Source: Siphonodentalium dalli (Eukaryota > Mollusca > Scaphopoda > Gadilida > Siphonodentaliidae). Taken from it: a stretch of 64,000 bases of DNA. Under the pieces are notes generated by a model that saw nothing but the letters and a program-made list of their open reading frames with translations, searched no databases and had not been told where the DNA came from. The DNA lies in the NCBI GenBank assembly GCA_032622095.1, contig CP136064.1, positions 194,153,948 to 194,217,947 on the forward strand, written 5' to 3'. Below are positions 1 to 64,000 of the stretch, piece after piece; position 1 is the stretch's first letter, and every line of letters starts with the position of its first letter. A program made the position numbers and the translations under genes.

Positions 1-131
1 GTGTAAGCAGAATGAGGTCCCCAGAGGTGAATTTGGTGATGCTAGCCCGCTATGCGGGGGTAGCATAACTAAATTCACCCTCTGGGGACCTCATTCTGCA
101 AATGACAGACACCCTATTTCAAGGCTTGTGC
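1..131. repeat. GGTCCCC foldback repeat, copy 1
   Basis: A near-perfect palindrome: AATGAGGTCCCCAGAGG at the left returns as CCTCTGGGGACCTCATT at the right around a short GC-rich loop. The right side runs into a 'gacagacaccctatttcaag' tail that other copies also carry. It would fold into a long hairpin. Non-autonomous foldback MITE is the likely nature. Confidence 0.85.
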
Positions 132-971
132 ATTATCCGAATTTATGCTCACAAATTACTATTTCCTTGGCTTCGGGGGTAAAAAATATTTGTCGAGAGA
201 TGTTCTCGGACCAAATTGCGGATGAAGATTGATAACTCTGAAATCAAGTGGCTTTTTAAACAAACCGGCAAAAGTTTGTTGAACAAATTGTTGATAAATA
301 ACAGGTTTTTAGGCAATTTTATATTATATACACTGTAGCTGACTGTAGCATTATTTTTGGGCAATTACTCAATTCTGATAACTGAAGCGACATTTCAAAA
401 AAAAAATTGTTGTTGTTGGAATCTGATGATATGGGGACCATCGAATCGGATTGAGTACCTTTAAAGCTAACAATCAGGTAAAAGCAGAATCCCTTTATAA
501 TCACATCTTGAGAAAACTTGGTGAGTCAGTCAAGGAATAATGTGTATACCGGTATGCTGAGAATCACCAATAAATACACATGTACTTGTAAATTCAGATT
601 AATAGTTAGTTAATTCTAGGAGCATAATACACATTTTTTTGGCATCTGAGATTCAGAATGGCAATTGTGCTCCCACATACCGTAAATGGTTATGAAGAAG
701 AACGGGATTTCTTTTCCACTCCTGATTTTTCCAGAGGTTCATGCCTGTATATATACATGTAGATGTAACGTAGGTAATCCTGTAACTCCGATGATCCTTT
801 AACATATGCCAGGGCACCATAAGAAATGAAGGGCAAAGGGGGAAAAGGGCATTTTTTATAGTATGAGGTATACCATAATAGTCGAAGACACAATTCTGCT
901 ACTGAATCAGCATTTTTGAGGAAAGACACATATTTAGATGTCAAAATGGATATACTAATTTGCTTGAAGTA

Positions 972-1196
972 AAGTAATGCCCTAAATAATCGACACCTCA
1001 ACCAGAGCAGAATTATGGGTAACTTTTCAGTATTTAGTCAGAAATATGGCTTGTTGCCATTCATCGGAAAGCTCTCATGCGATGAATGGTGGAGAGCTTT
1101 CCGATGAATGGCAACAAACCATATTTCCGACTAAATCCTGAAAAGTTACCCAAAATTCTGCTGTGGTTAAGGAGTCCATCATTTAGGGCATTACTG
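972..1196. repeat. CAGT/TA foldback MITE, copy 1
   Basis: Inverted arms of about 100 bp (left arm read AATGCCCTAAATAATCGAC, right arm its complement), meeting near 1085. The right end is ATTACTG followed by TA. This is consistent with a small Tc1/mariner-type foldback element. Confidence 0.8.
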
Positions 1197-2240
1197 TACA
1201 TTCATAACTGTTCCATTTCAGTTAGTATCATTATAAGGTACTTCTTGAGATTCTATACAGCACACAAAAGGTCTGCCTTTCCTTGCACCCCCTCCGCCCC
1301 CTGATGATATATGTTATTAGTGTTTTATAATATTGTGGATACCAACACACAGCGTTACAATTTTTTATAATCAAATAGCTTACTGGAGCATATGCTACAT
1401 TATAGATTCCAACAGGTAAACAGGGCAACTTTTTTTTCTTCTGAAGACCCCCAACAAGTTGTTTGAACCAGATAAAAAAAAAACAGCCAAGTCAAAATAA
1501 TATCCCAGATTTGTCATCATTACTATGAACTTCAAAAGAAATCTTATTTACAAAAATAACAAAACAAAGGTGCAATTAGTACTATGACCTGGCACCAGCA
1601 TGGGTATTCTAGGAAACACATGGCTTCAATTGAGATTAGCTGGGATGGATGATGGACACAGGCAGATAGAGTGCAGCACAGTCAGAACCAATTAAAGCAC
1701 CTCACTCTGACTGTAGGAGATCATTGCTGTGATAAGTGAATGCAAAATTACTCTCTATCATACATCAGTCCATAGCCCAGTGCTGAATTATATTGTCTAC
1801 AAAAAGCCTGAGCCAGTGCTACACAAAGCCAACTGTTCTCTAGTATGCTTTTTGGTTATGAGGATTTCCATGAATATTATATGGAGTCTTCACTGGTGAA
1901 AGAATTTGACAAAGGAAGTGAATAGGATGCATATATTTTGGCATTTACATGTACTCAATGCAGATACCACAAAAAAGAAGAACATGTACATTCCATTTCA
2001 GATATCAGAGGGGGGGGGGGGGTAGAAATGTGAAGTGAGAAGGAAGTGGGATACTGACTCTGGCCCCCAGGGCTTTCTCAGTGCTTGTATAAATGCATGC
2101 ATTTGATTGCAGAAAAAGAGCTTGAGACTATTCCCACTTCGAAACCCAACAGGCATTGGCCTTCAAATAATATTAATTTGAAAATTGGGTGAAGACATGA
2201 ATACCTTTATACTTGGGTTATCAAGTTAATATGAATTTTA
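1197..2240. other. Intronic/intergenic stretch without gene
   Basis: Nothing coding was recognised. It contains a 13-base G run near 2010. The region belongs to the presumed downstream part of dvl intron 5. Confidence 0.4.
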
Positions 2241-2607
2241 GTGAACGTTCAGACGACCACGATTCAATCATATGTGGAGGAATCGGGCCTGACAGAAATG
2301 TGGATAGTTTGTTCACACGATTGCGACATCTTTGCCGATGAATATATCATTGGTTGTTCATAAGCCATGGTTAACCATTTGACTGACTACCCAACGATCT
2401 TACCATATACAAATTTTACGTACACATGACTGCGATTCTGTCGCAAGTGGAGGATACACCATGATTTTGCATCTAAAATCAAACAGTGCTTGATATTATT
2501 TCTTTACTTGTAATATTGTCATGAGCATGCACAGTCCAACTACCGTTTACAACCTATGACAGATATCTTTCCACTTACAATTGATTCATGGTCATCTGAA
2601 CATTCAC
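2241..2607. mobile_element. Harbinger-like MITE, copy 1
   Basis: 367 bp with inverted ends GTGAACGTTCAGACGACCA / complement of TGGTCATCTGAACATTCAC, flanked by TTA on both sides (2238-2240, 2608-2610). The TWA target duplication is the PIF/Harbinger hallmark. No transposase frame, so non-autonomous. Exactly the same length as the copy at 20142-20508. Confidence 0.82.
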
Positions 2608-3029
2608 TTAATGTCCATGTTTTCTTTCAAATATCGGTATATTAACACTACTCTGGTTTTCAATTCCCTGGTGTTTTAAGTTCTCAGGTGAAAATGAAGT
2701 AAAATACATGTATACATGTACCAGCATGAGAAGATAGTTAATTAGGGAGAATTTATTTTTTCAGCAATGGACAGTGACCAAACAAATTTCAGTGGTTAAT
2801 CAATGACATCATGGTCGGACGCACACGTTATGATGGAAAGACAAGGAGATCTCTCGATAACTGATAGTAGTGATAATTATTCATTAAATTTTTCAGCTTA
2901 TTTATTACGTGAATGTTATGGAAACTGGCTATCTTAATTACAATCATGATTGTCTGCTGATGGTCTTTCGTGACACTGTTCCCAACACAAATACTGAATT
3001 GTTTTATTAACAAGGGGTACGCATCTAAG

Positions 3030-3640
3030 ATGCTTCTGTCAATTTTTTTGGCAGTCGAACCAAACTTCTGCCAATAAGGTGCTCAACTCCGGGAAAAAAA
3101 GTCGGACGGTGGTATATTATTGCAATAGACCTATATACCAAATATCAATTGAATCCATTAATATTTAATTGAGTTATCGCACTAACGGTGATAAAATTGT
3201 TATTAAAATAGACAAACTAAGACCCATAACTCCGGAAAAAAAAATTGGGACTAACCTGGTTTTCGAACTCGTCCGAGATATTGTTGCAAGAGACTCATAT
3301 ACCAAATATTATTTAAATCGGTTAATATTTCATTGAGTTATCGCACTAACGGTGATCAAATTGCTAAAAAATAAACAAACTAAGACCCATAACTCCGTGA
3401 AAACATTCCGGACAAACCTGGTTTTCGAACTCGTCCGAGATATTGTTGCAAGAGTCACATATACCAAATATTGTTGAAATTGGTTAATATTTGCGTGAGT
3501 TATCGCGCTAACGGTGAAAAACTAAAAAAAGTCATCAAAGATGGATAACTCTTGTCAAAAAGTTCGGACGTGACCCATTTTCTACAGGCAGTAAATAGTC
3601 ATTTTTTTTTAATCCGTTCACAAATGTCAAAGTTATAAGG
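3030..3640. repeat. Tandem repeat array, about 150-bp unit
   Basis: About three to four diverged units, each with a 'ccataactccgg' word, a poly-A stretch, 'ataccaaatatt' and 'gagttatcgcactaacggtg'. Similar vocabulary occurs in arrays at 14640-15010, 32040-33010 and 51770-52150. A GCC-rich stretch follows at 3650-3690. Confidence 0.75.
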
Positions 3641-4087
3641 CATTCTTTAGGCCCCGCCCGCCGCCGCCGCCCACCAACCGTCCCTCGTCAAACCATAAGT
3701 AGTTTTCTTGTTAATTATTATATTTCAACCACTTGTCACCAGATAATCTAAGGATTGATAAATCTAGTTTTTAAGGGTATATTATATATAATATAATATA
3801 ACTATAAACATATAATTAGTAGGCTTTAATAGGATAATATTTGTAATTTAATGAGTATTCAAAATGTTGGAGCCAATCCTAGAGATCATTAATTTTGCTT
3901 CTCTCTGGCAATAGTTTGCTAAAGAAAAATGTTAATGTTTCCCCAAGTGACCTGGTATGCTGATGGCTGATAAGAAAACTACAAACAAATGAACATAAAA
4001 TAACTATGTGATTGGTGAGGAATGAAGTGGTATTATGTGTGGTGACAGGGACATGCATGGTGATAGGGAGTGACATGATGGTCTTAC

Positions 4088-4147
4088 CATGCCCATCCAC
4101 ATGTACCATTCGATTGCGACTACCATGGGTGTGCTTACAGCCTCTAT
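4088..4147 (-). CDS. dvl: dvl exon 5 candidate (His-rich linker)
   Basis: 60 nt, exactly 20 codons in phase 1, between acceptor TTTCTTAG and donor G|GTAAGA. It encodes [15 protein letters not shown] and HVDGHG, following the RR that ends exon 4. Vertebrate Dishevelled has a basic, His-containing linker of variable sequence at this place, so position and phase fit but sequence support is weak. The phase-neutral length means it could also be an alternative exon. Transcript data would settle it. Confidence 0.6.
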
Positions 4148-7100
4148 CTAAGAAATATAAAGAATTATAAGCATCAGTTTCGTCTGCGTCAAGCTTCATG
4201 CCTTAATTAATGAAGTTAATCTCTCTTGAAAAATTAGTTATCAGGTTAAGTATAATAAACTAGAAGCTGTGGGTACTGCATGCATTTTACTCATTTTGAA
4301 AGCAAAACTCGTGCTGCAGAATTAATGTTTGACTTGAGATGAATATTAGTTCTTATTAATTAGATTGAAATTTTTGTCCAGAAAGGCCTGTGAATATCGC
4401 TTCTATGTGCCCTTAAACAGAGTAACATAATTTTAATACATCACAAATCTGAGTAATACGGTTTTACAACATGCGTTAATATAATTCACTGCTAAATAAT
4501 GTGTCGATATCGATTTTTGTGATATCACGCATTTGAAAGATTTGTCAGTTACTAATAGGCGATTCATTAACCCTTTCAGTGCCAGGGGCCGATCTCATCG
4601 GCCCTAAACCTACAAAATAAGTCTGTTAAAGAATATAAGAATAAATTATTAAAATTGTAAAAAAAATGTTGTAAAAAATTGTTAGCCCAATGCATTCTCT
4701 TATATATGCGAGGCGACCTATGGTCGACTCGCATATATAAGAGAATGCATTGGCACAGGGTATATGGGTTGATACAAAAATCAACCTGGCACTCAAAGCG
4801 TTAATAGTGTATTACTTGTTTGGTTTTATATTATTATAGGCCTGACTGATATCAGCCGTTGGTAACCTCATGTCAGCTGATATGAGGTTACCTCGGGCCT
4901 AATATCAAACCAATCAAGTAATATCCTCTAAATATGTAGTATCATCGGATTTGTCATTGTCACATGGTGAAGTGGATCAGGTTACTTTAAATAATCTCCG
5001 AAACTCAGATTACATGTACATGTGCATGTAGGTAACCATTTTATTAAATACATATTGATGGATGAGTACAAAATGTACATGTAGCTCCCTCAGGAAATTC
5101 TCAGATAATAAGCCATCAAAATTTATGTGTCATGGGTATTATTCAGATTTCTGGTAAATGAGATGTTTATAGTGGAATCACTGGAATATAATAAACAGCA
5201 AATACTTGATTGAAATGGTGACGTGAAATAATTCATGAGAGACAGGGTCCTTGTACAAACGCTCAAGTGTTTTTTTAAATAGTCCCTGCCTCCAAGGCAA
5301 TGATTCTCATGTTTGAACAATGTCCCTGTCTCTCATGAATTATTTCATGTCAAAAGTTCAATCAAGTGATTATATTCTATGTAACTCACTGATACTATTT
5401 GATGTTTATTATCTTTCATTTAGCACAAACAAAACTGTTTGAAATAACAAAGCCCCTGAATCTTGATGTTGAGAGAGCCTCTCAGAAATTGCAATCTTTA
5501 CCAATACAATGCAAATACAGTAATGCCCTAAATAATCGACTCCTTAACCACAGCAGAATTCTGGGTAACTTTTCAGGACTTCTTCGGAAATATGGCTTTT
5601 TGCCATTCATCGGAAAGCTCTCACTGAGAGCTTTCCGATGAATGGCAACAAGCCATATTTCCGACTAAATACTGAAAAGTTACCCATAATTCTGCTGTGG
5701 TTAAGGAGTTGATTATTTAGGGAATTTACTGTATAATATATAGAATATAGGATTATCCCATCAATAGAGAGAGGTCACTAGGTGGCTGGCAGAAGTTGAG
5801 ATCATGTCTGAGAATATGGTATTGGACATTTACAGAATGAGGTCCCCAGAGGGTGAATTAGTGAAGCTGGATATATCCTGCTATCCAGCACAGCAGGATA
5901 GCATTACCAAATTCATCCTCTGGGGACTTCATTCTGTATGGACTCATCAGCTATGGGAGACCTAGACTGATATTGAAGTTCCCAGATGGTGAATACTGTG
6001 ATGTGTTCCCATTTGGGAAATTCTATTATCCAATGTGTAGTTTGCTAATTTGGGTATAAAGAGAAACTTTCTAAAAAAACAAATTTGGTAATAATGAAAC
6101 TTTCCAAAGAAGATGGGGCCTAAGCAGAATGAGGTCCCCACAGGGTGAATTTAGTGATGCTAGCCCGCTCTGCTCGGTAGCATCACTAAATTCACCATCT
6201 TGGTACCTCATTCTTATAATGTCTGGAACATTATGCTCAGGCCTGGTTGAGATACTGGGAAACCTGATCCAAGTTTTAATATCTTGGTTTACCATATAAC
6301 AATACGGTACATGTGCAAATGACTGAATAAGCCAGATTATACATTTGGATGATCCAATCCCAGCTGTGCTGGCAGAAACCGTAGTTTATAGGGTTTATAG
6401 TACAGAGGATGCATCTGCTTTACTCATAACTTTCCATTGCATGCCAATCAAAATCCTCTTAACTTGAATGAAGATGTATCATGGTACTAGAACAAACACA
6501 ATTTTCATATAATGTTAACTTTGTGTACCTTTGACGTACATTGGTTACAAGTCTGAATTTATTGTGCCTGACATTTGCAGAATGAGGTCCTCAGAGGATG
6601 AATTTAGTGACGCTATCCCACACAGCGGGCTAGCACCACCTAATTCAACCTCTGGGGAATTTATCTTCTGCAAATTAGGAGATATAGAAACTGAATAGAA
6701 GGGTAAAGTAACTAAAAACAATGTTAATTTGACTATAGATACTTCTCAGAAATTTGGCCTAAGCAGAGTGAGGTCCACAGAGGGTGAATTTGGTGATCCA
6801 AGCCCAAATGTGTGGGATAGTGTAACTAAATTCACCCTCTGGGGACCTCATGGGGACCTCTGGGGGACCTCATGTCAGACACATTAAATTCAGACTTGAT
6901 TGGTTATCAACTTATCAGCATGAATATAAATGTAAACAGGCTTGTTTCTTACAGATTTTCAGTGTAAAGGTATATTAGTCAATATACATGTACCTCAAGA
7001 TACATGTATGCAAACAATGTGTTTGTTTAATTGAACAAACAAGTGATTTGTAGGACATACATGTAAATCATAGACTTAATAGTGATAAGATTTTATGTTA

Positions 7101-10100
7101 GATCATCATCAAGACAGACTTGTTCATCATACATTTTGAAAACATGTATATTTGCTGTATTTCCTGAAAATAAGACAACTGGTGTGCAATATAATTTCTT
7201 ATTCTTTGTAAAAGCAGGACATATAGTTGTATGTTATTCAGAACATCCCATGGTTGATGGAAATTCACATATTAACCCTTCCATGAGTGTAGCTTCCTGA
7301 AATTTTGCAAAAACCCTGTGCCAATGCATTCTCTTATATATGTGAGTTGTATATATAGGAGAATGTATTGGACTAACAAAATTTACCTTGACCATGTAAG
7401 CCAGTGCATTCTCTTAGTTAAGTGAGGCTCCCTTTGGGAGTGTTGCATATATAAGAGAATGCACTGGCACATGATCTTTAATGCTGCAACAGCGCAGTTA
7501 ATAAAACTGATAAGTTAGTGACCAAACACTATCTCCACTGTAAGAATGTAGCAATCAACTAAGATTATCGACAATTTCAACCCCATTGAACTGTGGCATA
7601 CTAAATGTAATTCGTTTATAACATTGACGCTGTTTTCTGGCTATTTGGATATAGGATTTATGAAAATAAATTATTGTAGCACGATTCTTTGAATTCTTTG
7701 TTTGTGCTTTCTGCCAGCATCTAGTACCTAAATTGTCCGCGGCTAAAGATGATGAAGAACACTTGCAATGCTTCCAAATAGAACTGGCTTAATACTTTTA
7801 AACATTCAATGATGAAATGATGAAATATTTGGCCTAAGTATGTGTTTATTAAAACCACTGATTACGTATCCTACGGTATGTCAACAGTGAGATTTTGACA
7901 TAAATAGTCATCTTTGTTAGTAGCATGCTTTGTTGCGAACATATACATGCAGGCACCTTTGTCACGTTTTCTGTGATCTAATTTTAGCCAAAATTATGAC
8001 TCATTGTTCACATTTTGTCCGAGGATAGTAGAAAACACACTGTATAGCATAAGATTTTAAAGATGTGCTCTTTCTTCAGTTTTTATCAAACAAATATGTT
8101 TATTGTTCCTCAAATACACACGACTACTCTTAGGCTCCAAATAAACATGAATGCATGTTTATTATTTTCATGGGAAATTCCACCCCCCCCCCCCCCCCCC
8201 CCCCCCCCCCAGCGCAGTGCTTATATTGATTTTGCACGTTAATTAATTTTGAGGCTATGAAAATTTAAATCAGCAGAAACTCAAGATTTCTATATGATTC
8301 TAATATCAAAATGCATGTACATATTCAAGTATATGGCATACATGTGAACATTTAAATATTGAATAAAACACCATATGACACATACTATGTTGATTCCTAT
8401 AATGGACCTACTATACAAATTATATAACCACAGTTATGTTGATGTTTTGCTCAGAGTTCCCTCTGTGCTATTATTTGGGTCTGCACTTTTATTAACTTTC
8501 AATGGAATTTCCCCCCTGCACTATTATTTGGGCCTGCACTTTTATTTATATACGGTTTTTGCCCAATCATAAATAGTGTTAGTAAAGGGGTGGACAATAA
8601 TATACAGTACACATAACGACATTCATATTTGAAATTACTTTTGACAAGTTTTTAGTCCATATTCTGTTTGATGAATAGTAAGATAAATTGGTTTAAATAT
8701 CACAACCCTATAGGTTCCCAAAATTGGAATTCCAAGTTTTGCTACCTTCTCTGGACAACATATCAACTCATCCTATAAGACTAAGAGAAGATAGCTCAAC
8801 CTGAATATGGATCTCTGAAGCCCACATGGTTTTATATTACCTATACATGCATGTATCTGGACTCAGAGGTGTAAAATAACAATCAATCAGACAGAGACTG
8901 AGTCAGTAAACAAAAGCTTTGCAACTGAAATTGATATTTCTTTCAATTTTGTTCACATACAAACTAAGACTGGGACAACAGTGTCACTATTTTCAGAATA
9001 CTACACTGTTCAGCTGAATTCTGTACATGCAATTCAACTGAAAAATCTCTCCTTTTAATCACTTTCAAGTAAGTGAGAGACGGGATGATCCTCATTAGGT
9101 TCCAATGGTAGTAACATAAATATGTCTGCGATGTGAATTTTATATATTTATGTAGTTATAACCATTGTCTGGGAAGAGAAACAACATTTGAAATTTGTTA
9201 TCTGTCATTAGTTAATATATATTATTGACAACATACAATGATTGCTAAGAGACAGGCCCATTTGAATGTTTTATTCTGGGTCAAAAGTGGTATGATGCAT
9301 TGATAATATTATACAAGATATTTTACTTTTGATCAGGTACAATATCAGAAAGCATGTAAATGATAATTTCTCTCCATGGCAAGATACGGTTAGATAAAAT
9401 AATTAAATTAAACTGTTGTTGCCAATTTGTAGTATAACTACCTATCATTGTCTACTGTTGCTTAAATGGCAATGTTGCCTTAAAACATATATTTTGAATC
9501 GGACATCCAATGACATATAATTTCAATTTTTATCCAACATTCAAACACGACTGAATCCCTTTAATCATACAAAATAGAGAACCACCAGGGCAGCCTAAAA
9601 AAGCTGGTAGCTGTTTGAAAGTGTACATGTTTAGCTACAATTCATACCAGTACAAAATGCTAATTATTGATATTCCAAATAAATTTTTTAAACAAATAAA
9701 ACCAACACACTAATATCTCAATTGTTCTCATTATCCCATGCTCTTATTACTGATAGAACAGTTTGGTGAGAAGTCTTATGTCTTATATGAACTGAAAACC
9801 AATGGGTAAATTTTTTTTATTTTTTGTTATATATATTTTTTTTTTGGCATTTGAGGTCAAAAAACTTGTCAGAAGGGTACGTAAACCAACTAATTAAATT
9901 GGTGTTGTCTTAATTATAAAATTTTAAAATGATATAATTTTAATTGAAATGTCTGTCAATTTACCACTCTGAAAAACTCATCCCATGCTTTCCATAGATA
10001 CAAATGTGGTGTGTTAATTTGAAATAAGAGAAATGTGAGAGATACATACTGGAAGGACTTAACGAAATATGTATATACAAGTAGTATCTGATTCTACAGA

Positions 10101-13100
10101 AATTCTTCCATAATCATTATTTATACCATAATTGGCTATGCTACCGTGTGTATAACACCTGTTTTGTAAATTTCATCTTTACACCCTACTGTGGGTATAA
10201 CGATTCCTACTATTGGTATAAATTTCTACTGTTGTGTAAATGTTTCAACGGCACTTATGTGTTAAAAGTTTATACCCATAGTAGAACGACCCGTCATTTG
10301 ACCTCTGGAGACCTCGCTGTCGAAATTTAGCCCAATTTTTCGCCACGCCCGCTTCGCGAAGTAAATACACATTTTTCCGACTCAAAACACACTGAAATGC
10401 GATAAGTGGTCTAAACACAGAGATATATACTATCCAATTCCATTTACTGGGTTTACTTGTCAAAAAATGACACATTAAAGTTAGTTTAAAGATGTTTTAT
10501 GCTAGGTGCATGCACCGACAAAGTACACGTTTTATACATGTCGGCGATAGCTGTAGAAAATGTAAACAAAACAAAGCACGTGTTCGTCTGCCTTTCCGTG
10601 TTTAAAGCGAACGACGGCTTACATTTTGACAACAACGTATAGATTGTTAATGGTATCTGCAATGTGGGAAATCTGAATGTGTGTTCACATCAGCAGACTG
10701 ATGCCCAAGAAAGTGGCGGATCACCAAATTTCCTAGAAATATGTATTACTACGCGTGACCCACATTCATGATAGCTGAACATATTTGGGTCACTCGGTGC
10801 ACATACACGTTAACAGTCACCAACAGAGTAGCAATACATTTACGAAGCGACCGAAGAATAATAATTATGGTATAAACAAAATACACCCATAGTAGCCGAG
10901 AATAACAAATTTTCACCACTCGTTGGAATTGTGGTTTTAACCACTCGCCAAAGGTGAAATTTTTTTATTCTCGGCTACTATGGGTGTATTCTATATTTCT
11001 TTCCCCTCAATAAATAGATTGTAGAGCTTATGTTACCACTCAGATTGAATAATTGGTGCTGTAAATCTTCTGATAGAACTTATAAACTTCAAATATCCAT
11101 GCAGATAAGTGTTTATATTTACCTCTCCGGGAGATTAAAGATTCTGTTTCAGTACAGGTATCACATGATTCATTTTCTCGGCTTTCCCGGCTCCCAACAG
11201 AAGCATTAGCACTGAAATTCAAACAGACAGTGAAATATAAATAAATGGTGACTCATCATTCATATAACTCTTAAAGGCTACAGCAAATGATCTGAACACA
11301 CCAGATCTAAAATAGAAATAGAATGTCACAGTTAGTGGTTCAATCTAACATCAACCAGGATTTTCCCAAGTTATTTTTTTTAGGAAAAAAAATAGTAGCA
11401 AACACTGTACAAATTGAGGAGAATATTGATAAGTGGTGGGTCCATGGGTTGTTCGAATCCTAGTCACTAATTACGCTATGTCCATATTGATATCTTAGGT
11501 AAGGGACATCAAATGTACATGCAACAAAAGATCTTATTAATTTTGAAGAAATTGAATACTGGTCCAAGAAGAATTTCTATCAAGTTAAAAATTTATGTTT
11601 CCACCGTTTAAAAACAAAATGAATTTGAGGGTGGAGACTTAACCCTGTTGGCCAACGCACAAACGGCTATAATCCAGTTGGCCCGAAAACCGATCAGACT
11701 AGTGATGAGCCGATTGTCAAATAGAGCCGTGCGCCGATTGCCGATTATTTGAGATCACTATCGGCCGATTCAGGTGCCGATTCCGATTATTTCAATAATG
11801 TATAGCAGAATATGTTGTATGTGTTATATAATACTTAGAATTAGAAGCTAGCAACAAACGTAGTAATATGCCAGTACACTGTATACATATGTATATGTTT
11901 GGGTAAGTAGATAGGTGGGTATGGGCAGACTAGTGATCGAATACAGGCAACATACCCATGTATTCTAGGCTATTCCACAACAAATTTTTGGAAAGTTTGA
12001 TGTAGCCACGTGCATGACGACATGTCCATGGTCCGTTTTTGATAACAATTCATCAAACGGCATTTTTCTTTGATCCCAATTCAAAGACATCAAGTCAAAG
12101 GAAATGAGCCGACTGAACTAGTTGCAAGTTACACCATGTTCATGTCAATTTCAGACACGATTCGATTTCGGCGTGGTCATCATAATAATCATTTGTGGTG
12201 ACATATACGTGACGTCACACGAGGCTGACTGGATGGAATGACATTGTCTTCAACTATTTAAAGTCACGTGACATGCACTTTCGGTTTCTATAGTAGTGTT
12301 TATACCTGTTACGCTGTATGTACTATATAGATAGCTTTGTTGTACTGCGTATGCATACATTTTGATTTTTTATAGTTTGACATACATAAATCAAAATGTC
12401 TACATGTTGACGAACAATAAAGTTACCTATGGGCGTACATGAGTCCCATGACATGTACGTTGTGTACATCACAATGCTAAAGAAATCAATCGACTGAAAC
12501 GACTGTTCCGGTATGCCAATAATTAATGAATTATTATGCGCAATCACGGCGTCATGCTCGCTGCCTCACTCTAACTCAAAGTGTCACGTGCTTCCCGGCG
12601 ACCCCCACTAATATATTGTTCACACATAGACCCAGGTACGGCCGGGGTATTGCAGAGGGCATGCATGTATATCAAGTTTGTGTTTGGTATCACTTTCAGT
12701 TCCCCATGTTTACTGGTCATTTATTCAACAAAACATCGTCATATTTAAAACAGTTTATTAAAGAAAAACAAGCACTCATTTATTATTTAGACAATCGGAA
12801 ATCCCGATGTTCAAACCCGAGTACCGATTGTCATCCGATGGGCCACAATCGGCCGATTCCGATTGTCGTTCCCGATTATCGGCTCATCACTAGATCAGAC
12901 AATGTACGTCACGTAAAAATGGAAAGCGGCATGTTAACTATAGATGTCAGGGTACATGTAGCTCCCATACACCCCGAAAATTCATATGAAGTTTGGTATT
13001 GATGATATTGAAAATATTTAGTCATGCAATAAAATAAAATAAAATGCTGACATCCTTGTATTTTAAATTTATTTAAATTATTTATTTTTTTTAGATTGAA

Positions 13101-16100
13101 CTCTGATCTGCTGTTGAACAAAAAAATAATCTCTTTTTTTTAATTTAAATTCTTTTTAAATAAATTGAAAAAAAATGGTGTTCTAAGTTTTTAATTTTCT
13201 ATTTAGATTTTTAGATTGAAACTTATTAAAAAATAAAAAAAAATTGAAAAAAAAATTAAATAAAAATTAATTTGTTTATAAATTTTAATTAAAAGAATAT
13301 GGCCGTTATACCATCTTTCGGGGTACCCCGAGGCACCACACCAAATTTGGTTGAAATCGGTCAAAGGCTCTGGAAGAAAAGTCGTGAACAGACCAGAACA
13401 GACAGATCCCTGAACTCTTTAATATATCTAAACCAGATAACACACATTCGTTTTGCCATTAAATGTGAAAATTATGACAAGTGTCATGCCAAATGAAAAA
13501 CATTGTTATAATCACGGATAAATTTATAACATCCTGACCCAAATATAAATCTCAGTATATTAAAGGTGGATTATCTCTTTGTAAACATGTATTATATAGT
13601 TAACGGGGTATAAAATATTAGATTTGAATCGAAGACTCCTGTCCGGAAATGCTTCTATCGATTAATATTAATTTTATTTTGAATATTTTCTGGTCCAAAA
13701 AGGCGTGTTTGTTCAGCTAACGAACAATAGTGGTTACTGTTAACCAAGACCAGAAATTTTATTGTACAATTTTGTCACAAATAAACGTCAATTATACTCA
13801 TTATCGCTTATATCTGTGGAACAAAACAATACAAACAATCAATCTGGGACATTTGACTTTCAGTGCGTAGCCCAGTGCTCTATATCGCAATATGGTATCA
13901 TCCGAATGGTCTGTTCTAAAAATAGTAACATAAACGGTCCCGATTTAATATTCGAAATAAATCAATATTAATTGATAGAAGCTTTTCCGAACAGGGGTCT
14001 TCAGTTCATATCTATTATTTTATACCCACGCAACTATTTAAAATTTGTTATTTAAAGAGATAATCCATCTTTAAGTATATTATGATTTCACAATAAAAAA
14101 GTTGTTTGAATATAGCCAATTTAACACTGAATGTATGCATGGATATCAAAATTAGGGTGAAGAAAGATGGCAGCAGAATTTTCACTACAGCCATTGGCCG
14201 GCTCAGTCGCTGATTGGTCGAAAATATCCGCTAATAAATATTTGATTGACAGCTGTGGAAAGGTCCATTGTAATCTGATGCTCAGTTCTGCATGGACCAG
14301 TATATATGCACATATATTTGGCCCATAGGTACTGCTATATTTTCCATATTCATTACCACATGGGCATGTCGTTGAAATTAGTAAATATATCAATTAAAAA
14401 AATATAAATTTGAAATGAGTGTGCCACTTTAGCAAACTCATTATTGACATAATACAATGGCGATGTGTTTGTTAAATTGGCGCACTCGTTTTAAACAAGA
14501 GGTTGCACCACAGGTGCTGGGATACCACCCCCCCCCCCCCCCCCCCCCAATGGTGAAAATTGAAATATGGGCAGGTCGGAAACCAAATTGTGAAAATATT
14601 GTGATGAACGAACAAATTACTGGACAATAATAATGACCAACGGATGGAAATACAACATTTTCAGATAAAGAAAGAGGGATAACTCCTGAGTGGATAATGT
14701 GAACAACGTCAATTAACCCTCTTTTGAAAGCCCTCCAAAGCCCTCCTGATGACAAACATACATACCAAATTTCAACGAGATCCATAAGCCATGGTTGAGA
14801 TATACATGTACATACTAGTAAATGAGCAGACGGACAGAAAATCCAAAATTTTCAGATAAACAAAGAGGGATAACTCTTGAATGGAAAAGGTGAATAATGT
14901 CAATCTTTTAAAAGCCCTCCTGATATCAAACCTGCATACCAAATTTCATTGATATCAGATAACCCATGATTGATATATAAGAGTGGATGGATGATAAAAG
15001 AGCGGACGCTGGACACATGAACACAATGTAATCCAGTAAATGTATACCCCAATCTTTTGGGATGTGGGTATAGTGAATTGCATGTGTATGATTCTATTGT
15101 AAAGTGGTTTAGATATCATTTGACACATTCCAATTTTGTCCTACAACCCAGGGAATGGGGCATTTTACATATATATTCCAGGGTTCAAAGGGTTAAAGAT
15201 ACCATTTTGTTTAGTTGTCAAAACTATTGCNNNNNNNNNNNNNNNNNNNNNNNNNNNNNNNNNNNNNNNNNNNNNNNNNNNNNNNNNNNNNNNNNNNNNN
15301 NNNNNNNNNNNNNNNNNNNNNNNNNNNNNNACCATTTTGTTTAGTTGTCAAAACTATTGCTTGCCAGACACACACAACACTCAATTTAGGCAACTTATTA
15401 TGTCACATCTGGTTGTGGACAACATTCCACACTAAATATGTGTAGACAAAGAAGCCCTAAAATATCAGTATAAACCGATAATTTAATGTGGCCAGATATA
15501 TCAACATAAATATATTTGGGGACATTTTGGTCTTATAATATGTACAATGATACCACCAAAAATATGCTAAGATACCAGACACCCTTAAGATTATCTCTCT
15601 TAGGATCATCAGGTTTACAACCTACAAGGTTACCTACAGCCCTGCAAAACAGGAAGTAAAATTAAACAGACTTACTGGAAAGATGGTGGCCGGCTTTCTC
15701 CGTAGCTTCCGACACGCTCTGTTGGTATTGGGACATCTCCGGTTTGAGAGTCTGTACATTGTGACTGTGTATCAGACTGACTGCTCTCAGCAGGCACTAG
15801 CTGCAAAGTCAAAGATACGGTACATGTATGTGCTTTACAGCTTTAGCATATCGCAAAAGAGATAGTAAACATTTCTACTAGTATTCATAGAAGATAAGAG
15901 TTTGAACTACCGGTATTTATAAATAGGAAATTGGTGAGTTAATTGATTTTGCTTTCACCACAGGATATAGTACATGAATAAAATGTTGCTTTGCCCTTGA
16001 TCCCTAAAAAAGGGTTTATGTGAGGTGTTAACTTGTTAGTTTTTTTTATAAAACCATACATACATTTGTACTAGTAGTTGTCAAGACAAGTACTTGTACA

Positions 16101-16923
16101 AAACATTCAAATTTATACCGGAATGTATCACTTGTAATTACATATTAAATTAAAAGTGATATTATTGGCAAATCTAACTTACCCAAGAGACAACTCTACC
16201 ATTAAAGCATGGTAGCTTGGCATCATCATCTATGATTTCTTCTTTGACAACACTGCAAACAGAAAGATACTTTGATTATTCTTCAAATGTTTATACATAA
16301 TTGAAAAATCTGGCCTCAGTTTCAATTTTGTGTCCAGGAAAACAATGAGATTCATGTCTCTAATATTTGGTGAAACATTTTAACATTAATTTCAGTAAAC
16401 AAAAGCCATTGAAAAGTCGGAAACACCACTTGGTTCCATTTGGATGAGTTATGATTTACATATTATTTTACATGTAGCTGCAAGCCTTGAACTGTGCATA
16501 TTAATAACTTAAGACTGACATTTAACTGCAGATTTATTGAGAATTTCTATGGAAACAATGATTAACAATCACTTGTCATATATGTTCAAAGTCATTTAAT
16601 TTCTATTATTAAACCAACATCCTACACATATCAATTGGGTTAATAAACATATCCCATGACCATGCATGGCCCATAAGTCTAATTGACTTCGTTTTATTTT
16701 CAGTTAAGTTGCCTATTTTCGAGGCATCCCGTTTCTGGATGTCAGTTGGGCCACTAACCCCAGTATGGTGTGTTTTGTGAGCGCGATTTTGCAAGTTAAT
16801 TGGACTAACGACTCACTGAATTAAAGTCAGCAACTTAAACTAATAGAAACTGGAAGAATAAAGTCAAGTTGGGAGAATGAGATTGGTAATTTTCAGACTG
16901 AAAGTTGTGAAAAATTAATTTTG

Positions 16924-16964
<41 letters not shown>

Positions 16965-19900
16965 CCAGCGAGGAGGTTACCGGAAACACTTTGGTGTGGA
17001 CATTTACTGAGACCCTATAAAAGCCCAGCTGGGCGGCCCACCTGGGCGATTTTGAAAAAAATAGTATAAAAGCCCAACTGGGGCTGCCCAGCTGGGCGTT
17101 ATTTAGAGTAAGCTCCAAAGTAAAGGATATTTTGGACGCAATAGTGATTGATTATTACTTGTGGGCAACTAATATATATATTTGTTTGCGAATATCCCGA
17201 AATCTGGCCATCAGAAAACTTTCGGAGCGAATATTGCAGACCGAAGTATCGACGGATGACCGAAGTAAATTTTCGCCAATTTTCACTTAGTTTTCGCTCA
17301 TTTTTGGCTATTTTCTAATTCTATACATCAACACAAGGATGTTTACATGTTGTAACACAACAAGTGACCATTTTTTTAAATACATACTAAAGGGTTTTTT
17401 CTAAGTACATCTTTTAAAACCTGGCTGGGCGGTTACGAACTATCATGCTACTCTTGAGTGCCTAATAAACATACATGTACGATTATTAAAATCGAGGTAA
17501 AATTCCCACCTGTACGATCGTTATATGGTCCTGTACGTTTATTAAATTAACCAAAAGAAATAATTCACCAATCTTAAATTGTGTTATTCATAGATAAATG
17601 AACTCTTGATTGTTGACAGTGATCAGCACACTGTAGATTCACAGACCTGGCTATCCATCAAAACTATTTATGTCCCATGGCATCAGTAAACCAGTCAGAT
17701 GGTGCGTTTTGTTGGGATGTATGGTACTAATATTTCCAGTCTACGTTTATTCCGCCCTGTACTATTATTCAGTTACGCGACATTTTCCAACCTGTACTAT
17801 TATTTAGGGTTGAAACGATTAATCGACTAGTCGTAGACGACGCTGAAATGTCAGAACGTCGACTCTGAATTTTGCCGTCGACTAGTCGGAACATAGTGTA
17901 TTAGTTCCATGTATAACGTTTTCAAGATCGATTCCAACATAAACGGTGTTAAGTTGGGTAAGTTACGGTAAGTATAACGTTTGGTGGCACCCGGAATTGA
18001 CAGTGTTACTAGTATAGACACACACGGTGACCCGACTATTACTTGAAAGAATGAAATTGACAACACAATGTCTCACTCGTCGTTTGAGGTCAAAGACATC
18101 ACTGCGACATGATGGCAATGATTGACGCGGCTTTATCGTTTGTCGGAGACCGCTTTGATCTAGACACTGTGTATATTTCAATTGATCAATTGAAGGTCGC
18201 TTTAGGTGACGTCATTGTTGCTACCGTGTATAAATGATACTGACATTAAGAACTGGCTATCGTATTCTACAACATAGCCTATTCTATAGGGCGTATTTAG
18301 TCGGAACATTAACATTTTATAGTGACACCGCTCGGCACCGGTTTATTGGTGATCACGTGACTAAACGAAATCTCGAACGCAGATATTAAATTTAAAACCT
18401 GTATAAATGATCGAGTTTCTAATCATTATCCACCACATGTCTAATTATATAATTACATTCAGTGTGTTGGATAAATATCAAGATGTTTACAGTATTATTT
18501 CCCAAATAAATTGGTGTTTATGCAGGGAAATGCGCTACGCAATAGACCGTCATTGCATCAGTCATCAGTGTACGCCATGTATGATGAATTTTCCGTACCA
18601 TGTTATGTTTGAAAGTTTTGATATCGGGTACCGACTATTCGACGCAACGCGACTTTTGGGTCTCGACTAGTCGACTCTGAAATTCACTAATCGTTTCAAC
18701 ACTACTATTATTCCACCCTGTACTTTTATTAGGCACTCAAGAGTAACTGATGCTTAAAAGATAATGTTACTTGTGTGTATGAACCGGTCATACACGGGGG
18801 AGGTTCTCATATTATCCGCCGGTCATATGGGGGAGGTTCTCATATGAACATATTATCCGCCGGTCATATGCGGTGGAGGTTCATATTATTCGGCGGTCGC
18901 GAGGGAGATTCTCATACGCGGGGAGGTTCTCATATTATCAACCGGTCATACGTGTGGGATGTTCTCATATGAACATATTATCCATGAACAAGTATCATTC
19001 TGTCCGCGGATGCCATGTTTATTATTTATCTGCTGGACATGCACGTGCAAACAATAGCATGCAGGGGACACGAAAAAAAAAGTTTTGAGTCGCACTTTTT
19101 TTTTAGACTCGGTCAGGAGACCCCCAAACACAGGTATTTTGGTCGGGCGACCCCAAACACAGGTATTTTCTTTTTAGGCCTGACCATAGACATAGTAGAC
19201 AGGATAGTGGTACACAACTAATGAAAGTCAATTCTATTTGCGCTTTCTCATGGTACGCCCAAAATCGATAGAGACTTGTAAATCACATTTAAAATATAGC
19301 TCAAGGAGTCAAGTGGGCTATGAGTATGATAGGCAAAAAGCCTGTTGTGATTGTGTGCCGACATCAGCAAGTTTCCGAAAATGCTAAAGTTTTTGTATAC
19401 CGTAGTTGGATAAGTAGAAATACTCTTGTAATGATTTTACGCTTGGATATCATGATAATCAGGACCTCTCAGGCTTTCCATTACATTTACAATACACTAA
19501 GTCACACGGCACAATCGTTTCGACGATTCTACGACCAATTCCACGATTCTGCGGCTTGACAACCACGGTGCTGTGGCAATTTAACGATTCTGCGACCAGG
19601 CTGATGAAATAAACACGAAAAAAACATTAAGAAATGAATAATTCCAGAAATATAGACAGTTATGCACCACATATTATATTTCTATTAGGTACGGCGATCT
19701 TCGATTCGATAATCGGTAGAGAGTTCAGCACTAGATAGTTAGCACAACAATACATAATCTTTGACACAAATAGACCAGTTGTTTTGGATTTACACACATC
19801 ACTGTGTGAAATTCGTCTTTAGAGTTGAGAAAATATATATAATGTCCTATAAAATTGAGTGGAAACCAAATAATAACATAGCCATACGTCTTTGGTTGAT

Positions 19901-22900
19901 TTTCCACAACTGATGTTAACCTCAGTTCTGTGATTGATGGCGCTGTGTCCATATTTGTGGGGGGTATCATCGCACTCAGTTGACAACGCCGAGTAGTCGA
20001 CTATGACAACGACGATTGTGAGACCAGCAATTGAAATTTCATTAACTTGTGCTCACGAGAAGTCGTTTTCTAATGAATGTCACGCTCGCTATAGACATGA
20101 ATACGCATATGAATCACACGACCTCAAGGCTACGGGATTAAGTGTACCTTCAGACGACCACGATACAATCGTAAGTGGAGGAATCGGGCCCGACGAGATC
20201 GTGGATAGTTTGTTCACACGATTGCGATGTCGAGGTACGTTATGATATCGTAGGTTGTTCCTAAAGCATGTGATTGACTACCCTACGATCATTTCCAGCT
20301 ACGATTTTTACGTACACACGGCTGCGATAACGTCGCAAGTGGAGGTATCCAACGATACGCCACGATTTCGCATCTAAAATCAAACAGTGTCTGATATTAT
20401 TTTATGACCTACGATTTTGACGTGCGCATGCGCAGTCCAGCTATCGGTTACTTCCTACGACATAAATCTTTCCACTTACGATTGTATCGCGGTCGTCTGA
20501 AGGTTCACTAAATAAGACTTTTATTTGGAGCCTGCAGCTGTGGAAAATAAAGTAATGTAATGTCGAATCGTATATTGCTATACTGTACAGGTTTAATTTC
20601 CATATCTGTGCACCACACATTACATGATTTAAATTTTCCACCTATCCAACTTTCCTTCCGTCTGTCTGTACGCCTAACTAGCAGCCGACTCACAATGCCT
20701 CGGTATTTTATTATGGCCAACATGTCTTATTCTCAGTTGCGTTGTGGTATCGATGGTGGGGAATGGTCGCCGTCATGTTAGAAATTAACTCCACACTTGA
20801 AACTTAATAATTTTTTTTAGTATAATTCCATATTTTGACATCCAGGTATATATATCTATAAACGGTGAAAATGATATTCTATAATGATTTATTTATTTGT
20901 GATTAAAATCTAGTTATCTAAAATATAATTCCCTCGCGCAGTCAAGATTTGCCTCCAGATATTACAATTCTATGACATTTATTTCCTATTAATTCTGAAC
21001 TCATTTGAAGTATGTACACACCCCATGTTAATAATATACCGGCAAGTTGGCGTCCGAACCGGGGGATCAGGGGTAGGGGGTCATAAATCAGCGTATCCCT
21101 ATAGGTTATTATTTTATTTTGGCTACTTTCGGGACCAACCAACCCAATGTTCTACTATTTTATGTATGTATACGTTTTTACTGCAATTTTCTGGCATCCA
21201 TCCCTTTTATTTTTATTTGTTTTAAAGTGTTGCTCATTACTTTCAGTTTCAGATAACCATAAAGAATTTTAACTAATACTTTCATACAAACACATTTATA
21301 AAAGTAACTAAACGGTCAATAATTTTTAGAGGACATCTTTATATGTAGGGCCTACCTGCCAATCAGATTATGACTAAAATAACTCATGTTATGGTAGGGT
21401 AAGTGGTGACATTTTCGAATGAACAAGTCAACTTTACAAAAATTACAAAGCCGCTAGGTGCACCAAGAAGGAAAATGTTCAGGTACATGTAAGTCGGGCA
21501 TTTTGTCATGTTCAAAAAATTAAAGAATGGTCGTTTAGCGACAAATCTCTTATGGGACTTGGTCTCTATACCTTCACATGTGGGGATCAGTAAATACACA
21601 GTACTGTATTGAATCCAGGACATGTGCATTGTACAACGAACTGTTCCAAACAATTATTGATGCAGCATACATGGGCTTACACGCATAACTAAGCTGTCCG
21701 ATCATGCAGTGACAGATACGTCGTATACAAATGAAAATTACCGTTCAACGAGTCACACAATCGTCGTTGTCATGGTCGAAGCGGGGCGTTGTCAAATAGT
21801 TGACACTGATACTGCATTTCTGTGTGTAGTTTAATCGAATATTGCGTCAACAGAGGTACGAATTTGACAAATAATACATTTATGCTTATCAAAGCTTACG
21901 TTGGATGTTAATTTTCGCACTGTTAATGTCCCCTTGTAGCCGGAGAAACGACTTTTTGCGATCGGTTCGCGGTCCGATCGGATTATCCAGACTTGACCGA
22001 GCCGATTGTGACTCATTTTATGTATTGATCGCATCTTCGTATGTATTCCGTGAGTCAACCTGTTGGACCTGCAAAGTCTACTCTACACAATGCATACAAG
22101 AAGAAGCCCACTTTTATCGTCCCAATTCAGTAAAAGGCCCCATTATCTAAGTTTGTCATAAAATATCACGTATAATAAGGCCGCAGAATCGTTGAACTGC
22201 CGTAGCACCGTGGTTGTCAAGCCGCAGAATCGTGGAATTGGTCGTAGAATCGTCGAAACGATTGTGCCGTGTGTAAGTGCCATAGTCCAACAAATTAGAC
22301 TATTCGGATTAATACAATTTTAATATTTGGACATTTACGATTGTATTAATCCTTCTAGTCTAATAAAACAGCTGAAATCCAAGTTTGCACAAATTTTGAA
22401 GCAGGTCAACACCAGTGACCACCGATATAACCCCTTCAAAATACCATTCTATCTTAAATTTTCTACAAATACATGAGTCTTACCTGTAGCAGAGATAGTA
22501 TTCTTTGTGTTCAAACATAGATTATGATATAAAAGTTGTCAGAATTACAGATTTGTTAGTTTAATCCCGGATTGGAAAACATATCAACATTTTCAAATAC
22601 AAATAAATTATGTTAATTTCCGGGGGTTTTCCCAGATTTCTGATCTATTACGCATGCGCGTTCTTTCGTTTTCGTATGTGTTCGCTAGCGTAGACGGGTT
22701 TGAATATTTCTGTCGGTTGAGTTGTTATAAAATTATATGGATTAATAGTGACACAAATTTATGCTAGTTAGTTCAGTCATGATATTTAACATTCTAACAA
22801 AAGGTGTGTTTTTTATTTGTAGTTTTATTTGTGTCATTGGACGTGAACAGTGTAAGTTAAAGGGGCATGCCCTTGCCACATAAAAAATGTGGCTTCGTAG

Positions 22901-24944
22901 CGTTCAAATTTTTCACGCCCATGGTTGGACGATGAGGGATTAAGGCCACATAAATGTCCAAATATTAAAATAGGCCTTAATCCGAATCGTCTAATTTGTT
23001 GGACTATAAGTGCCACTGCAGAATGTGCAGATGCTGCGAATAAAAATGTAAGTGTGGAAAATCGCATGTGGAGAAAAGTGGCTTGCCCGCTACGGTGTCT
23101 GCAGCTGTCCATGTGATCGATCACACGATAGCATGTAAATTGTGAGAACAGTGCGACCATGGTCATGTGACAGCTACGACCATCCGCGTTGCCAAAGTCA
23201 CATCACGATTTTCCCAGTAAAAATCAAACATTGCTTGATCGCTATGATATGGCTGCGATATTGTCATGAGCATGTGCAGTGAATGCTCTACCTGTGATTT
23301 CCCCACATGATTTTAATCGCAGTTGATCTAAGTGAACGTTCAGATGACCATTATTCAATCGTGCCCAACAATATCATGGATAGCTTGTTCTAGAGATGGG
23401 CGGTATTGAAATTTCAAGCTCGGTATCGGTATCGGTAAATTTTCGTCGATTTACCGCGGTATCGGTACGGTAATCGGTATTGCTATTAAATTACAAAACC
23501 AGAGCAGATATTCCCGGTAAATTGCGGTAATTCAAGTTTTTAACTGAACAATATGCATGTATATATGCCCACGGATTTACTACATTCGTGACAACAGCTA
23601 AATGAGGCAACACAATGACCTACACAATTATTCAATTAAGTGATATTCACACATCTGTTTGATGATTTACAAGCACGCCGTCGCATCCCTTTTGAAAAGA
23701 ATAAGAGATTGCATCATTGCATGGCTACAATATCTAACGTGTCAATTTCGTAACATTTTCGCGAGTGAATAGAATTGTGAGTAGTAATCAGTGAGCACAA
23801 TTCACAACTCCCTATAAATAGCCGCAACGCGAAATAAATCTTAGAATTTAATCAATTGATGGATCTGTTCTATTTTTAGAAAGTGAAAGTAGATTATGAT
23901 TCACTGTACAAATGAAATCGGACCTTATTTCTGTTAATGCCGCTTGCATTGTGGTGTCTTTGAAGTCGCCAAAGCCACGTGCTATACGGACTGCCACCGC
24001 CTGGGCATTACACAGTGACAGGCAGTGTGTCATTGACGACGTTACAATGTAACAATACGTTACATCACAGCTTCTTCGATACACTGTGTATCTATTCTAA
24101 CAACTGCATTGATTGTTAGGCCCGTAACTAGGTCAACCATCTGTGAGTGTGTATTCCTTTTGCTCGCTCAATGTCTGTCAAACTGATAACAGGTCACCGA
24201 CACGGTCAGCTGAGTTCTTATCAAGTGGCTGCTTTTTACCAGTCGGGTTCTTTGTGATGGTCTGATGGATTTGTATAATTCTGAGATTAATTTTAATTAA
24301 AGTACCAAATCAAAACTGTTTACTGAGAAACTTTACTCAATACGAAGACACACAAGTTGGCAACACATGAATAATTTCAATACCGAAAAGTCGGTATGTT
24401 TAGTTTTGATTCGGTACGGTAAATCGGTATTACGCTGATACCGATACCGCACGGTAAATACCGAGTACCGCCCATCTCTAGCTTGTTCACACGATTGCAA
24501 TATTGTCGTAGATGACATCGTGGGTTGTTCGTAAGCATATGATTGACTACCCTACGATAATTCAAGCTACGATTTTTACATACGTCGCAAGTGGAGGTAG
24601 CCAATGATACGCCACGATTTCGCATCTAAAATCAAACAGTGCTTGATATTATTTTTTTACTTGCGATATTGACATGGGCGTGCGCAGTCCAACTACCCGT
24701 TACTTCCCATGATGGAAATGTTTCCACTTACGATTGAATCGTGGTCTTAACGTTCATTAAGTCTAAGTCTTGTCAATACTCACCCGAAGTCATCGTCCAT
24801 AGACTTGAAGAAAAACTTGTAATTTGGTCTGTTGAGTGCATTCTTGAAATCCCCTAACGTAACACGATCAGCTGGGATCGACAATTTAATCAAATAAGGT
24901 GTATCCTCGTCGTCTATATGGTAGATTATTTTGGTTTCATCCAT
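4088..24944 (-). CDS. dvl: Dishevelled, 5' part of gene (exons 1-5; continues beyond left edge)
   Basis: Spliced model of five minus-strand exons (24944-24784, 16252-16183, 15800-15676, 11211-11123, 4147-4088), all with GT-AG borders and compatible phases, giving 168 codons plus one base. Residues 1 to about 80 are a DIX domain: the start [20 protein letters not shown], then [17 protein letters not shown] and [11 protein letters not shown] are Dishevelled signatures. Family knowledge: the DIX domain polymerises head to tail and with Axin DIX, and Dishevelled relays Frizzled signals to beta-catenin and planar polarity branches in the cytoplasm. Y17, V56 and K57 align with DIX interface residues described in vertebrate DVL2. 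Residues 114-149 (SRPPSF then TETESL) match the conserved linker before the PDZ. An in-frame TGA lies shortly upstream of the start codon. PDZ and DEP exons are not in the window, so the gene is truncated by the window edge. Introns are 0.4-8.5 kb and full of transposons. Confidence 0.93.
4571..4800. mobile_element. TTAA-flanked foldback MITE (piggyBac-like), copy 1
   Basis: Flanked by TTAA (4567-4570, 4801-4804); starts CCCTTTCAGTGCCAGG and ends CTGGCACTCAAAGCG. The core is a hairpin of 'gcattctcttatatatgcga' and its complement. TTAA duplication with CCCTTT termini is the piggyBac signature. Confidence 0.82.
4810..4925. repeat. Foldback palindrome
   Basis: Arms TATTACTTGTTTGGTTTTAT and its approximate complement near 4900-4925, with an inner palindrome 'gtaacctcat...atgaggttac'. 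It directly follows the TTAA MITE. Confidence 0.7.
5204..5367. repeat. Foldback palindrome
   Basis: Arms of about 45 bp: ACTTGATTGAA...CATGAGAGACAGGG at the left and the complement CCCTGTCTCTCATG...TTCAATCAAGT at the right. No coding content. Confidence 0.75.
5518..5731. repeat. CAGT/TA foldback MITE, copy 2
   Basis: Starts CAGTAATGCCCTAAATAATC, ends ATTTACTG, with TA on both sides (5516-5517, 5732-5733). Two long arms meet near 5622-5630. Best-preserved copy of the family; TA flanks support a Tc1/mariner-type origin. Confidence 0.85.
5832..5938. repeat. GGTCCCC foldback repeat, copy 2
   Basis: CAGAATGAGGTCCCCAGAGG ... CCTCTGGGGACTTCATTCTG palindrome; loop 'atcctgctatccagcac'. First of four copies within 1.1 kb. 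Confidence 0.85.
6121..6216. repeat. GGTCCCC foldback repeat, copy 3
   Basis: AGCAGAATGAGGTCCCCA ... GGTACCTCATTCT palindrome with diverged right arm. Confidence 0.83.
6565..6675. repeat. GGTCCCC foldback repeat, copy 4
   Basis: TTTGCAGAATGAGGTCCTC ... CTCTGGGGAA and CTGCAAAT palindrome; more decayed than its neighbours. Confidence 0.8.
6757..6890. repeat. GGTCCCC foldback repeat, copy 5
   Basis: AGGTCCACAGAGGGTGAATT on the left; right arm with CTCTGGGGACCTCATG immediately re-duplicated as GGGGACCTCTGGGGGACC. Confidence 0.8.
7276..7497. mobile_element. TTAA-flanked foldback MITE (piggyBac-like), copy 2
   Basis: TTAA at 7272-7275 and 7498-7501; starts CCCTTCCATGAGTGTAGC. The core has two 'gcattctcttatatatg' hairpins. 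The right terminus lacks the usual AAGGG ending and seems truncated. Confidence 0.7.
7502..10880. other. dvl: dvl intron 4 stretch without gene
   Basis: No exon recognised. It contains a C homopolymer of about 28 bases near 8183-8210. A short duplicated unit 'ctattatttgggcctgcact' lies at 8465-8560 and resembles text in the element at 17449-18745. Confidence 0.45.
10881..10989. repeat. Foldback palindrome
   Basis: ATACACCCATAGTAGCCGAG with 'aataacaaattttcacc' returns as the complement ending ATGGGTGTAT. The 'acccatagtag' word also occurs at 10273-10284, so an element of about 0.7-0.8 kb may end here. Confidence 0.75.
11123..11211 (-). CDS. dvl: dvl exon 4 (TETESL linker)
   Basis: 89 nt with acceptor AATTTCAG|T and donor G|GTAAAT. 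The split codon with exon 3 gives H119, then [13 protein letters not shown] and [11 protein letters not shown]. This corresponds to the conserved Dishevelled segment where an asparagine- and glutamate-rich stretch leads into TETESVVS. Donor is one base off the strongest consensus. One base is left over for the next exon. Confidence 0.88.
11700..12892. mobile_element. hAT element, non-autonomous
   Basis: 1193 bp with termini TAGTGATGAGCCGAT / ATCGGCTCATCACTA and a perfect 8-bp target duplication GATCAGAC (11692-11699, 12893-12900). Subterminal 'gccgatt' words repeat at both ends. No transposase recognised. In dvl intron 3, just upstream of exon 4. Confidence 0.92.
13060..13290. repeat. A/T-rich low-complexity tract
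   Basis: Long runs of T, A and mixed 'aaataaa' words over about 230 bp with almost no G or C. Confidence 0.8.
13554..14082. mobile_element. Long-TIR foldback element
   Basis: Inverted arms of about 140 bp: left 'ggtggattatctcttt' to 'gaatattt', right its complement ending 'agagataatccatcttta'. Arms differ at many sites, so the insertion is old. A related copy is at 36040-36510. No coding content. Confidence 0.75.
14640..15010. repeat. Tandem repeat, two units of about 205 bp
   Basis: Two diverged units each with 'gagggataactc', 'aaagccctcctgat', 'ataccaaatttca' and 'ataacccatg'-type text. A C homopolymer precedes it at 14528-14548. Confidence 0.7.
15231..15330. other. 100-N assembly gap with identical flanks
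   Basis: Exactly 100 N. The 30 bases before it (15201-15230) and the 30 bases after it (15331-15360) are identical, starting ACCATTTTGTTTAGTTGTC. The gap is therefore probably an unmerged contig overlap rather than missing sequence. It lies in dvl intron 3. Confidence 0.95.
15676..15800 (-). CDS. dvl: dvl exon 3 (Ser/Thr-rich linker)
   Basis: 125 nt with acceptor TTTGCAG|CTAGTG and donor CA|GTAAGT; phase 0 in, two bases over. It encodes [12 protein letters not shown] and ends with SRPPSF, a motif kept in animal Dishevelled proteins just after the DIX domain. The middle of the exon is low-conservation linker rich in S, T and Q. Identification rests on phase continuity plus the SRPPSF ending. 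Confidence 0.9.
16183..16252 (-). CDS. dvl: dvl exon 2 (end of DIX domain)
   Basis: 70 nt, acceptor TTTGCAG at 16253-16259, donor GTAAGT at 16182-16177. It completes residue G54 and codes [15 protein letters not shown] then FNGRVVSW, a near-invariant Dishevelled stretch. It ends in phase 0. The 8.5-kb intron 1 upstream of it (16253-24783) holds the nested hAT, Harbinger, MULE-like and long-TIR elements. Confidence 0.95.
16925..16963. repeat. G homopolymer, about 38 bases
   Basis: An uninterrupted G run followed by TCCAGCG. It could form quadruplexes or be a sequencing-length artefact. Right after it, 'gcccagctgggc' words repeat (17020-17100). Confidence 0.9.
17449..18745. mobile_element. TIR element interrupted by a hAT
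   Basis: Inverted ends TACTCTTGAGTGCCTAATAA and complement at 18725-18745. Most of its interior is the younger hAT at 17805-18704. Without the hAT and one 8-bp duplication it is about 390 bp. 'cctgtactattatt' words repeat inside it. Confidence 0.78.
17805..18704. mobile_element. hAT element, non-autonomous (CGACTAGTCG family)
   Basis: 900 bp, termini TAGGGTTGAAACG / CGTTTCAACACTA, 8-bp target duplication CTATTATT (17797-17804, 18705-18712). Subterminal palindromic CGACTAGTCG words at both ends, as in the copy at 47758-48809. No transposase. Confidence 0.92.
18780..18990. repeat. Minisatellite with GGAGGTTCTCATAT unit
   Basis: Five to six irregular copies of a unit containing 'ccggtcata', 'ggaggttctcatat' and 'attatccgcc'. 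Units vary from about 25 to 45 bp. A second 29-bp duplication with 'cccaaacacaggtatttt' lies at 19110-19170. Confidence 0.8.
19503..22273. mobile_element. 2.8-kb long-TIR DNA element with 5-bp duplication
   Basis: Termini CACACGGCACAATCG / CGATTGTGCCGTGTG with inverted arms of about 100 bp (19503-19605, 22180-22273), mostly identical. Direct repeat TAAGT on both sides (19498-19502, 22274-22278). A 5-bp duplication and CAC ends recall Transib, but no transposase was seen, so the superfamily is open. A Harbinger-like MITE (20142-20508) is inside. Located in dvl intron 1. Confidence 0.8.
20142..20508. mobile_element. Harbinger-like MITE, copy 2
   Basis: 367 bp, ends GTGTACCTTCAGACGACCA and complement-like TCGTCTGAAGGTTCAC, TAA on both sides (20139-20141, 20509-20511). 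Nested in the long-TIR element. Confidence 0.85.
22283..23006. mobile_element. MULE-like MITE with 9-bp target duplication
   Basis: 724 bp, termini TAGTCCAACAAATTAGAC / GTCTAATTTGTTGGACTA with arms of about 55-60 bp. Perfect 9-bp duplication TAAGTGCCA (22274-22282, 23007-23015). Nine-base duplications typify Mutator-like elements. No transposase recognised. Confidence 0.85.
23100..23328. repeat. Degenerate Harbinger-MITE-like relic
   Basis: Words shared with the right half of the Harbinger-like MITE ('aaatcaaacattgcttgat', 'tgtcatgagcatg') in the same order but without clean ends. Probably an older copy. Confidence 0.5.
23332..24757. mobile_element. Harbinger-like MITE, copy 3, split by hAT
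   Basis: Ends GTGAACGTTCAGATGACC and TAACGTTCAT, TAA on both sides (23329-23331, 24758-24760). Interrupted by the hAT at 23391-24480; removing it and one duplication leaves about 328 bp, close to the 367-bp intact copies. Confidence 0.85.
23391..24480. mobile_element. hAT element, non-autonomous (GGTATCGG-rich)
   Basis: 1090 bp, termini TAGAGATGGGCGGTA / TACCGCCCATCTCTA, 8-bp duplication GCTTGTTC (23383-23390, 24481-24488). Subterminal 'cggtatcggta' repeats. No transposase. Inserted in the Harbinger-like MITE. Confidence 0.93.
24784..24944 (-). CDS. dvl: dvl exon 1 (start codon, most of DIX domain)
   Basis: 161 nt, residues 1-53 plus two bases of residue 54. The ATG at 24944-24942 is preceded in frame by TGA (gcc att tga ccg tcc ttc ggg ATG), which fixes the start. 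The exon ends ...GACTTCGG|GTGAGT. The protein begins MDETKIIYH and contains TPYLIK and ADRVTLGDF, the beta-strand core of DIX. A 5' UTR extends upward past 24945; its transcription start cannot be seen. Confidence 0.95.
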
Positions 24945-27900
24945 CCCGAAGGACGGTCAAATGGCTTTGATTTTTTCGGACAATGCCCAGCTCGATTCCT
25001 CTGAAAATGGCGACGAAATATTTTTCTTTGCTGGAATAGGCTTCCTGTCATTCCGTGGATCTTAGGGTGAATATAGTTTCAGATCCGACATTTTATAAAG
25101 TCTTCAAAATGCTATTTTATTGAGATATTTGATAAAAACTACATGCAGTAATCATTATAATTCATAACTTTTATTATTATTACAAATATTTTCATCCGAT
25201 TCTTTAACTTAAACAAAATTTCCCCCTTTCGATCGGATGTTATCAGCGCACCTTGCGTCCCTTAAGAACCCCAAATTAATTTCAATGTGCATGTATCAAG
25301 AATTCTTAGATTGGAAACTCATCCTCATTTATCTTTAGCATGGCGAAACTGAATATAATGCTATTTGTACAGTTAATTGTGTCACTTTCTTCAAATTGAG
25401 CATGTAAGCACTACAATTATTGAATTAGAACTCTAAAAGTAACCATACAAAGTCAATGATCAGTGGGGATGCCAGTGAATGGAACAGCCAAAACAAGTGT
25501 CAAATTGAAGGCTGGCGTTAAAAATTCTAATAAGTTTATCATGTAATAAACATATACCCGTGGTAAATATACCCGATAATTAAGCGAAATAAGATAGCAG
25601 TTTTATTTTTAAAACGTAAACCAGCATAATAATTATTATATCTTTCAATGTTAACATTGAATAATATTTGCATTTTGCTGCGGATCGTGTTTGACTCGAG
25701 TCAAGGAGGACTTCCTGTTTTCAGAAATTCCTAAAAAGCTGTATTTTTACCTAATTTACTATAGTTTTAAAGAAGGTGTTTAATTGTCAATAATTATAAC
25801 ATCATACATCTGATATCTGGTGAGTGGTCCGACGACAGTTCAAACTGGTTTCTAGTGAAATATAATGAGAAGCCCCGTCATAATATTGAAAACCAAATTG
25901 GGAGAAAAATTTGGACAACTCCATCATCGCGTCACTGTCGACAGTCGTTTGGTCGTCGGCTGATTCAGTGATGTCTCATTAGCCTGATTAGGCGTGTTCG
26001 AATCAGCGTTTATGCTTATTTGGTGATGGCAGGTTACCAACACCGAACAGGGAGGAATAATAAAAAATGTTATGTACTCGCTGACCACAAGAACAATGCT
26101 AATCACTACAGACTTTCTAATAGTAATATACAAATGTACCAGCTTTTGTTTCCTGCCAAATGGTTTCATAGTCATACAGACCCTCTCAAAATAAGTGTCC
26201 CTTTTAACGCGGTCCTCAATGTCGTCGTAACGTCAACGCAACGCGGTTGCTGCGTTGATAACGCGTTGGTGATATGTTACGATCATGTTGAAAATCAACG
26301 GACCGCGTTGAAGTTTAACGCAGACCGTGTTTACATTAAACGTGTTGCGTTATGGATCAACGCACACACATTGAATATTACAATCACCGCGCCGAAAAGT
26401 AAACAGACAATGAGTCGCGTTATTTGGTTTTATACTATTCAATTTTTGATTTATTTACGCTCACCTATGACTAATTTAGTGTAATTTCACCACTCTCCGA
26501 AAACCTAAAATCACATATCTACACATTCGTTCCAAATAAGGCAATTTATTTGCAGCTTTTGACTTGTGTTAGACTTTTTTTGTGATATATACAGGTACAA
26601 TGTGCATGTATCAGCACTAGTGTATCGCACGGAGCGGTTGTGTTTCCCAATGTATGGAGTAAAACACTATGTGCGAATATATTGCCATAAATGTCCGCTA
26701 CAGAACTGCTGGAGAGTGCATATATGTACATGTAGTTGCACACGGAATGAAGAAGACATCTAATAGGCTTATTAGCAGTAAATAAACCACAACTAACTAA
26801 CATTCTGGTTTCGTAGTTGACGAAACCAGAATAACTTCGTCAACTATAATAGATTTAAAATGCGCAGCATAAGCATGATGTCTGTCGTTTCTCTGCAATA
26901 GTAGTCTCCGTTCAGGATGTGAATCTGACCAATTATAAAATAAATGTTCAAATATGGGTGGAGTTACAGAAAAATTATCTGGTGGTGGTGTGTGTGTTTT
27001 TTTTTTAGCGGGACATTGAATTACTATGGAGCGCGGGAGGTGACATGGTAAATCGGTTTAACATATATAAATACTGTGCTATCGGTAATTCAGTCAAAAT
27101 GGCTGCGCGAATTCAAAACTGACAAAAATATTTTCGTAATATTTCCATGATAATTTTGTATATCTTGGAGCTAGTGACAGTTTCTGTTCTTAGTCATTGC
27201 AATGGTCTTGATAGCGGTTGGCCAAATGTAAATATTTTCATATGTGTAATTGTCTATTCAATCGTTCATAATATATGTAAACTCAGCAACATAACCCTCT
27301 TGTATTACCTATGGACTGTGGTTTAGATTGAACTTGGGAGTAGTACTATTTTTCGCTCAGTTTTAAATTCGCGCACCGATGGGTGGCTAAAAATAGTACT
27401 GCGCGAATTTAAATACGAGTAAGGTACATGCAGGTACATTTAATCATATTTCATCGAATATGTAGCTACATTACTATTTTATTATACTTGTATGTATTAA
27501 TTTATTCATTTAAACCATCCGAAACGCTAAAGTAGATGTGACCCAATATCGAGGTGCAAGTTTTTGTTGATACGTCGCTAAGACAGCAACGTCGTGAGGT
27601 GAAAGGTCACATTGGGCATAGTCCTTTCTTGGAGTATAATACACATATGTAAGATATAGCTAAAATTTAATACACAGTATAACATCAAACCGGTATAAGA
27701 TAAAAATTGTTATATGCAGTGCCAGATGACAACATCCTTACATTAACCCTTCAAATTGTAAAAAATAAAAACATACATGTATTATGATTCCTTGAAACTA
27801 TCTACTTACTAGTATATTACCGTAGATATCAAGAACTTGGCTTAAATTATCAACTGATTTACTAAATACTATCAGATATTTGCAGTTCTTTGATGGACTG

Positions 27901-29639
27901 AGATTTCCCCCAGCGGCCATAGGGGTACCATTCCCCTGACCCATAGCGGAAACCCTGAATATAAGGCCAAACAAATAGTTGTGTTTAGGATTTCGATACA
28001 TACCCTAGAAAACTATGCCTACCCAAAACTTTTTATTGGACTGTAGACACAGATATTATTTTTTTTTCAATGGGAAGGACATCGAAAGGTATCTTACCCA
28101 TTTTCAAACCTCTCCTATAAAAATGTTTATAAGTTTTATTAGTCTAGAGCTCTTGACTGATTCAAATTAACAATATTTATTATTGAACCTTTCGATTAAT
28201 CTGAATTGTGGAGCTTTCTAGATTGAATTGTCAATGACCCAATGGAATTCAGAATGAAAAATTTGAGGAGAAAAAAAATTTCCTACCTACCTACCCTAAT
28301 TATTTAAAACCATGTCACTCTAAACACACGTATTATTTTTTTTGGCCTAATATCACAATATATTGTTGGCAATATTACACTAGCTCCGCTAGAGGCTAGT
28401 CCAAGTTTGCTCATACATAAACCATCTAGTGAAATTGGTATAGTGAGATGCTGCTTTACATTCGAGTCTCATCCTAATCAAGGCTTATGACCAACATGCT
28501 TTAAGTGTTTTTGACCTTCTCACCTAATACCACCAATATATGTAATCAAATATCTCAGTTGCGATAATAAACTGGTTTATTCAGTTAAAAACATAACATT
28601 TGTTCTGAACACCACAACAGGTATCAACTGAAATTGTTAATTTAATATGGAAAAAGATGTTTACCGCATTGTTTATATAATTTTGAAAGATTACAAACTT
28701 GTTTGACCTCACAAAGTGAACATAGCTTATTCTGTTCCTGTGTGTAAAGTTTGTTTCAGCCCTCTTAATTCAGATTGTAAGGTTCAACATTCCTCTATAG
28801 CAACCCTTAGCCATTGCCCAGTTTGTTCGGCTAATGGCTTCGCTATTGCTGATTGCCGTAGCCAATTATGAGGACTGTAGTTTACAATATTAGAAAGAGA
28901 AAGAGTAAACAAATTAGCATGCTAAGTTGAAATTAAGTTTTAATTGGTAAACATACAAAATGAGTCATCCAGTGTAAGAAATGTAACCAGTAATGACAAC
29001 CCTTGCCATTTAAAAACTTTCCAACAGCGATAGAATATTGGAATAAAACTACACATGTACATTGTGTGTGTTCCTTCCACGTGTTGTTGTTTGGGTGCAT
29101 TCAATATGTTATCGAGTTGAAATTGTTGTCGGTGAAAATCCGAATGTTGCCAAATCGACTTCAGATGAAGTCGGGTCTTTTTGAAAACATAACCAAAGCA
29201 TGATAGAATCATAGTTACTTCTAATTTCATGACATATTCTATGCCTAATAGGCTATTTTAACATAACGGTTTTATTATAATACATCATTGTGACCATGAT
29301 ATTTCACTCTTTCTCATAATTATATAATTTCATGCTAATATGTTAGATAAAGTTGATTATATTTTATGACAAATCCTGCCACCATATCTGGGCATAAAGT
29401 CTCTTAAAAGACTAATGGGAAAGGTCTCAGATGCCAAACAGCATCTCGCTATACATGTACCTATTTTACTGGCTGTTTACATGTACGTATGAGCAAACTT
29501 GGACTATAGTTCCACTTGATCGGAATAGAGCCAATTTTACTGAATTCCTTTCATTAATTCTGATTACTTCATTCCGTATTTTTAGGTGCTTATGTTAAAA
29601 CCATTCAGTATGTGACCTAAGAAGAGATAATATTCCAGT
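24945..29639. promoter_or_regulatory. Divergent dvl/mib2 intergenic region
   Basis: About 4.7 kb separate the two start codons, which point away from each other. It must hold both promoters unless a distant 5' UTR exon exists. No TATA box or CpG island could be placed with confidence. Just before mib2 exon 1 a pyrimidine-rich tract ending GTATTTTTAG (29575-29584) could be the acceptor of a 5' UTR intron. The part 28399-29504 is an inverted-repeat element. The rest (about 25.0-28.4 kb) has no recognised gene. A run of GCGTTG/AACGC words at 26200-26400 lies in a 154-codon open frame without recognisable domains. A stretch at 27885-27960 is shared with 45425-45490. Confidence 0.5.
28399..29504. 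mobile_element. TA-flanked inverted-repeat element
   Basis: Inverted ends GTCCAAGTTTGCTCATAC with TA on both sides (28397-28398, 29505-29506). Internal stretch 28750-28880 ('cctcttaattcagattg', 'attgccgtag', 'ttatgagg') recurs at 40308-40385. No transposase. Its right end is only 135 bp from the mib2 start codon. Confidence 0.72.
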
Positions 29640-29862
29640 ATGGAAATCGGATTACGAGCTGTCCGAGGCCCTGACTGGAAGTGGGGCAATCAAGATGATG
29701 GAGAAGGACATGTTGGAACTGTTGTGGAAATTGGAAAACCAGGCAGTACCACTTCCCCAGACAAAACAGTTGTTGTGCAATGGGATTCTGGCTCCAGAAC
29801 CAACTATCGTGTTGGTTATCAAGGATCATATGATCTGAGAATTCTAGATAATGCAGCAGTTG
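29640..29862 (+). CDS. mib2: mib2 exon 1: start and first MIB/HERC2 domain
   Basis: 223 nt, residues 1-74 plus one base. The ATG at 29640 has an in-frame TAA at 29628-29630, so no longer N-terminus is possible in this exon. It encodes [19 protein letters not shown] and [20 protein letters not shown], the MIB/HERC2 fold. Donor GTAAGT follows. The true exon may begin at 29585 after an upstream acceptor, which would make the 5' UTR split. Confidence 0.95.
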
Positions 29863-32800
29863 GTAAGTGCACTGATAAATTAATAATTTAGACTAATTTC
29901 ATATTTTTTCTGCAAATTTCTTTGCTTATTTCTTTTTACTCTCTCACTTTTGAAGATATTGGATTATATCTAACCAAGCCTTGAAATCGTGTGCCTGTCA
30001 TTTGCAGAATGTGATGCTAGCTCGCTGGGGACCTCATTCTGCTTACACCTCAGCAGAATGAGGTTCCCAGAGGGTGAATTGGTGATGCTAAATTCACCCT
30101 CTGGGGACGTCATTCTGCAAATGACAGGCACACTATTTCAAGGCTTGTATCTAACCATCATCTGCTCTATTGCTCCTTTTTGTATTCAGTATTTAAAGGG
30201 ATGGGCGGCCTTCATTGTAGGTTATAATTCAGAAATAACATTTATCATATTATGATAACTTCCTCAAGATTATACTAACGGTATAGCATAATTATGATTG
30301 AATGCGATATTATTCACAAAACATGCTTTGCGTCAGAAAAAACGCAGGTCGAGTGTTGTTCAGTTTCTCACAAAAAGCGCTGTGAATTGTTTATAAGCAG
30401 AGTCACGATATTGCATCATTTCCTTATTTAGAATCACGCGCTTTATATTTCGGTTGTAAAACCCCTAATTTGGTGCATCAAAACTTGCAACTCGCAATAC
30501 TATCATAGTAAATTCCTTATTTGATATGTATTACCATATATAGGTTAGGAGAAAATACTAACTGGATTAAAAAATATTCATCTCTTTGCAAGAACAATTA
30601 TATTATGTACACGTTTTCTGTCTGATCATTTCCCAATCATGAAGTAACGTGGATTAGCTGGATTTTTAACTGACAGCGGGTAGAATGGGTCAATTAAAAT
30701 AAGATTTGGTGCAATTTGAATGTGATTGTTAATGGCGCCAATAATTTTATCTTCGCCTTCCACGGTGGTAGGGAATATTTTCATTGGACGATCCAGTAGT
30801 TCCGAGTGTTTGCCTATAAACAAATGCTTCTGTAATGTTTTTGATGTTTGTTTATATAACAAAGCATACAAACTTAACAGTAACTTGCAATTTATGTGAT
30901 ATTTATGATTGGTATAAGAACAACATCTGTCTATTATGTAATATTCTTTCTGTTCATGGTGGTTATAGCGGATGTGACTATTTTAACAGCTATACCCACC
31001 GCGAAGGCCACCCGTATCTTTAATCCAAATAATTCAACATTCAAAATTTGAAACAAAATTCATGTCAGTAGATGAATATGGTATTGATGAGATACAACAT
31101 TCAGCTCTGTCTCTCCTGTGAATAACCACGCACTGTGAGAGTGCTTCTACTTTTAAAGATGCGATCTCTTTCTGATAACACTTCCTAGTTATGTATCTCC
31201 GAAAGCATATTGAACTTGAAACAAACAAAATTTATATCGCCGGTTCCAAGCAGTCACTCTTTCTGATCGAATCATATGCTTACCAGTTACAGTTATAAAA
31301 ATTTTGCAGGACTCTACCACATTGATTCACAAATTTTAGATCTGTCCATTCAACTACCGGTAAGCTTTTTATGAAATTGTCCGACCACATGTTTGTGAAA
31401 ACCATAAATGTAATAGTTATCCCCACATATAAATGATGTTGACCTCTGCTGAGCATTCAATATGATATGTCCTATGGACAGATGTCAATAATTGCTGTAT
31501 TGAGTTGATATATACATGTACAGATATGTACATGCTTGCTGTCTATATTAATCTTTGTATGTGTTCAATAATTCTGAAACCACCCATCATGTAGTTCTGA
31601 AAAAAAATCACTTCCATTGTTCTCATGCATATTTCACTATATTTATTCTGTATATACATGTATATATTTAATTTATAGGTGTGAAACATCAAAATATCAT
31701 TTGTGATTCATGCAAGACACAGGGAATTCAAGGCATGCGGTGGAAGTGCTCAAAATGTCATGATTTTGATCTGTGTACCATGTGTTATATGGCTGATAAA
31801 CATGACCTTAATCACTCCTTTCTTCGGCATGAGAATTCTGCGTCTAGAGGGTGAGTAATGTTGGCTTATTAAATTTTGCTACTCGAAAGAGTGTTCAGAT
31901 ATCCTCAAGCCTGCAAATAGTGTGCCTGTCATTTGGTCCCCAGAGGGTGAATTTTGTGATGCTATCCCACATGCATTAAGTTTTTAGCTCAACTTTACTT
32001 TGTAAAGTTTGAGCTATTGTCATGACTTTGTCGTCCGTCGTCCGTGTGCGCGTGTGTGCATAAGGCGTCAACAATAGAGGCTACAGGTCGTACCTTTGAT
32101 CGGATCATTATGAAATTTGTCATAGCTGTTGACATCAACATTTGTACCGGAATGATTCATTTTGGGGTCATTCGGAAAAAAAACATGGCCGCCAGCGGCC
32201 ATCTTAGATTTCAAAATTCAATCCATTAGCACGGGCTACAGGCCGTACTGTTCGTCTGATCGTCATGAAATTTGTCATGGATGTTAATATTGACATGTAG
32301 ATGGGAACGAGTAATTTTGGGGTCATTCGGCCAAAAAACATGGCTGTCGTCTTGGATTTTACTCTTTGCATGACTAAATCCTTTAGCACGGGCTACAGGT
32401 CGTACCTTTGGTCAGATCATCATAAAATTTGTCATGGATGTTAACAATGACATGTAGATGGGAACAAGTAATTTTGGGGTTATTCGGGCAAAAAACATGG
32501 CCGCCAGCAGCCATCTTGGATTTTACTCTTTGTATGACTAAATCCTTTAGCACGGGCTACAGGTCGTACCTTTAGTCTGATCATCATAAAATTTGTCATG
32601 GCTGTTGAAATTGGATTGTAGATGGGAACGAGTCATTTTGGGGTCATTCGGACAAAAAACATGGCGGCCATCTTGGATTTCAAAATTTAATCCATTAGCA
32701 CGGGCCACGTACAGGTCGTACTGTTCTTCTGATCATCATGAAATTTGTCATGGATGATAATATTGACATGTAGATGGGAATGAGTAATTTTGGGGTCATT

Positions 32801-35800
32801 CGGCCAAAAAACATGGCCGCCAGTAGCCATCTTGGATTTTACTCTTTGTATGACTAAATTCTTTAGCACGGGCTGCAGGTCGTACCTTTAGTCTGATCAT
32901 CATAAAATTTGTCATGTATATTAACAATGACATGTAGATGGGAACGACTCATTTTGGGGTCATTCGGCCGAAAACATGGCCGCCAGCAGCCATCTTGGAT
33001 TTTACTCCACATTCCTAATCGCTCCATTGACTGTAATACATTAAATTATTCCCTTTCCAAGTTGAGCTACAGTGTCATTGACACTTTCATTTCTCCTGCA
33101 GTAGGCAAGAAAAAATAAAACATCACTCCTGGATAAAAAAAACCAATGCACTATTTATTGTATAAACTTTGTTATCCTTTACTCACATTGCTTCAAAATT
33201 GCTTCAAGAAATTTTAAATTGACTAATTTGGTAGGAATTATGGTGGTGCATGTAGCTACCTCATATTTCAGTTGTGCTAACTGAGTGACATGTCCATTTT
33301 TGCCAAATCATTGTTTTAAATCATTGCATTTGATTTACTTATGTTCAACTATAAAAAAATTGTTTTTGAATTTTTAGGGTTAGAGTTCCGAAAAGAAGCA
33401 GCAGTTCCAAACACATGTATATGGGTATTTTTAATGGAGCACGAGTGGTTCGAGGTCCAGATTGGGATTGGGGAAATCAGGATGGTAAGAATCAGTGCAT
33501 TAACACAAAGGTCAAAGTTAGGGCCCGGCGAAGATTCGATTCGATTCGATATACTCCCGATGATTCGATTCGATATCATTCATCCGATTCGCCTCAAAAC
33601 GAATCTTAACAACATCAAATATAACGCGCAAAGATTGTGCCATTTTTAACGCAGTCATCGGAAAAAATCTCCATGAAACAGAGCAGTCTACTAGTACGGG
33701 CAATGCAGTTAATAAACCGGTGACTCAACCTACCGAGAGTTTAGTTGACTTTATGTTTGATGACGTTGAAGCTGCCCACGAGAGAGACAATGTACTGGAC
33801 CCTGGTGACAATTCATTATATGTACGGCTAACCAGGGAAATGGGGGTATACTCGCGTGTTATGTTATTAAAAAGGGATGACTCTCCACTGGAGTTTTGGA
33901 AATCGAACCAGTCGTCATTGCCTTTACTCGCTACAACTGCGAAGGATATACTCGTTATTCAAGCGACGAATTGTTCCAGTGAGAGTAAATTCAGTTGGAG
34001 GGAACATATTAACGGACCAAAGGCACAGTCTCTCCAACTTTAATGCGGAAACGTTAATCGGGCCCCCAACAACTCGAACTTACTCTTTCCGTCACTGGTA
34101 CAAACTGCAAAAGCCAGTGAAATTAAGAGTGAATAGTTTGGTCGCTTGAATACCAAGTATATACATGATTACATGTGTTAACTGCTATAAGTTCGCAGCT
34201 TTTGCGAGTAAATGCAGAGATGACTTTTTGAGTCTCGTTCGCTTTCCAAAACCCCAGTGAAAGCTAACCCTTCGTTGACTCATTACAAGATAGTGTTTCC
34301 AAAGTGACCATGTTTTAGTTTTTAATAACTGCCTTTATATTTCCTTTGATGAAATTCAGTTGCTTTGATGAAATTGCGACCGTTGACTTGACCGTTGACT
34401 CTAACTTCTAAGTATCGCTGACTAAATTTGATGAAATTGCTTTGATGAAATTCAGTTGCTGTTTTAAGTTTTTAATAACTGCGTTTATATTTCCTTTGAT
34501 GAAATTCAGTTGCTGTCAAAGTGTAGAACGATGAACATTGGCACACTTCATGTTGTATTATATTGACTGATTTTGCATGAATTAAACTATCCAGTTTATT
34601 TTCCCCGAGTCACAATATTATTCATTGTAACAACTGCATTCCCGAGTCCCGATGCCAGTTGTATAGCCAGTATGGCGCCGCACTGTATACCCAGCTGTGA
34701 TTGATGATGTGTGGCGTAGTTATATTATGAATCATTTACGATATTTTTTCCAGGAAGATAATCGCACATGGTGAAAACAAATCAACTAGTTAACGAATAG
34801 TTTGTAACTGTTATTAATAAAATCGATGTTTATTCACTATAAATTTGTCCCAGTAATTGAACTCAGGTTTTCTATTATTCGATTCGAAGATTCGATTCGA
34901 TATCATTCGGCTGATTCGATTCGAGATTCGATTCGAACGAAAAAAGGCCGATTCGCCGGGCCCTAGTCAAAGTACTGTCCTTTAACCCTTTCATGATGGG
35001 AGCTGCACTGTGCAACATTAAAGATTCTATGTCATGCATTCTTTTATATATATATAAGAGAATGCACTGGCTTACACGGTCAAGGTAAATATTGCTAGGC
35101 CAATGTATTCTCTTATATATATATATGAGGCTCCCTATGCCTCATATCTATGTAAGATTCAAGCCTTGAAATAGTGTGTCTGTCATTTGCAGAATGAGGT
35201 CCCCAGAGGGTGAATTTAGTGATGCTACCCTGCATAGCGGGCTAGCATCACCAAATTCACCCTCTGGGGACCTCATTCTGCAAAAGACAGACACACTATT
35301 TCAAGGCTTGTATATATGAGGCTCCCATCTATGTAAGATTCGCATATAAGAGAATGCAAATTTCAGGAAGCTTCAGTCATGGAAGGGTTAGTATGTCCCT
35401 GTTTGATTGGGCTTTTTACTGAACATTTTAGCAGAAATTTGAGAAAAGGGACTCCCCCCTACTAGTAGTTCAAATCGCTTGCAAAGTTGTGATATTGGGT
35501 AATAGCACTAGTTCTCTAATCAGCATTCCTGGGTGTAAACAAGAACCTGATCAGGTGGTTACTAGTACATGCTCCATCAAGTGCTTACTGTTAGTTGCTT
35601 CATGCTTGATAAAATCATTTGGTATACAGGTTATGGTTGTATACCATAGTAAGTAACAAAATATTCTTAAAGTGATGTGAAACACGGTAGGGTGATCAAA
35701 TTGAAATGGAGAATAATCTTGCTCAAAGTAGTATTTTTTACAAATATTATATCGAAATTGACAACAAACACCGCCATTCTTATATATTAATTAAATACAG

Positions 35801-38800
35801 TGACTCTCGAATCAGTCTCGATGGCGAAATCGTTTTCGTTAGCTTATCGCAGATAGTTGCGTCCCAAATCGAGAATTAAATATTTACAATTGCGCATAGT
35901 TCAGATGATGTTTTCTATGGATTGGTAAGGTCAATTTGTTTAAAATTTTGGCGATGTTACTAGAATGCTATATTCCTCCAGTTGGCATAATGCCTGAATA
36001 CTAACTTACTAGTTTCACGCACCCGAATAAGTACGTAATATATCTTTAAAGATGGTATGTCTCATCGCAGGTAGTTTTATAGAGAATCCGGCATTTAAAA
36101 TAATAGATATGAATTGATTACACTTGTCTGAAAAAGTTTTTATCAATTACTACAAATTTTATTTAGAATTTCTGACTAGTATCACATCTGCTGGACAGTT
36201 TTACGGCTATTTTTAGAACATAAATCAGTGCAATAATGTTCATAACATACCATTTGTGAACCAAGGACAACTCTATCTTGTTAGTGGCCTCAATCACGGA
36301 AAATTGTATTTCAACTATTGATTTACCATGATCTTCCGATCGAAATAAACCTCTTTTAATATTATGCCTTTATGGACAAATAATATCCCCAGTTTTATCT
36401 GTATATTATTTACAAAATAGCTATTTGTAGTCTTGAAATCTGGATTTATAAATATTATATTGTTGTTGTAATTGTGGCCCGGAAGAGATAGACCATCTTT
36501 AAATTAGATTTAATGCTACTACAGTAACCCTTTAACCACAGCAGAATTATGGGAAATTTTTCGAGAGCTTTCCGATGAATGGCAGCAAGCTATATTTCCG
36601 ACTAAATCCTGAAACATTTCCCATAATTCTGCTGCAGTTCAGTGGTTGATTATTTAGGACATTATTGTATTTATAAAACTTAACTTTATTGCTGTCACAC
36701 TGCGCTCTTTAAAGTTTTAAGTGAAAACAAAGTAAATCATTTGTATATACCAACATGTTTTACACTCAGTTTGGTGTTTTCAATACAATCCAAAACCTAC
36801 TAAATGAAACCACTGACTCTGTGAACAACCCATTACTGTATAACGATGAATTAACATGAACATCTTTGATACTTTATTTGTATTTTTCAGGTGGAGAAGG
36901 GGAAAAAGGGAAAGTTACAGACATTCGAGGTTGGGACTCCGAATCTGGACGGAGTGTAGCACATGTGACCTGGGCTTCAGGGTCAACAAACGTCTACAGG
37001 GTTGGACATAAAGGAAAAGCTGACCTGAAATATGTCCATGCTGCTACTGGTGGCAACTACTATAAAGATCATTTACCTGTTTTAGGTGAGCTTAATTAAA
37101 GCTGTGTTAAAAGGCATTATTGTTCGTTGAGTCAGAGATTTGTTTTGTTCTTTGCAATATTAATTTTTTATCCTATTTTGTTTCTTTTTGCTATTTGCTC
37201 GCATCTTTTAAATTATGACGTTTTCATCCCAGTAAGAACTATTCAATTTCACTCCATATTTATGCATTTGTTGAAACGCAGCTGTTTATGATTGACATTG
37301 GTCATTAATTGCATAACATGAACAAGGGATTAATGAGGTTTGCTAATTTCTCACAATCATAATCCCATACCCACATTGAAACCGTCCTTCATTTCTTATA
37401 TGAACGTTCATAAGATTGGTCTGAAAATGACATTTAAAATTTTTTTTAGATTCAGCCAACACAGCTATATGGTGGATGAAAATTAGGGATGATATGCGTA
37501 GAAAAATATATTTTTCTAACAAAATCAACAAAGAGCATATTGTTTTCTGTTTGGATAAAATGTCATTGGATGAAAATTTACATGTTTTGTTTTATTATAT
37601 TTTGATTTGGATAATAACTTTCTGATTTTGTAAAAGCAATTTCTGCTTCATTTCAGGAGAGCTTGTAGAAATTCTTCCCACTTCTGGTATTCCATGCCAG
37701 TTCAAAGTTGGTGATAAAGTTAGAGTCGACCTTGAACCAGAAATTCTTAAAGCAATGCAGGAAGGTCATGGTGGATGGAACCCACGGATGGCTGAAGTGA
37801 GTTATTTTTAGGTCAACCTGTCTAAGACTGATTGGCACTTTTGTTGTGGATGCAACCGAATTTTGTCAATTGCAGTCGAGGTTTTTTAGTTCACCTGAGT
37901 CAGAAGATATAGTCATCATTCTTGTCTGTCCATCCATCCGTCCATCCACCCATCTGTCCATCTGTACGTCAACATCTTCTCCAGAACCGCATGTCAGAAA
38001 TGAGTCGTATTTGGTGTGGATGGTCCCTAGGTGACTAGGATTCAGATTTGTTCAAATGAGGTTACTGAGTCAAAAAGGGGTGGAGCCAGGAACATAACTC
38101 TTTCCCTTTCATTATAATTCTTAAAACGTCTTATTCTCAAGAACCATCAGGCCTATTTAGCTGATAGTTCAATTCTACGAGTAAAATATGAAAAGGGATT
38201 GTCCATATTGTGTTGATGTTTTTTTGATGATTTATTTGTTACTCCGTTTTCAGTATGTTGGCCGTGTGGGTACTGTTCATAGAATCACAGACCGAATGGA
38301 TGTTAGAGTTCAGTATGAGGGCTGTAGTAATAGATGGACCTTTCATGCAGGAGCTCTTACCAAGGTAACACCAGGGCCTGGAATCTCTCATCGAAGTGGC
38401 ATATTATTATTCAGATTCAAGATCTAAACTTTTTCACTGTATATTAGAAAATAAAAAATCTGCACTTCTGTATGCATGATCTAAAATCGGCTCTTCTCAA
38501 CATATCACAGATTTATAATTTGTGCTTACTAGTATGTTAGTTCAATGACCTCTCTAAAAAATGCTTGCTGGTACAACTTTAGTTGCGTTCACATATGTTT
38601 GCATTCATTACAGGTCCACATGTTTGCTGTTGGTGATATCATTAAAGTCATTTATAATGTTCATCAAGTTCGAGAAAGTCAGAAAGGTCACGGAGAGTGG
38701 ACTGATAATATGAAATCTGTAAGTTTCTATTCTTTTATTTTCATAGTTGAACACATAGTACACATGCTAAAGATGCTTGAATTTGATCAGGACCCAACAA

Positions 38801-41800
38801 TAAAATAGTCTGGTTTATGAACATTTTGGTTGGAAAAAAGTAGGCACAAGAGGGGGGGTATAAATATGCATGACCACACATGCAATTGGCAAGTATCGGA
38901 ACCATCCAGCTGTACCATCCATTGAGTATGATAAGTTTTACTCATATTATAAAAATAGACTACTCAAGGTATATTTTGTCTCTTAAAATATATAAATAAA
39001 GGAAAAGAATGTGAAAGCAAAAAGAGTCACTGCCATCTATTTTCTTCACCACTGTGACCACATGCTCCATATTTTATTAACATGAATATAAACCAATCAA
39101 ATAAACAGTTATATTTTTTATTTACAATAATGAGAAAACAGTTGTAGGATAGGTTCATAAAACAGACTATTAACCCTTTTGTGACGGAAGCTGTGCTTGT
39201 GCAGCATTTAAGATCCTGTGCCAGTGCATTCTCTTATATATGCGAGTCTCTGTGGGAGACTTGAATATATTAGATAATGCACATTATGCACTGGCTTACA
39301 AGGTAAATATTGTTAGACCAATGTATTCTCTTATATATGCGAGGCTCTCTCATATATAAGAGAATGCATTGGCACATGGTTTTCTCGAACTTTCATGAAA
39401 CTCCTGTCATGGAAGGGTTAAATTGCAGTTCCCTCATATTTATTTGAATGATAATTTTAATGACATGCAAACTCATGCAAATTAAAGTCATTTGAATCCA
39501 CAGGATGATATCAACTTTCCCTTCTATTTCTTTGAACTATTTCAGTGCTTATTAACCATCTCATGACAGGAGCCGTGCTGGTGCAGCATTAAATATCATG
39601 TGCCAGTGGATTCTCTTATATATTTGAGCCTCCCACAGCCGGCCTGGTATATATAAGAGAATGTACTGGCTTAGAAGGTCAAGGTAATACTGTTAGGCCA
39701 ATGTGTTCTCTTGTATATGAGAGGCTCCATATGGGAGACTAGCATATATAAGAGAATGCATTGGCTCATGGTTTTCACAAAATTTCAGGAAGCTCCAGTC
39801 ATGAATGGGTTAAGTGTTAAGTGTGTAATGTGACATGACTTCAGAGATGGGCTATATGTAATCACGCTCTAATTTACGATGTTACTTTTTCTTAAAGTGA
39901 CCCAATGCCTTCGCAGTGCATGTGCAAAATTATAAAAGTTTGTAAAAACATCACCACCAAGAAGAACATGGAGAAACAGATAAACTTTGATCTTATATTA
40001 GTTATTGACTGTTCTCCGATAACGAACCGTATGCTATTGAAACCATTGTAATGCAAACAACACTTGTATAGTGATTTGTCAACAAACATCGCTAATCACA
40101 TAGTAAGTTCAAATATTTTAGTCTAAGATTTTCAGAATAGTTTTGAATGCTTTGAACTTGCCAATGTTTGCCATCAAGTTTTGATTAAACTTGGGAATCT
40201 TATTAGACTAACTTGGACATTGATCGGTAATGCCACTGTGCCAGTAGTGTTTACATAACCATCGTTTTGATATGCAAAATCTCGTTATTGGAAAGTATTT
40301 AGCGGCGCTCTTAATTCAGATTGTTTGGTTACGGCCCAGTTTGCTTCAGCATTGCGGATTGCCATAGACAGTTATGAGGGCTGTATTAGTAATGTAAATA
40401 AGTACTAGTCTATCTATTGATATATGCACTAGTCAATCATACTGTTACTTGTTTAACCCTTTCCTGATGGGAGCTGCGCAGTTGCAGCATTAAAGATCAT
40501 GTGCCAGTGCATTATCTTATATATGCTCATTGTTACAGGATTTTAACAAAATTTCAGGAAGCTCCAGTCATGAAAGGATTAACAGACATTTGAAAAAATG
40601 TTTATTTTGCATGAATCAAAGAGCGTAAGTTCCTTTAAATTCTTGTCCAATGTTGCAGACACTTGGTAAAAGTGGGAAGGTACTGAAAGTCTACGCCGAT
40701 GGCGATTTGCGTGTATTTGTTGCTGGTAAAACATGGACGCTGAACCCAGCATGCTGTCAGCTGGTGCCTCACGGTGCACAGGAGCTGAATAACACCATGG
40801 GCCAGAATGAAAGAGACGATCACTCAGGACGTAAGTATTTTCAATTCATGTTTGTATACTTCTTGTTTGTGAGCAGATTATTTGTGTACACACCTGGTCT
40901 GTTTAATATTATGTTTACCCATTCCATGTATGGTACTAATAATGCTGACGTCTGGATCAATCATCCGTTTTTGTCTGTCCATAGACACATGCTATCTGAT
41001 GCGATAACTCAAGTATATTTTATTGGATCGTGTTCATCCCATGGACATGGCTATCTGATGCGATAACTCAAACAGTTTTCCTCTGATCTTGTTTAAATTT
41101 GATTACAGGGTTCCAGATGACACACCCTTTACTCCAATCATCAGCTTAGAAAAATATTAACCCTTCCCATCCATTCAATAGACATATGCTATCTGATACA
41201 ATAACTCAATCTATCATATCTCACTTCTAGTTGATAATCTACTTATAAAAATTTATTCACATTTCTACCCAACTGATATTGTTGATAAGCTAGTCACAAG
41301 CAGCATTCATTTCGTTTCCAACAAGTTTTGATTACTTCAATGAACTCAGTATTTTAGTATTTCAGTGTTTCAGTGAGTCCCCTAGCACATATTCCCTTAT
41401 GACATATTTCCTTCCCAAACCCAGAGATTAAATCAACTGTCACCTGTGTATTGCTCACTAAATGAAACCAACATGGAATGATGAATTAAGATAATTTTAT
41501 TTACCAGCTAATGTTGACCACTAGTTAATAATTTTATGGAAAATAAATCTTTTCAAAGATACACAATTTTATTGGCTTAGATGTGAAAGATATCGGACAG
41601 ACATCGCTAAATGCCAATTGTTTAATTCTGTCCAGTTAGTCAGTTACGTTGTCAATTAACATTTGTGCTGATTAAAGATTATTTGGTGCTGATTAAAGAT
41701 TATGTGGACCAGATATTCAGGAATATTTCTTGGTATAAACATGTGTTCGTAAGTTTATTGGACATAGAAATAAAAAAAATCATTATTATTTGAGTCTCAG

Positions 41801-44800
41801 ACAATATTTTTCTCGGAACAATGAAGGAGCTTTATTTTTATATGCCCGTTTTAAATGAATGGGATGTAATATGTTATTGATCTGTCCATCCATCTGTCCG
41901 TTGGGAGCATCTGTCCATCATTCCATCCATTCACTTTTTGTTTCCGGATGATAACTTGGATAGTCTCAACTGAATGGGATGAAAGTTGTTATGTGTGTTT
42001 ACTAGCACAAATACAGGTCAAGTTCTAATTGTGAGATCCCACCAAAATACGTCACCAATCTTCAGAAGTCATGATATCATACTATGGGTATACTTTAATG
42101 CCTGTTGGATTGTATGAAATCGATAGCACGTGTTTTTTCCATTTCCGAATATATTCCGCATATTGAGATAAGTCTGGAATTTTACACATTCCGACCGTTT
42201 TGGATCCAAGTTTTATTAAAATGTTTCTCAATTCTTGATGGTGTTAGGAAATGATCAACAGTACGGTATTTCCCCAGCCTCATTTATAAAATTATTAGAA
42301 AGACACGAAAAACATTTCCTATATTCGTGATATGTTTAGCATTCGTTATTAAACAGTCATGTCCCATTGGATAATCCCATTACATACGGTGAAGCGCTTA
42401 ATTATCTTTAAAATATGAAAAACAATAAATGCCCGGGAAATGACGGTTTCAGTGTAGAGTTTTACAAATTTTTTTGGACTGATGTGGGAGCCTACGTGGT
42501 CAGATCAATGAATTATGGTTTAAGTATAGGAAAGCTGTCGACTACACAAAGGCAGGGTATTGTCACACTGTTACCAAAAGATAACAAACCTAGACAATTT
42601 CTGAAAAATTGGAGACCGATCTCTCTCTTAAATGTAACATACAAAATACTTACTGGAGTGTTATCAAATAGATTGAAAAAGTTCTTACCTACATTAATAC
42701 ATCAAGATCAAACTGGATTTATAGCCGGTAGATATATTGGGGAAAACATAAGGCTTTTACATTTTACATTTTACATTTACAAAGAAAAACAAAATACCTG
42801 GACTTATGCTAATGATTGATTTTGAGAAGGCATTTGATTCGATTTCTTGGAAATTTATTATCGCTGTTTTGAAATATTTCAAGTTTAGTCAAACGTTCAT
42901 CAATTATATACAAACCCTTTATTGTGATTCATCGTCATGTATAAACATGAATGGTCAGATATCCAGATTTTTTAACTTAAGAGCGGGGGTGCTGACAAGG
43001 CGATCCTATATCCCCATATATATTTCTATTATGTGGTGAAATTCTAGGTATTATGGTGAGAAACTCTCAGACAGTTAATGGAATCAATGTTGGTAATAAA
43101 AATATACGAATATCTCAATACGCTGATGATACATCCATATTTTTGGACGGGTCACCCGAGTCACTGGAAGCAACCATGTATATCCTTGATAAATTTAAAC
43201 ACGTTTCAGAACTGAAAATTAATTACAATAAAACGCAGGCAGTTTGGATAGGTACCAAATCAGATTGCACAGAGACTATTTGTGACAGGTGGAAATTAAA
43301 ATGGAATCCGGAAACATTCAAAATATTGGGTATTGAATTTAATCACGATATTAACAGAATGATCGATATAAATTTCTCTAATGGATTAAATAAAATAAAA
43401 AACATACTTTCAACATGGGGTAGAAGAAACTTGACTGCACTAGGCAGAATAACTGTAGTAAAATCCCTAGCTATTTCAAAAATTGTACACTTATTCCTAG
43501 CATTACCAAACCCTCCAGCACAATTCATTAAAGAACTAAATAAAACTCTTTTTGGTTTTGTTTGGAAGAATGGTCCAGATAGAATTAGTAGGAAACAACT
43601 TATACAAGATTATACAAATGGTGGATGTGCAATGACTGATCTAAATGGATTTATGAACTCAATGAAAATATCATGGATTAAAAGATGTATAGTTCAAGAT
43701 ACATCATGGACTATCATTCTTGAAAATTCTGCCCCCATATTTAATACATGTTGGTACCTAATGACCCCATCTATTTTAAAGAAGCATGCTCAAGCTGTTG
43801 ATAATCCTTTCTGGAGAGATGTAATTAACGCATGGATGGTATACTGTAATAAATTATATCCTATAAGTCAGATAGACTTTAATACCCTACCATTGATTGG
43901 TTTTAATGCCACAGCCAAATTTGTAGAACCACGAATAAACATGTTTATGACCGAAAGGATAGTAACTATTTCAGATTTTAAAATCCCATCTGGGAGTTTC
44001 ATGTCATACAATGAGTTTACTTTAAAATATAAATCAAAATTGGATTTTGTAACATTTCATGGAATAGTAAAATTAATAAAAAAACTACGAAAAATCATTA
44101 AAGAAATGTGATAACAAAATGACTGTGGATTATCCATTTATTCCATTCCAAATAAAAACAAAATATTCTAAATACAACTAGCAAAAAAAATGTATGTAAG
44201 ATAATGATCCCATATGAAAATCAAAGCAAACAAATAGCTAAATGGGAGGATAAACTAAACAAAACATATAGCATGGAATGGTGGAAAGAAGTTTTTAAAT
44301 GTCCCTTTTACAATGTTACAGATACAAAACTTAAATGGTTTCAATATCGAATTAACACACATATACTATGTACAAATAAATTTTTGAAAATAATAGGCAT
44401 CCAAGATGAAGATACATGTACATTCTGTAAAAACAAAATCGAAACAATACTTCATATCTTCTGGGAATGTCATAAAAAAAATTTGGCGGACTGTAGAGAT
44501 GTGGGTATACAATCTAACAAGCCAAAGAATTAAACTAAATAATATAATAGCTATTTTTAGCAACACACCAGAGAAAAACCTTGAACCGTGGATACAATTT
44601 TTACTTCTATTTACCAGATACCATATATATAGGTCAAAATTAAATGAACACATACCAAATTATCTATGCTTGCAAAGAGAACTAAAGGCATACTACCTTG
44701 CTGAACGTATATGTTATTATAACCAAGGCCGATATAAACAATTCACAGAAAGATGGTCATACTTAAAATATTTAATTGAATAATCTATTATTCAGCCAAC

Positions 44801-47800
44801 AGTTATAATAATAACAAGGTTTAAAATGGAACTATTCCAACGAAATACATATCCAATCTGCCTGCAAACAAATTAGAACGTTGTTTTTCTTTATCTTATT
44901 AAGTCTTTGATAGAAAATTACATACATATGGTTAACATATATTACATACTTTCAAAGAAACAACACATTTCTTGATAATTTCAAGTTCAAGCTAGCCCAC
45001 TCCCCTCCCCTCCCCCCAAAGAAAAAAAAAACCCAGACAATATGAGACAATGATGCTTTAATTAATTTAGTCTAACAAGTTTATTGTGATAATGTATCCA
45101 TAATGTGTATTGTATAAATGAGTTTGTCTGAATAAAAATATATAAAAAAAAACTAAAAAAACAGTCATGTCCCCCTCAATAAATTTGACAAATGCGGCAC
45201 AAAAAAGTAAATGCGGTGGGCCTTAATAGTTTTCTCTAACGCTGTTGTTTGTGGTATGAAATTTTGTCATTACACTCCCCTACATTACTTAACCTTCCAG
45301 TTTGTTAAAATAAAAAGGAAATTATGGTTCCTTGACTGTCTACGTATATGGACATTCAGAATTTGATATTAAGTTATAGGCTGACTTATTACCAATATTG
45401 AACTTCTCAGTTGGTGGTTGCATTGGGTTAGATTTCCCCATAGCAGCTATAGGGGTCCAATTCCTCCAACCCATAACGGAAACCCTGCATTTTTGGAAAA
45501 GATGTTATTCATTGTAATACCATTTACAAAATGTTTAGCTTGCTTGCAAACCCTTCTAAGCAATGAAATACTGCTTAATTTCTTGGCTTTCAAACTCATT
45601 ATATTTTACTATTTCCTTTTGTCTTTTTACACGAACAGAATTATTTTTCTGTTCTCTTACTTTATATGAAGCATTAACTATGACTATCACATTTCAAGAA
45701 ATTGGCCACAAATATAGAAGAGAAGTCCTTGAAATGAGAGGTTTAAACTAAATTGAAAACTATATGCTTAACCCATTCTTTACTAAATACTCATTGATGA
45801 GTAGTTGCCTTAGGAAATGTTCAGATAATAAGTTTAATATGTCGTTTTGTTGAACTTATTATCTGATAATTTCCCACCAATGATCGTAATCCTTCTGCAC
45901 TTCTACTATCTTTTCATCTGTCAGTCATCTGATAATTTTTCCTGAACACTCCTCCAAATAAATAATAGACCTTTCCAATATATACTTATAACTGGGTGGG
46001 ATAATCCATTTAGTATAGTAAGGGTTAATGTAATTCAGATTCCCTGAGTACTCTGCTGGACCATTTTATGGAGCTCCAACCCATGGACACCGGGCCAGAC
46101 AGACTGGTACGCGAGGCAGCACAGGGAAACATGGATGTCGTCCAGGAAATCATTACTAAATACCCAGACAAAGTATGTCCTTAAATATTGTTACGTAGAC
46201 ATTGACTAATCCATCTTATTTTCCTTTTTAGCTTTATTATAATGTCAAAGTTATAGCCCAAAACAATTAATTCTGTGCATTACAAACAACTGATTTTTAT
46301 TCATTAGTTAGTTATTGTTCAACATAGTAGTACTTGGTCTTTTTAAATTTTAAATTGTCCATGCTTTCTGTCAATAAATATTCTATTCATTATCAAAGCA
46401 GATTTAATGTTTATTTATGAAAAATGTATCGAATTACTACTGTTTCTACCGAATATTTATTTTCAAACATAATCAGATGAGAATTTTATCATCAGTCACA
46501 TAATGAGAATCAGGTTTTCTGTTAACTATTTCTTATATTATGATGCTACCTCTTCAATTTCTGTGATTTTGTGACACATTTGTTCAATCAATTGGCAGGT
46601 TGACATGAGGAGTTCTGGGAAGACTGCTCTGCAAGTTTCTAGTCATCAAGGACACAAGAGTATTGTGCAGGTATTACTGTCTGCAGGGGCCAAACTTGAA
46701 ATAAAAGATGAAGATGGTGATACTGCACTTCATTACTCTGCGTTTGGGTGAGTCATGTTAACATTTTGGGCAAATTTGCAAATAAATTTATAAGTAAATA
46801 TAATATTTCTGTTTTATTTTAGAAACAATATTTATATCACTAAACTCTATGAAGGAATAAATTATTGGAGATAAACTAAGGGAGAAATAATGTTTTATGA
46901 ATTGGGTGATTTGACTATTGGTTGATTTTCACCAAATTTTAAGATTGAGCTAATAATGTTTTCCTGTTATACAGTCCAACTGAAAGTTGTGGCATGTTGC
47001 AGGTAAGCACACTAATATGTTTCAGGCCTAATCATGCTAGCGAATTAGTTTATCCCGAGGGTCCTGCAAATATTCAAGAATCAATATGATGTCGGCACCA
47101 GTGACCTGATTTGAGGTTGAAACTGATTCACAAGTTTTTAAATCCTGCTGAATTTGCTTCTTGATTTCAAAATTACACATTGGCAGTTCGCAAACTTCTG
47201 AGTAATATTTTTTGTTGATTATCACAATTTCCAACAAAAGGAAAGATAGAGTTAAATTGATACATGTAAGTAACCTCCAATTCTGGGAGTTTGTGAAGAT
47301 TCACAAAACACCAATCCTCCCTTAGTTTTTGGCTCTAATATCTCATTCCCTGATAGAAACTCCTACTTAATTTCTTCTTTCTCTGTCTTCAGTAACCAGC
47401 CAGACGTGATGGAACTGTTGATTGTAAATCATGCAAAAATAAATGCACTAAACAATGGAGGATGCAGCACACTTCATGTAGCTGTTAACAAGCAGCATAT
47501 GAACTGTGTTAAAGTACTGCTGAAATACAGGTGTAACGTCAATATACAGGTGAGTGTGCCAAAATACAGGTGTAACATAAATATTCAGGTGAGTGCTGAA
47601 ATACAGGTGTAATGTCAATATACAGGTGAGTGTGCCGAAATACAGGTGTAACATAAATATTCAGGTGAGTGCTGAAATACAGGTGTTACGTCAATATTAT
47701 ATACAGGTGAGCGTGCCAAAATACAGGTGTTACATAAATATTCAGGTGAGTGCTGAATAGTGTTGAAATGACTAGGGTATTTCGTAGTTGACTAGTCGGT

Positions 47801-50800
47801 GGCCCTTAATCAACTACTAATCGACTAGTTGACACCTACTGTATATAGAACAATCAAATTCCCACACAGGATTATCAAAGTATTTTCTTAGACATCGAGG
47901 ATCTGCCAATTTCAGAGCTGTTTGTCATCATAAAAATTTATTAAAACATGCATATTCATCATTAAATTTATCGATGTTGACAGCCTATAGTGACAGGTAA
48001 GTATCATGAACATCACTCATATCATAATATTGGGGTAAACTTCAGCGTTGGAAGTTATGTTCGCATAAATACTATAGAGAAACTTCGAAAAAGCTGTATG
48101 CAACAAGTTTATTGACTTCCGGCTCATGCGCATTCTATTTTTCGCCCAATGATATCACAACTGTAACACTTTATTCAATGTTCAGCGAGCTATTCTGCTA
48201 TGCAATTTAACAGTTGGCCTACTTAGGGGTATGACAATGATTCAGTGACTTGATTAGAAATCTGACTGTTATATTGGCGTAAGCCAGCATAATATAAAGA
48301 TATACCAACACCCAGACAGAAATGAAGTGAACACACGGTCACGTTGGAATTGGTTCTATCTTGTATCAGTCACCGCGTCATCAAAACAACATCTATTGCA
48401 ATGTCGGATGTAGAATATCTTAGATCATAGTGCCGCACTTTGAATATGTGAATGTGTACAGTAACTCTGCTGATGCAACTTAGCTGAACAATGATTGTTC
48501 CAATCAGACATCATTCTGGAGAATAATAGACCATAACAGGTCGCTATCCCTCACGTGGTGACTGAATATCTAGATCAGCAACATGTTTTTGTAATACCGT
48601 AAATGCAAGCAGGCAGTCATATTTGAGTTCCATCACAATCAGTTATGATTTATATACACGAACGACGACAAATAGGAAGTATACAGTATGCATCAATGAT
48701 TGTTACCAATGAAACATTTATACCTTTCTGGGAAATATGGTGATTAGTCGACTCGGAGATTGTGAATCGATTATTGCCGAAATTCTATCAACTAATCGTT
48801 TCAACACTAGTGCTGAATACAGGTGTATCATCAATATACAGGTGAGTGCTGAAATACAGGTGAAACATAGATAATCTGGTGAGTGCTGAAATACAGGTGT
48901 AAAGTAAATATAGAGGTGAGTGTGCTGACCAATATACAGGTGAATGTCATAAATCTCCTCCATGCACTATGTTTATAATATGTGAAAAAATCTTATCCTA
49001 GAATTAAAATTTTATAATAAACTCGACTGAATATGTGATATTATCTGAAACCTTGGAATGCACTCAAAATTGTCATTGTCTCAGATAGGAAAGGCCATAA
49101 GAATATGTCGAAATAAAAATATTAATTAAAAAAAATATTATTTTAAGCCTACCTACAGACCCTTATTTTTTATTACCTCTAACCCAAACCAGACATTTCA
49201 TTTTCTTTGGCATTAGAGTTAAGTAAGGATGTTGTCGCATGACTGACCTTGCTAGGGAAGGCTATTCATTTTGTCATTTGGAATTTGTACTGGTATTGCA
49301 AAAAAGCAATGTACCATAATTAATTATGTTAGCTACTGGGAAAAATGCTGTGAGTCTCTTGATGAAAAATAGTTTGCATATTGACCATTTTAGGATGCAT
49401 ATGGTGATACTGCACTGCATGATGCAATTGGAAAGGAAAATGATGATATAATTGATATGTTAATTACACACAATGGCATAGACTTCACACTGCGAAACAA
49501 ACGAGGCTTCAATGTTCTTCACCATGCAGCACTGAAGGGTAATAATATGTGAGTATCACTGTGACAATGTTACATATTGAGTAGTCCAAATAAAAATACT
49601 GTGTTCTCAGGAACCTACATCATAACTCAAAGATGGCCTCATAAAAAAATATCTATTTACCAAAAAATCACCTGAATGTTTTTGAGAATTCAAAACTGCA
49701 TCTCCCTTCAATCCACAATTAAGAAATTTAGATGGTTTAGGTTACTTGATAGGAGTGAACTGATTCAAATGAGTAACATTCAATGGACCTTGGAAGATAT
49801 TGATCTTTCACAAGTATAATTCTAATACAATTATTCCAATAAATAATATTTAAATTGACTAATAAACACTCCTTTCTCAGCTCAACTTGCAAGTTTAAGC
49901 TATTGCCATGGGTTGGCGTCTGTTGTGCGTTTGCTTATATCCGTCAACAATTTCCTTTGGCACACCCTACAGGCAACACTCCTCATCCGATCATCACCAA
50001 ACTTCATATGGATCTTTGGGGTGACCTCTAGATGGTAGCTATAAACTTTTTTCGGAATTTCGTTGCAAATATTAATTTTTTGCACAAAATTAATGGGACA
50101 TCTGCAATTTCAAAGACTAATGATTATTAACTACTATTTGGGACATCCACAAAGTGATATTGGTGAATAGAATTAATGTATAATACCTTCCCTTGTGTCA
50201 AGTGAATCAAGAATTTATTGTTTCAATATTGTCAGACTTTTCTATTATTTTCACAGTTATTTGGGAGCTTTGTATTAAAGGTACTCAATGCGATCAGACG
50301 CTCCTAAATTACCATTTCTTTGGCTTCAGGGGTAAACAATATTTGATTTGAGTCGAGGAACCCACCCATCACAGCTTAGAGTGATAAGATGTCATTTTTT
50401 GAAGTTTGTTATTTCTCGAGAAGTGTAATAATATGTGGCCCAGAATCACATGGTCAAACGGAGGATCTTGGTCAAAATTGTGGATAAAGATGGATAACTC
50501 TAAAATCAAGTGGTAATACGGTCAAATTTTGTGATACTTAATGATAATACGGCCATATTTTGTTGAACAAAATGTTGATAAACAACAAGTTTTTGGAAAT
50601 TTGACAGTGGTTAGCATTATTTTGTTGCGATAAATCAATTCTGATAACTAAAGCATATTTTGAATAAATGTTGTTGTTGTATCCTGATGGTATCCTGATT
50701 GTATCCTGAATGTATCCTGAACATACTGTTCTAAACTATTGCAGAGCTACAGAGAAAATCCTCATTCGTTGTCGGCAAATTGTTGATATCAAGAAAGATG

Positions 50801-53800
50801 ATGGTTTCTCGGCCCTGCATCTTGCAGCATTAAACGGCCACAAGGATGTCAGCAACACTTTACTGACTGTTGTAAGTATATTACCATAGGGTGTCATCGA
50901 TTTTAAGGATTTCAGGTACTTAGAGGAAGCTGAAGTGGCATTTGTTCTGACAAAGTTTGCACATCTCCGAGATGGAGAATAGCTCTGATAAGCACAATTG
51001 AAGTGTTTCAAGACCTTCATGGTTGGTAGAGTGGAAAAGCACACAAGTTTGTTAAATCATTTTTACCAATAACATGAAAAATTAGAACAAATTTGTTCTT
51101 ATTTTCATTATCAATAATCCTCCAGTGACAGGATTCTCCATGTTGAAAACATTGTTTGTAAACATCTACTGTAACAGAGCAATCTATATTGTCAATAACT
51201 GCAATGAAAGATAACTCTAAAATGCAGACGTTGATTATGATCAGAAACAAGGTGCTGCCTTTTTCCTCATTACTCATCATAGAGATTAATACAAAAAATT
51301 TCGACCTGGAATTGAAAAATAACATTTTGAATCATTATTACAGGGTCAAGCAGACAAGGAGATAGCAAACAATCGGCAACAAACCCCATTGCTGCTAGCT
51401 GTGTCACAAGGACACACAGGCATTATTGAACTGCTGGTCAGTAAACATGCTGATGTGAATGTCCGTGATGAGGATGGTGACACATGTCTCCATCTGGCTC
51501 TGATGCGACAGACCGTGGCGACGGAGAAAGAGAGCTCGCCCATGCTTGATGCTGTAAGGACCATTTGTTCAACAGTACCAACCCATTTACACAATAATCC
51601 TTTCAAATTCTTTGTATCCTGTTTCTGAATTAAGTATCATATTTAGGTTGTTTTGAGTTATATTTTATGCATACGGGTATATGGTAACACTTTCATATGT
51701 ATTCAGGGTAGTTACAGCAACATACAAAAGCAAATATAGAAAAAAAAGATAGGTCCAGTTCCTATTTTTATGTTTACCCATACCATAGTATGGTAAACAT
51801 TGTGTCGTTGTCCGGATTGACCACTCGTCGTTCGTCCGTCTGTCTGTCTGTCCTTAGACACTTTACGAGTAATGCGATAACTCAAATATTTTCTATCCGA
51901 TTGGAACCAAATTTTTTATATGGGTTTCTCAGCCCAAAATACAGATAGAGTTCAAATTTGGTTTTGATCCGAGTTTTTGTTACAGAGTTATGGCCCTTTT
52001 TCAACTTAGAATTCACACATTCTGCCATAACTCAAACATTTTTTATCTGATTTGAACCAAATTTGGTATGTGAGTTTCACAGCCCAAAATACAGATCGAG
52101 TTAGAATATGGGTTTGATCCGATTAATTTTAAAGGAGTTATGGGGGGGCATGACCCTTTTTTGGAGAAATAAAAATTTTAAAAAGAAATTCTATTTTTTT
52201 TTTAGATTTAGCTCCTTAATAAATTTAGCATAAACAAATATTAAATTTTGATTGAACTTTAATAACAATAAAAAAAAAATTTAAATAATAAAAATAAATT
52301 GACACTTTCATTTATTTTAGTTTTATACGATTAATTAGGTGTGATATGCTGTTTTGAAAATATGAAGATTTTATTGCAATAGTTTCATGTAATATAATGA
52401 TATCAATAAATTACCATGTGATCATCCAACATCCAGAGTATATGAGAGGACATTTTATAGATGTTGTCATTCCAAGTGAAATCTGTTATGAAATGAGTGA
52501 TGCCATATGATACAGAGATTTGGTGGGTCAAGATAAACAACACTGGTGGCTGGCCGTTTGTTTATTCTAACTGTCAAATTGATTAATGGCAGCATAAGAC
52601 TGGTGTTTCTCCTATTCTTGAAATTTCATTACAGGGTGAGATAAGGGCCCCCCTCGCCTATATAAGTGTCTTCTAAATTCCATTAATTTGCTTCAAAAAT
52701 AATTAACCCTTTCCAAGGTTTCCATAGACACATGCTATAATGTACATGGACTCTTCCTCATATCTATTGGGTATCTTTGCACACTATTCACTTCTATCAA
52801 TTTTGGTATTGACTGATTAATTGATTTTTGAAAAATATATTAACCCTTCAGACACGTGCTTTCAATTTGAAATTAAAATAACAGCTGATAGCCAATATGA
52901 TTTATCTATGCAATGGGAAACAGGCAGATAAATATACATGACTATTGTAAGTGATGACTTGTTTTGAAAATCAATATGGTAGATGTTAGTATTTCCAGGA
53001 ACCTTATTTTCCCATTTGTTCATATTTTCATGGTTGATTGAATTTTAGGGGCCACAGAGCACTTAGAAGATTAACATTGAAGGTTGTGGCTTTTAGTGTC
53101 CAAGCTACTTGTAAAACATTGTAATGTGTGAAACCATTTAATTGAGGGCTAACTTACTTTCTTTTATATGAACGATTTAGTGGTCATAGGGGCCAGCATC
53201 CTCATCATATTATGTCTGTATAACATTATATAGATAATACTTTTGAATTGTATAAACTACATATATTTTTGAAAACCATACACCCCTGTTATGAAACACT
53301 TAATCTTATTTAATACACAGGTCAGATCTGATCTTATATCTGTCCATGTTTGATAAACAAATAACTGGGGAGAATGGGGGAAGGGTAATTAAAGTACCAT
53401 TTAAATATGAGATGGAATCACCTACATGTATGTCGATCTAAGCAGTCTGGCTTGTCAACAAATTATAATTTCTCTTTAGAAGTGAATAAATTTTGAATAT
53501 CTGGCATGTCAAAAGTGGCAACGATAGGGATTTATCACTTTTGCTTCCAATGAGTTTTCTTAAACTCCTAAACATGTCCTCTGAAATCACTAAACCATTG
53601 GATCTCGCAGTGAGAGGTCATTGGGTGAATAGGGACAGAGTTAAGAGATTTAAAACTACTCCTCTCCACCCCAAATACTTTAACCCTTTCTTAAGATAAA
53701 TTATTTGAGCTTTTGATTTCAAGTTGGGTACTGATATATGGATTAATTCCTGTGATCATATCTTAGTCGCTATCGCCAAGGTATGGGTTAAACATCTGCC

Positions 53801-56800
53801 GATCGTAATCGGCCTCTCGTTGTATTAATGCCCCTACTTTCTCGTTTCCTTAAATGTATGCGTCTGATTGATTAAGGCACTTGCATACGCTTGGTATAGA
53901 CAATCTATCAGCTGAGGGAAGTGTTATCTCCCATATTACAATTCACACTAAAACTTTAAGAAGTTGGGCAACTTCAACATTGCCCAACATTATGACATAA
54001 TTTTTTAAACACGACAATAGTTACCATACATCAAAAACAAAATTAATGAATAAGACTGATCAGTGAAACTGATAATTTAGTTGTGGATAAAGGAATCTGT
54101 TCCGTAACTATTCTCTATTAACATTTCTTCAGCTTCATACAAACTCTAATATTACATGACCTCAATCACGAGAGCTTAAAATGGGACAATTATAGTATTT
54201 GTTTAAATTTCGAGTTAGTCATCGGAGACACCAAATTGGTTGGGAAGTTTAGGTGCACCACATCAGAATTTCTATCACTCTGAGTGTATTGATGACAAAA
54301 GATGCTCTAGTGTCATTATAAATATGTCAATTATTACAACAGAAGTATAGTTTAATATTTTACGGATGTATTGTCTTATTTTTGTGTCATTTATCTTTAG
54401 AAACAGAGATCTAAGTGTGTGTATTTTATGAACTTCCGATTGGTCATTGTCAAAATTTCTACCAATATGTTTTGGCCTGTCATCTTTATTCAGCGATCTC
54501 AGAACGAAAATAATATTTTTTTGGGCAATACAAATTAGATAGCAGCAAATAAAGTTTTCTTGGCATAATTATAAGCAATCATGAAATTATACCAAGGATG
54601 TTTTTCGGCATCTGACACAGTCACACTTCTATATGCCCAGAGAAGCATCGAAAACGACTTTCAACACCACATTAGATTTAATAATATTTTGGAATATTTT
54701 CTGAGTACCAGTAATATAACTTTTATATAAATTCTGCTTTTAGATTCGGTCACAGCTGGGGTTATCTGAGCATGAGGACCAGACGGGTGCAGCAATAGCA
54801 TGTTTTCTTGCCCAACAAGGAGCCAGTCTACGGGCAAGAAACCTGCAGGGTAAAAATCCACTGGACCTAATAGCTGATACGAGGGTAGAAGAGTTTGTTA
54901 AACAATTCGCTCAAAACCGGTAAGTATGTACTTAACACTAGATAGCAACTAGAGTCTTCTGTTGACCAAATATTGAACTCAGTCAGTTATATTATTACCA
55001 TTTCACAAACCATATAGTCTCCTTCCTGCGATGTAAACCAGCTAGTGAAATCAGTTGGGGACAATGCTGGTTTTATGTCAAAGTCCCGTGTATATACGGC
55101 AGGATTTTTTTTGTCTGTCTTAATTGATTTTACCTTACAAATCAATTCATGATGCTCTCCAGGGTCCAAGCTAGGGGTTGAAAACAGGAGAAGTGACTTC
55201 TCCCTCTGGAGATTTTAGGGAGACTTCAGCCCAAAATAGGGAGAAGTGGAGAGATTTAAGAAAAACATACTATTTTTCAAATATCGGTTTATTTATAACA
55301 TCAATAAAAAGATAATATAATGAGAGAAAACATGGTTAGCCAAAATAAAATATAGCGCAAGTATAGGATCCGTATAGATAGATAACATAAAAGTATTTCT
55401 TATGATAACATAAAAGTAATTCTTAAATTTATAACTTTTATTTAAAAATAAAAAATGTTGACTTTTAATATATGAAGAAATTAATGGTTATTATTAAAAT
55501 TTGAAATTTTTGGAAATGACTTTTGGTCACTGCTGTAATGCGGTTGTCCATTATGATAAACAATAAGGTCTATTAAAGGAGTTGTAAAAGCTTTCTAAAG
55601 CTTTCATTAATGAATACCAAGGTGGATTGTATGAATAGTGATGATAATCCGATTAAAGCAATAAACTTGGGAGCATCTCACTTTGCTGACGGCTATTGTT
55701 TCCGGGGGTACCTGCACGAGGTGGCAATAATCCCTTACTTCAATCATTTGCCGCTTATAGTCCATTCCTCTTTTCTTTTGGTGTTTTAATGGTTTGTCCT
55801 CTCTTTTTGTATGTTTTTAATGATTTGTCGATTTGGGAACGAGGGTTTTGGAACTTTTGGTGCTGATTCAATGCTGATGTCAGGAAATAATCTATGTCAT
55901 GTTTTATTTATTTATTGATGCAAAATAATTAATAAAATACATACAAGGAGATAACAAACATATAACAAATACACGACAATACTTTAACAAAAAGCTCAAT
56001 GGCGAACTAATTTAGCGATTGAATCTAAGTATTCTACAACGTCGATCTCGTTTTCCCTGAATATTCTCTTGAAATGTCTAAGAGACGCGTTGACCGCCCG
56101 ATATTTTCTTCTCTGTGGTTGAACTCTGCCGCCACCAGTCAGTTGAAGTATCGTCGATTATGTATAGGCTTGTTCTTTTTTAATGTGGTCGATCATGTCA
56201 AATATATTTGGTTTTGAAGCTGCTATATAACCTTGAAGTTTTCTGTGCCACCCTTGCCACCCTTTCTTGTCGAAGGTACTGTCGCAGAACCAGGTGTCGG
56301 CGTCTTGAAGAAATTGCAGATTGCTGGCTGTCGCGAATATCATGATGTCGTTGTCTCTTTCTGACGATGGCAGGAAAACTTCGCCGGCGGTGTTGTTGAG
56401 TATCGTTCTGGTATCTGTATCGAGATCGGTTCTCACTTTTGGCAATTTTGGCTTCGTTTTGGAGCGGGAGCGGTATAATGCAGATCGCATGCTGTAAAAG
56501 GTCGGAACTCGGCTGATGACTACCGGGTCTACTTCATCTGTTCTGAGGCTGCCGATTTCCTCTTGGTATATAGACGGCACGGGTCTAGAGCCACTGCGGA
56601 CAGAAAATGCATGTGTCGTACCTGGTCAGAATAGGCTAGATGGTTGTGTTGACTCATTGAAGAATTAACTATCTCGTTCTTTGTGTTGATGGTGGCACCA
56701 CGGCCATTCTTACAACACACCCAGTGGACATTCTCGGATCGACGTAATTTGATGTGGAATTTGAAGTCGTTGAAGACCAGTTGTTTGCCTCCTCGATTGA

Positions 56801-59800
56801 TGGCGATGAAGAATACATTTACTTGAGAACTTGCCATAATGAAGATAGAACATTGAATATGATCAAATTTGGAGAGACATGGGGTTTTTATAGCTGAATA
56901 CGATCGCTCAATACGAATAACAGTTTACTACTATTTCACTGAGTGAACATGAAAATCGCTCATCTGATGACGACTCATGTGAAACTCGTTTAGCGGCATG
57001 CTAAAACAACATTGCAAATGGGAGCCGGGAAAACTGTTATTTAATTAATACAGACTATAGGCGCGACGATCACACCTTGCCGGCGATATTTTTGCAGGCT
57101 CGTCGGCAAAGTGAGAATAAGCCATAAACTTAACAAGTTGGATAGCAGTGTTACAATAGTGATTACTGTGTTCTTAACAAAGACCAGTGGAGCTTATAAT
57201 ATACACGAACAGGTTATTTATATATCTGCATTGTAACTAAGTAGATGCAATTAATTTACAACGGTTGACAGACATGATAACTCTCATGATTTTGGCGTGA
57301 GATTCACGATTTCACACCCCTGGTCGTAAGAGCACGTGGCCAGCCGGTAGATTGATATCATTTGTAATTTGCAAACACACACTTTTGACACAAAGTAATC
57401 CTTATTAAATGAGTTTGGATAGTATTAGTTTCTTATGCAGATCTTTGTTTTAACTAAGAACATTAAATTAGGTACTTTCAATGCTCATTCAAAGCTCTAT
57501 TTTTAATAGTAAACAAACACATGCTATTGTTTACATAATAAATCTACAACTCACAAACGTTAAAAAGTTGGATTGGGAAACGGAGTCTGACACAAACTAC
57601 TTTTGTAAAATTAAATATTCATGGATATTTTTAGAGTTTAAATGCATAGACATTAAAAAGACAGCATGTTTACTCAGGCTACTGCATGTGTAGTGGTGAC
57701 CATGCATGGCTATACTATTTATTAATTATGAATGACCCGGTGGAACAAAGTGACGTTTAGTCTTTTAAGACGTACTTGCAGCTCATCATAAACTTCGTTT
57801 CAAAGCGCAATTTGCCATTTCCAAAAGCACTCAATATGATTAGAATATGTGGATGCAGTACACAATGTATTATGTATAATTAAAAATGCCTCGTTTTAAG
57901 TTTTAAGACTTTAATTTTTTTGTAAAACACTTGATTCTCAGGCATCGCCTCATTGAAAAAAATGGCCTGCATTGGACCATTTTATTTCACCGATGTTGTT
58001 AACCGTAACACGGAAATAGGAAACTGTCACATGGAAATTAGTTATGTTTCAAATATCGAATAGGAGCTAAATACAATGGTGTATGTGTGGGTATTCAACA
58101 AAAGACCAGAGGCAATGATTCCCCCAATTCACCACAGGCTGTCCAAACCCCCAAGTTTATTGGTCAAAAGTATTTTGATAAAAGTACAATCGAAAAGGTA
58201 TAAAAAACAAATTCTGAACGCAAACCGGAGCGCTATACAGTTTGACAAGCAGTGTTTATTGTTTATATGATAGTTTTTGAAGTTTTATTGTCTATCATCC
58301 ATTGCCGTACATATATAGTTTCTATTTAGTCAGCAGAATAAGTCAATCAAGACTTTCTACAATAGTTTGGAAGATCACTTTATCTTTTCGGTTCAACTAT
58401 ATTTACGTTCTGTATTTTTATATGAATATATGTAGTTCTGTGTTAAAAATGCTTGTGCCGATAAAATTAATATAAAATATGTTTATCCCAATAAAGGTTA
58501 TAAAAGGTGAACAAATAATAATAGACCAGTCAATTCATAATGTTGACAATGATATTATATCATTCCAGGTAATCCCTATATGATGTATGGGAAGTACAAT
58601 GTCATAATTTGTCATTCTTTATATCAGATTAAATTAGTTTATATCCATTACAAAGTTCTCCCTACATTTTCTGGACCTGGGAAGGTATAATAACCCATTC
58701 TTACTATGGGCAGAAAAAAATAAAAATAAAACGATCGCTCCCTCATTGATTTTCAAAAAAAAATTGCCTTATGTTTTTATTTTAATTGTACTAGTAAGTG
58801 GTCCTATATTACTTATTGGTTAAACATTTCTTGCACTTGACGTCTCACGATGTATATGTAATTTCCAATTTATAAACTACCGGGCATACATGCATGACAG
58901 ATTGATTCAATCGACGACCACATGGCCATGTTTCCATTTACTGCATGATGGTCAATTCTTGAGGTCACACGAGTTCATATTTAAAAAACATTATGTAAAC
59001 ATTGTGATCAAATATATATTCCATATTAAATCACCACTTTCAGTTGACATGTCTTCCATGGAATAAACCACTTTACTGTCACAAATGTGACATTTTATTA
59101 CAATAATTTTGGTATTTTAGGTATATATTGTCTATACACAGGACTTTGAATTAAAACTTGGACTAAGTTTACCATGGTTTGCAGAGGTCATTGCCAAGAA
59201 CTTATTTGATTATGTGCAATAAAAAGAGTATTAGATCATGGAATCTGAAGTTGACCCCTCCCCCCTGAGGCTGTTAAAAATAAATACCATCATCATTAGT
59301 GATTTGTTTATTGACACTTTGATGGGCGAATCTGGCTTTTTATCTTATTTTCCAAGAATTATAGAAATTACAAGGTTTATAGACAATTTTATGGAATAAT
59401 TTTCAAAGCAATCTATATCTATATTCAAATACGTATTATCTATTACATCCTCAACAGAAACTTATTTAATTCTAATATGGATAAATGGAAGATAATTTTT
59501 TAACTCTTTGAAAAGTTTGGGTGAATTTACAAATTAATTTTTCCGCTAAAGGAGCCTTTCACACTGAACTATATGGATATATGTCCTGCTTTGTAAACCA
59601 CAGTAGGAAAGGGGTTAACTTTTTGGTCGCCTCCCGACGTTTATTGTGCTTGCCCAGATTAGTCACACATGAACTGTCCCAATATAACCGGCTGTACGCG
59701 GTGGGACAGTTTTATTCCTACTGCAAAGCCAACAAGTTCTAAGGGAGTATCTTTCTGAATTTTGAGTTTCACCACAACTCAACAAATTCAATTTATCGAT

Positions 59801-61357
59801 ACAATATATCTTTCTGGTTGCCTCCTTGTTTGTTTTTATCATTATCGGTTTAGAATTCATGGACCGTTTCGCTTCAAACATACAATTGTTCTGTGTTTTC
59901 GAAAAAAGCCGATATATTATTTGCGTCTTTGAATTCCAATTCGTCATAGAAAGGCCATCGTTTCAATGACTTACGACGCACATAGATTGTTGTGAGAAAT
60001 ACATCTATGGAATTATTATAGAACCTATAAGGTATGATAGAATTGGTCAGACCGTAAATACCACGTGGTTCGCTAACCAAAGTCTCCTAATTTCATGTTA
60101 TTCTACTCGTGTCGTTTCACCTAGCGGAATTTTCTTTCAATAATTCCGTCGCTACTGACGATCATATCTATCATAATGTTACGATTATTGTGAGAAATAC
60201 ATCTATGGACTTATTATAGAGCCTATAAGGTATGATAGAATTGGTCAGACCGTAAATGCCACATGGTTCGCTACCCGAAGTCTCCTTATTTCGTGCGAAT
60301 GTTATTATACTCGTGGCGTTTCAACTAGCGGAATTTTCTTTCAATAATTCCCTCGCTACTCATAATGTTATGAACAACGTGCTTTCACATAATACTTTGT
60401 GTTTTATGTTTCAATACTGTCACACATGTATCCATGATCCAGCTGTGTTAGTCGACGCTTGAAGTTGACTACAGTTATCAGTATGGGACTGTTTCATGTA
60501 TAATAATAATTGTTAATTTGTTACTTAATATGACAGTAGTAGTACTCAGAATCGGTAGTGTCATTATTAATTTCGGACAGGGATTGATATCTGACTAGTG
60601 TCAGCATTCTGTTCATGATTCGATTCTCGTACAGCGCATCAACTTCATTGTAGAAATTAGAAATGCTCTCATTTGATGCTTGCAAACATGACATGCCATT
60701 GACTCCCGGACTTCATAGCTAATGATCAATCTCAGTCATGTAGGTCTCTTTAATATCTATCTAGTTGTTTCTGCTCTAATTAACAATAGCTGCGATTCTA
60801 CGCAAGCCGGTCTGAGCCGGTGGGCTTGTATTGCTCTCAGGTGCATGATCTTCATGAAGGCCTAATGATAGTGATCTGTGGGGATTCAGACTAAAATTAA
60901 TAGTGATGACAATTTCACTCCGTCTCAATTCCAAATTTTAGTTATTATTGTGAATTTTATCCAAAATTAACCCATCATTTCAAATTGCTGGGTTCGTTTC
61001 TTGCAGAGAGCTTTCCGATGAATGGCAACAAGCCATATTTCTGACTAAATCCTGAAAAGTTACCCATAATTCTGCTGTGGTTAAGGAGTCGATTAATTAG
61101 AGCATTACTGTATAATATAAAATGTAAGAGTCAACATTCATAAGGCTAATGCTGATATAAATGTGTTCTTCTTTGCAGTCCTGGAGCAGGTGGAAGTGAA
61201 ACATCAGAAGCCATGGTAGACTGTGAATTGTGTTGTGAGCAGAGGGCAAACATAACATTCCGACCGTGTGGTCATGTGGTGGCGTGTGCTTCATGTAGCT
61301 TCAAAATGAAGAAGTGTATTCAGTGTAAAGCAGTCATTATTGATAAAGTTGGGCCAG
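29640..61357 (+). CDS. mib2: MIB2-type E3 ubiquitin ligase, 16 exons, 3' end beyond window
   Basis: Spliced model of 16 GT-AG exons, all phase-compatible, 2512 nt (837 codons plus one base). Domain order: MIB/HERC2 (residues about 4-74), ZZ zinc finger (C83, C86, C98, C101, C107, C110, H116, H120), MIB/HERC2 (about 145-232), SH3-like mind bomb repeats (about 235-400), ankyrin repeats (about 427-765), RING 1 (C793, C796, C808, H810, C814, C817, C824, C827). Phrases such as [21 protein letters not shown] and [10 protein letters not shown]-like text match MIB2 rather than MIB1. Family knowledge: mind bomb ligases ubiquitinate Delta and Jagged/Serrate in the signal-sending cell, driving ligand endocytosis and Notch activation. 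The second, C-terminal RING expected in MIB2 is not found before 64000. Several transposons sit next to its splice sites; all exons nevertheless remain open. Confidence 0.95.
29975..30147. repeat. GGTCCCC foldback repeat, copy 6
   Basis: Outer arms CAAGCCTTGAAATCGTGTGC and complement ending AAGGCTTG enclose two partial inner palindromes; the loop was rearranged. In mib2 intron 1. Confidence 0.85.
30148..31678. other. mib2: mib2 intron 1 remainder
   Basis: No exon seen. AT-rich intronic sequence with 'tacatgta' words near 31510 and 31655. Confidence 0.5.
31679..31850 (+). CDS. mib2: mib2 exon 2: ZZ zinc finger
   Basis: 172 nt between TTTATAG and GTGAGT. It encodes a complete ZZ finger: CDSC, then CSKC, CTMC and the H-x3-H pair (residues 83-120), all zinc ligands present. 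This is the protein-interaction zinc finger between the two MIB/HERC2 domains. Confidence 0.95.
31906..31985. repeat. GGTCCCC foldback repeat, truncated copy 7
   Basis: Only the left arm (CAAGCCTGCAAATAGTGTGC, then GGTCCCCAGAGGGTGAA) is present. The right arm is replaced by the start of the next repeat array. Confidence 0.75.
31986..33090. repeat. Tandem array, about 150-165-bp unit (CATGGCCGCC repeat)
   Basis: Six diverged units, each with 'gcacgggctacaggtcgtac', 'aaatttgtcatgg', 'acatgtagatgggaac', 'ttttggggtcattcgg' and 'aacatggccgccagc'. It opens with 'agctcaactttactttgt' and 'gagctattgtcatgac' and closes with 'gttgagctacagtgtcattg'. The ends may therefore mark one larger dispersed element. 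In mib2 intron 2. Confidence 0.8.
33378..33484 (+). CDS. mib2: mib2 exon 3: start of second MIB/HERC2 domain
   Basis: 107 nt between TTTTTAG and GTAAGA. It encodes a basic-serine spacer ([12 protein letters not shown]) and then [21 protein letters not shown] hAT transposon begins only 34 bp after the donor (33519). Confidence 0.95.
33519..34965 (+). mobile_element. hAT element with decayed transposase tail
   Basis: 1447 bp, termini TAGGGCCCGGCGAA / TTCGCCGGGCCCTA, 8-bp duplication GTCAAAGT (33511-33518, 34966-34973), subterminal 'gattcgattcgat' runs. Inside, 33720-34110 holds a remnant of the C-terminal hAT dimerisation region. The element starts 34 bp after the mib2 exon 3 donor. Confidence 0.93.
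33720..34110 (+). pseudogene. hAT transposase C-terminal remnant
   Basis: Frame from 33720 reads [20 protein letters not shown] then [17 protein letters not shown], the hAT family dimerisation domain at the end of the transposase. Just after KFS (about 33995) the reading shifts to another frame, which continues with [20 protein letters not shown]. The N-terminal zinc finger and DDE parts are absent. It cannot encode an active enzyme. Confidence 0.85.
34986..35385. mobile_element. TTAA foldback MITE carrying a GGTCCCC foldback
   Basis: Starts after TTAA (34982-34985) with CCCTTTCATGATGGGAGC; ends GTCATGGAAGGG followed by TTAG, a decayed TTAA. The hairpin core is split by the palindrome at 35160-35310. 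Confidence 0.78.
35160..35310. repeat. GGTCCCC foldback repeat, copy 8 (best preserved)
   Basis: An almost perfect 151-bp palindrome: CAAGCCTTGAAATAGTGTG, GACAGACACAC-type arms, GCAGAATGAGGTCCCCAGAG core and loop 'cctgcatagcgggc'. Inserted in a TTAA MITE. Confidence 0.9.
36040..36510. mobile_element. Long-TIR foldback element, second copy
   Basis: Left 'atctttaaagatggt' and right 'agagatagaccatcttta' arms, with 'ataatagatatgaattgat' as in the element at 13554-14082. Diverged. In mib2 intron 3. Confidence 0.6.
36522..36667. repeat. CAGT/TA foldback MITE, copy 3
   Basis: Ends CAGTAACCC and ATTATTG with TA on both sides (36520-36521, 36668-36669). One arm is shortened. Confidence 0.82.
36891..37085 (+). 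CDS. mib2: mib2 exon 4: rest of second MIB/HERC2 domain
   Basis: 195 nt between TTTTTCAG and GTGAGC. It encodes [20 protein letters not shown] and [17 protein letters not shown], then [10 protein letters not shown]. The RGWD...GRSVA wording is MIB2-specific compared with MIB1. Confidence 0.96.
37657..37796 (+). CDS. mib2: mib2 exon 5: first mind bomb repeat
   Basis: 140 nt between TTTCAG and GTGAGT, ends in phase 0. It encodes [20 protein letters not shown] and [11 protein letters not shown]. These SH3-like repeats bind the ligand tails in mind bomb proteins. Confidence 0.95.
38254..38364 (+). CDS. mib2: mib2 exon 6
   Basis: 111 nt, 37 whole codons, between GTTTTCAG and GTAACA. It encodes [20 protein letters not shown] and [11 protein letters not shown], continuing the SH3-like repeat. 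The donor is weak after +4. Confidence 0.95.
38614..38718 (+). CDS. mib2: mib2 exon 7
   Basis: 105 nt, 35 whole codons, between ATTACAG and GTAAGT. It encodes [16 protein letters not shown] and [11 protein letters not shown], the start of the second SH3-like repeat. Confidence 0.95.
39174..39418. mobile_element. TTAA foldback MITE (piggyBac-like), copy 4
   Basis: Between TTAA at 39170-39173 and about 39419-39422. Starts CCCTTTTGTGACGGAAGC, ends CATGGAAGGG. Two internal hairpins with 'attctcttatatatgcgag'. Confidence 0.82.
39556..39809. mobile_element. TTAA foldback MITE (piggyBac-like), copy 5
   Basis: TTAA at 39552-39555 and 39810-39813; starts CCATCTCATGACAGGAGCC, ends CAGTCATGAATGGG. Same hairpin core. 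In mib2 intron 7. Confidence 0.82.
40457..40578. mobile_element. TTAA foldback MITE, short copy 6
   Basis: TTAA at 40453-40456 and 40579-40582; starts CCCTTTCCTGATGGGAGC, ends CAGTCATGAAAGGA. The central hairpin is largely deleted. It ends 76 bp before exon 8. Confidence 0.82.
40659..40830 (+). CDS. mib2: mib2 exon 8
   Basis: 172 nt between TGTTGCAG and GTAAGT. It encodes [20 protein letters not shown] and [13 protein letters not shown], closing the repeat region, followed by a hydrophilic linker. The next intron (40831-46038) contains a full LINE insertion. Confidence 0.94.
40910..41200. repeat. Dispersed repeat (TGTTTACCCAT...GCGATAACTCAA)
   Basis: Words 'tatgtttacccattccat', 'agacacatgctatctgat' and 'gcgataactcaa' repeat two to three times here and again at 51770-52030. 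Confidence 0.6.
42366..45158 (+). mobile_element. L1/Tx1-type LINE, 5'-truncated, with target duplication
   Basis: Bounded by a 15-bp direct repeat AAACAGTCATGTCCC (42351-42365 and 45159-45173), with an A-rich tail ending at 45158. It carries reverse transcriptase and C-terminal pieces of ORF2 in several frames (42415-44783) followed by about 375 bp of 3' UTR. Same strand as mib2, in intron 8. The endonuclease domain and 5' part are missing, the usual outcome of truncated target-primed insertion. Confidence 0.92.
42415..44783 (+). pseudogene. LINE ORF2 reverse transcriptase, broken
   Basis: Reading 42415-42795 has [20 protein letters not shown] and [17 protein letters not shown]. After a frameshift near 42800 comes [15 protein letters not shown]. 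Near 42988-43020 another shift plus an in-frame TGA breaks the conserved QGDP-type stretch. Then 43053-44111 has [15 protein letters not shown], with the catalytic A-DD. A stop and gap lie before 44204. The end has [19 protein letters not shown], the zinc-knuckle-like tail of L1/Tx1 proteins, with one more frameshift near 44490. At least four breaks, so dead. Confidence 0.9.
45772..46024. mobile_element. TTAA foldback MITE abutting mib2 exon 9
   Basis: TTAA at 45768-45771 and 46025-46028; starts CCCATTCTTTACTAAATAC, ends TTTAGTATAGTAAGGG. A hairpin of 'attatctgataatttcc' and its complement is inside. Related to the copy at 63619-63872. Confidence 0.85.
46039..46172 (+). CDS. mib2: mib2 exon 9: ankyrin region start
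   Basis: 134 nt between AATTCAG and GTATGT, ends in phase 0. It encodes LDHFMELQ and [20 protein letters not shown], the first ankyrin helix pair. Its acceptor lies 10 nt from the TTAA end of a piggyBac-like MITE. Confidence 0.93.
46599..46747 (+). CDS. mib2: mib2 exon 10: ankyrin repeats
   Basis: 149 nt between TTGGCAG and GTGAGT. It encodes [20 protein letters not shown] then [15 protein letters not shown], typical ankyrin TALH-type repeats. Two bases are left over. Confidence 0.95.
46975..47002 (+). other. mib2: Possible 28-nt cryptic or poison microexon in mib2 intron 10
   Basis: CCTGTTATACAG precedes and GTAAGC follows 28 nt (TCCAACTG...TTGCAG). With the two bases left from exon 10 it reads ten codons without stop, but it shifts phase so that exon 11 would open with TAA. 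Either an accidental splice-site pair or a regulated poison exon. Confidence 0.3.
47393..47549 (+). CDS. mib2: mib2 exon 11: ankyrin repeats
   Basis: 157 nt between GTCTTCAG and GTGAGT, ends in phase 0. It encodes [20 protein letters not shown] then [20 protein letters not shown]. Its last 26 nt and donor are copied many times just downstream (47550-48945), creating alternative donors. Confidence 0.94.
47524..47749 (+). repeat. mib2: Splice-donor minisatellite, left part
   Basis: Units of 37-42 bp, each with 'aaatacaggtgt(a/t)a', 'aatat(a/t)' and CAGGTGAG. The first unit is the coding end of exon 11. CAG|GTGAGT-like donors occur at 47550, 47589, 47626, 47665, 47707 and 47746. Confidence 0.9.
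47758..48809. mobile_element. hAT element, non-autonomous (CGACTAGT family), inside minisatellite
   Basis: 1052 bp, termini TAGTGTTGAAA / TTTCAACACTA, 8-bp duplication GTGCTGAA (47750-47757, 48810-48817), subterminal 'atcgactagttgac' words. Same family as 17805-18704. In mib2 intron 11. Confidence 0.93.
48810..48945 (+). repeat. mib2: Splice-donor minisatellite, right part
   Basis: Continuation after the hAT: three to four further units with 'gctgaaatacaggtg' and GGTGAGTG, more diverged. Confidence 0.85.
49394..49548 (+). CDS. mib2: mib2 exon 12: ankyrin repeats
   Basis: 155 nt between CATTTTAG and GTGAGT. It encodes [20 protein letters not shown] then [15 protein letters not shown]. Two bases are left over. 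Confidence 0.95.
49880..50090. repeat. Dispersed repeat (AGCTCAACTTGCAAG...)
   Basis: Opens 'tctcagctcaacttgcaag' and 'gctattgccatgg', similar to the opening of the array at 31986. It ends near 'ctctagatggtagctataa'. In mib2 intron 12. Confidence 0.55.
50745..50871 (+). CDS. mib2: mib2 exon 13: ankyrin repeat
   Basis: 127 nt between ATTGCAG and GTAAGT, ends in phase 0. It encodes [20 protein letters not shown] then [17 protein letters not shown]. Confidence 0.95.
51344..51553 (+). CDS. mib2: mib2 exon 14: ankyrin repeats
   Basis: 210 nt, 70 codons, between ATTACAG and GTAAGG. It encodes [20 protein letters not shown] then [17 protein letters not shown]. Confidence 0.95.
51554..54743. other. 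mib2: mib2 intron 14
   Basis: 3.2 kb. The part 51770-52150 is a dispersed repeat with 'gcgataactcaaa', 'gaaccaaatttttta' and 'cagcccaaaatacagat' words in two units. 52180-52330 is A/T-rich. Nothing else recognised. Confidence 0.6.
54744..54919 (+). CDS. mib2: mib2 exon 15: last ankyrin repeat
   Basis: 176 nt between GCTTTTAG and GTAAGT. It encodes [20 protein letters not shown] then [20 protein letters not shown], as in the final MIB2 ankyrin unit. It is followed by a 6.3-kb intron. Confidence 0.94.
55162..58690. mobile_element. Putative 3.5-kb MULE-type element carrying the FLYWCH pseudogene
   Basis: Possible imperfect inverted ends CCAGGGTCCAAG at 55162 and complement-like CTGGACCTGGG near 58673-58683, next to 'gagaagtgacttctccct' words. 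It encloses the transposase remnant at 55996-56837. No clean target duplication was identified, so borders are tentative. In mib2 intron 15. Confidence 0.45.
55996..56837 (-). pseudogene. FLYWCH zinc finger / MULE-type transposase remnant
   Basis: From 56837 downward: an N-terminal FLYWCH finger ([15 protein letters not shown]-x-CC, then SQHNH ligands). After a frameshift near 56580-56650 follows [20 protein letters not shown] and [16 protein letters not shown], the first catalytic stretch of MULE transposases. The middle of the catalytic domain is deleted. A TAA at 56158-56160 interrupts the frame, which then continues with [18 protein letters not shown] to a final TGA at 55996-55998, matching the usual C-terminal tail. 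Inactive. Confidence 0.8.
59985..60375. repeat. Direct tandem duplication, unit about 198 bp
   Basis: Two copies of a segment with 'tgtgagaaatacatctatgg', 'cctataaggtatgatagaat', 'tggttcgct' and 'agcggaattttctttcaata' at the same spacing. They differ at about a tenth of the positions. Confidence 0.88.
61005..61110. repeat. CAGT/TA foldback MITE, half copy 4
   Basis: Only the right arm (GAGAGCTTTCCGATGAATGG to CATTACTG, then TA at 61111-61112). Starts directly after 'ttcttgca' and ends 68 bp before mib2 exon 16. Confidence 0.82.
61179..61357 (+). CDS. mib2: mib2 exon 16: first RING finger
   Basis: 179 nt between CTTTGCAG and GTAATA. It encodes [20 protein letters not shown], then CASC and [10 protein letters not shown]: a complete C3HC4 RING (residues 793-827). 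Transfer of ubiquitin from E2 enzymes is the family role of the C-terminal RING region. One base is left over, so at least one more exon follows outside the window. Confidence 0.95.
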
Positions 61358-62133
61358 GTAATATTCTTTTCTATTTTGCAAGTAATAGGCCACTCTTATC
61401 TTTCCTAGTCAGATGTTGCTCCTCATTCTCAACCAAAACATGACAAAGGCAGTCCTTCGATTTTGAAAAACACAGGTGCACGTTTTATTTTGCACCTGAT
61501 TTTGGATCCAGGTGCACAATATTGCTTTGGTGCACCTAACTGGAAATATATGAAATATCTGATGCATGTGCATGTAAACATGTATATAATACACTAAAAT
61601 AACATTTTAATAAAATAAAATTTCGTTCAAAATAAGAGAGTTCATTATTGGTTTACTTCATCAACAAAAAGTTCCTTCCTGCGATCGTTTTGTTCACCGC
61701 CGACTCAAGCGGATATATTCCCTGGCCGACTCCTAAGTGGGATCGCATTGTTAATAATAAGTCATTATTGCGAATTGTTAATCTATATTATTTCCTGTTT
61801 CATACTGACTGGTGTCTGTTTGATTGTGACTCGGAAACTGTCACCACGCACTTACAAGTATTACGCGACAACGTCGTAATATAATTGATTGCTTTGGCAA
61901 TGTTGTCTCTTTGATTCCATTGATGATCGCTTTGATTGTCATGACACACATGCATTGAACAGTATGCACGTACCAATACGGGTTAAAAAAGACACTCCAG
62001 TGTATATATAACCTTTGATGCTATGACTTCCACGACGATCTTTGTTATCCCAACCCTTATTGTTCTGCATTATATTAGTTAATCGTTGAGTAAACTTAAC
62101 CAAGATCGTGGAGCGTGCAACTTTTCAATTCAG

Positions 62134-62972
62134 GGACCAGCCTAGAGGGTGACTTGGGAGATATCTTCTCCCTACAATGTGCCACTTCTCCCTAATTTTG
62201 TCCAAGAGAGAAGTGACCTCTCTTATGTACCAGTACAGTAAAACCTCTCTAAACCGAACACCCTTCGGACCGGCCCTTCTGTTCGGTTTAGAGAGGTGTT
62301 CGGTTTACAGAAAATGGCAAAACCATCTGAATATATTGCCGCTGTCAGTAAGAGTTATCAAGACCCGAACATCTCATGACTGATTACTTAAACTTTATTC
62401 AATAAACTACAAAATAAAACATAAATTGCAATAGATAAACATGCTATAATAAGAAATAAATGTATGTATAGATACCCCAGGAAACACGGAAATGATAAAT
62501 TTTACTGTGATTCGCAGTTTTTGGACGGTAGATTTCAACTCTGAGCTATCGTTTTCGCGACGGCTCATTAATTGTGATAAGTTGATTTAATAAGACTTAT
62601 GGTAACAACCGTCCTGTACTTTTAGCGAATTATTGTTTAGTTTGGACAATTGTTGTAAAAACAAAGACTCCATTTCATTGTAGACTCCATTGTAGAGGGT
62701 CTGTTTTGGAGAGGTTTCACTGTATACATATTTCAAAACAACATATTTGAAGTATATTCACTGATGATAATTGTGTACTTACTCATTATAATGCTATTAT
62801 GAATGGGCTCTTGTATTGCATAACCTGTATTGGATCACACAAAGGTGATGTTAGAGAGGAAATAAAATTTCAGCATTTATGACTTCTCCGTGATAACAGC
62901 CCATTTCTCACTAATAATCTAATAGGAAGAAATGACTTCTCCCAATTTGAATTCTCAAGTAGGTCCCTGTTT
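62134..62972. mobile_element. Middle layer of triple nest
   Basis: Ends CAGGGACCAGCCT and complement-like AGTAGGTCCCTG, with 'acttctccct'-type words near both ends. These resemble the ends of the element at 55162-58690. Interrupted by the pogo-like element. Confidence 0.62.
62236..62722. mobile_element. Pogo/Tigger-like MITE (inner layer)
   Basis: 487 bp, ends CAGTAAAACCTCTCTAAAC / GTTTTGGAGAGGTTTCACTG with TA on both sides (62234-62235, 62723-62724). CAGTnnAACCTCTCT termini plus TA are typical of pogo/Tigger elements. No transposase. Confidence 0.82.
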
Positions 62973-63618
62973 CATTTCCAAGCGTGCGATGGCATGCAAG
63001 AGCAATTGTGCGCCTCAAAATCGAAGGACTGCAAAGATAGTACAAATTTAAGATAAATGATGCATTATGTACGATAGGATTGTGTTTTTATCACTTCAAT
63101 GTAAATTAAGGTATTATTTCTTCTTCTTTTTTTGTGTAATCATGAATTTAGCGGAAAAGTTAAGAAATCAGATTTTCAACAGTACTTATTTTCTTGAAAT
63201 TTGGTAGAGATTCACCAGCATAGGAATGGGTGCACTTGTGATTGTTAGTTTGGCCTAGCACTTTTTTGCAGAGTTGTCACCCTTTTCAATTGAGTTAGGG
63301 ATTTGGTAATGTCCTTTTTATATTAATTTATCAGTAAAATCTTTTCTTAACAAAGATAAATTAACATTGAAATCTGTTCATTTGCAAATTTCAGGTTGAT
63401 CATTTATCTCCTTTTTCAGTTTTTGACATTTTCGACCTGAATTGATTTGCTGTGGATGCTTATGAAAAATATGAATATGTCGGCAGGGCCACTTTAAAAA
63501 ATCGGACAATAATCTATCAGATTGAATCTCTTATATCAGTGGAAATTTATAGAGCATTTTTTGAATTAAAATTAATTAGTCTGATAGCACTTTGATTATT
63601 GAGTGTAAACTCCCATTC

Positions 63619-63868
63619 AGTAACCCTTTCTATACCGTACTAAACTCATTGATGAGTAGTTATCCCATTGGAAATGTTCAGATTATAAGTTCAACAAACG
63701 ATCACAACTTATTATCTAAATATTTCCCTCAATCAATAGAGCTCCTTCTGTACTTTTATTTATATGTAATCTACTGTTATCACATTAACATCCCTCCAAA
63801 TCATTCATAGACCAATCCAATATACACGTTTATAACTGAGTGGGAGAATCCATTTAGTATAGAAAGGT
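63619..63868. mobile_element. TTAA foldback MITE, right-edge copy
   Basis: Starts 'taaccctttctataccgt' (left TTAA decayed to GTAA) and ends 'tttagtatagaaagg' followed by TTTAA. Same core as 45772-46024, including 'aaactcattgatgagtagtt' and 'acttattatct'. Confidence 0.75.
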
Positions 63869-64000
63869 TTAAGGGATAGTACAATCTATTGTTTTATATG
63901 AATATTCAAATCACATTAGCATTGGATTCATTTACAAATATTCAATGGATAAGCTTGGTTTATTAGCTGAATATCTATTGAAATGCATTATCAGTTTCAA

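Follow-up and report, generated by a model that had tools for sequence, protein, structure and literature searches.

A boundary minisatellite repeating an exon end and its splice donor in a mind-bomb-type gene of Siphonodentalium dalli

Where the end of a coding exon and its splice donor have been multiplied into a tandem array, which of the donors is used, and what would the others do to the protein? The question is raised by an array found within a 64,000-nucleotide stretch of the genome of the scaphopod Siphonodentalium dalli (contig CP136064.1, positions 194,153,948 to 194,217,947 of the forward strand), which was analyzed as a whole and is referred to here as the window. We interpret the array as an exon-intron-boundary minisatellite in which the first donor (donor 1) is probably the one used, with the copies lying near-silent in the intron.

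The mind-bomb gene and its ankyrin exon

Judged by its domain content, the gene on the forward strand of the window is an E3 ligase of the mind-bomb (MIB) type. Sixteen exon peptides lie in order between 29640 and 61347, and Pfam searches with seven exon fragments (one of them with one mistyped residue) returned MIB_HERC2, ZZ, MIB_HERC2, the mind-bomb SH3 repeat, ankyrin (two forms) and RING. The exons thus follow the domain order of mind-bomb proteins (MIB_HERC2, ZZ, MIB_HERC2, SH3 repeats, ankyrin, RING), and the ankyrin part matches a solved structure, chain 8v0e, that is named MIB1. The number of C-terminal RING domains is two in MIB2 and three in MIB1. A text pattern applied to the forward frames of 51501-64000 gave one RING-like match, at 61222, and the gene may extend past the window; it is not proven to be mib2 as opposed to mib1.

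The exon from which the array extends (exon 11 in the original prediction; Table 1) has the acceptor TTCTTTCTCTGTCTTCAG, an open frame, in-frame joins to the exons before and after it, and a match to Pfam Ank. It is flanked by introns of 645 nt upstream and 1,844 nt downstream. A possible further exon of 28 nt, lying between AG and GTAAGC at 46975-47002, would shorten the upstream intron.

Table 1. Coordinates of the exons, array units and inserted element, numbered from the first base of the window
Feature	Start	End	Strand	Remarks
Mind-bomb ankyrin exon	47393	47549	+	157 nt in the apparent ancestral form, ending at donor 1
Unit 1	47518	47554	+	Real exon end (32 nt) plus GTGAG; donor 1, CAG/GTGAGT
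Unit 2	47555	47593	+	39 bp; donor 2, last exon base 47588; 13 in-frame codons
Unit 3	47594	47630	+	37 bp; donor 3 at 47625; in-frame TAA at 47610-47612
Unit 4	47631	47669	+	39 bp; donor at 47664
Unit 5	47670	47711	+	42 bp; donor CAG/GTGAGC at 47706
Unit 6	47712	47750	+	39 bp; donor at 47745
hAT-like element	47758	48809		1,052 bp; within unit 7; own CAG/GTAAGT at 47996
Array remainder	48810	48944	+	Right duplication copy, end of unit 7 (to 48846), units 8 and 9, tenth unit; donor sites at 48841, 48878, 48915 and 48939
Unit 8	48847	48883	+	37 bp
Unit 9	48884	48920	+	37 bp
Tenth unit	48921	48944	+	24 bp
Next mind-bomb ankyrin exon	49394	49548	+	Acceptor assumed for all donors

Anatomy and growth of the array

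The array occupies 47518-48944 and consists of nine units of 36-42 bp followed by a shorter tenth (37, 39, 37, 39, 42, 39, 36, 37, 37 and 24 bp, excluding the inserted element). Unit 1 comprises the last 32 coding bases of the exon (47518-47549) and the GTGAG of its donor, and so holds an exon end together with the donor of that same exon, as in boundary VNTRs of the CBS kind. Tandem Repeats Finder reports 47518-47757 at a period of 76 (3.1 copies, 92% matches, score 400) and also at a period of 39 (score 282), while the part beyond the insertion, 48809-48922, is reported at a period of 37 (score 151). Dinucleotide shuffling of 47200-49500, repeated 100 times, gave scores of at most 54, with none (0/100) reaching 282, which excludes chance as an explanation for the existence of the array; with head-to-tail units in the range of about 10-100 bp, it is a minisatellite. 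Its position on an exon edge is not remarkable in itself, since random placement of the arrays of the window covered at least one of the 19 listed exon edges in 43% of 20,000 trials (16 arrays, obtained by merging 19 Tandem Repeats Finder rows, the two halves of the donor array being counted apart). Exact-pattern scans for relatives of the array in viral_contigs and genome_contigs gave no matches.

The amplification of the exon end with its donor had been proposed in the original prediction and is borne out by these scores, with some corrections of detail. The shared exonic stretch had been given as 26 bases and is 32. At least nine units of 37-42 bp had been counted, and nine full units are indeed present, with a lower limit of 36 bp and the 24-bp tenth in addition. 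The positions named for the first two donors, 47550 and 47589, hold as first bases of the intron and not as exon ends, the last base of the exon being 47549. The insertion that splits the array had gone unmentioned.

This insertion of 1,052 bp fits a hAT-type element. Its terminal inverted repeats (18 nt, 89%) end exactly at two copies of the eight bases GTGCTGAA, which flank it at 47750-47757 and 48810-48817, and it is for this reason that we call it hAT-like. An 8-bp target duplication is characteristic of hAT transposons, which also have short terminal inverted repeats, and both features are present here; the duplication, however, carries less weight at this locus than it would elsewhere, because the same eight bases also occur at 47593, 47669, 48846 and 48883, making six occurrences in the array, so that on its own it is weak evidence for a hAT-like insertion. 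The window's list of open reading frames contains none of 85 aa or more inside the element. A related element end (41 bp, 83%) is present at 18664-18704.

The units are more alike when compared two apart than when compared with their neighbors. Units 1 and 3 are identical at 36/37 positions, units 2 and 4 at 38/39, units 3 and 5 at 35/42 and units 4 and 6 at 36/39, whereas adjacent units among the first six agree in 31-32 of 39-44 columns. Units 1-6 therefore form three similar pairs, and the real exon end belongs to this paired part. Divergence is greater among the units beyond the insertion, with agreement in 29-31 of 37-42 columns in the comparisons made among units 5 to 9, other than unit 5 with unit 6 and unit 5 with unit 7, the latter pair matching in 33/42. 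The alternation indicates that the most recent copying step probably involved two units at once, a block of about 76 bp. From these similarities we infer an order of events, in which a 37-bp piece made up of the last 32 coding bases and the first five bases of the donor would have been duplicated initially, the copies would have diverged, a pair of 37 + 39 bp would have been copied again to give the three similar pairs of units 1-6, and the hAT-like element would then have inserted into unit 7. Since the unit ends in CAG/GTGAG, every copy carries a donor.

Donor copies and the choice among them

Use of donor 2 would add 39 nt, or 13 codons that remain open into the next exon, and would extend the exon to 196 nt. 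Nine later sites were tested, one of which belongs to the hAT-like element, and at 9/9 the added sequence includes the TAA within unit 3, so that a stop is included at nine of the 11 donor sites tested. The original prediction was right on both counts, the 13 in-frame codons and the stop from the third unit on. Donor 1, with its last exon base at 47549, looks like the ancestral exon end. When 66 residues spanning the junction are aligned with MIB1 (8v0e), NIQ-DAYGD stands against SLQ-DSEGD, ungapped at that point, the sole gap coming later. With a longer query, the score against MIB1 is 195.3 bits (query 10-187, chain 24-200) for the form lacking the insert and 168.8 bits (query 10-200, chain 24-200) with the 13 residues present, a cost of 26.5 bits. 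With the insert, the Pfam Ank score goes from 103.3 to 98.7 bits and that of Ank_2 from 105.1 to 112.1 bits.

The motif CAGGTGAGT is kept exactly in 6/10 units, and the donor sites of the other four read CAGGTGAGC, CTGGTGAGT, GAGGTGAGT and CAGGTGAAT; in units 2, 3, 4, 6 and 7 the nine bases of the donor are identical to those of donor 1. With a position matrix, donor 1 has the top score among 12 scored donors of the gene (8.51 against 6.42 for the next). The 12 are drawn from 13 listed donors, that of e8 being unscored; e3, e4 and e6 have no assigned donor. Sites above 8.5 bits number six in the 380 bases of the array and zero in the rest of 29-61 kb once 47.4-49.4 kb is set aside, a count that is descriptive only, as the cut-off sits just below the 8.51 of donor 1 itself.

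Conservation of the donor copies gives no clear support for selection preserving them. Across the nine full units (the short tenth excluded), the donor columns have a mean of 0.25 minor letters; for the other 28 columns, 17 of them invariant, the mean is 0.89. Counted in 8-column windows over the same nine units, however, minor letters number 2 in the donor block CAGGTGAG and 0 in the AATACAGGTG block, and it is because the latter varies no more than the donor columns that the case for selection on donors is not clear. Masking of the copies by RNA structure was considered and set aside, as folding showed no contrast favoring donor 1 (local unpaired probability 0.002-0.016 at six donors, region median 0.018). 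Recursive splicing or intron gain within the array was also judged unlikely, because the pyrimidines upstream are too few, 7-9 of 17 at seven array CAGs compared with 10-16 of 17 at six acceptors of the gene, although the margin is small at one site. The sequence CAG/GTGAGT resembles a joined acceptor-donor site.

Published competitions between donors bear on which copy would be chosen. In PMC9225289, five minigenes, each with flanking introns of 365 nt and a pair of identical CAG/guaagu donors, were spliced only at the upstream one, and the upstream donor wins in 60% of human pairs whose strengths are nearly equal; without matching for strength, the preference in about 60% of competing human pairs is for the downstream donor. 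Elsewhere, the intron-proximal donor of DOK7 is favored by SRSF1 (PMC5585400), and in human CBS, where a 68-bp duplication repeats the intron 7/exon 8 junction, splicing takes place at the more distal of the copies (PMC2630376). The mind-bomb locus resembles the minigenes in having identical donors before one acceptor and long flanking introns, and differs from them in having ten units, the minigenes being engineered constructs of human sequence with two donors. Because the five identical-donor minigenes used the upstream site only, donor 1 is expected to dominate here, a prediction from human data applied to another animal. With flanking introns of this length, the exon is most likely defined from its own acceptor to 47549, and the array copies would then remain intronic, with little or no use as donors. 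Rare use of donor 2 would place a 13-residue insert between ankyrin repeats, and rare use of the later donors would bring in the stop and probably lead to decay of the transcript. It is on this basis that we infer both the choice of donor 1 and the near-neutrality of its copies.

Other readings are less probable. If donor 2 were used to an appreciable extent, the gene would have a genuine second isoform, longer by 13 residues between two ankyrin repeats. Such an isoform would keep its frame into the next exon from an exon of only 196 nt, by way of a donor equal to donor 1 in all nine bases, and Ank_2 scores slightly higher with the insert; a length that keeps the frame nevertheless arises about one time in three by chance, and MIB1 has no insert at that point. 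The U1 duplex at donor 2 is, moreover, a little weaker than at donor 1 (-13.4 against -14.6, calculated with the U1 5' end), and the identical-donor minigenes used the upstream donor exclusively (PMC9225289), so that we regard a second isoform of this kind as unlikely. The original prediction had proposed that copy number variation could tune isoform choice or nonsense decay. It is very unlikely that the number of units instead sets the rate of slippage to nonsense donors, the length of the array tuning the mind-bomb dose through decay and length alleles differing between individuals. Under exon definition, extra copies downstream should matter little, and there is no clear selection on the donor columns, even though a stop is included at nine of the 11 donor sites tested, the copying in two-unit steps suggests a fairly recent change of length, and the CBS VNTR is polymorphic, with one review table pairing it with raised homocysteine (PMC1395315, in the part available).

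The two ideas can be combined, the length-variable array of strong donors then serving to adjust the splicing of a Notch-pathway ubiquitin ligase, in which donor 2 yields the insert isoform, further donors lead to nonsense decay, and unequal crossing-over shifts dose and isoform ratio between individuals; we hold this fuller version to be highly improbable. That the whole array is an artefact of assembly, with repeats mis-sized or mis-joined, is the kind of error to which tandem repeats are often subject; here, however, the units differ from one another, and the interrupting element has matched terminal repeats and edges that lie on the same eight array bases, which makes an artefact very improbable. 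The copy number in the assembly could still be wrong. The preferred reading thus remains that of a boundary minisatellite in which donor 1 is used.

Comparison with known systems

By its sequence make-up the array is a CBS-type boundary minisatellite in another gene, and the type is already known. The 31-bp VNTR of human CBS, located at exon 13-intron 13 (PMC1395315), is described in the available text as c.1444_1467+7(16_21), that is, 24 exonic bases and the first seven intronic bases, with alleles of 16, 17, 18, 19 and 21 units and single-substitution differences between units (PMC2630376). By its coordinates, therefore, the CBS repeat has the same make-up as the mind-bomb array, each copy repeating an exon end and a donor, and this weakens the novelty of the latter. 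The two differ in that the CBS repeat, as given in those sources, is polymorphic in people and has units that are all 31 bp, whereas the full units of the mind-bomb array range from 36 to 42 bp and the array is split by a hAT-like element.

Partial likenesses exist to several other systems, each taken here from the available part of its description. Intron gain in potato RdRp likewise involves a duplicated piece that crosses an intron-exon boundary together with its splice signals, but there a single acceptor-side duplication produced a new intron, while the mind-bomb array multiplies the donor side (PMC4974935). Exon 2 of Schistosoma SmPoMuc is tandem exonic sequence with splice sites and is variable in copy number, but its unit is a whole 27-bp exon with introns, about 1 kb in all (PMC2576457). 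The 38-bp repeat in intron 6 of TERT, the ABCA7 VNTR and CeRep25B of C. elegans (PMC4039745) are tandem repeats in introns and are associated with splicing; unlike the mind-bomb array, none of the three, as described in the text available, has a unit containing the donor of the exon itself, and more than 1 kb separates the TERT repeat from exon junctions.

Should donor 1 be used nearly always, the locus would offer a natural experiment on how five exact copies of a strong donor, and four weaker ones, are skipped by the spliceosome. Otherwise, array length would act as a heritable control over a conserved ubiquitin ligase. In both cases, the array suggests that minisatellites seeded by a splice donor are not confined to human CBS.

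Probable transposable elements

The array of copied exon ends and splice donors contains a hAT-like element, which itself carries a donor (CAG|GTAAGT) at 47996. The second copy of its terminal repeat is probably the end of a further hAT-like element. Frames at 42412-44783, in the intron ahead of the ankyrin exons and including YADDT, resemble a LINE reverse transcriptase.

hAT-like features
Feature	Positions	Strand	Remarks
hAT-like element	47758-48809		within array
Second copy of its terminal repeat	18664-18704	minus	41 bp, 83%

Other repeats

A large tandem array lies in a different intron of the mind-bomb gene (32079-33007); Tandem Repeats Finder scores it at 1067 and 1139, with periods of 164 and 316. 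Homopolymer runs comprise 39 consecutive G at 16925-16963 and 28 consecutive C at 8183-8210.

Paired frames and a candidate exon

Two frames close together at 59970-60344 encode peptides much alike, perhaps reflecting local duplication. The intron preceding exon 47393-47549 includes a 28-nt stretch (46975-47002) edged by AG and CAG|GTAAGC, and this is a possible small exon that would shift the frame.
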